From positions 168,822-232,821 of the forward strand of contig VKHL01000031.1 in the NCBI GenBank assembly GCA_015146655.1: 64,000 bases of DNA. Direction: 5' to 3'. Within the stretch, counting starts at the first letter, position 1; each line of letters begins with the position of its first letter. Positions 1-64,000 of the stretch are shown here, piece by piece. A program made the position numbers and the translations under genes. Source of the DNA: Ochromonas danica (lineage: Eukaryota; Sar; Chrysophyceae; Chromulinales; Chromulinaceae). Under the pieces are notes generated by a model, which saw nothing but the letters and a program-made list of their open reading frames with translations, was not told the origin of the DNA and did no database searches.

Positions 1-991
1 GAAGTGATTACAGATACAAACTTACCATGTTTACGGGATAATGCAACGGGTAGACTAGCTCCTGTCTATGGTCGTTCACCACTTATTAATGAATTATGGA
101 TTCCTCTAGTAGAGAAAGCCTTTGCTAAAGCTATGGGTAGTTATGAAGCAATAGCAAGTATTAAAGTTCAAAAGGCATTACTTCATCTTACTGGTGGTAG
201 TGTACAATTACGAAATATACGAGATGAAGTAATGCATATGGATACTATTTCAGATCAATTAGCATGGCAAGAATTTAAACGTAAAGTGAATGGTGATTGT
301 TTAATTTTAATGTATCCACAAGAACGTAAAATTGCTACACCTGCTACTGCTAACTCTACTGGTGGTGGTTTGGGAGGACTAGATGGTCCAAACACTCCTG
401 GAGGAGGTGATGCACTTAGTGTACAAGATAGTAGTACAATGGGTGGTGGTACTGGATCTGTACCTGATAATGGTATGGATCGTCTATCAGAACATTATTT
501 CATACCCAATCGTCTCTATTCTGTTGTAATGTGTCGTGATCATGGTGGATATGAATTAGTCTTAATGCATTGTCCTTGGACAGATCCTGGTTATGTTTGG
601 ACAGGTGAATGGAGTGATATCTCGAATGATTGGGATCTTTATCCGGAGTTATTATATGAATTAGAAAAAGATCCTACAGTCCCATGGAGTCGTAAAACAC
701 CCAATGGTTATTTTTGGATTGCTTTTCGACAATTAATTAAATTCTTTAATAAGACTTATTTATGTCAATTATTTCCACATGATAAATATAATTTTTATTG
801 TGTACGTGGTGATTGTCGTGGACAAAGTGCAGGTGGACCATTAAATACAATTCATGATCGTGAAGAAGTGATGAAAGCTGCTACAGCATCGAAAACACAA
901 GCTATTCTAAAGGTATTCATTATTCTATTATTATCATCGTCATCATAGCTTTGGTCTTTCCTTTGTATTCATTCTATTGCTATCGTTGTCT

Positions 992-1026
<35 letters not shown>

Positions 1027-2753
1027 ATTTTGTGGTTGTCTTTGTTGTTCTCATTATTCTTGTCGTGGTTGTGTCCATGTTGTCGATGTTATTGCTGTTG
1101 TTGTCATCGTCGCTGTTGTTTGTTTGCTTGTGTTTGTCTGTTTTGTTTTGTTTATAGAGTACTGCTGCAGTTGTAGTGGATGGTGATGCAACTTGGTTTA
1201 TTAATCCACAATATCGTATTGCCACTTCAACTTCTTCTTCTTCTATGGTCTATGTCTCTATAATTCCATTAGGAAGTGGTGAAGAAGGTAGTGATCCTGA
1301 ACTATCTTCAATGAATGTTACAGTTTGTAAATCACCAAAACAAACATCATCTTCCTTAAACATGCCAACGAATCTATGGGAAATCTCACAATTTGAAATT
1401 GAAGCTATTGATCGTATTGAAAATGGACCCATTCATGTTAAAGGACAAGAAACATCCATTTGGAATATTACAATTGATCATAAACATTATTATCATATTA
1501 TACCTAATACTATTAAACGTGGTACACCATGTGAATTTATTTTACGTGTATTTTCATCACGTCCTATTCATTTAGAAACGATTCCACCATTATCAAGATT
1601 AATAGAAAAAGGTGAATGGAAACGTGCTGGTGAAATTGATTCAACAGGTGGTCCACCTAATATAACAGGACCAGATAATATTATTAAACCAAATCCAAAA
1701 TGGTGTCAAAATCCACAATATCATTTACAAATTGTGAATCCTTTTGGTAAAGATGAAATTTTCCTAAAAGTGGTATTACGTAAAATAGAATCCACTAGGA
1801 AATCAAAAGGAGGTAATAACAATAATAGCAATAATAGTAATAATAACAATAGTAGTAGTCATGCTTCTGGTACAGGTGTACAAGCTGTTGAACAGAAGAA
1901 ATCAGATGCTACAATAGGTTTAGTGGTATGTAAAGCATCTATCTTAGAAGATAATATGCCAAAGGCATTAAAGAAAGCACCAAGACAGAATAAACTTGGT
2001 GAATTAATACCACCTAAAGCATCATCTTTAAAGAAAAGATTTCCATCTAATACTATCTTAGATGAACCTGGTAAACAATCAATGATGCCTATTAAAACAA
2101 TTTTACGTACTTTACAATTAGATCAAAATGAATTTCAATTACAAACAACCTTTACAAGTAAAACAGAAGCATGTGTCTTTTTTCCACGTTTACCACGTTC
2201 ATGGGCACCAAATGGTTTAATTATTGTTCCATGTATGAGTGAAAAAGGTATAAGAAGTCAATATGAATTAGAAATTTTTGCATCAGAAAAGATTCTATTA
2301 AGTCCTTTACCTGAAACATATTCACGTTCTATTGCAGGAGAATGGATTGAAAATTGTGCTGGTGGTTCACATATTTGTCCTTCTTTTAAAAAAAATCCAC
2401 GCTTTCTATTAAGATTTCATAATCCTGTTAATACTGATGCACCAGCAAGATTAAGAATTACTTTAGCACGTTATGGAACAAACTGGCGTACTATGTCACG
2501 TAAAGATGCTGTTGGATGTATGATAGGGTTTTATATCTTTGTTGCAACTGCTGGTGATCAACAAAATCAAATCTATGAATCAACTTTTGTACCTGATGAT
2601 GAATTGTCAACTGAACCTTCGTTTACTTTACCACAATTAGGTCATGCTGAAAGTTATATTATCATGCCAACAACCTTCTCTGAAGGAAAGTTTGGTTCTT
2701 TTGTTCTTTCTATTCTATCTGAATATGAGTTCCATTTAGCTAAGGATAAGTAG
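1..2753 (+). CDS. Calpain-family protein, 3' part, probable inactive protease
   Basis: The frame is open at the window edge, so the 5' end and the region that would hold the catalytic Cys are missing. Exons 1-912 and 1158-2753 join in phase 0 and give 835 residues. The first part matches the calpain catalytic core: WIPLVEKAFAKAMGSYEAI, LTGG, CPW and WTGEWSD. It is followed by several calpain beta-sandwich (domain III-like) repeats, each marked by NPQY or NPRF motifs (near 1200, 1700 and 2395). In active calpains the His sits in GHAY and the Asn in NPWG. Here these read NRLY (Arg codon 511-513) and HCPW (Cys codon 571-573), so both appear replaced. A Gly/Ser-rich insert (near 345-470) and an Asn-rich insert (near 1815-1855) interrupt the domains. 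The family call is strong; loss of activity is inferred from alignment by eye. Confidence 0.82.
991..1027 (+). repeat. (GTT)n microsatellite in calpain-like intron
   Basis: Roughly twelve GTT units lie inside the 913-1157 intron. Open frames across this intron are an artefact of the repeat. Confidence 0.9.
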
Positions 2754-2802
2754 TTTTAAGTGTGTTGGTTAATGATGTCTGACTTTGTAATGACATAATT
2801 AT

Positions 2803-2805
2803 GAC

Positions 2806-2840
<35 letters not shown>
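2803..2840 (+). repeat. (GAT)n microsatellite
   Basis: A run of GAT triplets downstream of the calpain-like stop codon. Its right edge merges directly into the duplicated block that starts near 2838, so the repeat sits at a rearrangement junction. Confidence 0.9.
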
Positions 2841-2842
<2 letters not shown>

Positions 2843-3126
2843 ATCTCTAGTAGTCTACACAACAGACTTAGTGTCTCTTTAGACAATAAGGAGTCAGCAT
2901 GTACTGTAGACTAATCAATAATGCTACACTACACAGCAGTGATGACAAACAAGAAGAGAATCATGCTAAGTTGCTAGGAAGTAAGCCATTCTAGCACATA
3001 GTAGAGAAGGATCATAAGGAAGCACTCCTTTGACATAACTGCGAGGCAAAGAGACAACTAGTTCTTCTAGCATGACACGAAGATCAATTAGATCTTCTTC
3101 GTCATCATCCTCATCCTCATCCTCCG
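2838..3126 (-). repeat. Duplicated 3' end of the 5007-7007 gene
   Basis: This block repeats 4894-5160 almost base for base. It carries the final coding stretch (ending in the residues ARMAYFLAT) and about 110 bp of downstream sequence of the neighbouring minus-strand gene. A roughly 20-bp indel near 2925 separates the copies. The intact gene continues upstream from 5160, so that copy is the likely source and this one is a truncated duplicate. It has no start or promoter of its own. Confidence 0.9.
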
Positions 3127-3238
3127 CTTCGTATATACCTTCATAATAATGTCTAAAGCCCACATTGACAATCTATGACAACTATAGGAAGACTAACATC
3201 ATATGGGCATTCTACCTGAGGAAATGCTTCAATCTGTG
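3127..3238 (-). repeat. Duplicated MCM2 exon-intron-exon fragment
   Basis: This block matches 10545-10655 within MCM2: the beginning of exon 3 (RHYYEGI), the complete 63-nt intron, and the last bases of exon 2. It is joined head to tail with the preceding block at the short shared sequence cttcgt. The reading frame runs across the junction for a few residues, giving a chimeric open frame without any functional sign. Confidence 0.88.
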
Positions 3239-3896
3239 AAAGGAGATAAGCACAGAAAGCGGTTGTGGCTCACCGACATGTCGATGACCATGTGTTTAGC
3301 CGCGCGAGCCGACAGCTCTCTCCATGGTTTCTCCCCAAAGGTTATTGTTTGCTTATCCGAGAGCATTTGAAGCATTTGAGGACAAGAAAGGAGGTGACAG
3401 CCACAAAAACTATTCTCTTCACACCTGTCACACTCTTCAGGGTCTTTTCCACAGGATCTAAAAATGGATACGTGTGTCCTCTTGCTGAAACCTGTCTTTT
3501 GGGAGTTTCTCAGGTGGAAATTTTTGAGAACACTGATCATAAATAAATACTTGCTCCGCCTCCTTTTAGGTGGTCCTTTTCTTTATTAGTGCTAAATTAA
3601 ACCATCACTAATTCACTTTCAAGAGTGCTTTGTATGACCAAAGTTAATGTATTAATTGTGTAGATCATTATATACACGGTTATACTCATATCGATATCCA
3701 TGGTGAGATTCACACCAGTGTCCTGAACCTTGCGTTGGTTTCTTGCACCATTATTATGAGGCTTAGGGTATTGATTTCCTCCATTGTCTTTTAGGATCGC
3801 ATTGTAGCAAGCAAACAAATGCGCCCAGATGTGGTCCAGAGTCTTCCGATCATACTGATCATAAGCTTGTTGTTGCACCTTTGGAAACAGATTCAA
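3229..3896 (-). other. Possible remnant of a transposon-derived gene
   Basis: Two minus-strand open stretches (3896-3597 and 3540-3229) cover most of this interval. The first contains a hydrophilic stretch, YDRKTLDHIWAHLFACYNAI followed by GGNQY and a PH motif, which recalls uncharacterised transposon-associated proteins of algae. The second contains a Cys/His cluster (CDRCEENSFCGCH) like the zinc-binding tails of DDE transposases. I cannot name the family. There is no intact frame, no terminal repeat that I can find, and the rearranged blocks on its left suggest an unstable region. Confidence 0.3.
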
Positions 3897-4017
3897 ATTT
3901 CAAATTTCAAAGCCGCTGGCATTGTTTATACATCTAAACTTTCAGTATCCAATTCAGTCATCACTGGATCTGGATGGCCTGATATAAAGTAACTCAGAGA
4001 AATTGTTTCAGACTACC

Positions 4018-4320
4018 TTGTGGGAAAATATACTCTCTTTTGATACTACTGTAGATGACACAAGAGGTGTCACTGTAGTATAAGTTCTGTTAGACTTCTT
4101 CTTCTTCTTCTCTACAAGAATAAATCCCGAATCCAAATCACTTGATGCCGACATTTATTTACTTATAAAAACAAAAGTAAGTAAATAAATGTCGGTATCA
4201 AGTGATTTGGATTCGGGATTTATTCTTGTAGAGAAGAAGCAGAAGAAGTCTAACAGAACTTCTACTACAGTGACACCTCTTGTGTCATCTAGTATCAAAA
4301 GAGAGTATATTTTCCCACAA
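4018..4320. repeat. Imperfect long inverted repeat (foldback)
   Basis: The left arm 4018-4165 is the reverse complement of the right arm 4178-4320, with a 12-nt A-rich loop. Arms of about 145 bp differ by a few substitutions and small indels (for example a 5-bp difference near 4050 and one within the CTT run near 4105). A transcript across it would form a long hairpin. It could be a foldback or MITE-type element or an inverted duplication. No coding potential was found in it. Confidence 0.92.
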
Positions 4321-4353
4321 TTTATAATTAGATTATGCTCTCTTCATCATCAG

Positions 4354-4570
4354 GCACCTGTTGAGTGAGGCGGAGCTCGAAAAGTTTCCAACAACAGTTG
4401 CTTTTGCCCAACAATTCTTGCTTACCACTGATAGAACAAGATGCATGTTATTTTACCACGAGGACCAGCAGAGGATGGACTTAAAATTCAAGAACAGCGA
4501 TACTAATCGCTTCTGTTACATTCAGTTCGAGCCCGGCTTTCCAGAGATGTATTTCAATGAGGATTTGTGA
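4354..4570 (+). CDS. Orphan terminal exon, SRP9-like
   Basis: About 70 residues follow a good acceptor (cag ending at 4353) and end at a stop at 4568-4570. There is no in-frame ATG before an upstream stop, so an earlier exon is needed. The pattern F..A..F....DRTR...FYHED...DLKF...D...C..QF resembles SRP9, the small Alu-domain protein of the signal recognition particle, with the expected TR, Y-H and LK positions. The foldback ends only 34 bp upstream, so any first exon lies beyond it or was lost. The identity is tentative; it may be a gene fragment. Confidence 0.35.
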
Positions 4571-4729
4571 TATTGAGTGCTTCGTCGGTTTAATAACTTT
4601 TGATTTTAGATTCAAACACTTCTTGTGATGGTGTTGTAACAATCAATAGCAATACAAAACTACGACTGTTTTCACCATCATGCTTGTGAATGGGGGCGAC
4701 TTTCTGCAGTTGATTACGAGCAATCGGTA

Positions 4730-4893
4730 CGTGGTTGTGTTTTGCCGCATTTCGTGGTGAGAATTGATTGGTCTGACGACTTATCATGTGTCGAGAATAG
4801 ATGAATAGCTCGCTTAGTTATCCTATAGTTAGAAACATTGAGGTAAGGTTGGATTGGATGGACTGGACTTTGCCGGCAATCGTTGACCTATCT
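4730..4893 (+). repeat. Copy of ArfGAP gene promoter and first exon
   Basis: This segment is nearly identical to the reverse complement of 16830-17000, which holds the upstream region, first exon (16925-16884), donor site and start of intron 1 of the AGFG-type gene. The copied exon still reads MNSSLSYPIVRNIE followed by gtaagg, but no other exon follows. Instead the sequence runs straight into the 3' flank of the 5007-7007 gene at a shared gatgat. It is a dispersed duplication that carries a start codon and splice donor. Confidence 0.9.
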
Positions 4894-5006
4894 TGTGATG
4901 ATTATCTCTAGTAGTCTACACAACAGACTTAATGTCTCTTTAGACAATAAGGAGTCAGCATGTACTGTAGGCTAATCAATAATGCACAAACAAGAAGAGA
5001 ATCATG

Positions 5007-7007
5007 CTAAGTTGCTAGGAAGTAAGCCATTCTAGCACATAGTAGAGAAGGATCATAAGGAAGCACTCCTTTGACATAACTGCGAGGCAAAGAGACAACT
5101 AGTTCTTCTAGCATGACACGAAGATCAATTAGATCTTCTTCTTCATCATCATCATCCTCCGCGTTATCCAAGTAGTCTTCATTATTCTCTCCTTGATCAT
5201 CATCACTTGACTCTCCATCTGAAACATCCTCTTTCTCCTCTTCTTCTTCCTCTTCCTCTTCCTCGTTGTTGCTGTTGTTACTACTATTACTGCCGTCTTC
5301 ATTCATCTTGGTAGCATTCCATTCATAGGGATGTACATGCCAGATCTGATGTACAAGCTCTTTTCCCTGTTCCTCCTCTCCCTTCTCTTCTTCCTCTACA
5401 AGACTATCTTCACTCCAAATGATCACATGACTTCTACTGCTATTTACACCACAGCCATCAAGACCATCTGATGAAGAAGCCGTTATGTTAGTGTTAGTGT
5501 TAGTGTTAGTAGAGGATAGAAAGAAAGGTCGATATCGAGAATAGATAGACTTAGAAGCTATGACAGTAGACCAATGACAATGCTTGGTAAAGGACAGAAG
5601 ATATTCCAGGAAGACTGTCTCAGGGGAGACGAGCAAGTCTATGACTACTTCATGATCACTTTTCAATCCAGCTGCTATTGTCAAGGAGAATGACATCTCC
5701 GGTGAGAGATGTTGAGAGAGAAGGCATTCTTTGATGTCTTGGCAGACAGTTAAGAGACTTGATGGACAGTGAATATTGGTTGTAATACGATGTAGTCGAA
5801 GGTGAAGGTTGAGTAAGTGTAAGAGAGTGTTGATGATGTCACTGTCATTGTCGACTAACACTGGTAAGACCTTCATCCATTCTCTCGCTGCTAAGATAGT
5901 CATCATTCTCTTCAAGATATCAACCATTAACAATAGACAAGAATCACCATCATCATTTTCATCATTTTCATCATTTCCCTGTATCATCAACAGTAGCAAC
6001 CATTTGCATGTCTCATTCATTGTCAATAGAACAAACATTAACATCATACCATCTCTCTGTGCTGTTGTAATCTCTCCACTAAGAAAGAACAACTTCGCTG
6101 TAGTTCTAGTAGTAGAAGAAGGTGTAGGAAGTGTATAGAAGACATCCAAAGCCGAGGCTAGTAGTTGTAAAGTAGATGCAACCTGACCAAAACAATCTTT
6201 CCTGCTCTGACTAAGAACCAGTCCATCCTCTCCAGCAGATGATGATGAGGTCATGTTTATTATAGTGTGACAAGCAGTTAACATTGTCTCTAAGACATCA
6301 AGATAGGCTTTCATAGCAATAGGACGTACTAGTATTGTATTGTCATTATCTCTTAATAGAGACAAGGTGGTAAAAGCATGTACATATTCTTGTAGCACAG
6401 ATCTAACACTACTACTAGTATTAGCAGTACTACTACCAGCAGTACTATTAGTAGCAGTATTAGCAGTACTAGTAGAAGGAGGGGAAGTGTTGAGATAATA
6501 GAGTAACACACTTCGACAAAGATCATAGAAGCTATAACTAAGAGAAGAAGAAAGGAGAAGACGACTACTGCTAGTTGTTGTTGTTGTTGTGCTAGTAGTA
6601 GTTGTATTGTTGTTATTGTTATTTTCTAGTTTTTGTATGTTTTGTATTTTTTGTTGAAAATTTCTGAAGAGACGAGGGAAAGTGAAGGTTGACCATGATT
6701 GAAGAAGAAGAACATCCTCCGAGACTTGCTCATCATATACTACTTCATCATCTTCTTCTTCTTCATCTTCTTCTCTCTTGTCATTCTCTGGGCAGCAAAT
6801 GTGATGGGCAGAAGAAGAAAGAGAAGTCCTCTTATGTTGTTTTTGTTGTTTTTGTTGTTTTTGTTGTTTCTTCTGCTTTTCGTCACGAGGTCGTTTACCT
6901 ATCTGTCTTTCTGGACAACTTCTATCTGGTTTAGATCGATTCACAACATCTAAGAGGTGATAGATCTCTCTATATAAAGCTTCTATTTCTTCCTCATCAT
7001 TTCCCAT
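5007..7007 (-). CDS. Hypothetical acidic, low-complexity protein
   Basis: A single-exon frame of 666 residues starts at an ATG at 7007. I do not recognise the family. The N-terminal quarter is hydrophilic, with Lys/Gln and Glu/Asp runs, then Asn and Thr/Ser runs. The middle (about residues 150-500) is Leu-rich and looks helical, possibly a HEAT/ARM-type solenoid. A long Asp/Glu tract follows near residue 590, then a short conserved-looking tail, LPRSYVKGVLPYDPSLLCAR. The 3' end is duplicated at 2838-3126. It is transcribed in the same direction as MCM2, whose stop lies 250 bp upstream of this start. Acidic tracts would fit a nuclear protein, but that is a guess. Confidence 0.72.
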   Translation of the reverse strand: MGNDEEEIEALYREIYHLLDVVNRSKPDRSCPERQIGKRPRDEKQKKQQKQQKQQKQHKRTSLSSSAHHICCPENDKREEDEEEEDDEVVYDEQVSEDVLLLQSWSTFTFPRLFRNFQQKIQNIQKLENNNNNNTTTTSTTTTTTSSSRLLLSSSLSYSFYDLCRSVLLYYLNTSPPSTSTANTATNSTAGSSTANTSSSVRSVLQEYVHAFTTLSLLRDNDNTILVRPIAMKAYLDVLETMLTACHTIINMTSSSSAGEDGLVLSQSRKDCFGQVASTLQLLASALDVFYTLPTPSSTTRTTAKLFFLSGEITTAQRDGMMLMFVLLTMNETCKWLLLLMIQGNDENDENDDGDSCLLLMVDILKRMMTILAAREWMKVLPVLVDNDSDIINTLLHLLNLHLRLHRITTNIHCPSSLLTVCQDIKECLLSQHLSPEMSFSLTIAAGLKSDHEVVIDLLVSPETVFLEYLLSFTKHCHWSTVIASKSIYSRYRPFFLSSTNTNTNTNITASSSDGLDGCGVNSSRSHVIIWSEDSLVEEEEKGEEEQGKELVHQIWHVHPYEWNATKMNEDGSNSSNNSNNEEEEEEEEEEKEDVSDGESSDDDQGENNEDYLDNAEDDDDEEEDLIDLRVMLEELVVSLPRSYVKGVLPYDPSLLCARMAYFLAT

Positions 7008-7033
7008 CCTTTGCTTGTTGTGAGGGGAGGGAG

Positions 7034-7136
7034 CTTATTAACTTAACATAGTCTGGTGGAGATATCTTATTAACTTAACGTAGTGGGAGATCTTATTAAC
7101 TTAACGTAGTGGGGAGATCTTATTAACTTGACATAT
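7034..7136 (+). repeat. Short tandem repeat, about 26-32 bp unit
   Basis: Three full units and one partial unit begin cttattaactta at 7034, 7066, 7092 and 7119, with small differences in the gtagtggggagat part. The array sits between the MCM2 stop and the start of the 5007-7007 gene, in its promoter region. Confidence 0.85.
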
Positions 7137-7256
7137 CCGAATGTGGTGCCATTTAATTATAATAATTCCTAGTGTTTAACATTATTAATATTATTATTTC
7201 TATTATTATTGTTGTTATTGTTGTCATATCTACTCATACTAATCACTTAAACTAGA

Positions 7257-11458
<4,202 letters not shown>

Positions 11459-11850
11459 CTTATTCACTACCTTCTATTAGTGTGAAAGACACAAGGTGTT
11501 ATTCTTTAATAAAAGTCGCAAACTCTCAATTGACTAATTCGTGATTGATTTATTTCATTTCATCAATTCCTCTTAAGTTAAAGACTCAAATATTCAAACC
11601 TGATTTCAGTAATTTCGTGTTCTCGTCTGCACTTTACCGGAACTTCGAGCCTTTTTGATAAACGCGTTAGTTTGTTTGTGCGGGGTGATTATTGTTCCTG
11701 CCCACCCCGTTACCCTCTGCTGCTGGTTTTTGTTTTGCATTCTCACTTCAATTGTTCCGAGGGAATCAGTTTACCTGACAGGCAGCGGATACTAGGAGAC
11801 TTCTCATTGATCTAACCACCATAGATTTGGCAAAGATAGACTAAATAAGA
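11459..11850. promoter_or_regulatory. Divergent MCM2 / malate dehydrogenase intergenic region
   Basis: These 392 bp separate two start codons pointing away from each other, so both promoters must lie here. I see no clear TATA box or repeated motif. Confidence 0.5.
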
Positions 11851-12879
11851 ATGAAGATCAAGACTGTGGTCATTACTGGTGGTGCTGGACGAATTGCTTA
11901 TTCTCTCATTCCGTTGATTCTCTCTGGTCAGGTTTTTGGCCCTGAGAATAGAATTAATCTTCACTTGTTAGATATTCCTGCTGCTCAAGATCGTTTGAAA
12001 GGAGTTGAGATGGAAGTGGAAGACTGTGGCTATTCACTGTTGAATCGTCTGCTGGCCACAACTAATCCGGATGAAGCCTTCCAAGGTGCAGAGGTTGTAG
12101 TTCTTCTAGGAGGCTGCCCTCGACAGCCCGGCATGGAACGGAAAGACTTGTTACTAGCCAATGCAGAAGCTATTCGTTCCCAGGTGGAATCTCTCAATCG
12201 CCATGGGGGCAGCCACACCAAGGTAGTGGTCGTGACCAATCCAGCCAACTCCAGCTGCCTTGTGGCTATTAAAGCAGCTCCTAATATTCCACCACAGAAC
12301 TTTACCTGTCTTACTCGCTTAGACCAAGAGAGGTTGCGAGTAAAGTGTGCGGCTCATCTGTCGAAGAGTCGTGGGGTGCGAGTGGATAAGAATGAGATAC
12401 ACGATGTGCGTATATGGGGTAATCACAGCACCACCATGGTGGTTGATGTAGATGATGCAAAATGCGTACCAGCCGATGGTAGTCCAACTTTCCCTGTAGG
12501 GCAGTTCGTCGACGATGCGAGCTATGGGAACCTTCTAAAAGAAGTGCAAGACCGTGGCTATGAAATTATCAAGTATTTACAGGTTACGAGTGCTATGAGT
12601 GCCGCTGAATCCATCGTAAAGCATTTACGCGACTGGTTAGGTCCGTCTCAATCAGGCAGTACCTCTGCAGAGCCATTCTGCATGGGAGTTCTGAGCACTG
12701 GAAACAGTTATGGTGTACCTGATGACTTGGTCTTTAGCTTTCCGTGTGAGCGAAGTGATGATGCATCAGGCTATCGAATTGTACGAGGTCTACAGATTTC
12801 CACTCGAACTAGACAGTTGCTGGACCTCACTGCCGAGGAATTGGTGGATGAACGAAGCAAAGTTGCAACTTATTTGTGA
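11851..12879 (+). CDS. MDH1: Malate dehydrogenase, cytosolic-type
   Basis: Single exon of 342 residues, the usual length for NAD-dependent malate dehydrogenase, which interconverts malate and oxaloacetate. The Rossmann start TGGAGRIAYSLIPLI (residues 10-24) has the cytosolic-type IAYSL pattern. The mobile substrate loop is CPRQPGMERKDLL (about 91-103), the substrate Arg lies in LTRLDQER (about 154), and the catalytic His in IWGNHSTT (about 190). No targeting extension is visible, which fits a cytosolic enzyme. Small departures from the family consensus, such as TGGAGR for TGAAGQ and RLDQE for RLDHN, do not touch catalytic residues. It is divergent from MCM2. Confidence 0.95.
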   Translation: MKIKTVVITGGAGRIAYSLIPLILSGQVFGPENRINLHLLDIPAAQDRLKGVEMEVEDCGYSLLNRLLATTNPDEAFQGAEVVVLLGGCPRQPGMERKDLLLANAEAIRSQVESLNRHGGSHTKVVVVTNPANSSCLVAIKAAPNIPPQNFTCLTRLDQERLRVKCAAHLSKSRGVRVDKNEIHDVRIWGNHSTTMVVDVDDAKCVPADGSPTFPVGQFVDDASYGNLLKEVQDRGYEIIKYLQVTSAMSAAESIVKHLRDWLGPSQSGSTSAEPFCMGVLSTGNSYGVPDDLVFSFPCERSDDASGYRIVRGLQISTRTRQLLDLTAEELVDERSKVATYL

Positions 12880-13209
12880 GTGGAGTTTTTAAAGAAAATG
12901 CTGATTTACTTTGATGATATATATGTCTTTGTTAAAATCAAATGCTGCCAAATAGTGCTTTCTTTATTAATATAATATAATGACATCTCAGCATGGTTAA
13001 TATTGTATAGTGTAATGTAATGTGAAGGTACCTAATTTTTAATATATGTTTGGCCTTCTGGCTGTCTGGTTGTCTGGCTGGTTGGCACCGATAGAGGTGG
13101 ATGGGGATTGATTTATTCTCATCAACCTTTCCTCTTGATTGGTCTTGTCAATCTGCTTTCTCTCATTTTCTTCTTGGTGATAAATAACAAATCAAATCAT
13201 TTCTGAAAG
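12880..13209. other. Intergenic region, MDH to DMAP1
   Basis: AT-rich 330 bp holding the 3' end of MDH and the promoter of DMAP1. A short imperfect repeat of ctggctgtctggttg lies near 13060-13085. No gene was seen. Confidence 0.6.
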
Positions 13210-15289
13210 ATGTCTGATGTTGCTGATATGCTTGGTCTAACGACTACCAAGCAAGTCAATAATAACAATAGCAATAATGTCGTAACAGATATTCTCACTT
13301 CCTCTCAACCCCTTACCACTTCTACCACTGCTACTGCTGCTACCCTTGCCAATAGTAATAAGAAGAAGAAACCTAAAGGTATGAAACGAGAAGTCTTTGA
13401 TCTGCTAGGACCAGATGGTTTATTACCTGCAACACAATTACCTCAAGTTTTACCACCTACTTTCAAAAATAAACGAATCACAATCTTAAAAGGCAAATGG
13501 TCTTATGAAGTCATACATAACTCTGCTAGAAAAGATAGTAATAATGTATCTTTTTATCATTGGGTAAAAACAGAAATGAATTGTTTTGATTATCCTTATG
13601 CTAAATTTAATTTACATCTTGATCGTCCATATTATACAGAAGAAGAATATCATCAATATCTAGAAGATCAAACATGGACAAAGGAAGAAACAGAGGAATT
13701 AATTGATCTCTGTATTCAATATGATTTACGATGGCCTGTCATCTATGATCAATATCCTTCCAATATGACAACAAGTCAACGATCTATTGAAGAGTTAATG
13801 GCAAGGTATTATTTTATTGCACAACGTTGTAAACAAATGCGCAACAACAACAATATTGTTAGTAATGCTAATACTAATACCAACAGCAACAATAGTGATA
13901 ACAACAATACAGTCAATAACAACAATAACAGCAATGGGGTCAATAGTACTAATACTGCTGCCAATCCCAATAACAACCCCCCTGCTGCTGCTACTGCTGC
14001 TGCTACTGCTGCTGCTACTGCTGCTGCTACTACTACTGGTACTGTTCCTCCTGCTACTGCTACTGCTGCTGCTCCTCGATCCAATGGGATGGAAGATAAT
14101 AATCCTTATGCTTCGTTTGATCTTGAGAAAGAGAAGAAAAGAAGGTTTATACAAGATCAGCTATTCAAACGAACACGTGAAGATGAAATCGAAGAAATGG
14201 CTATTAAGGAGGAGTTGAAATCCATTGAAGCTATGATAAAGAAAAGCAAGAAACAGGTTAGAGAGAATGCCCTATGTCTATGTCTTATATGAGTGATTTA
14301 ATTTTTGTTTCTGTTGTACACGCAGGTCAAGTCTACTCCAACAGCTTCCTCTTCCTCGGTAGTGACTCCGCATGTAGCATCTGGTGGAGATTGGCATTCC
14401 TATTCTGCTGCTCTCACAGACTCTCGTGGCTTGCTTACTGCAACAACAACAAGCCCTGTCGCAGAATTATACCAAGGACCGCAACCTGGAAGACCATGTT
14501 TGCAGAGCTCTCGTCTCTATCTGACATCTAATCTCAACCTTTCCAAGAGCTTGATTGGCAAGATGAACTCTTATCTCAAGGAGATTGGAATGCCTGAAAG
14601 ACCGCTTGCCACTAAGACTGTGTGTGATCTGATTGATGGAATTCGTAAAGACACAGTGGCACTCATGTCTCTCACCTCCCTCACCGTGAAGAAAGAGAAA
14701 GATCTGGGATCTGCTAAAACAAACTCTGCCAAGAGCACTGCTAAGGCTTCACAAAAATCATCCAAGGCCAAGGCTTCGAAGCCAAAGACCCCAGCCAATA
14801 ATACTAATGCGGGAGCTGATGCGGCAGATAGTGCTGCGGGCAATGCAAAGGGAAATAGTGACAATGCTAAAGCTGTGCCAAATGATTCGAATCTTGTGGG
14901 TTTACTTGATGTCTTTGATTCCAATGTCCCGCTCGAGGTTGAAGTGAAACCTGCCAAACCAGCTCCAAAGAAGGTAATAGTCATGTACTTCATGCTCGTG
15001 TGTTTGTGTTGATAGTGTTTAATTTCTGATACTATAGAGATCGCGCGCCAAGAAAGACACAAATGCTGCAGCTGCAGCTGCTGCCGCCGCTGCAAGTGCT
15101 GCAACTGTTTCGACAGAACCTCTTCCTCTCGGGGGGATTGAACATGTTCCAACAGTAGATACTGCTAACCTTGAGGCAAAATTCGATCTGGATGCATCTG
15201 GCGCCATGTCAGTCTTCGATGACATCTCCGTGTTGGACGATTTCGATCTCTCTCCTGCTCAGCCAACACCGAAGAAGAGTCGTCGCTAA
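13210..15289 (+). CDS. DMAP1: DMAP1/SWC4-like chromatin protein
   Basis: Three exons (13210-14256, 14326-14973, 15038-15289) join to 648 residues. The protein matches DMAP1/SWC4/EAF2, a shared subunit of the NuA4 acetyltransferase and SWR1 remodeller that deposit H4 acetylation and H2A.Z. Visible family blocks, in order: MSDVADMLGL at the start, PKGMKREVFDLL (about residue 57), an NSARKDSNNVSFYHWVK stretch (about 108), DYPYAKFN, and a SANT-type segment YTEEEYHQYLEDQTWTKEET (about 143-162) ending in MARYYFIAQR. Long Asn, Ala/Thr and Pro runs (about residues 210-290) separate this from a conserved C-terminal region. Lys/Ala-rich and poly-Ala tracts follow. The basic tail ends KKSRR. It converges with the ArfGAP gene. 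Confidence 0.92.
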
Positions 15290-15407
15290 TCCAATTAACA
15301 GAGTGAATACAAGCATTTAGGTAGTCAGTTCTTTGTGCACTATTTAGTAACATTACAACTACAAAGTCTAAAGCATAGCGTTTACCAAGCGGTATTAGAC
15401 GATTACT

Positions 15408-16925
15408 TTATGAAGTTAGGAAATCAGGTTGGTCACAAGAGGAGAGGATTAACAGATCCGGGGTGTGGGAAATTGATGGTTGTATATGCTGTGGTGTGGA
15501 TGAAGCATAAATGGCAGGTTGGGAAAGGTTCACTGCGAAAGACTGACCAGTATTTTGGACAGTTGCTGTGACAGGCGATAACGGCAGAGACGAGGACGAT
15601 ATTGAAGAAGAGGGAGAAGTGATTGTGCTTCGTCTGGCGGGACCAAGAAGGATGGGCCTCAACACAGTTGGATCAGGAATTTCCACTACGTCTGATAAAC
15701 CCTCTTCTCCTTCAACGCTGCCAGGTGATTCCACCACCAAAGCAGCAGGAGCGTTAGGATAAGGGTGCCTTCTGAGAAAGTTACTCGAAACGCGGGCCGC
15801 TCTGCGAGCAGTGGGATCAGATCCGACAGCATAAGCATAGACGGTTTCCAAAGAGTCGTCCACAACAGCGTCAACTGCTGGGATAGGAAGGGGGGCCTCG
15901 CTGTAAAACGGTATAGGTTCAACGCGGACAGAAGGTGCTGTTAAATTGACAGCCACTTCGCTGTCATGTAAGGGAACAGCTATAACAGGTGTGGGAGGAG
16001 AGTCGTCCATTTGGACAGAAGGCGAAGTTGGTACAGAAGTCGACACAGTGATGTGTCGAGTTGACTGTGTTGATAGAATGGCGTCAGGCGAAAAGCTAAC
16101 CACAGAAGGAGCAAGCCTTCCACCACTTGTGGGTTGAGAAAAGGAAGGAGGCGGCCGGAGTGGGGCTTTCTGTAAGACTGGAATGGAGGCTGGAACTGGA
16201 GCTGGAGCGAGCACTGGAGCTGGAGAAGGAGCTAAGAAAGGGAGTGGAGGAGGAATTTGAGGCCTGGGAGGTGGTATGGACGAGGACACGCGTGACTGTA
16301 TTGGGGAAAATGGCGGTATCCGATACCACCTTCTTTCCACATACTTCAACCTCACAAATTCGCGGAGAAGGTCTTTGCTTAGTCGAATCAAAGAAAATCG
16401 ATTCATATCATCGACAGTAATCTCAGCCATGAAGATACGATTGCTGGCTTTGTTACCAGTCCCAGCCACGGCGTCAAGCTCAGCCACATCAAAACGAACC
16501 AAAGGCTGGATAGATTTTATTCGAAATCCAAATTCACGACTGAAGTACGCACAATAAGATACATAGAATAGAGAATAGATATAGAGAATCTTACTGGATT
16601 GTAGAACAGGTGGAACAGAGAAGAATACTATGAGTCAGATCCACGAAAGCTGGATTCTTCAACAAAACAAAATAAAATAGTAGACTGTTACGAGAAAGCC
16701 TGTGTTGAACAGAGAGAGAGAGAGAGAGAATTACGGGTGGGTCTTACAGGTTTGCCACAATCAGCACATCGATCATTGTCTTCTAGATTGAGCAAGGAGA
16801 GAATGGTCACCTCCTACTCGAATATCATCACAAGATAGGTCAAGGATTGCCGGCAACGTCCAGTCCATCCAATCCAACCTTACCTCAACATTTCTAACTA
16901 TAGGATAGCTAAGCGAGCTATTCAT
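15408..16925 (-). CDS. AGFG-type ArfGAP domain protein
   Basis: Four exons (16925-16884, 16813-16748, 16656-16595, 16539-15408) join in frame to 433 residues. The N-terminal 125 residues form an ArfGAP domain that stimulates GTP hydrolysis on Arf GTPases. The zinc finger is CADC...CSTC (about residues 30-53), followed by IHREFGFRIKSI and ending LKYVERRWY, which is closest to the AGFG/HRB branch (VKSI...EKYEKKRWY). The Arg after the zinc finger, normally in IHR, is present. The rest is Pro/Ser-rich and probably disordered, without the FG repeats of animal AGFG. The first exon codes only 14 residues and was chosen because its phase-0 donor fits; it and the promoter are duplicated at 4730-4893. 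Divergent from epsin. Confidence 0.85.
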
Positions 16926-17450
16926 CTATTCTCAGACACATGATAAGTCGTCAGACCAATCAATTCTCACCACGAAATGCGGCAAAATAACACAACCACT
17001 TCAATAGATACACAGTAGAACAGTCTAGCTGGTCCAAAACTCTGGGAGGCAGAAAAACGGGTGTTTTTCTCCAAGAATCTTCTTGGCCAAGTGGAGGGTT
17101 GTGGTTAACTTGTCATAGGGTCCAGACTCTGGGAGCGCTAGGCAGACACACACACACAGTCCGGCAGTGCAACAACGAAGCACAGCTCACTGTGAGCAGC
17201 ACGAGACAAACAACAACAGAGAAGCAGATCTCATCAAGTCTTTGCTATTATTCTCTAATAGATCCACTATCAACAAGGATAGTGAATTGATTACTAACGT
17301 GGTTTTCTTTCTATCCTTGTGTTAGTTATCTCTTACTATTCTTTCTTATTCTCTCTTTCTCTTTTCTCTCTTGATCTTTCGAATAAGTTCATTCTTGGAA
17401 TTCCTCAATTGATCTTTGGAAAGGAATTGACCACAAAAAAAACGGAAAAA
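16926..17450. promoter_or_regulatory. Divergent ArfGAP / epsin intergenic region
   Basis: 525 bp between two opposite start codons. The first 75 bp belong to the segment duplicated at 4730-4893. A pyrimidine-rich stretch (17319-17370) precedes the epsin ATG at 17451. Short open frames here have no coding sign. Confidence 0.5.
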
Positions 17451-19946
17451 ATGTCATTATCATTTAATTTAGCTTCGATTAAAAATTCTTTGGATGAAGT
17501 ACGTGCTCAATACTATCCAAAGAATGAGACAGAGAAAAAGGTAGGAATATTCTTAAGCTCACTGAGCGGTTGGTCAGTCCTCATCTCATGAGATTGCTTG
17601 AATGATTCGATAGGTCTATGAGGCTTTGTCTTCCAAGAACTGGGGAGCTTCCTCCACTCTTCTCAATGAGATTGCACAAGAGAGTCATGACTAGTAAGTC
17701 CTCACTTACATTTGCGCGTGTTTTGTGACTAATGGATGATGTTGTGTTTTTTTCATCAGTGAGAAGTTCAATATTATCACTGCAATTATCTGGCAGAACT
17801 TAGAGTCTGAAGGCAAAACTTGGAAACAGATCTTCAAAGTGAGATCCTTCCATTCTGTCTCTGTTGTGTGTTTCCATTCATGTTTAACCTGTTGCTTTTG
17901 CTTGACGTGTAGACATTGACTTTGATCGACTTCTTGATCAAGAATGGTGCCGAGCGCTTCATTGAGCATTCTCGTGATCGTCTCTTTAAACTTCGTGCTC
18001 TTCAAGACTTCAACTTCTATGAAGGAACAGTCGATAAAGGCTCGGGTATTCGCGAGAAGGCAAAGCAGCTGGTAGAGTTGTTGAATAGCAATGATCTTAT
18101 CCGCCAAGAACGCGAGAAAGCTCGTACTCTGCGAAACAAATTTTCAGGCTTTGACAGTCGTGGCAGTGGAGGTGGATATGGTGGCGGTGATAGCTACAGT
18201 AGTGGTGGTAACGGAGGCTTTGGTGGTCGTGGCGGAAGCTCCTATGGTGGTAGTGGTGGAAGCTCCTATGGTGGCAGTGGAGGAAACTCCTATGGTGGCA
18301 GTGGAGGAGGATATAACGATAGCTACAGCAGCGGTGGTGTTGGTGGTGGTGGTAGTGGTCGTTATGGCGGAGAAAGCTATCATGACTCTTCATATTCTTC
18401 ATCTCGCGGAAGTGCCAATGTTGGTCGCTATGGTGGCGGTGCTTATGAGAGCGATCGTCCTAATCGTTACACTGACGAGCCCACACATCATGATGAATCG
18501 CACGACTTCCGATCGGGTGAGGATAAACAGCACACTTCTCGCACGCCTAAGTATCAGGATGAGGAGGAACGTGATGAAGTGAAAGAGAAGCCTAAGGCTT
18601 CCAAGCATAGCAGCTCTTCTGCAACATCTGGCGCTGGCAAGTTGAAAGTGAACATCAAAAAGTCGTCAAATCCTGCGCCTGTGGCCGCTCCTGCTGCTGC
18701 AGAAATTGATCTTATTGGAGACCCTGTTGGTTCTTCTGGTCCTGCTTCTGTTGCTCCTGTTGCTGATTTTGATCCTTTTGCTCCTACTCCCGCATCCGCT
18801 CCTGCAGTTCCAGCTGCTCCTGCGGTTGCTGCGTTTGACCCTTTTGGTGCAAGTCCTGCAGCACCTGCTCCTTTCCAAGCTTTTGGTGCCGCTCCTGTAG
18901 CGCCTGCCGTCCCGGCGGCTCCTGCTGTGGCAGCCTTTGATCCATTCGCTGCAGCACCAGCGCCTGTCCTTCAAGTCCCCCAACAGCCACCATTCCAGCA
19001 ACCTTCTTTCCAACCCTCTTACCAGCAGCAACCTTTCCAGCAGCCTGCATTCCAGGCCACCCAGCAGCAGCCTTTCCAACAGCCTGCATTCCAGGCCACC
19101 CAGCAGCAACCTGCTCTGTATGGTAATGCCTTCCCTGGTGCTGCACCTCTCGCCCCTTCTCCTATGGGTGGCTTCGCTTTTCCCCCTGCAGCCCCAACCA
19201 TTCCACAATCGACCTACAGACCTGCCCCTGCTCCTTCTTCTGCCGCCCATGCGGACGCAGATTTCGGAGATTTTGAGGCTGCCCCTTCCTCCCAAGCCAA
19301 CAGTGGAGCTAACAAGTGGGGTGATCTCGGCGCACTGGTGGACTTAGGTAAGATTCAGAAAAATGAAGATCTCAAAGCCAAGCAGGCAAATCAACAGTCC
19401 GCTAGTCAGGCATATGCTAATAATTCTTTTGCTGGATTGGATGGATTCTCGAAGGCTCAACAGAGCATGGTGAGTTGCTTGGCGTTGTTCTTGCTTTATC
19501 ACTGACATAACCTTCTGGGTGATATTTAGACTGCTGGCAGCTCTTATCAACGCCCAATCGGTAGTGTAGGAGGCATGATGGGTGCACCTACCAACTCCGC
19601 AGGTCCTCCCATGCGTCCAATGGGAGCTCCAGCTATGGGTGGAGCTCCTATGATGATGCAGGGTGGTGCACCTTATGGAGGAATGATGGGTGGTCCGGTT
19701 GCGTCGGGTCCCTTGGGTTACGGAGCACCTCCCCAAATGGGCATGTATGGTGGAATGCAAGGTCAATACCCTCCTCAGCAACCTTACCCTGGTATGTCTG
19801 GAGCTCCTGCTTATCCTGGTGCAATGGGTGGTTATCCTCAAGCTCCTGGTGGTTACCCACCTCGAGGTAAGCTTTCGTGTCGGTCTTCAGCTCTCCAAAA
19901 TTAAGTTTGTATCTTATGACTATCTTTACTTGTTTTAGGTTTCTAA
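17451..19946 (+). CDS. Epsin-like ENTH domain endocytic adaptor
   Basis: Six exons (17451-17540, 17614-17693, 17760-17838, 17913-19469, 19530-19866, 19939-19946) join to 716 residues. Residues 1-150 form an ENTH domain, which binds phosphoinositides and bends membrane in clathrin-mediated traffic: SLDEVRAQYYPKNETEKKV, NWGASSTLLNEIA, TLTLIDFLIKNGAERFIEHS. A Gly/Ser/Tyr-rich repeat follows (GGSSYGGSGG units), then a charged stretch, then an Ala/Pro/Gln-rich tail with three DPF motifs (near 18765, 18840, 18940), the classic AP-2 appendage ligand. Two copies of a Gln/Pro unit PAFQATQQQ lie near 19045-19110, and acidic DFGDFEAAP and WGDLGALVDLG near 19255-19345. The last exon codes only the final Gly-Phe and the stop. 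Confidence 0.93.
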
Positions 19947-20542
19947 TGGCCTAACCCAGTGATATCTATAGTTCTGACGTATAGTACACAGAGTAGTTGA
20001 ATGGTCGACAGTCTTGCGTTTGCATTTTCGGCCACTTGCACACATTTAAGGTAACCTATGGAGAGAAAGAAAAGAAAAGTGGCAGGCTGAAGATGTTTGG
20101 TCGTTTGTCACTGAGTCTCAGCTCGAATGCTCAGTTTCTGTTGTAGTTGTACTCTTAAAACGATTCCCTGCCTTGACGAACACATGATTTGATTATTGCC
20201 GTGCAAATAGTTATTACCAGTTATTACACACAGCTTGCTACCACTGTTCACCAAATAACTCAACTCAGGTCAACAGTGCATACTGATCCAGCCATCTTCT
20301 GCAAGTAGCATAAACATGTGTGCATAATGCATTTAGAAATAAGTTAGTCAAGTGGAAAGAGAAACAACAGCAGATGCTCGAAAACGCTCGATTGAGTGCA
20401 AATCAAGGCGCAGACGCCTCGAAACATCTGTCCGTAATGGAAACCCAGTCCAACACTCAACTTGTAGTACCGCGGTGATTGTAGTATCTACTATATACAT
20501 ATAGAGCAACAAAACAATAACAGAGAACAAAGAATAGAGAAA
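19947..20542. other. Convergent intergenic region, epsin / kinase
   Basis: About 600 bp between two convergent stop codons. I see no gene, RNA or repeat. Confidence 0.6.
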
Positions 20543-21731
20543 CTAATAGCCTGTGAGAATCCAAGGGTCTTTGAGCATCTCCCGAGCAGTCAAACGTTGT
20601 GTAGGATTAGAAATCAAGAGCTTTCCAATTAATGCTTTGATAATATCCTTCACATTTGCCCATACAGGATTTTCATCAAATGAATATTGCGCATGCTATC
20701 AATCATTCAAAATAACAAGTGCAAGATGATGATAACAGGTTGATATGAAACAACAAGGTAAAGAGGAAGAACTTACTTTAATGGCGTTTAATAACACTTT
20801 GTCATCATCACTGTTAGCAAAGGGTAAATCACCAGCAATCATCAAATAGATTAGAACACCTACAGACCACATGTCCATGGACTTGGAATACGGTTGTTCT
20901 AATAAAGCTTCTGGTGCAATATAAGGAACATCATTCCAATCAAACAGTGGATGATCAGATAAGCTTTTCGTACTACCATTTAGTACAGCACAACTAAAAT
21001 CAGTAATCTTTACTTCATAAATTGTAGAAGCATGCATAATACCACCACTTTTCTTTACCATGATCGTATCAGGTGTGAGATTTCTAATAATAATATTTCG
21101 TTCATGACAATAATGAATACCAGCTAAAAGAGATTTAACAATTGTTCGTACATCTCCTATAGCAAAGCTGGATGTCTTACTTGTACTATCAATGAAATTC
21201 TTTAACCTTTTCGAATCAATAAAGTCCATGACCATAAAGAGACTATTATCAGTCAGAAAGACTTCTCTTAATCGTGGGATACAAGCATGTGATAATTTCG
21301 AGAGAATTTTAGCTTCTTCAGCAGGTTCTTGTCCTTCATAGTTTTCTATATGATGTTCTTTAATTGTGACTTTATGTCCTGAGACACGAGAGATTGCTTC
21401 GTAATAGGAGCATTTGTTACCTCGACTACCAGACAGAGAGTGACACAAAACAGAAGGTGAGGAGTGATTAATTACCAGATGACAGAGCAAGAAAATATAC
21501 AATGAGATAGTTATGAGACAAGGAAAAGCTATACGACGGGATGTGGAAAATGTGATTGTCTACTTACATGCGAACTCGTAAGCCAATATCATACCCATCT
21601 GATCGATAATTGGAAGGATGTCCATATCTTTTGGTAATTCTAGGTCCCAATCCACCTTTAGAGTCTAACATGGTGTCAATATACCCTTTAGCAGTCTTGG
21701 ATCCAAATGGTAAGACATTAGCCGAACCCAT
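20543..21731 (-). CDS. CaMK-like kinase domain protein, predicted pseudokinase
   Basis: Three exons (21731-21568, 21425-20777, 20695-20543) join to 321 residues. The fold follows CaMK/CDPK-type kinases: a beta-3 Lys in VTIK (about residue 76), an alpha-C Glu in EPAEEAKIL, APEALLEQPYSKSMDMWSVG as the activation-segment end, and a C-lobe closing with NPTQRLTAREMLKDPWI. Several catalytic motifs are degraded. There is no glycine-rich loop. HRDLKPEN reads IRNLTPDT, replacing the catalytic Asp with Asn (about residue 169) and the Lys with Thr. DFG reads DFS. No EF hands follow. A scaffold or allosteric role is more likely than phosphotransfer, inferred from motifs alone. The first exon (54 residues) is not kinase-like. 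Confidence 0.85.
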
Positions 21732-22186
21732 TTTCGTTTCTAGCGGAGGATACTAGGATAATTGTATAGAGAGAGAGAGAAAGGGAGGGGAAGAGTTCAA
21801 AAGGTTGAGATTAGAGCAAGAGAGGGTAGGTTAGTGATTGTAGAAGGAATCAAAACAGAGTGTGATACTTGTGATAGTTGTATTGTTTGTGTTGTTGTTG
21901 TCTCTGTTGGTTGTGTTGCGAATCAATCATGTGATGATGTGATGCACGCTCTCTGCTTGGTGCTTGCTGGGCGACCGTTTTCCACCCCTCCCGCATTATA
22001 GACCGCTGTGTGGGGTCTACTGTAGACTGAGATTGAATAAATAGTATAAATAATATAGACTAGTAATGTTATAAAACTAAACAAGAGAATAAATCCAATC
22101 AATTACTATCAGATGGCCTTCTATGTTATTAAAATTATTATTAACTTTAAAAAGTCAAACAAAACCAATAGAAGGAAAAATTATGT
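21732..22186. other. Intergenic region upstream of kinase, up to tRNA
   Basis: Holds the kinase promoter (minus strand), with a GA-rich run near 21770-21790. An 80-codon plus-strand open stretch here shows no homology sign. AT-rich towards the tRNA. Confidence 0.5.
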
Positions 22187-22257
22187 TCCTTCGCCGGGAA
22201 TCGAACCCGGATCTCGAGAATGAGAATCTCATATCCTAACCATTAGACTACGAAGGA
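22187..22257 (-). tRNA. trnE-CTC: tRNA-Glu (CTC)
   Basis: On the minus strand the cloverleaf folds fully. The acceptor stem TCCTTCG pairs with CGAAGGA, the D arm contains GTCTAATGGTTAGGAT, the anticodon stem TGAGA/TCTCG holds the loop TTCTCAT (anticodon CTC), and the T arm is CCGGGTTCGATTCCCGG. Body sequence agrees with eukaryotic tRNA-Glu. No intron and no encoded CCA. Confidence 0.96.
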
Positions 22258-22537
22258 GATGCTGATAAAGGAAATATAATTGTATATTAGGTAATATGTG
22301 TTCCCGTATTACATTGTTATCTTAGGGTTGTCTTTATCTTATTTTGTCATGATTGTTGAGAACGCAAGTTCTGGAGTTCGAGTGGAACTATCTCATTACT
22401 TACATACATCTACGATTCAAAAATTAAAGAGAATAAGGAATATTCCCCTCTTCATCAAAACACAGCACGACAACTAAACTCCAGCAACAAGATGAAGAAT
22501 GCAAAACTGTTTTTGATTGGGAAGAATGAATTTATGA

Positions 22538-25500
22538 CTACAGCTGCCCATCCAAGTGACTATAGAGCATCTTATGCTTCTGTTCTCGTTCAATCAGCTG
22601 TTGATAGGCAGATCGTAAAGCATTGATCAAAAAGATCGCGCTGAATCCTGACCAAAACAAGACGAGCCGGAAGCCCCAAGTCATCGCGCAGACCGCATCA
22701 CAACGTGAACTATAGTATTCCAAAACCTACACGAACACATAAATAGGAATGAATACCGCACGCAAACCACATAATAATGCCTACCACTCACCTGCATGAG
22801 ATATCCAGACAAGACAAGGGATAGACAGTAGCCAAACATGTTGAACACCACTAAACTGAGAGAAGTAGAAGTGGGACGATGATATCTGGGTACTATTGAA
22901 ACTAAAATACCCGCACAAGCTGGTAGGATACTTCCACCAAAGAATAGAACCAACCATAACAAAATGATGACGTTATAGATATTGTCACAGAAGGTAATTG
23001 GTAATGAACAAATCAGAGCAAAGGAGCCCAAGACACAGACTATTTCCAAGGCAACAACTCTTCGTTTGTATCCTTTATATCCTCCAAATATATCAATAAG
23101 ATATCCTCCAAAAATCACACCTAAAACAGGTCCAGTGGCAGCACAGCTAATGAAAAGCATGTTGACAAGAAGTAACGGAGCCTTTAGAGAGATCAAGAGA
23201 TATTTTGTCCCCCAATATTGTACACCAGTCACCGTGAAGTAGAGAGCGGACATCGCTAATGATACATGAATTATGACACCAACAGTATTAAGTCAATACA
23301 AATCCTCGAAAGTTGGGTAATAATGGTCAAACTCACCTCCCAAGAGATTACGGTAGACAGGCATGGAAAGCAATGCTCGTATAGAACGCATCCAATGCCG
23401 TCGACTAACTTTGGTTGGCGAAGGGTTGACCATCCCTCTCTCTACTCCGTGGGATGAAGGTGGAGAGCAAGGTGCTGGAAATGGAAGTGTGGGCGATCGT
23501 ATTGGCATCGGACTAGTGAGATCAAACCACTCGTCTTCCGAATCCGATCCACTGTGACTAAGAGTAAAAAGAAACGTTCATTTAAAAATAAGGCAACTTA
23601 CTAAAACACCTGGAAAAATCGCACGAACTAACCTGTCCTCCGAAGGAGTTTCTATGCGGACATTCAGAATGCGCTTTCTTTGTGAGTTCTCATTGTTGTT
23701 AGAATGAACAGAGTTTCCGACATCAGATTCCTCAAATTGATAATAACCCGCTTTAGTACGGCTGCTTTGATTCACTTTATCAGTTAGATCATATCCCGAA
23801 CTGTCACTTGCTTGACCGGACAATCTATTTATCACAAAACGATAGAATCGATAATACAGACTGGTTTTTTCAATGCTTCGTGATGATGAAAGTGATGGTG
23901 AATAGTTTGCCATGGTGGGAAATGATGATGTAGGAGGAAGGCGTCGAGAAGATTGCCCACTTTTTCTTTCTGTCGGAATGGCATGGTTGGAGCGACTCTC
24001 TTGCCCCACTGAATCAGTCATTGTAGTGTTGGCACCATAAAGAGAGAGCAAAGGAGTGCTCTCACCTGAAGATCTACTAAGTTCCAAGGAGGTGCTCTCC
24101 TTAAGAGGCTGCTTGACTGCGAATACTTCTTGAGCTGAATGATCTTCAACAGTCACAGGCTGTGGCAACAAGGGAGGGACATCTACAATAACGTCTTGAG
24201 ATTGTTTTGACTCTGAATTGTCTTTGGAAGATGAAAAAGGAGGAAGAGAAGGCAAAAGAGAGGGTGATCCGACGAAGGCTATCCCATTCTTTTTCATACT
24301 ATCAACTTTCTTGGAAGATAGACTATTAGATCTTTGAAAAGTGGGATATACAGTGTTAGAGGATGAACTAGTATTATCCTCAGATCCAGTTTGAACACCC
24401 AAGTCTGATGCTGTTCGTTTCCTACTTCTCCCACTCCCTGTACTAATCCTTCCACTTCCTGCACTTGCAATAGGGGTGCCAATATGGAAGCTTGCATTGT
24501 GACTAATGACTCCAGTAATACTGCCAGTACTATTATTGTACTCCTCTGATATACTCTTTCTCCTCGCTTCACGAAGGGATTCATATCGTAAAGGCTCATA
24601 GACTGCCAACGTTGCCGTGCTGCTGTTAACACTTCCGAAATAATCATCCCTCCCCAAGCCACCACCACTACCTCCTCGAACATCATTTAAAGGAACTGTC
24701 TGACCATTGCTTTTGGCTTTAAAACTTCCACGCCCAGAACTACTTTCGTTCGAGCAGAAACTATCCGATTGCAAAACATCTTGCAAGTCAGCCAACGTGA
24801 TGCCAAGATCATCACGAGAGCTAACCTCTCGCATATTACAACCAGCACCACCGCCGCCGCCGCCGCCACCACCACCACCACCGCGTACTGCCCCAATAAT
24901 GCTACTGCTACTATTGATAGCAATATCTTTTCCATCATTTGGACTAGACAATTGACTACTACCACCACCACCACCAGCCCATCGAAACCCAGCCAATGAC
25001 CCAAAGACATCATTCTGTGAATCTGTTGCAAGGACAAAACAGTTAAGCAAATACGTTTCAATATAAGATACAATCACTCTCATACCTACCTAGAAGTGCA
25101 ATATCATCATAAGATCGTTTAATCATATCACGTGTTGACAATAAATCAAACATAGAAGCACTCATCGAAGTTCGTCGCCAACTTTGACGATGTTTCTTCT
25201 CTTCAATCGCTTCAGCAGATTGTTGTCTCATCCAACGTTGAGTTGAAGATCCTTCACCATCTCCTCTCATTCCTCTTGGATCACCTCCCACCCGAGGAGT
25301 TACTGCATCATCAGGTGCTTCTAATTTGCTTTCATCACCTCTTCGGTAGAGATCAGACTTACCATCATTATCATCATATTCATCATGAGACAGATTCTTA
25401 TTGGTTGAAGCTAAATATCCATCCGCTTCCATGTCATACGCATTATCATCACTAATCAAGTGATCCAATCCCACATTTTCTTCAGAGAAGCTAAAGGATC

Positions 25501-26167
25501 TCCCACCTTTTTTACGTGGTGTATATTGACTGAACTTGACTGTAATCTCATTCGTTCGCACAAAGTAAAGACAGAGATAAAGTGGTGTTAACAAAGCAAT
25601 CTCAATGAGAAAAGGCCATCGCCAACAAAGTAATCCAAAACAATTTTCTTGATCATGTTGTAAGAAAGAAATACAAAAGGTTGCAATAAGATATCCCATC
25701 ATAATACCAAATGGAACAGATGCTTGTAAATAACTCATCCATGTTGTTCTTTTCTTTCTTGGAGCATTTTCATTTGTCCATAAAGGTAGAAAGACACAGA
25801 TTACACATTGACACCATCCCATCATAAAACGCATTCCAATAAACATGGAAGTTGAATAAGGTTGTCCAATTGGTGTCATCGCCCATAAAAAAGTGAAAAA
25901 CATATTGGCTGCAACAGCAAAGATTATAACTTTTTTATGTTCAAATTTACGTAATAGATATCCTGCAAAAGGTCCACCACTACCAAGGGAGAGATAGACG
26001 ACTCCACCTAATAGACCTTGTTGACCAGCATTCATATTAAAGGAATTAGCAATAGATACTAATAAAGCAGGTACAGCACCAGCTTCCATATATTGTAAGA
26101 AATTAGCTAAGAGTAAGAAATTAAACAAATATCGCGTACGATCACTACGATTCTGTAAAATAGACAT
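22538..26167 (-). CDS. Spinster-like MFS transporter with long central loop
   Basis: Five exons (26167-25090, 25022-23633, 23557-23337, 23255-22792, 22726-22538) join in frame to 1,113 residues. Six hydrophobic helices occupy about residues 10-215, including the MFS loop motif GYLLRKFEHKK and RFMMGWCQC. Six more lie in about residues 895-1080, with GGYLIDIFGGYKGYKRR. The order and motifs are those of the Spinster/SPNS branch, whose members export lipids from lysosomes. Between the halves lies an unusual hydrophilic loop of about 670 residues with poly-Gly, Ser-rich and acidic segments. That is far longer than the short loop of ordinary MFS carriers and probably regulatory. Substrate unknown. 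The ATG at 26167 was preferred over an upstream GTG. Confidence 0.85.
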
Positions 26168-26745
26168 CTTACTCACACTGACTGACTTAGATAGACTGTT
26201 CTTTGCTTGTTATAATTGTTGTTGTAGTTGTTTGATAATCAATTAAATAGACATGAAGAGTATTCACTTACTATCTACTAGATGGGAGGAATATCTTTTG
26301 GTATATTTTGTTGTTCAGTCTTGTTAAAAAGAAAGAGATGATAATATGGAAGGGAATATGAAAGAATTCTTTCTTTTGATAGCTTATCTTCTTCACCTTC
26401 CAATTCAATCCAAAGAGCAAAACAAAGGGAAACAATTGAAATCAATTTGTTGACCTCACTGTTAAGGAAAAGTCAATATTTCGAAATAGCGATATTTAAT
26501 AAACTAGCCTTTTGGTTGCTCCACTACATTTTAGAACGCATGCATCTTTGGATGTGTACCATGCCCACCATCAATGTCTTCATCTAATTCACTGTGAGAG
26601 CATCACATCCAAGAATCATATCAGGCGAGTGCATGCAACAGGCAACTGCCATCAGTAATAAAGCATTATTGTAAAGGATTGACAAATCATCGAGAAGGTT
26701 CCGTTACAGTCACTAGTTAATATTACTATAAGTTTTACTATGCCA
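26168..26745. other. Intergenic region between MFS and helicase-associated genes
   Basis: About 580 bp, AT-rich. Both flanking genes are on the minus strand, so this holds the MFS promoter and the 3' end of the next gene. No other feature was recognised. Confidence 0.5.
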
Positions 26746-28975
26746 TTACAAGATGTTCTCAAATTTCTTTAACATTGTAGGAGATGGAGGTATCCACCAG
26801 AGAAAATCTAGATCGTCTAAAATCTCTTTGCGATCAGGATAATGCCGTTCAATCAACTGTTGTTGAATACGACAAATAACAACCCATTCTCCCAGAGGGA
26901 TTCCTGCCATCCATACTGGCCATTGAGGCTCATCAGGTATGACAAAGTCTTCAAGAGGTAAGATGAAGCCATATAGATGATTATACACTCGTACAGCAAA
27001 CAGGAAAGGCTCGAAAGGGAAGTGAAGATAGGTGCTCCGATCTCCCCAATCAAAGCCAAGAGCATCGAGGAATTCTCTCCGTGAAGGATCTTCATAACCT
27101 TCAATATCTCCACACCGAAGTCTTTCCACAAACCTTCCTAATGGCATATATTCTAAAATCTCATGAAACTTGGGATAGTTTCGAAGAACTTGATCGTTAA
27201 TGACAAAGTGTGACGGTACGTTGACATCACCAAAAGTAGACTTATATGCCAACAATGCTTCTACTACATGCTCCCATGAAAATCTTTCAAATTCAATATA
27301 ACGATATCCTCTTTCTTTCATCTCGGCAAGTTCATTAGGTGGAATATAACGTGCAAGTGACTGACTCAAAGTAAATGGGCTCATGTATCCTTCAAAATGA
27401 GATAATTCGCGCACTTCAGGTTTATCTGACACTTCCTTTGACAGAATATGATGATTCATTGCTGTCGCAATAACTTCTGTATACTCTGAAGGAGTAAAGA
27501 TAGATGTACACATGTCAATATCATCATCATAGGGGATGTCCATAGAGGACAGGGAGGAGAAGGCATCATAGGCTGAGGAGGGGTCCTCATCACCTGAAAG
27601 CATCAATGAAGAGGAAAGTTCAAGCCCTTGATCTAAATCATCCACCTGATTATCATAATCTCCAACTCTATCTAACTCATTCACTTTGCTACTTGAAGAA
27701 CGCTTACGACGATCATCATAATCCCAATCGAATCCCAAGCGGGTTAACATATCCCTTTGAAAGACAAACCATTCCTTTGTTAGAGAATACAACAATTGCT
27801 GACACAAAGATTCATTCTTACCTTCTCTCTTGTGAATTACCAACAAAGGTACCTTGTAAGCGAATAGATTGAACACGTGTTCCGAGCTTCACACCATAAG
27901 TGGAAGGAGGCCATGGCGGACTACTGGGGACAACGAAGGATAAAGGCACCAGAACATCACCATACATGTCTTTATAGACCTTTAACGCTTCATAGATAAT
28001 TTCAAAGCGTTTCTTGGACAAAGCAGCTCGACTTGACTCTTCCCACTGGAAACCCAATTCACTCAGAAGCATTCTGCGCTGAGGAAAACCAGTCAAGAAC
28101 TTATCTTCTTTTCGAATCAAATTAACATATTGACCCAATGGCAGATCATGAATGTCATCTGGCCATGGTGCTACCGCTGGAACAATAAAATCAGGTGGAA
28201 CAAGAAGACTACTGTCTTCCACTTGCTTGTAAATACGCAATGCATCACATACGAGCTCAAACAAATCACTTTCGAACTGTTGCCTAGCACTTCCATCACG
28301 AAGTCTCCATTCAAAACCCAACAAATCTAACTCAGCTTTTCTATCAGGTCGATCACGAACATATCGTCCAGCACTACGTATGGCAGCGACACGAGTTCCC
28401 AACCTTAACCCACGAGCTAATCGAGGCCAAGGCTCCGTATCAGGCACTTCGTACTTTGCTGGTACTCTAATATCTCCATAAACTTCCTTATAGACTTTTA
28501 AAGCTGCGATGATAGTAGACCAATCATCAATTACAACATCACCTACAGGGTTGAAGCCATGCTCTTTCAAAGCCTGAGCTTTATCAGGATAAAACTTGTA
28601 GAACTCTTTTGATGAAAGAATTTTCTCTAACCTCTTGCCCAGTCGAAGACCATGTAGATGTACTGGCCAAGGTGCTTCAGCTGGCACTTCGAATTTATTG
28701 GGGATATCATAGTCTCCATACACTTGATTGAAAATCCCAATAGCCTCCAGAATCTCATCAAAGTCATCAAGTACAAGTTCTGAAGTTTCAAAAACGGAAA
28801 CTCTTGCATGTAATTGGAATAAATTCTTTGCACTAGTCTGTTGATGAGGCTGCACCACGACACCTTGCCAATAGCTATTACCACGACAATATCGTCCACA
28901 TGCAATCCATGGCTTGGAAATTTGATAGCTTTGAATACCAATAATCAGGAAGAGAAAAAGAAAATATCCTTTCAT
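26746..28975 (-). CDS. Secreted or plastid protein of helicase-associated domain repeats
   Basis: Two exons (28975-27822, 27754-26746) join in phase 2 to 720 residues. An N-terminal hydrophobic segment (about residues 3-17, cleavage near IQSYQ) looks like a signal peptide. After it come about six repeats of about 65-80 residues. Each has a helix with LKVYK or similar, a YGD..VP..F.VP..PWP segment, a GLRLG..V..IR motif and a closing LGF.W. This is the helicase-associated (HA) domain pattern, abundant in diatoms and other stramenopiles. No helicase motor is present. An acidic stretch lies near residue 470. In HA proteins the repeats are thought to bind nucleic acid, so a secretory or plastid-directed copy is curious. 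A signal peptide followed by an aromatic residue would allow plastid import, but that is speculative. Confidence 0.8.
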
Positions 28976-29445
28976 TCTCTACCAATAGTTCTTGCACAAA
29001 ACTTACCAATCGTGCAACCTGTATTATCGTCAGTCAAGTGGAGTGAGCAGTCGTGGTTGCCCTCTCTTCTGGTGAGGAGACCATCACAGGTTTAAACCCG
29101 ATATTTTGACTTTTGATTACACAACATCCCAGTTTACTTTCAGTGTCGGCGTCGTTGTTCAGTATTGTTGTGTTGCATGGGAATGCTGTGTCTGGTCCTG
29201 CGATCTTTGGTGTGATCGATCGATCAAACAAAGACACGAGACGTTCCAATCATCTATTCTGTTTTCAGAAAGAGTCATAGCACTTGACTTTCACAGAAGC
29301 AAATAGACATTAACAGAGAAGTTGGTCGTTAATAATAGTGAAGTTTTAGTTTCCTTCTGCAAGGTAAGATTGCTAATGATTTGACCAAATAGGGTTTTCC
29401 AAATTATCCTTCTTTGCTTTAAATAGAAGAACAACGAGATAGATA
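28976..29445. promoter_or_regulatory. Divergent helicase-associated / CLC intergenic region
   Basis: 470 bp between opposite start codons, so both promoters lie here. No clear core element was recognised. Confidence 0.5.
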
Positions 29446-31404
29446 ATGTTGAATGCGAAGTTAATGGATAATGATGAAATGAAGCAACCTGCGGCACCTG
29501 CTCCTAACGACTATGATCGAAGGACCACATTTGCTGAGCGCGTTGCCAGGAAATCCACCTTTTCTCGTGAATTCACTTTTGATGGAGCTTATGTTCGAGA
29601 CACCATTACTCAGCCTATTGCTGGTCTTGCTCGTACGTTAACAGAAGTTGGAAATCGGTTTGATCCTGATGCAAAGTTTACCAAGTCGGTAATTGCGGAA
29701 TATAATGTCGTCTCCGCAAAGGGTAACGAAGGTGATATCCCCTTTCCTGACGGATTTTTGAATACCTTTGCATTTTGGAAGGTCATGTTCTTCGTAATGT
29801 TGGTGGCTTCCATCATGGGTGTGATTGCCTCAGGGTTTATGAACTTCACCGATCAGGTTAGTCTGTAATTTCTTTGGGAAGAAATGAACAAACTTCTGAC
29901 TATTTTCTCTTCTTCTTAGGTCCCGAGACAATGGCTTGGATGCAACATTGATGAAGAGACAGATTGTGCTGATTTTTATCATGGCCATCTGTATTATTTA
30001 TGGATCACAGTTGGTGGTGGGTTTGTTGTTGGCTGTATTCGTTGGGCTTTTTACTATCCGGAAAATCTTCCCGGCCTTTTCAAAGATGTACAAACTTTTC
30101 ATGTCGATCCTAAATGGGTTATTTTTACTCTCTCTATTTCGGCTATCTCGCTTGGATGTGGTGCTGCTCTGGGGCCTGAGCAGGCAATGGGCAACATGGG
30201 TGGTGGAATCGCTTACTTTGTTACTCAGCATGTTACATTCGCAGATGAAGAGTACAAGCAGCTTGCGGTGCTTGCTGGTATGGCTGCACCCTTAGGTGCA
30301 TTATTTCCTTCGCCAATGTTAGGAGCATTAATGATGCACGAGCTGGGCGAACCTCCAAAACATTTTATGGAATCAACCATTATACTTTCCATTGCGGCTT
30401 GTTTGTGCTTTGCTGTATACTATGAGCTCATTGGTGTTTCTTATCTTGATTTTTCTGGAACCAATCAGATTCTTCTGTCTGATGAGTGGATTTATAAGGG
30501 ATATGAAGATTGGCAACTGGGAACTGGCGTCGTTATCGGTATCATGTCGGCTATCCTTTGCACTACTGTGATGCTCTTTATTGGTATTTGCAAGCAGGTG
30601 AGTATGAGATTGTCGTTGCCTGCCATTAATTTGCTAAAATGGCGTTGCTTGGTTGACTTCAGGTCTTTTTCCGTGTGCGAGAGCGCCTTGCACACAACTC
30701 ATTCTTGAGGGAAGTTGTTCCCCCAACTCTGGGCGGACTATGCATTGGTATGAGTTAATTAACCATGTTGTTTGTTTCATTGGATATAATCTACTCTTGT
30801 GATAGGTTTCACCAACTGGGCCTTACCCGGCACTATTGGCAATGGGTCCGTTTTCTTGCACTATTTCATCAAATATGGTGCTAGTACTGCAGATGATGCT
30901 ATGTCTCCCAAGTTGCTATTGTGCACAGGATTTGCTCGTGCTTTTCTTCTTGGAGTGTCTATGAATTGTGGCTTTGTAGGTGGCATCATCTTCCCTTTCA
31001 TCACGATGGGTATTATTGCTGGCGCCTATATGTATAAATTCTATTCATGGATGCCAAAATTGTTGTGCCTCGCCACTTTTATGGTTTCTTTGCCATGTGG
31101 GGTTGTGCCATTGCCATTCACGTTTGCTTGCTTGTCTGTGTTCGTATTTTTCTTGGGACCTTACCAGACAGTTCCAATTTTCGTCAGCTGCTTTGTCTCT
31201 TATTCACTTCTCACTGGTTCTGGTCTGCTTCAGTCTTTGGTCAATAGACAAAACAAATCAAATAAAGGCAAAGATGGTGCTGACCCAGAAGTCGATGAGA
31301 AGGCCAAGGCACAAGCTCAGAAAGAAGCTGATGACTTCGCTCTTCAGCAATATCTGGGCAATAAGAAAGCTACTGTTCCTTTGCCAAGCCCCGCAAAGCC
31401 TTAA
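29446..31404 (+). CDS. CLC-family chloride channel/transporter
   Basis: Four exons (29446-29856, 29920-30597, 30663-30747, 30806-31404) join to 590 residues. It is a multi-pass membrane protein of the CLC family, which conduct or exchange anions. Family marks: a GAALGPEQAMG segment (about residue 222) corresponds to the GREGP motif and keeps the gating Glu. A helix with AGMAAPLGALFPSPMLGAL follows, and NCGFVGGIIFPFITMG matches the GGIF.P selectivity region. The cytosolic N-terminus is about 110 residues. The C-terminus ends about 60 residues after the last helix with a Lys/Ala-rich tail and lacks the CBS pair found in most eukaryotic CLCs. Location (plasma membrane, vacuole or plastid) cannot be read from the sequence. 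Confidence 0.87.
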
Positions 31405-31923
31405 GAAGGATTTATTTATGGTATATATCACTCCGTTACTTTTGTACTGTCAGTGCGGGGGTGTTTGTAAAGTTTAGTGCCGAATAGTTTGATAGCGGCA
31501 ATGGTTTTGATAGTCCATGCAACTCAATCAATGGTTATTTATTGGCTTGTCATGCTGAAGACATGTCGGCTAATGGATGATTTTGATTAAGATGAGTTAG
31601 ATTTAAGAGTTATTTTTAAATCTCTTTAACTCAGAGAAAATTGAATTCAACCACCACAACATTTCTTTTCTTTTCCGCCGTCAACGGACAATATCGGAGA
31701 AATGTTCCGTTCACTGTTCTTTTTGAAAATGATGATTTCAAAACCAGATTAGAAAAGTTTTCGATGGATGTGTGCAAGTGTGTGTGTTCTGCTGAGAGTG
31801 TGCTTGTGTGCATGTGTGCAAGCGAAGTGTTGCTGTCTGCTCGGCCCGCCCGAACGGCTGGGCGGCGGAAGAAGAAATCGCATCCTTTCTCTTTCCTCAA
31901 CAGCTTCAATTGTTTGACCCTTC
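31405..31923. promoter_or_regulatory. Diverged upstream region of tandem copy 1
   Basis: It holds the CLC 3' flank and, from about 31614, sequence recognisably related to 37925-38294 but with many substitutions and indels. A 35-bp block, 31868-31902, is identical to 38225-38259. A pyrimidine-rich stretch then leads into the identical repeat. It probably contains the promoter of the gene at 32154. Confidence 0.6.
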
Positions 31924-32153
31924 TCTTTCTCTTCTCTTCTCCCCTCTTTTCTTGATCACCTTTCTCTTCCATCTTGCACTGATTCTCAATTTATACTGTA
32001 GCCTCTTTATCTTTTTGCAGAGAAGCGAAATTCAATCAGAAAGATAGAATACAATTTTTAAAATAGAAGGTAGTTCACCCTCTCATAATTGGTGTTGGCA
32101 TAGAGCAATAAAGAGCTAGATTAAATTGAAGAAGAGTTGTTTTTAAGACATCA

Positions 32154-35100
32154 ATGTTGAATGATGGTATATTTCCCAGCAACTCTATTTCTCCCCCCTC
32201 GGAAGCGGTTATTTCCAACCTTTGTGAGGTGTTGATGGCACCCTCCCAGGTACACCATCAGCCGTGGCACAATGATCAACATTTAGCACAACGAACTGAG
32301 ATGTGTAAGACAATAGCAACTATACTTAATTCGAAAACGTCTTTGGCTGATGATAAAGCACTTAGCATTGCCAAACTGATCGAAGTGAAACTCTACAGCT
32401 GTGCGACATCTTTGGAAGAGTGAGTTCGTTGGTAGTGAAACTAAAATTCTATAACTTATTTGATGTTTGAATGTGATAGGTATCAAGATCGTGATTCTTT
32501 AAGCACCAGAGTGAAGCACTTGGTTGTGGAGCTTTTACGGGAAGCAAAACGTATTCAGTCAAATGGGACAAACAAGGAAAAGCCTGAAAGTGCTCCAATC
32601 GATCTCACAAATGACCGATCTTCTTCAGCCAATCAACCCAAGCCACAATTAAGTCAACGCTGTTCCAGGGCTTTCATCGTCGAAATGCTGGATCGGCTGC
32701 TAACGAATTCCTTCAAGAAGCCTCATGTGAATGTGCAAGGGAGCAAAGATGGTATTTTCCAATGGCTTGTAGAGGTACGATCAGAGTTAGCTAGTCTACG
32801 CGCTGACAATGATGGTGTTTTGCCACAAGACGAACTGTACGGTGGAGTTAGCTTTAATGAAACTGATCCGTCAACTTACTGGACAGACGAAAGTCAGTTC
32901 GCTACTTGGTGGAAGAACAATGTGGTTAAGAGAAGCAAATATGAGCAGATGCTGGAACAAGCCAAATATAACGGAGGGAGTCTCCGAAAAGAACATAAGT
33001 AAGAATTCTGCTGTAGCAATTTCTCTGTTGAGCTTATAGCCATGTTGTCATGGAATAGTGCGGCATTCTACACAGCGGTGATTGAACGGGTGGAGAATAT
33101 TCGAAGAGAATCATTGAAGCTCATGGGGAGTAATCAGGGAGCGGGTAATCAGGAAGCCAGTTTAGCGACAAACCATGAAAATGGAGCCTCGGCCTCTTCA
33201 CGCGATGTTTATTACAACAACTTTGTATTGCTTCTTTTCCGTTTACTTTCTGATGATAAAACAAGCTGTGTTCGCTGGGAGGACACTGTGAGAACCTCTT
33301 CCAGTTCTAGGGAGTCAACTTCGATCGGCTATGATTCTTTTGTGATTGATTCAAATGAGTTTGCTACAACTGCAATGAAGCATTATTTCTCAAGTAAGAA
33401 AGCTTTGATACTTGACCCACTCATGTCAAGTAAATGCCTCATGATGGTTTTTCATAGATTTAAATTTGGAAAGTTTTGAGCGGCAGTTGGAGATACATGG
33501 ATTTACTGTGGACCACGTAAATGGGAAAATACGCGGTTTCCACACCCATCTAAAGAGAGGAGATCAAAGTTCAGCGGATGCATTACAAGCTCTGTACAGA
33601 AAGCAACATCGAGCTCCTCAAAGTGGCCCCAGAGTAAGTCAAACAGCTTTATACGCCCTCCAACTTCAGCGGATGTTGCGAGAACAATTAGGCACCGAAC
33701 AAAAGCAGCAGTTAGAGCAATTAGAATCTTTGCCTGCATCTTCATCTTCTACCGGTATCTCTCCTCCTTCTACAAGTGCGGCTATGCTTCCACCATCTCT
33801 CCCTTCACTTGCTGGCGCTATCAATGCTAGCACGGTTTCTGGTAATGCAGCTCCTGCTGGCCGAACACTTCTTGGCACCTCTTCTGGTAATGCAGCTCCT
33901 GCTGGTCGAACACTTCTTGGCGGAGCACTTCCTGCTACCGCTTCTGGTACTGCGATTGGTAATACTTCGCTTTTTGGTACTACTCGTAGTACTACTCTTC
34001 CACGTGTTGACACCGCCATTCCTGGTACCGCACTTTCTAGTGCCACGCTTCTTGGCAATGCACTTGCTGGCGCTGTTCCTGGTTCTAACCTTCCTGGTAC
34101 AGCTGCAAGTTCGGTGCCATCCACTTCGCTGTTTCAACCAACTCTACCCATGAATCCTCTTCCTCTTTCGATGCTTGCACAATGTTCTCAGATGAATTCG
34201 GTGCCTAACTTGGCATCATTACCATCGTTTAGCGGTCTAAGTAACGAGGCTGGTCCCTTTCATTCAAGTGGTCGGAATACCGCATACTGTCCACCACTGT
34301 CCTCCTTTTCTTCTATACTGCCCAATGCTCCGCAACCTTCTTTGCTGGGAGGTGTTTCTGGTAACCCGTTTCCTCTGCTGAATCCGGCAGGGAATCCTTG
34401 GACTGATAACTCGTTGTTCGGTATGAATGCTTTTCCCTACCAATCCCCGTTGCCTACAGCAAACAATCAAGCTCTTCTCTTGATGCAGAACTTGATGCAA
34501 AGTCAGTTGTCTGATCCATTGACTATGGTCATGATGCAGACCATGCAAGCTTGCCTAACAAGTGTGAGCCAGCAAATCAATCAGGCGCTCCATCCATTCC
34601 TAGCCCCTTATATTCTCTCTACAACGCCTTCTTCCTCTGTTTATCCTGGCTTCACGGCAACGGGATATCCCAGTCAGTTTCATGTGTATCCAACTCAACT
34701 GGAGGCACAAACAGAGGCAGTTCCTTCTGCCGCCCCTAAGCAAGTAGCGAAGGAGGCTGAAATGGAAAATGAGAAGAAAGAAGCAGAAATGACCGAAGTC
34801 GGCAAAGCTGAGGAGCGCAGACAAGCCTCTAAGAGGCGCCGCAATCGAAATTCCTTCCCTTCTTCTCCTATTATCACCGCTCCTCCCTTGGCCATCGTCA
34901 ATGAAGATGATATTTATGCCAAGCCTTACAAGACTTCTCGTAGGCGACGCTCTGCTGATGATGCCGCAGTAGTAAGTTCTGCGAATCAGGATGAAGTGTA
35001 TCAGAGTAAGTTATGGAGAAGCACTCGCAAAAGAAAGAATGGCAGAAGTGGTCGCGACAGTGCACCTCTTCATGCACTCATTCCCTCAAATCCTGGCGGA

Positions 35101-37390
35101 AGCGATGATGAATCGGTCAATAGCGACGATAGCTCTTCAATTGCATCTCTAGACGAAAAAGCAACCATCGCAAGCAATGCCGACGTTAACGCACGACAAG
35201 TCGTAGATGCAGTTGTTGAAAGTATGTCTTTATATCCTTGCGACATGCTCGATCTGTCTCAGCCTCGTGCGCGTCGTGTCTATGTTGATTTGACTATGGA
35301 CGTACCCTTGAATGATGATGTGAATGCCAGACGTGCACGTAAAGTGTTCCATGGCAAGCTCGTGGCTTTTCGTGGTGATCTTCCTGCACCTTCAACCAAT
35401 ATCGAGCCGCAACAAGCTTCCGCAAAGGCTAGTCGTGAGCACAAAACTAGTCGCTACAATAGTGACTATGCACGTCATAGCAGTCGCATAGGGGAGAATT
35501 ATCAGGCAACTCTACCGTCACTCCAATTGATGCCCCATTGGACTCGAAGGGAACTCGACCGTTCGAGAGAAAGTCTTGTTTGGGATTCCACTATGCACCA
35601 AGAAGACTATCTTTGTCGACAGTTGCAGAAAATTCGCAATGGGGCTCGAAGTATCATGAGAGAATCCATCCAACCAGGCAACATGTATATTCTCAAGTTC
35701 AGCTCCTTTAATCCAGAGAGTAGCAACAGATCTTTAACTCGCCCGAAGTATAGCTTATGTGTTGTCCTCGAGGTTGGTGTATCTGCTCCTGATGGCGAGA
35801 ACAGTGAGAATGAAGCTGGTAGTGGACAAGAGGATGAGGATGATGACGATGCCTCGAATGTGTGGATTAAGATTTATGATGGGGAAGAGGTGAGTTTCTC
35901 TTTTAACTATGAAGACTGTCTGTCCTTGCTTCATTTTATTGTTGTGCTTGTAAACTCAATAGGAAATTGATGTGCATTCAAATCAATTACTGCCCATTTA
36001 CGGTTTGACTGAGGACTACCTATTACCTGCATTGCATGATAAGAATCTCCGTTCCAGTTTGGCGGAATACTATGATGGCATTTTTCATCGAATTTATAAT
36101 TATTCTTCGATTGATGTTGATGACGACGACGAAGAGGCTCCTCGTTGGACATCACGAGAAGCTCGTCTCTTTTCCACAGCCATCAAACGTCACAGTGATA
36201 ATGTTGCCAAAGTGTGGCGTCTTTGCTTTGCAACAACTCGATCTCTAAAGCAGGTGTTAGATTTCTACTATCGCATTTACTGCACATATCTGGCCGCAGC
36301 TCCTCGCAAAGTCTTTCGTGTGTTCTCAACTGCCGATCAATTGGTTGAAGAAAGCCGTAAAGCTATTCTTGAACGCGAAGAACTGGAAATAAATATGACG
36401 AAAGAAGGTATCAAAGAGAGTGATAATGACAGTGAGTCACTGGTAAGCCATTCAGAGGTCATCGAAGAAGAGGATGTGGAAGAAGAAGAAGAAGAAGAAG
36501 AAGTGGAAGATGAAGATGTCGTTGAAGAGGACGTCATTGATAAAGCAGAAAGGGAAGATGAAGCTTCCACCAAGGAATCTGATAAGAGTGAAGAGGGCGA
36601 TGAGGATGGAAATGATGAAGAGGGTGACGACGAAGAGGATGCTAAACATGTTCCTGAAGTTACTCGAGATAGCGACGAGGAGGGAGTTGCTATGATAAAG
36701 AAGAAAAGAAGAAAGAAAGGCCGTGTTCGTCTGACACTTGTTCGTCACCGCAACCAAAAGACTGCAAAGCGCCGTGACTCCAGTGCGGAGGAGGTCTTAG
36801 TGGCACCCAAAAGAAATGACAATCGACCAGCAAATAGCAGAAAAGCCTCTGTGAGAGATTCGGAGGAGTTGGTAGAAACTGTTCCCGTGAAGAGACGAAG
36901 AGTATCCGCTCCTGCAGCCATTTCAATTGACAGCAAATCCGGTGATCCTGAAATGAGCCTTGTTAGCGATGGTGAGGTGAATATTGGCGATTCTTCTGTC
37001 CGCCGCGGCAATGTTCGTCGCAAGAGTCTAGCAGACATTATCAACGCTACTCGTGATTCCGATCCTGCTTCCAAGTATACTATACGTTTGGATGATGGGC
37101 ATTATGGATACTTGTCCATCGCTCCCCAGGTTGTTCCTCGCAACGGCTTGAAGTTATGTTTCTGTGAGAAGCCAGCAAACCGTCATGAGCGATATTTAAA
37201 ATGCACATTGGGGATAAAATGCCATGGATTTTGTCATTTATCTTGTCTCAATCTGTCCCATGCGAGCGATTTCAAGCTGCGCACGCAATATATGAACTAT
37301 ATCTGCCCTCCTTGTCATTCTTTTACTAATGAGTCTGAAGAAGAAGAGACCAGAGTGACAAGAAGTCAAATTAAAAGTAAAGCTCGCTAG
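32154..37390 (+). CDS. KIX-HSF-SANT-PHD chromatin/transcription regulator, copy 1
   Basis: Five exons: 32154-32419, 32480 to 32979 or 32998, 33040 or 33017 to 33393, 33458-35889, 35963-37390; about 1,660 residues. Domains in order: a KIX-like helix bundle (about 45-105), typical of coactivator surfaces; an HSF-type DNA-binding domain split over exons 3-4 (about 310-430) ending YFSSNLNLESFERQLEIHGF, matching the heat-shock-factor wing-helix pattern; a long Ser/Pro/Gly-rich region with two GNAAPAGRTLLG units; basic patches (KRRRNR); a folded segment near 1125-1245 that might be BAH-like; a SANT-like domain (about 1255-1305, WTSREARLF...VWRLCF); a long acidic and basic stretch; and a PHD finger (CFCEKP...CHGFCHLSCLNL...CPPC, about 1596-1650). 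Probably a nuclear DNA-binding chromatin regulator. The junction between exons 2 and 3 is ambiguous. Confidence 0.82.
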
Positions 37391-37909
37391 GGATCGCTTT
37401 TGAGCAAACCATTCATATTGTTCTATTAATTCACTTCTTCACTTTGTTGTGGTCTTCGGGAATAACAACAACTGTGAGATGTTCACGATTATCATTTCAA
37501 AACAGCGGGAACAGATGTTGTATGATGTCTCGTTGTGATGTCGATAGATTGAGGTGTAGGTTTTGTTTTGTTCTGTGTACTTCTGAGTATCTCCTTCAGT
37601 TACTAGGTGTACCCACCACCCAAAGTTTCCATGGTGTGAAATGCGAAGGGATTAATTTTGTATCATGGCTTGGTATTGGTTTTCTTGTGATGATTGGATG
37701 ATATTCCTTTAAAGAGGGTGTTGTTGGTTTAATAATTCACCATGAAGCTCCTTGTTTCACCACCCACTCTCTCTCTCTATATGACACACCGTTATAGTAG
37801 TTGTAGTGTAACAGTAGTTTGTAGATGAGAATTGTGACTTTGAAAGAATGTATGCTAACACAATTGAATTCAATATTACGCGATTTCCTATTATAATGTA
37901 CCAGAGACT
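37391..37909. other. 3' flank of tandem copy 1
   Basis: This 519-bp stretch follows the stop codon and belongs to the duplicated unit (same as 43762-44280). A CTCTCTCTCTA run lies near 37770. No further gene was recognised. Confidence 0.6.
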
Positions 37910-38094
37910 GTACTGAATGTTTTCGTTATCTATATCTTTTTAACACAGAGAATGTTGAATTCAGGCAAAACAACTCCCCATTTCCGGCGTCAGCGGACAA
38001 TATTACAGATCTATTCCATTGGTTGCAAAGTGATTATTTCATTTCAAAACCAGATTACTAGATTGTTAGGAATCCTAGTAAAAGTTCTCGATGG

Positions 38095-38149
<55 letters not shown>

Positions 38150-38294
38150 CAATTGCGGAATGCGTGGTGCTCGGCGCACTGCCGAGTGCGTGCGTGTTCT
38201 GTGTTGGCAACCGTTGAGCCGGTAGAAGAAGAAATCGCATCCTTTCTCTTTCCTCAACACTCCCTTCTGACTTCATTCATTTGCTTTATCCTTT
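37910..38294. promoter_or_regulatory. Diverged spacer/upstream region of tandem copy 2
   Basis: The only non-identical part of the tandem array. It resembles 31614-31923 (shared TTGAATTCA near 37956, the TTTCAAAACCAGATTA stretch, TCGATGGATGTGTG) with many changes and a GT expansion. It keeps the 35-bp block at 38225-38259. It probably holds the copy 2 promoter. Confidence 0.6.
38096..38143 (+). repeat. (GT)n microsatellite upstream of copy 2
   Basis: About 24 GT units followed by GCGCGCGC. Copy 1 has only a short, interrupted GTGTGT stretch here (31769-31783). Confidence 0.95.
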
Positions 38295-41200
38295 TCTTTC
38301 TCTTCTCTTCTCCCCTCTTTTCTTGATCACCTTTCTCTTCCATCTTGCACTGATTCTCAATTTATACTGTAGCCTCTTTATCTTTTTGCAGAGAAGCGAA
38401 ATTCAATCAGAAAGATAGAATACAATTTTTAAAATAGAAGGTAGTTCACCCTCTCATAATTGGTGTTGGCATAGAGCAATAAAGAGCTAGATTAAATTGA
38501 AGAAGAGTTGTTTTTAAGACATCAATGTTGAATGATGGTATATTTCCCAGCAACTCTATTTCTCCCCCCTCGGAAGCGGTTATTTCCAACCTTTGTGAGG
38601 TGTTGATGGCACCCTCCCAGGTACACCATCAGCCGTGGCACAATGATCAACATTTAGCACAACGAACTGAGATGTGTAAGACAATAGCAACTATACTTAA
38701 TTCGAAAACGTCTTTGGCTGATGATAAAGCACTTAGCATTGCCAAACTGATCGAAGTGAAACTCTACAGCTGTGCGACATCTTTGGAAGAGTGAGTTCGT
38801 TGGTAGTGAAACTAAAATTCTATAACTTATTTGATGTTTGAATGTGATAGGTATCAAGATCGTGATTCTTTAAGCACCAGAGTGAAGCACTTGGTTGTGG
38901 AGCTTTTACGGGAAGCAAAACGTATTCAGTCAAATGGGACAAACAAGGAAAAGCCTGAAAGTGCTCCAATCGATCTCACAAATGACCGATCTTCTTCAGC
39001 CAATCAACCCAAGCCACAATTAAGTCAACGCTGTTCCAGGGCTTTCATCGTCGAAATGCTGGATCGGCTGCTAACGAATTCCTTCAAGAAGCCTCATGTG
39101 AATGTGCAAGGGAGCAAAGATGGTATTTTCCAATGGCTTGTAGAGGTACGATCAGAGTTAGCTAGTCTACGCGCTGACAATGATGGTGTTTTGCCACAAG
39201 ACGAACTGTACGGTGGAGTTAGCTTTAATGAAACTGATCCGTCAACTTACTGGACAGACGAAAGTCAGTTCGCTACTTGGTGGAAGAACAATGTGGTTAA
39301 GAGAAGCAAATATGAGCAGATGCTGGAACAAGCCAAATATAACGGAGGGAGTCTCCGAAAAGAACATAAGTAAGAATTCTGCTGTAGCAATTTCTCTGTT
39401 GAGCTTATAGCCATGTTGTCATGGAATAGTGCGGCATTCTACACAGCGGTGATTGAACGGGTGGAGAATATTCGAAGAGAATCATTGAAGCTCATGGGGA
39501 GTAATCAGGGAGCGGGTAATCAGGAAGCCAGTTTAGCGACAAACCATGAAAATGGAGCCTCGGCCTCTTCACGCGATGTTTATTACAACAACTTTGTATT
39601 GCTTCTTTTCCGTTTACTTTCTGATGATAAAACAAGCTGTGTTCGCTGGGAGGACACTGTGAGAACCTCTTCCAGTTCTAGGGAGTCAACTTCGATCGGC
39701 TATGATTCTTTTGTGATTGATTCAAATGAGTTTGCTACAACTGCAATGAAGCATTATTTCTCAAGTAAGAAAGCTTTGATACTTGACCCACTCATGTCAA
39801 GTAAATGCCTCATGATGGTTTTTCATAGATTTAAATTTGGAAAGTTTTGAGCGGCAGTTGGAGATACATGGATTTACTGTGGACCACGTAAATGGGAAAA
39901 TACGCGGTTTCCACACCCATCTAAAGAGAGGAGATCAAAGTTCAGCGGATGCATTACAAGCTCTGTACAGAAAGCAACATCGAGCTCCTCAAAGTGGCCC
40001 CAGAGTAAGTCAAACAGCTTTATACGCCCTCCAACTTCAGCGGATGTTGCGAGAACAATTAGGCACCGAACAAAAGCAGCAGTTAGAGCAATTAGAATCT
40101 TTGCCTGCATCTTCATCTTCTACCGGTATCTCTCCTCCTTCTACAAGTGCGGCTATGCTTCCACCATCTCTCCCTTCACTTGCTGGCGCTATCAATGCTA
40201 GCACGGTTTCTGGTAATGCAGCTCCTGCTGGCCGAACACTTCTTGGCACCTCTTCTGGTAATGCAGCTCCTGCTGGTCGAACACTTCTTGGCGGAGCACT
40301 TCCTGCTACCGCTTCTGGTACTGCGATTGGTAATACTTCGCTTTTTGGTACTACTCGTAGTACTACTCTTCCACGTGTTGACACCGCCATTCCTGGTACC
40401 GCACTTTCTAGTGCCACGCTTCTTGGCAATGCACTTGCTGGCGCTGTTCCTGGTTCTAACCTTCCTGGTACAGCTGCAAGTTCGGTGCCATCCACTTCGC
40501 TGTTTCAACCAACTCTACCCATGAATCCTCTTCCTCTTTCGATGCTTGCACAATGTTCTCAGATGAATTCGGTGCCTAACTTGGCATCATTACCATCGTT
40601 TAGCGGTCTAAGTAACGAGGCTGGTCCCTTTCATTCAAGTGGTCGGAATACCGCATACTGTCCACCACTGTCCTCCTTTTCTTCTATACTGCCCAATGCT
40701 CCGCAACCTTCTTTGCTGGGAGGTGTTTCTGGTAACCCGTTTCCTCTGCTGAATCCGGCAGGGAATCCTTGGACTGATAACTCGTTGTTCGGTATGAATG
40801 CTTTTCCCTACCAATCCCCGTTGCCTACAGCAAACAATCAAGCTCTTCTCTTGATGCAGAACTTGATGCAAAGTCAGTTGTCTGATCCATTGACTATGGT
40901 CATGATGCAGACCATGCAAGCTTGCCTAACAAGTGTGAGCCAGCAAATCAATCAGGCGCTCCATCCATTCCTAGCCCCTTATATTCTCTCTACAACGCCT
41001 TCTTCCTCTGTTTATCCTGGCTTCACGGCAACGGGATATCCCAGTCAGTTTCATGTGTATCCAACTCAACTGGAGGCACAAACAGAGGCAGTTCCTTCTG
41101 CCGCCCCTAAGCAAGTAGCGAAGGAGGCTGAAATGGAAAATGAGAAGAAAGAAGCAGAAATGACCGAAGTCGGCAAAGCTGAGGAGCGCAGACAAGCCTC

Positions 41201-44200
41201 TAAGAGGCGCCGCAATCGAAATTCCTTCCCTTCTTCTCCTATTATCACCGCTCCTCCCTTGGCCATCGTCAATGAAGATGATATTTATGCCAAGCCTTAC
41301 AAGACTTCTCGTAGGCGACGCTCTGCTGATGATGCCGCAGTAGTAAGTTCTGCGAATCAGGATGAAGTGTATCAGAGTAAGTTATGGAGAAGCACTCGCA
41401 AAAGAAAGAATGGCAGAAGTGGTCGCGACAGTGCACCTCTTCATGCACTCATTCCCTCAAATCCTGGCGGAAGCGATGATGAATCGGTCAATAGCGACGA
41501 TAGCTCTTCAATTGCATCTCTAGACGAAAAAGCAACCATCGCAAGCAATGCCGACGTTAACGCACGACAAGTCGTAGATGCAGTTGTTGAAAGTATGTCT
41601 TTATATCCTTGCGACATGCTCGATCTGTCTCAGCCTCGTGCGCGTCGTGTCTATGTTGATTTGACTATGGACGTACCCTTGAATGATGATGTGAATGCCA
41701 GACGTGCACGTAAAGTGTTCCATGGCAAGCTCGTGGCTTTTCGTGGTGATCTTCCTGCACCTTCAACCAATATCGAGCCGCAACAAGCTTCCGCAAAGGC
41801 TAGTCGTGAGCACAAAACTAGTCGCTACAATAGTGACTATGCACGTCATAGCAGTCGCATAGGGGAGAATTATCAGGCAACTCTACCGTCACTCCAATTG
41901 ATGCCCCATTGGACTCGAAGGGAACTCGACCGTTCGAGAGAAAGTCTTGTTTGGGATTCCACTATGCACCAAGAAGACTATCTTTGTCGACAGTTGCAGA
42001 AAATTCGCAATGGGGCTCGAAGTATCATGAGAGAATCCATCCAACCAGGCAACATGTATATTCTCAAGTTCAGCTCCTTTAATCCAGAGAGTAGCAACAG
42101 ATCTTTAACTCGCCCGAAGTATAGCTTATGTGTTGTCCTCGAGGTTGGTGTATCTGCTCCTGATGGCGAGAACAGTGAGAATGAAGCTGGTAGTGGACAA
42201 GAGGATGAGGATGATGACGATGCCTCGAATGTGTGGATTAAGATTTATGATGGGGAAGAGGTGAGTTTCTCTTTTAACTATGAAGACTGTCTGTCCTTGC
42301 TTCATTTTATTGTTGTGCTTGTAAACTCAATAGGAAATTGATGTGCATTCAAATCAATTACTGCCCATTTACGGTTTGACTGAGGACTACCTATTACCTG
42401 CATTGCATGATAAGAATCTCCGTTCCAGTTTGGCGGAATACTATGATGGCATTTTTCATCGAATTTATAATTATTCTTCGATTGATGTTGATGACGACGA
42501 CGAAGAGGCTCCTCGTTGGACATCACGAGAAGCTCGTCTCTTTTCCACAGCCATCAAACGTCACAGTGATAATGTTGCCAAAGTGTGGCGTCTTTGCTTT
42601 GCAACAACTCGATCTCTAAAGCAGGTGTTAGATTTCTACTATCGCATTTACTGCACATATCTGGCCGCAGCTCCTCGCAAAGTCTTTCGTGTGTTCTCAA
42701 CTGCCGATCAATTGGTTGAAGAAAGCCGTAAAGCTATTCTTGAACGCGAAGAACTGGAAATAAATATGACGAAAGAAGGTATCAAAGAGAGTGATAATGA
42801 CAGTGAGTCACTGGTAAGCCATTCAGAGGTCATCGAAGAAGAGGATGTGGAAGAAGAAGAAGAAGAAGAAGAAGTGGAAGATGAAGATGTCGTTGAAGAG
42901 GACGTCATTGATAAAGCAGAAAGGGAAGATGAAGCTTCCACCAAGGAATCTGATAAGAGTGAAGAGGGCGATGAGGATGGAAATGATGAAGAGGGTGACG
43001 ACGAAGAGGATGCTAAACATGTTCCTGAAGTTACTCGAGATAGCGACGAGGAGGGAGTTGCTATGATAAAGAAGAAAAGAAGAAAGAAAGGCCGTGTTCG
43101 TCTGACACTTGTTCGTCACCGCAACCAAAAGACTGCAAAGCGCCGTGACTCCAGTGCGGAGGAGGTCTTAGTGGCACCCAAAAGAAATGACAATCGACCA
43201 GCAAATAGCAGAAAAGCCTCTGTGAGAGATTCGGAGGAGTTGGTAGAAACTGTTCCCGTGAAGAGACGAAGAGTATCCGCTCCTGCAGCCATTTCAATTG
43301 ACAGCAAATCCGGTGATCCTGAAATGAGCCTTGTTAGCGATGGTGAGGTGAATATTGGCGATTCTTCTGTCCGCCGCGGCAATGTTCGTCGCAAGAGTCT
43401 AGCAGACATTATCAACGCTACTCGTGATTCCGATCCTGCTTCCAAGTATACTATACGTTTGGATGATGGGCATTATGGATACTTGTCCATCGCTCCCCAG
43501 GTTGTTCCTCGCAACGGCTTGAAGTTATGTTTCTGTGAGAAGCCAGCAAACCGTCATGAGCGATATTTAAAATGCACATTGGGGATAAAATGCCATGGAT
43601 TTTGTCATTTATCTTGTCTCAATCTGTCCCATGCGAGCGATTTCAAGCTGCGCACGCAATATATGAACTATATCTGCCCTCCTTGTCATTCTTTTACTAA
43701 TGAGTCTGAAGAAGAAGAGACCAGAGTGACAAGAAGTCAAATTAAAAGTAAAGCTCGCTAGGGATCGCTTTTGAGCAAACCATTCATATTGTTCTATTAA
43801 TTCACTTCTTCACTTTGTTGTGGTCTTCGGGAATAACAACAACTGTGAGATGTTCACGATTATCATTTCAAAACAGCGGGAACAGATGTTGTATGATGTC
43901 TCGTTGTGATGTCGATAGATTGAGGTGTAGGTTTTGTTTTGTTCTGTGTACTTCTGAGTATCTCCTTCAGTTACTAGGTGTACCCACCACCCAAAGTTTC
44001 CATGGTGTGAAATGCGAAGGGATTAATTTTGTATCATGGCTTGGTATTGGTTTTCTTGTGATGATTGGATGATATTCCTTTAAAGAGGGTGTTGTTGGTT
44101 TAATAATTCACCATGAAGCTCCTTGTTTCACCACCCACTCTCTCTCTCTATATGACACACCGTTATAGTAGTTGTAGTGTAACAGTAGTTTGTAGATGAG

Positions 44201-44280
44201 AATTGTGACTTTGAAAGAATGTATGCTAACACAATTGAATTCAATATTACGCGATTTCCTATTATAATGTACCAGAGACT
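38295..44280 (+). repeat. Tandem duplication, copy 2 (about 5,986 bp)
   Basis: Second unit, identical to 31924-37909 wherever compared. The right boundary is at accagagact, after which the two flanks are unrelated. Confidence 0.95.
38525..43761 (+). CDS. KIX-HSF-SANT-PHD chromatin/transcription regulator, copy 2
   Basis: Exons are at copy 1 positions plus 6,371: 38525-38790, 38851 to 39350 or 39369, 39411 or 39388 to 39764, 39829-42260 and 42334-43761. The predicted protein is identical to copy 1 in every domain, and the introns are identical as well. Only the upstream region differs, so any difference between copies should be in expression. The frame-breaking TAA at 39371-39373 must be spliced out, as in copy 1. 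No frameshift or stop marks it as a pseudogene. Confidence 0.82.
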
Positions 44281-44474
44281 ATAACAGCAATTTATAATGC
44301 ATTTATCTATATATATATAGACTATTCATGATAGAGTGTATGCATAGTTGTCTATACTGGCTGGACATCTTCCACACTACGGAGCCAGATTTGGCTCTCT
44401 GGCTCCCTGCAGCCCTCGTGCCGCTTTGACTGGAGTGAAGGAAAGGCAAAGAAATCAATCAAATCACCCAAAGA

Positions 44475-44909
44475 ATGACAGAAGAACAGAAAATTGTTGT
44501 ACGTAAACCTAAGAGATCAGGATTAGCAAAGCTTTTTCGTAGATGGACTCCTAAGTTACTTGGATTTTCTATTGTAGCTGCCAGGTGAGAATTGCTTTGA
44601 TATCTCATGCTTTGTCATTCCTCACCTCACTGATTGTTTCTCTATATACTAACCTTTTCTTCTTCTTCTCTCATTGTACACTAGATATTCTATTATGCCT
44701 GGTCTCTTGCTCTATTCTGTCTATTATACTGAACCTCAACCTTCCTTCTTCGAGCTCCTCAATCCCTTCTTCTAAACTTTGCCTTAGCTTTGTATCTAGT
44801 TCTTGTGAATGAAGGTCATTGTAGTAACTATATAAGGGATTCTTCTATATGTCGCTCATTTGTGAAGCATTATCGCAGCCAACAAAACAACCAGAAGGTC
44901 ACTTTGTGA
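44475..44909 (+). CDS. Small hypothetical protein, two exons
   Basis: Exons 44475-44584 and 44825-44909 join in phase 2 (donor gtgaga, acceptor ttgtag) to about 64 residues. The N-terminus is basic (VVRKPKRSG, FRRW), followed by a short hydrophobic stretch LLGFSIVAA, then a hydrophilic tail. It may be a single-span small membrane or mitochondrial protein. I recognise no family. The 240-nt intron is long for this window, so the model is tentative. Confidence 0.4.
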
Positions 44910-44927
44910 TGGTTGCCAAACAAGTCA

Positions 44928-45062
44928 ATGGAAGAAGATAAAGCAAATCAACACGAGGAGCTACTTTTATTACACAAGTTAGTTCAATTCGGTCAATTGG
45001 CCATTACACTATGTACACTGTTCATTGCAATCTGTGCTGCATTGAGAACGAGAGGAAGGTAG
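44928..45062 (+). CDS. Tiny predicted single-span membrane protein
   Basis: A 44-residue frame from ATG to TAG. An acidic N-terminus (MEEDKANQHEE) is followed by one hydrophobic segment (LAITLCTLFIAICAAL) and a basic end (RTRGR), the layout of a tail-anchored mini-protein. It overlaps the last 70 bases of the Mpv17-like gene on the other strand and starts 18 bp after the previous small gene, of which it could be an extra exon. Low confidence. Confidence 0.3.
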   Translation: MEEDKANQHEELLLLHKLVQFGQLAITLCTLFIAICAALRTRGR

Positions 45063-45846
45063 CGAGAGGGGATAAAGAAATAACACAGTAAGTGGGTAGG
45101 GATCCATAGTGTCCACGAAGAACGAACAAGTCTGGTCATCTTGAAGCCCATTGAGGCAGCAATGCTTCGTGGACTATCACCACGTAATACCCCTAGAAAT
45201 ACAATCAATGCTGCTGCATAAGTGGGCGTCCAAAGCAGTTGTTCAGCGAAGATCTAAACAACAGAACAAGTAAAAATCATCACAATAAGATGGAAAGCGT
45301 GGAATAATAACAAAAGTCTCCGAACCTTCTTTAACAAGGAGGATTTGTCCTTTTCTGGAACAGACCGTTGCAAGGCATAATGGAACCTTGTCGCCAGAGG
45401 CCCTTGTATCAGCAAACCAAAGGCTGCCATTCTTAACGTTCTCCATATATTCCACCGCTAATAGATCAACCAATAGGGGTGATAAAGAATGAGAAAACGA
45501 TCCTCACGTTTGAAATTGTGGATTGGGATTACGGCCTTACCAAAGAGGTTGAGATCTGCCCAATGATATCTCCTATGAAAAACGCAACCATTGAGGAGAG
45601 AGCATTCATGATAAAGACTTTGTTAGTTGTTGGAAGTGTATCTTCTATAATGTTCTTGTTCTGAATGGATGAGTCTTCCACAGAAGAGCTCCATTGACTC
45701 TCGAAGATCTGCTGCTGACATCGAAGAGGTTTCAATACTCTTCTATTGTTGGTCAAAGAGATCCCTCTAGCATGTAGAGAGAAGGCGGAAGTCTCTTCTA
45801 AGAGGACTACCAGACAGAGTAGAACAATGACAAAGTGACTCCACAT
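44993..45846 (-). CDS. Mpv17/PMP22-family membrane protein, possibly plastid-targeted
   Basis: Three exons (45846-45541, 45457-45326, 45253-44993) join in phase 0 to 232 residues. The core fits Mpv17/PMP22: NALSSMVAFFIGDIIGQ, then RTLRMAAFGLLIQGPLATRF, and a C-terminus with SWTLWIPTHLLCYFFIPSRY. Family members are four-helix proteins of mitochondrial inner or peroxisomal membranes, thought to form small-solute channels. The N-terminus is unusual: a hydrophobic signal-peptide-like stretch (residues 5-17) followed by ETSAFSLHARG and a Ser/Arg/Gln-rich region of about 60 residues. Signal peptide plus Phe after a small residue, then a basic transit-like region, is the bipartite plastid-targeting layout of algae with secondary red plastids. 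Plastid location is inferred. Confidence 0.8.
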
Positions 45847-46419
45847 TGAGAGAGATTAACTATAGACAGTTCTACAGTCAAAGGAAAGTCTATAACGAGG
45901 AAGAATAAAAATATCAATAGTAGTCGAAGGCAAATGTCTGAATTCTCTTATACATAAGATGGGTGATAGTTTAGTTCATGCTGTCCATTACAAAGTCCAG
46001 CAGGTACAGTTGGTTGTTGTTGTTTCTCTCTGGTTGTCAATCCTCGTCACGCACAAGGAAGTGCTTCTCACACACAAACACACACAAACACATGCGTGTG
46101 GTTGGGCACGGTTGTTTGTGTGCTGTGTGTGTGTTGTGTTCGCCGGCAATGTCCGTTGGGCAGTCAAATTCTGAAAATGTGATTGACAACAATTTGATTT
46201 ATTTGGGTGGTTGGTATATCAACCAACTAATTTGAAGTTTATTGCGATACAAAGACCACCCCAACCGTAAGCTTTGAATAAGCGAAGTGACAGCAGTGAA
46301 ATTAGATTATATCAACAAGTACTCTACACTGTCGAGATGTGTGGTTGGGTGTGGGTTGGTTTAATGAAATTACACAATATCACGGGTGAAGGACGCGGAT
46401 TCAGATCAACATCTTCTCG
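45847..46419. promoter_or_regulatory. Divergent Mpv17-like / SWEET intergenic region
   Basis: About 570 bp between opposite start codons. It contains CACACAAACA and GTGTGTGTTG tracts near 46070-46140. No separate gene was seen. Confidence 0.5.
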
Positions 46420-47223
46420 ATGAAAGTGCCCGTCCATTCCATCCTATCCTATCGAACTAGACCTACTATGGCATCCTTTACTACTCCAATCATGGCTAAT
46501 TCCGTGACCAAGGCAGCTTCTTCCACCTCAACTATGAAAATTGCTTTGCCGGCTATTGCTTTGGTTCAAACCATGCTGAAACGCACTCTACCAGTTGCAG
46601 GGCCTTTGTTCTTTCTTGCGTTACAAGTTAGTAGTATCCAAACAGCTTTAAAAATCATCAGTCAACGATCTACGGGCAAGCTATCTCATGTACCATTTGT
46701 GAGTTTATTGATCAATAGCTTCATTTGGACTTTGTATGGATGGATGCGCAAAGATTTAACTGTTTTTCTTCCTAATGGAATGGGTATCTTTGCCGCTACC
46801 TTCTGTATTTGGGCATTTCATAACAATGCTGAGGTTAAGCCATGGAGTATCTATGGTATCATCGCATCTTCTTTAATTGCTGGCGTGCTCCTGACAGGTG
46901 CAGGTCAGGTAGAAGTTATTGGTCTAATTGGTTGTTTTCTTTCTGTCCTATTAAGTGGATCCCCTCTTGCTGTCATAAAAACAGTTATTAAAGATCGTTC
47001 AACTGCTGCCTTACCCTTTGGAACTAGTTTTATCACTTGGATCAATAACTTCTCCTGGTCTTGTTATGGCTACTTTGTTGCGAAAGATCATCTTATTTAT
47101 GGTCCTAGTGCCTTAGGCTTTCTATTATCGTCTATTCAAATGCTGCTCTTTCTACGTTATGGCATTAGCTCAGCAGCCTTGAATATGGATAAGAAGGATT
47201 CTGAGAAGATTATGAAGTTTTAA
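46420..47223 (+). CDS. SWEET (MtN3/saliva) sugar transporter
   Basis: Single exon of 267 residues. SWEETs are seven-helix uniporters that move mono- or disaccharides across membranes. Two MtN3 repeats are visible. The first has LQVSSIQTALKII, then VPFVSLLINSFIWTLYGWM and PNGMGIFAA. The second has the signature SGSPLAVIKTVIKDRSTAAL, then the PFG, WSCYGYFVAKD and YGPSALGF stretches. The N-terminal 55 residues before the first helix are Ser/Thr-rich and longer than usual. They could be a targeting sequence, or translation may begin at the ATG at 46468. It is closely similar to the gene at 60295-61189. Confidence 0.93.
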   Translation: MKVPVHSILSYRTRPTMASFTTPIMANSVTKAASSTSTMKIALPAIALVQTMLKRTLPVAGPLFFLALQVSSIQTALKIISQRSTGKLSHVPFVSLLINSFIWTLYGWMRKDLTVFLPNGMGIFAATFCIWAFHNNAEVKPWSIYGIIASSLIAGVLLTGAGQVEVIGLIGCFLSVLLSGSPLAVIKTVIKDRSTAALPFGTSFITWINNFSWSCYGYFVAKDHLIYGPSALGFLLSSIQMLLFLRYGISSAALNMDKKDSEKIMKF

Positions 47224-47457
47224 ATCTCTCTTTCTTGTAAATAACATTTTATCATTTCATTTCAGAGGATCTACTACAGCTTTGATAAACAATAACAATT
47301 TTATTTATCTTCGTAGTCTATAAATTCTTCACATATAAAAGGAAAGATTAATTTACTTAATAAAGGAAAATTAATAACTCAACTTGATAAATTACTTCCA
47401 TTCTTTTAACTTCATTCTATACATTAACTTCATTCTCTCTCACGATGTGTTCTGGCC

Positions 47458-49173
47458 GGTCCCATACAAGCCAAAAAACTCTCGAAACAGTCTCACGTTG
47501 GACAAAACCGGAGCGCCGGTGCTGGACGCGGGACAAATTTGTCGAGTGGGAAACAGGACAAATTTGTCCATCCATTCAAAACTCTTTTTGAAGTCAATTT
47601 TCATCACATTCCTTTGTTTAGATACAATAGCTGTCAGTAAAGAAAATGTTCTTCCCTTCTCTTTTGATGAGAGAGCGCAGAAGAACATCCAATATTATGA
47701 TGAGAAATTGATATATTAATGATTTATCGATAGTAAAAGATAAGATTATGACAAGAGAAGGGAGAGAAGGTTACAATGATGATCACTTAGCCTTCTGTTT
47801 ATGTTTATTCAAGCATCGACTCATTGGGTTGCGCTCCTTACTGCATAGACCGACCAGTTTTCTTCCAACAATGTTACTACAATCAAGGCAAAAGGAAGTA
47901 GTTTTGGTTTTGCACTAAATACAAGTGAGTCTCCAAGTTTTACCTTCCTTTTGCCCGACAACCTGCGAAGCGTATAGAGTGGCCGCAAGTTGATGCTTTT
48001 CTTCTTCTTCCTACTACGTCTTCTCTTTCTTGGAGTTCTAAGCGAAGGATTACACCAGTCTCTACATTGGCACAGAACTTTAGCTCTGTTCCTTCATTTG
48101 CGGGCTTCCGAGGTTACTTTGAGCATGTGGTAAACCGTTCAATGAAACTCAGCTGAAATAAGTCCAGACCGAAAGGACTTAGACTCGTCGACGCAAAACA
48201 TTCTTCCTGGCGTTATACAGTTCGCTCTTCTGTGGTTAAAGTCATCAAGAACGAATATGGCGAGAGAGAGAGAGAGAGATATTAAATCTTTTCCCGTAAC
48301 AGGGCAGCCAAAGAAACTATCGTGATCTTCACTTTCATTCCAATGGGTTGCGATAGAACCTCTACGGGTATCGAAGATCATAGCCAATAGAATATCAAAA
48401 ACCTTTGTCAGTTCTGGCTTATCTGCTTCAGAAAATCCTCTCTGTAGTCTCAGCTTCAGATTGGCTGCCAGTAACATTTCCCCAAAAGTCTCCTCCATCG
48501 GATACATGAACTTGTAACATCTATTTCCTTCATCGTATCAGTTGCAATTTTGATTTCTTCGACTTGATTGAATAAAAGTTTGATTGAATACAAAGAAGGG
48601 ACGTATCGTCAATGACCCCTTCTGAGGCGGTCCATTGTTGACCATGGCAAGATAACAGGGATTCATTTTGCACGTCTTCAGGATTTTCTTCAGGTCTCCA
48701 TCTCGGTGGTTTTCTTGATCCTCCTGATAGTTTTTTCGGTGTTCTTCAGGTTGATTAGCAGAAGGAGGGATATGGACTGTCTCCACTACCGTTCCCGCTC
48801 TCCAATTCCACATGATAGCGCTTCTTAGGACCTTGACCATGACAAGAAATGACTTTTCCCACAAATTGATTCACCTTTGAAGACTTCCCTAAGACTCTGC
48901 TACCGATTTGCAACTCCGACATCGGAACCTTTTGTAGACAATTTCTCAATGAATATTGATCTTAATAGAAAATAACAACAACTAAAATGTAGCTCGCAAG
49001 GATCTATTTACATTATATATAGAGAAGAAGCAAAAATGTTGACATAAATCGAACGAAAAGTTCCTTCAAAAAGTTTTGAAAAGTTATAAGTGGAAGGACA
49101 AAGACAAATTTGTCCCGCGCAGTGGAGTAGAGGTTAAAAGGGCTTTGCCACTTTTTATGGTTTGTATGGGACC
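47458..49173. mobile_element. DNA transposon with terminal inverted repeats
   Basis: The ends are inverted copies: ggtcccatacaagccaaaaa at 47458 and tttttatggtttgtatgggacc ending at 49173. A subterminal palindrome gacaaatttgtc occurs twice at the left (near 47532 and 47557) and once at the right (near 49098). The 1.7-kb interior carries a decayed minus-strand transposase. I could not identify a convincing target-site duplication. Probably a non-autonomous or dead copy of a DDE element. Confidence 0.7.
47783..48949 (-). pseudogene. Decayed DDE (PiggyBac-like) transposase
   Basis: Several frames together read like a transposase. The N-terminal part (near 48920-48760) has FVGKVISCHGQGPKKRYHVE, a small beta-barrel typical of such elements. 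Then come WNES, SFFGCPVTGKDL and PGRMFCVDESKSFRSG (48235-48160), matching the PiggyBac-type DDE core, and near 47900-47783 a Cys/His tail with FCLDCSN and a closing basic end. Frame changes near 48790, 48510 and 48260 and a GA microsatellite break it. Family assignment is by pattern only. Confidence 0.5.
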
Positions 49174-49685
49174 AGTGTAAGCCAGTAGAGATCTGTCAAG
49201 GAGTGAATCAAGGATGATAACATGGCAACCACTAAGTTGCTCTGCTGTATTATTCTAGACTATTCTTGCAGTCCATTGGCCAGTTGTGCGAGGGAGTGGG
49301 GAGAGTCTTCCCGCCATTTTCCCTCCAGTAACGCGATGATTATTGCGCGGGATGCACAGCATTTGGCAGCAGAGACAGCACAGTCTAACACAGCCTACAG
49401 CCTCCCCTGGCCCAACCCGAGCCTGCAGACAAATTAGACGATTGGACTATCTTTTTGAACTGTATGGTTATCCTCTTATTCCATTGGATTGGATCAGATT
49501 GGATTGGATTGTGCAAATATATTGGAGTACATCCTATCCTTTGTAATAGTGCTTTGGATTGATTGACATACGCAGGCAGACAGTATCTTTTCTATCGTTT
49601 ACTACTTGAAAGACAAGATTGTTGTTGTTCTTTCTCATATCTCGTGCAAGAAGAAGAAGGAGAAGAAGGGCGGAAGATAAGGATA
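49174..49685. other. Intergenic region before glycosyltransferase
   Basis: About 510 bp between the transposon end and the chosen ATG at 49686. The frame before that ATG is open for 41 codons but lacks a better start. Repeated ttggattgga units lie near 49480-49515. Confidence 0.5.
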
Positions 49686-51833
49686 ATGTGGTCTAATGGA
49701 TCTTCTTCTGGTGCTTTAGGTCAAGTATTGGCCAGAATGAAAGCAAAATTGAAGAATAGACGTTGGTGGTGGTTAACAGTGATTACTACCTTCTCCATCA
49801 CACTTCTCTTCTTTCTTAATAGTTTAGGATTAGTTATGCTACCTTTTTCTGATGAAAGAATAGAGTTAAAGACATGTAAATGGACATCACAAGATCCTGT
49901 CATCTATCTCATGAAAACGAGAACAAATGTGTTTTATGATGGTGGACAATGGTATCATATGGCAGAGAACTTTCTTATTCAACATTCTATCTTAAGAAAG
50001 AAAGATCGTTTAACTGAAGCCAATAATATCTTCTATAACTTTGATCAAGGTAGTAAAGAAATGTCAATTGTTTGCATTTGTCTATATGTGTATTTTATAG
50101 GAGGTGGTGTTATGTGTTACACTGTGTGATATCTATAACCATCTATTTTTATACAACCATGAGGTGATATTCCGTGTTTCATTGTGTGATGTCTATTTCA
50201 ATACAGTTTGATATTGTGTGAGCATTGCAAGTCTGCAAACTTATTCTATGCTATGCCGTACCGTGTTATGCCATGCAATGCAATGCAATGCAATGCAAAC
50301 TTGTACTCTGTCATGTTGAGATAAACTGTGCTGTACTGCTTGTGTGGGTCATCTATACTGCCCAAACATTATATTGTCTATGTTATCTAGCCTTTCTTAC
50401 ACTGCGCTTTACACCTACATTTCCCCTTTTATGATAGACGATATGAATACATACTAACTATTGTTGTTTTTGATGATTATCTTTGCTTATAGATCACTTC
50501 ATCGACAATCTGAGCGGCGTGACAAGATTGATCGTCTTCTTAGGGACTGTTTGGATGAATGCTAAACCTCAATATCTTCATTTTCTTGCCAATCCAGCTT
50601 TACCATTAAAGGAGATGAAAGCTGGACAAGGCATTCTTGTACCTCTTTCACAGCTTCAACAAGGTCAATCTATCGATGTGAGTGAGAGCACTAGCTCTAC
50701 ACAACGTTTTGTCACACTATTGACAGGGTCTGAAGAGACAGCATCATATCCTGCTTCCAAGGATGTTTGTTTACGATATATGGGTGCAATTGGTGGATCC
50801 ATTCGAAGCAAGGGTGAATGGTTTGTTGAACCTGGTGATTTTGACACTTTAAGAGGAAAGATGAAATCAGCCTGTCCTGCTGACCCAAACTTGGTTAGTC
50901 TCCTCCTCTAAATAAAGTGTTTGCTTTGTCTCTTCTAATCAAAGTGTTTGATTATTTTGTGTGATTATTAGTTGGATAAGGTGAAGAAGAGGAAGAAGTA
51001 CAAGTTAGTACTATATCAACGAGATAAAACAAGGTGAGGAAGTCATTATTTTGTGTTTAGACTACTGTATAGAGAGATGGTTAATTCACTCCATAATGCA
51101 TTCCTTTTATTCAATGCTATGTTATGTTTGTGATTAGACGATTAAGAAACGAAGAAGAAGCTTTACAATTGTTACATGATAAACTACCAGAGAAAGATTG
51201 GGAAATTCGTATGATTATGCATGACAACACTGTATCTCCATGCCAACTCATGCATACCCTTGCAGATGCGGACGTTCTGTTAACACCACATGGTTTTCAA
51301 GCTGTTCTCATGTTGTTCTTACCTGCTCGTTCTATTTTCTTTGAGATATTCCCTGCTAGATACAAGCGAAGAGTTTACAAAGCCATGGCCGAAGAAAATG
51401 GTGAGATAGATGATGATGATTATCATTTATTGTTGTTTTAATATGTGCTGATTGTTGGACACTTGTCTGTTCTGAGAGTAGGGTACATACATGGCAATGC
51501 GCTGTCAGCATTCTCTTCATGGCATTCGAAATTATTTCTTTCAATGGTTACTACTAAATGGTGCAATAATGCCTTCATTTGCCGCTATTATGCTCGTTCG
51601 CATGACGTCTTGTAAGTGTTTGGTAATCTATTGCATTGCCAGGTGATCTTTGTGTTGCTTATCTCTTCTTTGTTGTTGTGTTTAGAATGTCCGAAAAGAC
51701 TATGAACAAGTTGTGGCAGTTGATTATGAAGAATATTGATCATCTAGGTGATCAAGATGAGAATGCTTCTAATAGGATACAGGCAAATGTGACGGACACA
51801 CATGTTCCAAGAAGAGCTTTTCTCTTTGCATAA
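49686..51833 (+). CDS. GT61-like glycosyltransferase, type II membrane protein
   Basis: Six exons (49686-50049, 50493-50893, 50972-51033, 51138-51400, 51482-51611, 51686-51833) join in frame to 455 residues. A basic cytosolic tail (KAKLKNRRWWW) precedes one transmembrane helix (about residues 37-57), the Golgi type II layout. The best family mark is DADVLLTPHGFQAVLMLFLP followed by FFEIFP, equivalent to the conserved HGA..N..FL.P..E..P segment of GT61 (DUF563) enzymes, which add xylose, arabinose or GlcNAc to glycans. The C-terminal CRYYARSHDVLM also fits. Upstream blocks such as VFYDGGQWYHMAENF match the start of the domain. Exon 5 is open in all three frames; I used the one that gives RYYARSHDV. 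Substrate unknown. Confidence 0.72.
50273..50298 (+). repeat. (ATGCA)n short tandem repeat in intron
   Basis: Five units of a 5-bp repeat inside the 443-nt first intron of the glycosyltransferase gene. Confidence 0.85.
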
Positions 51834-52395
51834 TAACGTGGTGAAATAGTTGATATGAACGTGAATGATAGTAGTTGTGGTGAGAGTTTGTTCCTGGTGT
51901 TGATATTGCAGTTAGTCTCATAAAATCGTTGCTTTCCCTTTCGGGTGTTTTGGACGACGACTGTGCTGCTAGAGCATTAAATAGTAAACAATAAGCATAT
52001 GTTTATTAAATGAGTAAACATAAATAGCATATGTTTATTAAGTTAATCAACATTTGTTGGTCATCGAGAGCCTGACTCATCTTGTTCATATAAACCAACA
52101 AAACAACCTTCTCATAGGTTTGCTCACTATCTTTAGCATCCATTGATAGTCTAGCACTGGAAGCCCTTGTCCTTGCCATCAGGATTTTCTTCTTGTGGTT
52201 CCTGTTTACAATGCAAACAACAAAAGCTACTGGATTGAAAACCTTCCTTGCGATTTAAAAGTATCGTTTTTACATGAATCCCAATAACCGTTCTGTTGTT
52301 ATTCGCATCGCTATTTTAGTCGTTCAGCAAGTTCCTAGTGTTGATAGTCTGCATAGACTACTAATACAGTCTGCTATTACTTCCTAATTTGTTAT
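51834..52395. other. Convergent intergenic region, glycosyltransferase / SWEET-like
   Basis: About 560 bp between two convergent stops. A 23-bp unit around aaacataaatagcatatgtttatt is imperfectly repeated at 51985-52040. No gene was recognised. Confidence 0.55.
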
Positions 52396-53530
52396 TCACG
52401 GTAACAATCGCAACGAGGAATTCATAGCTGTTTCTTCGTCTTTGCTATCTTCATCTGCTCTCGAACTACTTCCATAGTTAATATTGAAATCATAAGAGCG
52501 CGAACCAGGTGCAGCCCAAGGTGATTTCAATGGTCTTCTCTCAATGACCTCACCTACTTCACTCGTAGCAGGATGTGATCGTGTGGAAAGATTCAAACTA
52601 GGCGGTCTACTTCCCAGCTCCTGTAACTCTACCACAATCCTCCTATAGAAGAAACAATTACAACAGACACACAATCAGATCGATCTACTTTATATCAAAG
52701 AAGGGAGTAGGATTCAATTCTTACGGACGATGTTCTCCAGTTGAAGTAGTGCTCATGCCAACTGTTGTCCAACCTTCTTCCTCTCGTCTTTGAAAACGTA
52801 TCATGAGTACTATTTGAATTGAGATTGCAATAATACCAATGATAAAGAGAGAGAACTCTAAAGTACGTTGATGGATGATAGCATCCATTGCATGAAAGAC
52901 AGCAAAGAAGGACAGACTAACAGTATGCAACGTGGGGAGACAAACTGTTGATTCTTCATCTAGAATGGCTTTCAATGAAGTCAAAGGAGAGATGATTAAC
53001 GCCAAAGAAAGGATTGTTAAAAGATATCGTAATAGAGAAAGTGCTTGACTCAATGCGATAAGGACAAGGAAAAGGATGATGACGTAAAAGACAATTCGTC
53101 CAATAATGGACGAAGAGAACCATGATTGACTAGTAGAGAAAGAGGAGGAGGAATGAGGGAAGGAAGAGTAGTTGTTGTCGAATGCTGTTGTTGTTCTGGG
53201 TGTGATGGGGACTGTATTGTTGTTATTGTTGTTATTGTTTTCCAACAAGGCGATGGAATATGATGCCAACACAATTGCAAGAAGATAGACTAGAACACCA
53301 AGAATAGACTGATTTAAATTTACTGTATAGAGAGTTCCACATAGACCTTGAAAGAATAAAATATAATAAGGTAATGCATGAACAGGATAGAATAATTCAT
53401 CTCCATTAAATGATGATGAAGCAGATGAAGAACGAGAAGAATGAGAAGCTGTCCACCAAAAGGAAAGAACTACAAAAAGATAGCTTAATAGACAAATCCA
53501 TGATGAGAAAGTTATAAAAGAGAATGACAT
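52396..53530 (-). CDS. Divergent SWEET-like multi-pass membrane protein
   Basis: Two exons (53530-52725, 52642-52396) join to 350 residues with about seven hydrophobic segments. The second half, SPLTSLKAILDEESTVCLPT followed by a run of hydrophobic helices ending LMIRFQRRE, aligns with the last repeat of SWEET transporters (SPL...LK.....ST..LP). The first half, LPYYILFFQGLCGTLYTVNL, resembles the end of the first repeat. Poly-Ser and poly-Asn/Thr inserts lie in the loops, and the C-terminal 80 residues are hydrophilic. It lacks the usual Trp-Tyr-Gly motifs, so it is either a strongly diverged SWEET or an unrelated protein that looks similar. Confidence 0.5.
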
Positions 53531-54088
53531 GAATGCTGTGCAACTAGTTATTGATTGACCAACAATTCAATCCGTTTTATCGTCAAACCACAGTGGGAAT
53601 TTCATTCCATCCATGTCCAAACACCATTCCATCCACCATTCCATATTGCCAAAACTCGACATTTGTGTTTTTGTCGACAAATTTGGTTGACAAATTGTCA
53701 TCATTGTTTGTACGTAAGTTTACACTCTGTAGCTATTTCATAACTCTCTTCATACTTATTGTCTTATTAGCGTCTTCAACACTAACAAGAGGGGTGAGTA
53801 AGTCCTGAACCGGGTTAGGTTGTAGTTGAGTTAGCTTTCCTGCCAGCCATGGCCACCAATTGATGGCACTCTTATACTCAATTGGATCACATCTCCAATT
53901 AAGAGGCTTCTACTCGTAACAATTTGAGATGCCCATTGGCTTTATTTTTCTTACTGTCTACGTGCAGTTGCTTATGGTCACTCCTACTTCAACTGGCTAT
54001 TCTAAATCACAACAGAGAATGTCCGTTTGGTCCGCGGCGTTGTTGGGCGGAGCGGAATCAGGTTATGTAGTCGTTATGTAGGCGGAGG
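53531..54088. other. Intergenic region
   Basis: About 560 bp. It holds the promoter of the SWEET-like gene and the 3' end of the next minus-strand gene. Repeats of cattccat lie near 53600-53645. Short open frames look non-coding. Confidence 0.5.
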
Positions 54089-54896
54089 TTAAGTAGTCGA
54101 AGACGAAGAGGTCACTATTTCTTGGTCTTCCTCCTCCATGGATGTTGAAAGCCTCTTCTTCCCCAGGATTGACCTATCTCCTTCCTCTTGGTGGTGGTTT
54201 TCATACTGCTGCTGTTGCTGCTGTTTTGCAGCGATAAGATCTCCCACAAAAGCTTCATAGGCTCTCTTCAGCCTTTCATCCCCTTCGTCCACTTCAATGT
54301 GCGTACCATGCACTGAGATAACTAGAGAGATTAATTCCACCTGAATCATCCCCAACCTTCTTGCTATCTTCTCACACAGCAACAAGGCCTCCGCTGAAAG
54401 AAGAGGGACTTCAATCATATGCAGATAGAGCTGTATTAGGTCATATGCTTGCTCGCTTTGCTCATCCAAGCCAAGTTTCTCCCTCAAGGTGTCAATCAAA
54501 ATCTCTTCGTCTTCCGAGAGGTTCTGATAATCAGTATCAGCAGTCTATCAACAAACAATAGTGTAGAATACGGGCACAGTTATCAGGACTTCGCTATCTT
54601 GGATTGTGTAGTTATTTATAGTACCTCTGTGTCATAATTCTTTTTCTGTTCTCTCTCTTCCCTGTAGTTTTGCAGAGCCCTCTCGATGGCAAAGAGATGC
54701 ACTGGATTAATAAAAAGAGAAGACAAGGATAGACGTCGCTGGCGAACCACCTTTTCTAGGGCAGCGATTCCAACTATGTTATAATCTCTGCACTGTGCTT
54801 GACTGTATTGGCAATTGTTGAAGCTGATTCTATAGTTTCAGCCGATAAAGCGATCAAAGAAGACCTTTCATTGAAATCAAGTGGAGTGTCATCCAT
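54089..54896 (-). CDS. Hypothetical helical protein with an apparent frameshift
   Basis: Family not recognised. The last exon, 54544-54089 (151 residues), is clean: acidic start, several amphipathic helices (LREKLGLDEQSEQAYDLIQL, KIARRLGMIQVELISLVISV), poly-Gln, and an acidic Ser-rich tail. Upstream, coding-like sequence (VGIAALEKVVRQRRLSLSSL, then FINPVHLFAIERALQNYREE) continues from about 54844. It could be joined to an ATG at 54896 through a 35-nt intron. Between about 54648 and 54661, within a GAGAGA run, the frame must shift by one base to reach the donor at 54626. Either a 2-bp deletion broke the gene, the assembly has an error, or I missed a splice. Confidence 0.5.
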
Positions 54897-55201
54897 GCTC
54901 TCCCACTGTTGAAAAATATTGTTAAAACTGGCGAATCCTTAGTATTAATTAAAAACTGAATCATACTTGTGACTATGACTGTGGTCAAAGATCAATCTTC
55001 AATGAGAAGAACGAGAGCAGGATATAAAAAATGCCCCAGGTCTCACTCTCCTAAAATGACAAATGATTACGATGCGTGGGAGATTTGGAGAACGTTAAAC
55101 GTTGTGGGCAACGATGGATTTCTTCATTTGATCTCATTCTCAAGCTTAAACCAAGTAGTCATTAATAGACCAGTAGAGCATTGTCATTACTATCTAATGC
55201 A
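54897..55201. other. Intergenic region
   Basis: About 305 bp between the P5CS stop (minus strand) and the start of the previous gene, so it holds that gene's promoter. An 85-codon plus-strand stretch here lacks any recognisable sequence. Confidence 0.5.
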
Positions 55202-57982
55202 TCACACACATGCCAGCTTCTTGTGAGTATAGACATTTGTCTTTGAAGCAGAATCCACGACACTTCCTCCTTTAGCAGTACTTCGCAGCAACCACTTCGT
55301 CGTCAACAAGCCTTCCACTCCAACGGGTCCTCGTGCATGAATACGTGCAGTGGAAATGCCTACTTCAGCTCCCAATCCAAACCTGTAACCATCCGCAAAT
55401 CGAGTAGAAGAGTTATGGAAGACACATGCACTATCCACAAGATGGAGAAATCGTTCTGCGGTTTCTTTGTTCTCTGTGAGAATGCAATCCGTATGAGAAC
55501 TACCATATTGATTGATATGAGCCACTGCCTCGTCGACACCCTTCACTACTTCGACAGTAAGTTGCAGATTGCCATATTCGGTATGGAAATCTCTGACAGC
55601 CTCATCGGCAAGACCAAGCTTCATTGCCAAGGGTCCACCGCGAAGTAATATGCCTTGTGTGCGCAGCTTTCTGAGTAACACATCTGCTTTGCCTGACTCC
55701 ACAAGATCAGCATTGAGAAGCACAGTCTCCATGGCATTGCAAGCAGAAGGATAGTCTGTCTTTGCATCAATCAGAACACTATACCACAATATCACAGCGA
55801 TTAAACCCACACAAGAAGAAAACAGAAGTTCAATCAACGACGTACCGCTCAGCTGTGGATAGATCAGCTTCTTTGTCGACATAAATATGGCACACACCAT
55901 CAGAATGGCCCAAGACGGGAATGCGAGTATGACTCTGGACAAACGAGACGAGCTGATTTGAACCACGAGGAATGACCAAGTCAATATATTCATCTGCTCG
56001 AATGAGTCAATGAACCAATAAGACAACATCACATCATATCGATGTATCATATATCAGAAATCCTTACCAAGCTTCAACAAAGCAGAGATATCATCCTTTG
56101 ACTGCACAATGCCGATCACATCTCTACTAATCTACACCAAACATTATCGCAAATTAAACTATTTAAACTATAGGAACAATAGTTTGCGTACCTCTCCTTT
56201 GGTCACTTCCTCTACTGCTTCCACAATAAGATTGTGGAGGAACGCATTGGAATGAGATGCCTCTTTCCCTCCCTTCAAAATCAATCCATTGCCAGAGCGG
56301 AGAGCCAGAGCAGCTATTTGAGGCAAACAATCGGGTCTACTTTCGAAGATAATAAGCAAAACACCTGCATGAAATAGCAAATTGAATTCACAATCACCAA
56401 GAGTCAGTAAAACATGGACAGCAATGATTATGACTAAAATAGTGCTCACCAATAGGGCAAGTAATCTTCTCCAAAATAAGATCCTCCATCACCTCGGTTC
56501 GTGCTAGACACTACATCAAACACATTCATCAGTTTTTCAACACACTACCTTAATGCTCTAACGCACTTACTTTGCCGATAGGATCCTCCATGTTCGCCAG
56601 AGAACGGATCCCAACGGAAAGATCAGCAATCTTGGCCTTTGTTAACTTCAAGCGATTCTTCAATTGAAGGTCTAAAAGGCTTTGTAATATACATACAAGA
56701 ATTATTCCTTCAGTTCTATGTAGACAGGAAAGTGATTTCTTACTTTTGATCTGCTTCGGCAAGATCTTTGGCATTGGCATTGAGAATGTCTTCAGATCGT
56801 TCTTCCAATTTATTGGCTAAAGCTTCCAAAATCAGGCTTCTTGTTTCTTTGGGTAAGAATGCTAATTTTCGACCTTGTTCGCGAGCTTGTACAGCCATAT
56901 CTTGGAGAAACTTGGAACGATCACTGGGAGTTTCTTTTGGTTCCAATACTCTCTCACTTTCTCCCGTGCTTTGATGGAGAAATAAGGTTCCAACCTTTTC
57001 ACCACTGAAGATATCTCCAATCACACCATTATCATGACCTGCAGCAATAACAACAGCTTGAACACCTCCTTTCACTGCAGACAAAGCAGCGGCCACTTTA
57101 GCTGACATACCCCCTCTGCCTTGTAAACTCTTCGAGCCAGCAGTAAAACCAACATCTTCTCGATAGACATCGATAATCTGAGCACCTGCTTCAGTAGGAG
57201 GACGGTCATATACGCCTTTAACATCTGTTAATAGAATCAAAAGTTGAGCAGACATTTCAACTGCAACTAATGAAGCCAGAGAATCATTATCAGAAAAGGT
57301 ATTTCCAAATGTCTCATATCCTTGATTAGCAGAAACTGCATCATTTTCATTAAGTAAAGGAACAATTCCCAAGGCCAATAATTGAGAGATAACATGTTGA
57401 ATATTTCTTCTGCGTTCAGGCGAAGTAAAGTCAAAACTTGTCAACAAAACTTGTGAGACGGTAATATCAAACTGATTAAACATTGTTTCATATAAAGACA
57501 TTAATCCCAATTGTCCTGCCGCAGCAGAAGCACTACTATATGCTTTTCCACCAATTAATGCAGAAGAACTAATATAACAATAACAGACATCAAGAAGGAG
57601 AATATGAGCAATTCATAGTGACTCAAAGAGTCATAATATTGAATCTTACTCTCGTTTCACTAGTAGATCAGACATTGATCTATGCAAGATTGCTTGCTTT
57701 GCTAAACGCTGTCTCCCCACTCCCACAGCACCTACAGTAATGATAACACAGAATAAAACAGAAACACAATGATCACCAACCACTATGAGATGAACTGTCA
57801 TTTTCTTCACCTGATGTAACCACAATCACCTCTTTGCCTTGTTGTACTAATCGTGCAGCATGCTCAACAATTTGTGCCATACGAGATAGACTTGGATATC
57901 CATCAGGTGTTGTGACTACACTAGTACCAGCTTTAATAACAATTCGATTGGCTAAGGAAAGATCATCTCTACTATGTATCAT
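55202..57982 (-). CDS. P5CS: Bifunctional delta-1-pyrroline-5-carboxylate synthase
   Basis: Nine exons join in frame to 736 residues: 57982-57811, 57731-57650, 57568-56744, 56679-56571, 56510-56450, 56364-56192, 56131-56068, 55993-55846 and 55778-55202. The N-terminal glutamate 5-kinase (about 1-285) has [20 protein letters not shown] and [10 protein letters not shown]. The C-terminal gamma-glutamyl phosphate reductase (about 325-736) has [37 protein letters not shown] and the catalytic Cys in YPSACNAME (about 557). Together they turn glutamate into glutamate semialdehyde for proline synthesis. The fused form is found in plants, animals and several protists, while bacteria and yeast use separate proteins. 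No N-terminal targeting sequence is seen, so it is probably cytosolic. ATG at 57982 was chosen over an upstream GTG. Confidence 0.96.
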
Positions 57983-59179
57983 TATCACAGTAATTTACTT
58001 TAATGAGGTGTGTTAGTACCAGGAAGGTATTGATAACGTTATTGTTGTTGGGATTGTTGTTGTTGATTATTTGCACTCTTTCGACTCACTTTTCCCCACC
58101 GCACACCACCACCAGACACACAAACACAGAGATAAACTATAAACACTCCAACAACACTCGTTTATCGTTATACACACAAAAGCAGAACAGAACCAAAGGT
58201 CAGATATGTTTTTAGATAATAAATGATAATAAATATCAAATTCTTATATCAGTTGATATTTGGATGATTGTTTTAGAGTAATAGTGAGTAAGTTAGTTAG
58301 TTAGTAAGTTCAGTTAATTAATTAATTTGTTTAAATTTCTTAATTACTAGTATAGCATTACCAATCGGGAAAAATGCAATAGTATTATCCATCACTCTCC
58401 TTGAGACTCTTAACCGAACGAACAAACAAAACTCAGCCAAATCCTAGATCTAACTAATGGTTACTGTGTTGTCAAGAACCGCAGAAGAGAGCTGCCCAGG
58501 AGAGAACTCAATTCAAAGAGAGCTGCAACCAAGGAATCTATCACTATAGAAAACAACTTAGATGGAGAGGGCGGCGAAAAAGCTTCAAAAATTTCCCGCA
58601 GGCGACTTTGAGAGTCGAATGGCGAGCAGACCAGTTCATCATGGACTTTCCACAGCAACTGGCTTGCAAAGGCAGCAGAAAAGCCATCAAGCATTGATTC
58701 TGAACAAAAATGCGTAGTAGGCAAAGAAAAATACATCGGATGTGCTTCATACTTGCACTCTAATCAGGTGATGTTCTGTGGATCTTGTGCCGACAGTCGC
58801 CCGTCATGAGGAAGGTTGCCAGCCTTCAAAAATTTGACTAATCCAAACCTTTCTTGCATCAAGTAGCAGTTCTTCAGTCATTTAATTGATTTCAACTCTC
58901 GAATTAACTGACGGCAGTTTATCATTCAAACTTTATTCCAACCTTCTCTGACGGTTTTACTCGGTGATGATTATTGCGTGAGCGCCTGCAAATTGGGTGT
59001 TGTTCTGGAAAAAGAAGATCGCAGATTTTCGGAAATTTGTATTTTCGGTGCTGGTGGTTGTCTCAACAGCACGGCAGGCAGCGCCGCACGGCTTGAAAGC
59101 ATCCCTGCCATACCCGAGGGTTATCCTAACCTATTTAAATTTTGCGCCCGTCCAAATTTTTTTCCCACCTAGGAAACAA
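57983..59179. other. Large intergenic region, P5CS / 14-3-3
   Basis: About 1.2 kb between two divergent genes, so it holds both promoters. Imperfect TTGTTG and TTAGTTAG tracts lie near 58040-58065 and 58285-58325. A minus-strand open stretch of 91 codons (58736-58461) has no recognisable domain or splice partner and is not called a gene. The last 200 bp before 59180 are open in one plus frame without a start. Confidence 0.55.
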
Positions 59180-59978
59180 ATGGATCGTGACAGTCTAGTT
59201 TTTATGGCTAAGCTTGCTGAGCAAGCCGAGAGATTCGATGAGATGGTCGACTATATGAAGGCCGTCGCCAAGGCTCCTCAGGAATTAACCGTGGAAGAGC
59301 GAAATCTTCTCTCCGTTGCCTACAAAAATGTTATTGGTTCTCGCAGAGCTAGTTGGAGAGTTATTTCTTCAATTGAACAAAAGGGCGAATCCGATAAGCT
59401 GTCTTTGATTCAGAAGTACAAGGTCAAGATCGAAGATGAACTCCAACACATCTGCTCTGAGATCTTGGAAATTATCCAGAATGATCTTATCCGCAACTCA
59501 CAATCTGAGGAGGGCAAGGTCTTCTACTACAAGATGAAGGGTGACTACCATAGGTAATTTTTCTTGATCGAGATCTTTTCACATATCTTTTGTTAATAAA
59601 CATTTTCTTTTCTTCAGGTATTTGGCCGAGTTCCAGACCGGTGATGTGCGAAAGGAGTCTGCTGCCAAGGCTCTTGAAGCTTATTCCTTGGCCTCTAACA
59701 TCGCTAACAACGATCTTCCTCCTACCCACCCCATCCGCCTTGGTCTTGCCCTCAACTTCTCCGTCTTCTACTACGAGATCCTCAACTCTCCTGACCGTGC
59801 GTGCCATTTGGCGAAGCAAGCTTTTGACGATGCTATTGCTGAACTTGATACCTTGTCTGAGGAGTCTTACAAGGATTCTACCCTCATCATGCAGTTGCTC
59901 AGAGATAACCTCACCCTCTGGACTTCCGATCAGCCTGAGCAGGGAGACGAAGGTGACGTCCATCTTGAAGATCTTTAA
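59180..59978 (+). CDS. 14-3-3 protein
   Basis: Two exons (59180-59553, 59618-59978) join in phase 2 to 244 residues, the normal length. 14-3-3 dimers bind phosphoserine or phosphothreonine motifs on client proteins in the cytosol and nucleus. Both family signatures are present: [13 protein letters not shown] (about residues 41-53) and [20 protein letters not shown] (about 211-230). The phosphate-binding Lys/Arg/Arg/Tyr set is visible in [14 protein letters not shown] and CHLAKQ-adjacent positions, as usual. The N-terminal helix [13 protein letters not shown] forms the dimer face. The acidic tail ends GDVHLEDL. Compared with its neighbours, this gene has more C-ending codons, as expected for high expression. 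Confidence 0.97.
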
Positions 59979-60294
59979 AGCGTCAATAATTGTCCGTCGG
60001 CCTGTATCTATGTTGGGACGGAGAGGTGCTTAGCTTAGTCCTGATCTTTTTGACTGACTCTGCCTAACCCTCTAATTTGGTAGATTATGGCTTCTTTCTT
60101 ATTTAAACATCTGCTTTTGCACCATTATCATTTGATGAAGAGTTTAAATTAAACACAAGTGTCTCTTCATCATAAAACAAGGCAGGCAAACTTACAAGAA
60201 CACATTGCCCAATAAAGAACAGAATTGGCAACTTGCCTGTGCACAAGAAGAGTATTTGAATAGTCAGTCATACATCTCGTTTCGCTACGATCCC
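59979..60294. other. Convergent intergenic region, 14-3-3 / SWEET
   Basis: About 315 bp between two convergent stop codons; nothing recognised. Confidence 0.6.
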
Positions 60295-61189
60295 CTAGAA
60301 AATTTCGTCCTTTGCGTGCTCTGTCGTGACGCACTTTTGGGCTGGGAAGCCATAGATAGCGAAAAGGGCCATTTGAATCGAGGCAAGCAGCAATCCGACG
60401 GAGTTAGGACCATAGAGCTAAACATTCAAACAATGTAAGTAAGATATACACTATTACAGATCTCAGTCAGCTAAAGCAAGAATATGACTTAGTCTATGTC
60501 CATGAAGGCTAAGACTACCCTAGATATACATATCATATACGCCAACGCTTAAACAGTTCGAACTTAGCTACTTACCATAATGTCATCCGCCACTAGAAAG
60601 CCATAGAGAGTCCAACAAAGCGCATTACCCCATGTCATCAAACTTATTCCAAAGGGTAAAGAAGCGGTTGACCGATCGCGTACAACTGTTCTTAGTGTTG
60701 CCAAGGGTGAACCCATCAATACGATGGCCAGAAAGCACCCCATCCCACCCAACATACCAGCATCATTAATCATATAGGCGACTCCTGCCGCGGACAAGAC
60801 AATTGCTGCAATAATAAAGAAGGTATTTAGGCCATCCTTTGCGCCGCTGTAGGTAGTATAGATGGAGGTGCCAAAGAGACCAACCAGGATACCAAGAGCG
60901 TTTGGAAAGAACACTGTGTTGTCTTTCTTTAGAATGCCATAGAGTGTCCAGATAACACAATTGACAAGCAAGCTAATAAAAGGAAGCAGTGAAAATCCTC
61001 CTACAGTGCGAGCATTGAGGATTTGCCAAGCAGTCTGGAGACTAAGGACAAGGAAACGGAGATATTGCTGGCGAGGTGATTATATCATCGGGATAAGGTT
61101 TACCTGCAAGCCTGTAATCCCAAGAAGAACAAGGGACCACTTGTGCGCAAGGCCACGACAGCGGAAGGAGGCAAAGCAGAGATGGTCAT
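60295..61189 (-). CDS. SWEET (MtN3/saliva) sugar transporter
   Basis: Three exons (61189-61104, 61041-60576, 60417-60295) join to 224 residues, a compact seven-helix SWEET. Motifs: FFLGLQACSLQTAWQIL in helix 1, SLLVNCVIWTLYGILKKDN, PNALGILVG, then GSPLATLRTVVRDRSTASLP, WTLYGFLVADD and LYGPNSVGLLLASIQMALF. It closely resembles the intron-less SWEET at 46420-47223 (same DNTVFFPN / DLTVFLPN and SGSPLA / MGSPLA patterns) but has a short N-terminus and two introns. The pair probably arose by an older duplication, with intron loss in the other copy or gain here. Sugar specificity cannot be read from sequence. Confidence 0.93.
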
Positions 61190-61392
61190 CTAGGTTCCTA
61201 TTGCTGCTGTGCTTCAAGAGGAAGAAAACTTGAGAGTCCAAGAAAACTGTTTCCTCACCAGTTTGAGAAACACGTTGTTTCCAGATCACAGCAGTAGATA
61301 TCCATCATGATGTTTCCATTTATGATGTATTCATCATTCACATGAATATGTAGTATTTCGATCTATTTATCAATATATATACAGTATATAAG

Positions 61393-61424
<32 letters not shown>

Positions 61425-61642
61425 CCCCTTTTGGTCAAGCCAAGCCAACAAATGACCACTGTCCGAAGATTAGAGTTATAGATCCATAAATACGAGTTTC
61501 CCCAGGTCGGCCTTGCCGCGTGTTTGTGTCAAGCACAGAGAGCAGCAAGACGCGTCCTCTGTCCTCTTGTGATGGGATGGAATGCATTGCTAATAGGAAG
61601 TAAATAGATCATTGTATTCTCAATTTGATTGCATTTTGGATC
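61190..61642. other. Divergent SWEET / SEC66-like intergenic region
   Basis: About 450 bp between opposite starts. It contains an (AAC)n microsatellite at 61393-61425. No gene was recognised. Confidence 0.55.
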
Positions 61643-62599
61643 ATGAATAGTACAGAAGAAGCTAATAGTGAAACTATTGGATTGGACAATAGCAAGAAGA
61701 ATGATAGTATTCTTGCGTTAACCCTTCTTGTCGGAGCGGTGATAATTGTGATCTTTGTACTTTATAACATTTGGAGAAGTCGTACAGGTCAAACAAAAGA
61801 TAATCAAAGGTAACTTGTTCCTTTCTCTGTTTCCTGTTTTCCCTCTTTCTTATGAAAGGTGAATAATGAATGGTTTGGATAGAAAACGATCGTCTTTTAC
61901 TCCTCCTCACCAACGAGCAGATTATCTCGAAGCTAAGAACAAGTTAGATATTACTATCCCTGAACAGAGAGATCATTTAAGAAAACTCTTGATGAAACGT
62001 GCTCTTCATACAGTTCCTCTAATAATGACACTACAAAACGATGGCAGCTCAATTGATCGATTGTATAAGAAGGGTATGCTGACTGATGATATGCATTTCC
62101 ATGCAAGAGAATTGAAGGCTTTTATTGATCAAGAGATAGAAGAAGTTTCTGCTGAAGCAGATTTATTAGCAGAAGGATGGAGTCAAGCCGTTTGGCAACA
62201 AGCTTTGCAAATCCAGCGAGTAAGTTAGTTGGTGTTCCTCTTGTTCATTGCTTATGAATAATGCGCATTTTTCTCTTGTTATAGGTTATCCAGAAACAAA
62301 TAGATGGTAAAGGTTCTTCTGCAGGTGAAGAGGAAGAAGAAGGAGAAGATGCAACTGGAGAAAGCAATGAGGATTCGGCCAGCCAACGCGCTGCTGAAGC
62401 AAAGAAGGCTGAAGCAAATGCAAAGAAGCGTGAAAAGGCAAAAGAGCGTGCAAAGAAACTTGCGGCTTTGAAAGATATTGGTATGCCTTCTGCTGAAGAA
62501 GTAGCAGCAGAGTTGATTGAGCAAGAGGAGAAGGAGAAAGCAGCGCAAGGCTCGGCAGGCAAAGTTGGTGGCAAGGGCAAGAAGACCACCAAAAAGTAG
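61643..62599 (+). CDS. SEC66: SEC66/SEC71-like ER translocation subunit
   Basis: Three exons (61643-61809, 61883-62219, 62285-62599) join in frame to 272 residues. SEC66 (Sec71) is part of the SEC62/63 complex that helps post-translational import into the ER. Here a short acidic N-terminus precedes one transmembrane helix (about residues 24-43, ALTLLVGAVIIVIFVLY), then a basic cytosolic start (WRSRTG). The conserved core is LLMKRALHTVPLIMTLQND, LYKKGMLTDD and VSAEADLLAEGWSQAVWQQA, matching the Sec66 pattern of RAL, LY..G...D and EA..L..GW.....QQA. The C-terminal third is an Ala/Lys/Glu-rich coiled coil ending in a basic tail, longer than in yeast. Confidence 0.82.
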
Positions 62600-62779
62600 A
62601 TATTCTTCCTGCTCTGCATCTAAGAAGCACCCCTGTACACGTTTTCTATCTCCCACCTTACTTGTACAAAGTCACAAATCCGTGGTGGGTCAATTGTTTA
62701 CAGAACAACTCGTCTGACGAAGTCTTGGCAGTAACTACAGTAATTTTATTGGATATAATACAGAAGAGAAACAACGCGC

Positions 62780-63619
62780 TTAGAGGACATTATTCAAGAA
62801 ATTATCCATTTCAGCTCCTTTAAATCCACCATTATCCTCTCGTTGCTTGAGGACCCGCTTCTCGAAGTGTCCCACAGGCTCAGTGAGCTGGAAGGGAGCG
62901 AGGAGATTCTTGGCTTCTTCAAAGTGACTTCCAACCGAAAAGATTTCATGTGCTAAATCTTCCAAACAGATAATATCCTTCTCTCCTAACAGACGTTCAA
63001 CAGTGACGTTATCATTGAGAGGTTGAGAAACTCCATCAATGAGGACATGAGCTCGGCGATGAATCAGTTCTTCAACCGACTTCTGAGAGATATAGCCAAA
63101 GGCTACATAGCTTTCAATAGCCTTGAGCTTAGCTAGTCAACACATACAGATAGATGGTTAGCAAAGAACAAGAGGAAAGACAGACACACGACCCATCTTA
63201 CCTAATGCCTCTTGATCTAAACGAATGAAATGACCTTGATACTTCTTCTCTAATCCTAATCCACGCAGTTCAGCTTTAATCACAGGGGATGCATTCTTAG
63301 CTTCATGTACTCGAATAACAAATCCCACAGTTTTCTTGACTTTATTTGCTGGCAGGACATGACCATGCATAACCAGCTTAGCTGAAGATTGGCGTAATTT
63401 CCGATCATATTTCTTCTTAGATCCTTCCTTAACACGCTGCTTAAGGACTAGTTCTTCAGGTCGTACAATCTTCACATTCTCTCCACGGACAACACGTCTT
63501 CGCTTGACTTCTTTCGAGAGTTGTTCCGCTCTTCGTAATGCTAATTCTTCCAAAGAACGACGCTTTTTCAATTGGGTTTCAGAAATTAAAGGTGCTTGAC
63601 TTGGATCAAAAGAAGACAT
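62780..63619 (-). CDS. RPL7: 60S ribosomal protein L7 (uL30)
   Basis: Two exons (63619-63202, 63132-62780) join in phase 1 to 256 residues, standard for eukaryotic RPL7 of the large ribosomal subunit. The basic N-terminus (KKRRSLEELALRRAEQ...KRRR) is followed by the uL30 core: KTVGFVIRVHEAKN, LRGLGLEKKYQGHFIRLD, then IESYVAFGYISQKSVEELIH, DNVTVERLLGEKDIICLEDL and the closing GHFEKRVLKQREDNGGFKG. The ATG at 63619 gives a normal short leader; longer upstream frames are not supported. The 3' end faces the SEC66-like gene. Confidence 0.97.
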
Positions 63620-63989
63620 GGTGGAGTATTTATTGTGATGAAAAAATAGTGATTGATCGCAAATGCTTGGCGAGCAAGTCCGATGGCTGCGGGTTGTTGG
63701 TTGGGTGGGGGAAACACAAACACTCTCAGCGAGTTTCATTAACTTAACATCTTCTTAAGGCCCATTGCGTGGAATCGGTCGACTTTCACCGAAAAGCCGA
63801 AACCCGTTTTTGGTCCTGCTTTTCAACAACACAGCAACTCATAAAAGAGATGAGCATTTATCATTTGTCTTGGTTGCTCATCATCGCAAGAGATTGCACC
63901 GTCGCACTCTATCCCAAATCATCCTCGGCAGTGCCATACTGCTTCTCCAGACATTCCCACTCATCCAGTCATCATATCTCAGGAGGAAG
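63620..63989. promoter_or_regulatory. RPL7 promoter region
   Basis: About 370 bp upstream of RPL7 and probably also upstream of a plus-strand gene starting near 63990. No obvious repeat was seen. Confidence 0.4.
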
Positions 63990-64000
63990 ATGTCTTGGTT
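63990..64000 (+). CDS. Possible start of a gene cut by the window edge
   Basis: An ATG in the purine-rich context aggaggaag begins 11 bases before the window ends. Only three codons are visible, so nothing can be said about its product. Confidence 0.15.

Follow-up and report, generated by a model that had tools for sequence, protein, structure and literature searches.

A stretch of 64,000 nucleotides from Ochromonas danica (the window) was analysed since positions 32154 to 43761 had been read, in an earlier note made from the sequence, as one gene whose product joins KIX, HSF-type, SANT and PHD domains. The questions raised by this locus were whether one gene lies there, which of the domains are present and what a protein of such composition might do. 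The span was found to hold two tandem copies of one gene (CDS 32154-37390 and 38525-43761, offset by 6371 bp) and not a single gene, while the five-exon model held within each copy. All four introns of each copy (60, 60, 64 and 73 bp) are of the GT...AG type, the spliced translations contain no internal stop, and the two proteins of 1659 aa are identical, so the gene model is established as far as sequence can do so. From its domains (Table 1), the protein may be a DNA-targeted scaffold for a histone deacetylase of class I that descends from an HSF-type factor and is present in two tandem copies, a reading to which we give roughly an even chance.

Table 1. Features of the locus (window positions; residues of the 1659-aa protein)
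Feature	Copy 1 or position	Residues	Copy 2	Strand	Basis or remark
Gene copy 1	CDS 32154-32419, 32480-32998, 33059-33393, 33458-35889, 35963-37390			+	1659 aa; spliced translation
Gene copy 2			CDS 38525-38790, 38851-39369, 39430-39764, 39829-42260, 42334-43761	+	spliced translation
Exact repeat block	31924-37909		38295-44280	+	5,986 bp, zero differences, introns included
Spacer upstream of copy 2	37910-38294			+	385 positions
KIX-like domain	32262-32534	37-107	38633-38905	+	intron 1 inside; KIX_2 sub-cut-off; homology to own CBP/p300 KIX
HSF-type DNA-binding domain	33207-33612	312-425	39578-39983	+	intron 3 inside; PF00447; domain end by eye
ELM2 region	35482-35667	1049-1110	41853-42038	+	motif RIGENYQATL; PF01448 stretch 1050-1088; C-terminal end by eye
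SANT	36128-36298	1240-1296	42499-42669	+	Myb/SANT sub-cut-off; MTA1 best PDB match
Acidic linker	36428-36670	1340-1420		+	37 Glu and 16 Asp in residues 1310-1420
PHD-like C4HC3 finger with short preceding stretch	37070-37321	1554-1637	43441-43692	+	PF00628 sub-cut-off; PDB matches; paralogues

When the whole protein was searched against Pfam (E up to 10), three families only were listed, HSF, ELM2 and PHD. KIX and Myb/SANT surfaced only when their pieces, which had been picked by eye, were submitted alone.

The HSF-type and KIX domains

The HSF-type domain was recovered from the whole protein at residues 317-393 (PF00447, E 1.2e-6, 29.4 bits against a cut-off of 22), confirming what the earlier note had claimed. 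Its PDB matches were HSF2 and HSF1 chains, and its score against an HSF of the same genome was reached by 0 of 2000 shuffles; homology to HSFs is clear from these comparisons. The core SF.RQL..(H/Y)GF is shared with HSF1/HSF2 and with algal HSFs, from which the window protein differs in a diverged recognition helix, the lack of an established HR-A/B and the attached chromatin modules. In the helix, SFERQLEIHGF stands against SFVRQLNMYGF of HSF2, and Glu in place of the V and the N gives two new acidic residues that could weaken or alter DNA binding. The Leu/Gln-rich residues 433-478 behind the domain matched zero Pfam families and gave no clear HR-A/B trimerisation region, and the Pfam match spans profile positions 1-65 of 100 only. 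All these features would fit an HSF-type domain that has lost specific DNA binding and binds proteins, in a protein that serves as a general scaffold on chromatin or as an adaptor of the coactivator type and has KIX as its targeting part. We regard this alternative as rather doubtful, since the Arg of SF.RQL, the base contact, is kept and the wing and C-terminal part of the domain can be aligned with the HSF of the same genome.

The KIX-like piece scored below the cut-off of PF16987 (E 0.047, 14.1 against 25.6 bits), and it was listed neither in the search of the whole protein nor in a single-frame scan of the genome. The KIX domain proposed earlier was not recovered by Pfam above its cut-off; however, the piece is plainly homologous in sequence to the KIX domain of the CBP/p300 encoded in the same genome (contig C16), with an E-value of 2.8e-4 in the genome search. 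Their alignment score of 101 (shuffles, 24.2 +/- 4.3) was reached by 0 of 2000 shuffles, a result that overstates the evidence because the partner had been chosen as a genome-search match, so that the genome-search E-value is the fairer measure. Another KIX candidate, on contig C101, resembled the window KIX no more than expected by chance (126 of 2000 shuffles). The CBP/p300 gene carries TAZ, bromodomain, PHD and HAT besides KIX. KIX is described as the coactivator part that binds activation domains, and human HSF2 is reported to be bound by the KIX of CBP (PMC9668993).

ELM2, SANT, the PHD-like finger and the deacetylase

The SANT segment of the earlier note is present, but it is preceded by an ELM2, with which it forms an ELM2-SANT pair. 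The ELM2 at residues 1050-1088, absent from that note, exceeded the PF01448 cut-off of 21.7 as a stretch (24.3 bits, E 5.8e-5) and as a frame (24.1 bits), and fell under it in the whole protein (17.1 bits, E 0.01). Compared with the motif EIRVGxxYQAxI, SSRIGENYQATL keeps R, G, Y, Q and A, has V changed to I and I to L, and has lost the leading E and I. The ELM2 motif is reported to sit in the HDAC groove, and the pairing of ELM2 with SANT to recruit class I HDAC (PMC4244562). When the genome was scanned in six frames, this ELM2 was the only one detected.

Submitted as a Myb piece, SANT stayed under the Pfam cut-off (E 0.098). Its best solved-structure match was MTA1 (E 0.16), and their score of 67 was reached by 0 of 2000 shuffles, which overstates the evidence because MTA1, like DIDO1 below, was the best match among 177,635 sequences. 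The ELM2 and SANT matches, both weak, fall on a single MTA1 chain (4bkx_A) and follow each other there as they do in the window protein, with 1.3 bits for the ELM2 part alone, and the distance from the ELM2 motif to SANT is about 190 residues here versus 116 in the MTA1 chain. For the intervening stretch of about 130 residues Pfam lists nothing, and a Qua1 (quaking) match there (E 0.49) was dropped for that reason; ELM2 dimer helices were not identified in the window protein. The hydrophobic residues of SANT helix 3 are present. The inositol-phosphate pocket of the MTA1 SANT consists of two Lys and two Tyr; inspection by eye indicated that the Tyr pair is kept, one Lys changed to Arg and one to Tyr. 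The last Lys, which follows YYYMW in the MTA1 SANT, is replaced in the window protein (FYYRIY). Taken by sequence, homology to ELM2 and to SANT is likely for the respective segments.

A gene for an HDAC1-type enzyme is present in the same genome (contig C39). Its best PDB match was HDAC1, with 263 of the 408 aligned residues compared identical. Seven of ten inspected positions are kept (K31, Y48, L161, Y166, R270, R306 and Y336), and E63, K126 and Y333 are replaced by Q, Q and F, respectively. In the human enzyme K126E and Y333A/Y336A are reported to abolish binding (PMC12448893). These three replacements, the sub-cut-off scores of ELM2 in the whole protein and of the SANT piece, and the weakness of the MTA1 match would all suit SANT and ELM2-like segments that recruit no HDAC, being either a diverged remnant or a Myb-like part binding DNA or histones. 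This alternative is unlikely in our view, as the ELM2 motif is kept and precedes a SANT with the helix 3 residues in place, and the score against MTA1 was not reached by shuffling, though that partner was a picked best match.

The PHD-like finger remained under the PF00628 cut-off of 24, both as a piece (15.1 bits, E 0.025) and in the whole protein (9.6 bits, E 1.2). Nevertheless, all eight C4HC3 ligands could be placed in order in the translation aligned to DIDO1 (CFC...KC...KC-HGFCH-LSC...CPPC), and the PDB matches had E-values of 0.009 to 1.7, with DIDO1 chains best and BPTF next. Related fingers were found elsewhere in the genome, two on contig C10 and one on contig C87. The scores of the two C10 fingers against the window finger were each reached by 0 of 2000 shuffles, results that overstate the evidence because these fingers had been chosen as genome-search matches, the E-values of that search being fairer. 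The PHD assignment of the earlier note is thus upheld by its ligands and paralogues and not by Pfam, and homology is likely.

Tandem copies and the single-gene model

The absence of any difference over the repeat block, introns included, would be in agreement with copy 2 being an assembly error and one gene being real. This explanation is improbable, because positions 22-350 of the 385-position spacer show 64% identity to the sequence upstream of copy 1, which is the sole other match found in the genome, whereas haplotypes normally diverge less. A tandem arrangement was also seen for four equal-scoring LHC matches on contig C224. The upstream identity would fit a tandem duplication of some age in which gene conversion may have homogenised the gene bodies.

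It is very improbable that the model merges two genes, the first encoding KIX and HSF and the second ELM2, SANT and PHD, even though it was built from genomic sequence and Ser, Ala, Leu and Pro abound in the linker at residues 430-900. One open exon of 2432 bp links the end of HSF to ELM2, and one open frame of 475 aa in a single exon links SANT to PHD. Introns interrupt the KIX and HSF domains and separate ELM2 from SANT; any gene break must therefore sit inside an exon.

AlphaFold models of the whole of exon 5 (35963-37387, mean pLDDT 39.5) and of the ELM2-bearing 3' part of exon 4 (35440-35889, mean pLDDT 46.2) were too poor to use. Residues 1-430 gave no match in NCBIfam, a bacterial and archaeal library. 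Relatives were found neither in viral contigs, searched with the ELM2-SANT region and with residues 1-425, nor in bacterial and archaeal genome contigs, searched with the ELM2-SANT region.

Proposed function and comparison with known systems

As a DNA-targeted deacetylase scaffold, the protein would be nuclear and its HSF-type domain would seat it on specific DNA. ELM2-SANT would bind the HDAC1-type enzyme of the alga and, with inositol phosphate, activate it, while the PHD finger would anchor or orient the protein on histone tails. KIX would bind hydrophobic motifs of activators and could either hold them or rival CBP for them. The outcome at target genes might be repression, or a switching between acetylation and deacetylation. 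The earlier note had proposed a one-piece regulator that could bind DNA, recruit coactivators and read chromatin. The sequence supports a chromatin regulator in one piece with an HSF-type domain among its parts, but recruitment of coactivators is not the best reading, since KIX is itself an activator-binding coactivator part and SANT sits with ELM2 in a pairing of the HDAC-recruiting kind. The role of KIX and the ELM2-SANT pairing point to a corepressor or a KIX-controlled switch. More speculatively, the protein could be a mirror image of CBP/p300, in which activators that call an acetyltransferase through KIX are captured by a deacetylase scaffold seated on DNA, the two rival KIX domains forming an acetylation/deacetylation switch. 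It would then carry a CBP-type KIX and a PHD on an HDAC scaffold tied to an HSF-type domain, and its gene is the sole one in which the genome scan detected an ELM2; we regard this idea as tentative and rather doubtful.

In MTA1-3 (NuRD), RCOR, MIER, MIDEAS/TRERF1 and RERE, ELM2 is followed by SANT as it is here, the ELM2 motif R.G..YQA is shared, and a class I HDAC gene is likewise available in this genome. In contrast to these corepressors, the window protein has KIX and HSF-type domains in front and the extra residues between ELM2 and SANT, and it carries a PHD after SANT where MTA carries GATA. No HSF or KIX part of such kind is known in the ELM2-SANT corepressor families. With CBP/p300 it has the homologous KIX and a PHD-like finger in common, whereas TAZ, bromodomain and HAT are absent (Pfam, whole protein) and ELM2-SANT, of the deacetylase-binding kind, is found instead. 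HSF-PAS fusions have been reported in haptophytes (PMC4827209), so HSF fusions as such are already known. Among the matches listed, targeted literature searches gave no description of KIX, HSF, ELM2-SANT and PHD together, in agreement with the earlier statement that the architecture is not in described families. The parts are known and the combination is apparently undescribed.

Animal HSFs call in separate cofactors. If our reading is true, one chain would unite an HSF-type domain with a CBP-type KIX and with a module of the kind that recruits HDAC, an ELM2-SANT scaffold would be directed to DNA via its own HSF domain, and interactions that animals make in trans would become testable in cis. 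The gene would offer a concrete entry point to the wiring of stress or other responses to chromatin in non-diatom algae with few HSFs. A single-frame scan of this genome gave nine HSF exon matches on six contigs, the window gene being missed because its HSF domain is split by an intron. These numbers do not fit the expansion reported for diatoms, with 67 HSFs in P. tricornutum (PMC4827209).

PsaA/PsaB gave no match in the assembly. Light-harvesting proteins gave 47 exon-level matches in the genome, from which we infer a photosynthetic alga, and one of them had 19 PDB matches including Euglena-like, XLH, VCP and FCP chains.

A tandem gene pair

The region from 32154 to 43761 had been described in the earlier note as one five-exon gene. 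This span is contradicted by an exact repeat, in which 5,986 bp recurred without any difference at an offset of 6371 bp, and the region instead holds two tandem copies of one gene. The identical sequence reached from 230 bp upstream of the start codon to 519 bp downstream of the stop codon, introns included. Since the repeat is exact but the spacer preceding copy 2 resembles the flank of copy 1 much less closely (see table), the gene bodies are alike while the upstream regions have diverged. Beyond the copy 1 upstream flank, no further match to the spacer was found across the 337 contigs of the genome. We read these sequences as an older tandem pair in which gene conversion homogenised the gene bodies, whose promoters apparently differ; that the second copy is an assembly error is less likely. 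Contig C224 of the same assembly may hold another example of recent or homogenised tandem copies: four matches to light-harvesting proteins, all scoring equally, were spaced at intervals of about 2.4 kb.

Coordinates of the gene pair and of other features (window positions unless a contig is named)
Feature	Position	Remark
Copy 1, exon 1	32154-32419	spliced translation
Copy 1, exon 2	32480-32998	spliced translation
Copy 1, exon 3	33059-33393	spliced translation
Copy 1, exon 4	33458-35889	spliced translation
Copy 1, exon 5	35963-37390	spliced translation
Copy 2, coding sequence	38525-43761	
Exact 5,986-bp tandem repeat	31924-37909 and 38295-44280	zero differences
Spacer preceding copy 2	37910-38294	64% identity with sequence preceding copy 1
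704-aa frame, PHD-like module twice	L028 (stretch of contig C10) 685-2799	module includes preceding stretch, as in this protein's C-terminus
Light-harvesting matches	C224 8673-16382	
Qua1-like stretch	36002-36100	
DMAP1-like gene	13207-14292	
Centred inverted repeat	4018-4320	
Inverted repeat pair	4731-4914 / 16814-16999	
Direct repeat pair	2835-3118 / 4896-5159	

In copy 1, the predicted spliced exons gave 1659 stop-free codons across introns of 60, 60, 64 and 73 bp, all GT...AG; reading through intron 1 introduced stops. Introns fell inside KIX, inside HSF and between ELM2 and SANT. The end of the HSF domain lies with the ELM2 region in the 2432-bp exon, and SANT and PHD share the last exon; separate genes would demand a break inside an exon. 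The stretches between domains were Ser/Ala/Pro-rich, basic and acidic.

Domains of the predicted protein

When the whole protein was run against Pfam (E up to 10), HSF, ELM2 and PHD were listed and only HSF exceeded its cut-off (residues 317-393, 29.4 bits versus 22). At E 1 or better, PDB gave 18 matches; 17 were heat shock factors, with HSF2 at the top (E 4.3e-4, over the middle of the domain). Alignment with an HSF of the same genome scored 88 compared to 26.6 +/- 5.0 for shuffled sequences, none of 2000 reaching the real score. The HSF-type domain noted earlier is thus firmly supported by sequence similarity. Its recognition helix reads SFERQLEIHGF, compared to SFVRQLNMYGF in HSF2, with two new acidic residues; the Arg that makes the base contact in HSFs is retained.

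The other three domains claimed in the earlier note held in part. KIX missed the Pfam cut-off when submitted as a piece (E 0.047), but was similar to the CBP/p300 KIX of the same genome: when residues 1-464 were searched against the genome, a KIX on contig C16 was recovered beyond the locus itself (E 2.8e-4, 34% identity), and the alignment scored 101 versus 24.2 +/- 4.3 for shuffles (0 of 2000 reaching it). The KIX_2 domain of the C16 gene was over the cut-off in the genome scan (27.6 bits) and reached 23.7 bits against a cut-off of 25.6 in a separate Pfam search. As TAZ, bromodomain, PHD and HAT_KAT11 are also present, this gene is, judged by its predicted domains, CBP/p300. A weaker KIX candidate on contig C101 (19.7 bits in the genome scan) showed no comparable similarity to the KIX studied here, 126 of 2000 shuffles reaching its score. 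The latter KIX was absent from the KIX_2 genome scan, which covers single frames. Searching PDB with a two-sequence KIX profile gave MED15 or CBP KIX in 8 of 13 matches, at E 0.033 and above, with unrelated chains intermixed.

SANT was present (residues 1240-1296), its best PDB match being MTA1, a weak one (E 0.16 and 0.19), but the ELM2 preceding it had been overlooked. ELM2 (1050-1088) was under the cut-off of 21.7 bits in the whole protein (17.1 bits) and over it both as a separate stretch (24.3 bits) and in the genome-wide scan of frames (24.1 bits, E 0.0024), where no hits besides the two copies of this gene were obtained. The matched MTA1 chain also aligned, very weakly (1.3 bits), to the ELM2 stretch; the order of the two segments is the same in both proteins. 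The motif RIGENYQATL fits the published EIRVGxxYQAxI, described as sitting in the HDAC groove (PMC4244562). About 130 residues between ELM2 and SANT had no domain assignment. A stretch between the two resembled Qua1 of quaking (E 0.49), with nothing listed there by Pfam.

The PHD finger stayed under the Pfam cut-off, but its C4HC3 ligands were in order and relatives occur in the genome. At E 10 or better, PDB gave 12 matches to it, among them fingers of DIDO1 (E 0.0091) and BPTF. The 704-aa frame on C10, for which Pfam gave nothing but sub-cut-off PHD, contained two paralogous fingers (E 1.8e-7 and 4.6e-6; 0 of 2000 shuffles for each), and a third was on contig C87 (E 5.8e-4).

Candidate partners and proposed function

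Besides CBP/p300, the genome encodes a histone deacetylase on contig C39; in total, the HDAC family gave 14 matches at exon level. The best PDB match of the C39 enzyme was HDAC1 (4bkx_B), with 263 of 408 residues identical over the part of the alignment compared. Seven of ten inspected positions were kept (K31, Y48, L161, Y166, R270, R306 and Y336), among them K31 and R306, which we take to be pocket residues; E63 and K126 were changed to Q and Y333 to F. In human HDAC, Y48, K126, L161/Y166 and Y333/Y336 are important for binding ELM2-SANT, and 13 of 15 human HDAC1-binding proteins use this module (PMC12448893); R270 is an inositol phosphate contact (PMC4848466).

Taken together, the domains are most simply explained as a DNA-targeted HDAC scaffold of HSF type. 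In this reading, in which we infer every binding step, the HSF-type domain would target the protein to DNA, the scaffold would bind HDAC, the finger would read histones and KIX would hold activators. Being of the CBP kind, this KIX could also rival CBP for shared activators. Human CBP KIX binds motifs within HR-A/B of HSF2 (PMC9668993), so relatives of the two domains fused here meet in trans.

The individual domains are all known, and we found no description of the combination. Among the matches listed from openly licensed papers, none described KIX, HSF, ELM2, SANT and PHD together; in a search of this literature for HSF, ELM2, PHD and algae, ELM2 occurred in none of the best 10 of 21 matches. 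The same literature gave no paper joining HSF, ELM2 and KIX as a fusion, none on KIX with ELM2 and PHD in the lineages covered, none pairing KIX or ELM2-SANT with a stramenopile, and none on KIX with heat shock factor and an oomycete. HSF fusions per se are not new, since HSF-PAS fusions have been reported in haptophytes (PMC4827209).

Other features of the window

A further chromatin factor in the window is the DMAP1-like gene (SANT_DAMP1_like, E 6.4e-26). The centred inverted repeat (about 300 bp, 91% to its own reverse complement) resembles a foldback or MITE-type element. The inverted and direct repeat pairs had identities of 93.6% and 91.5%, respectively.
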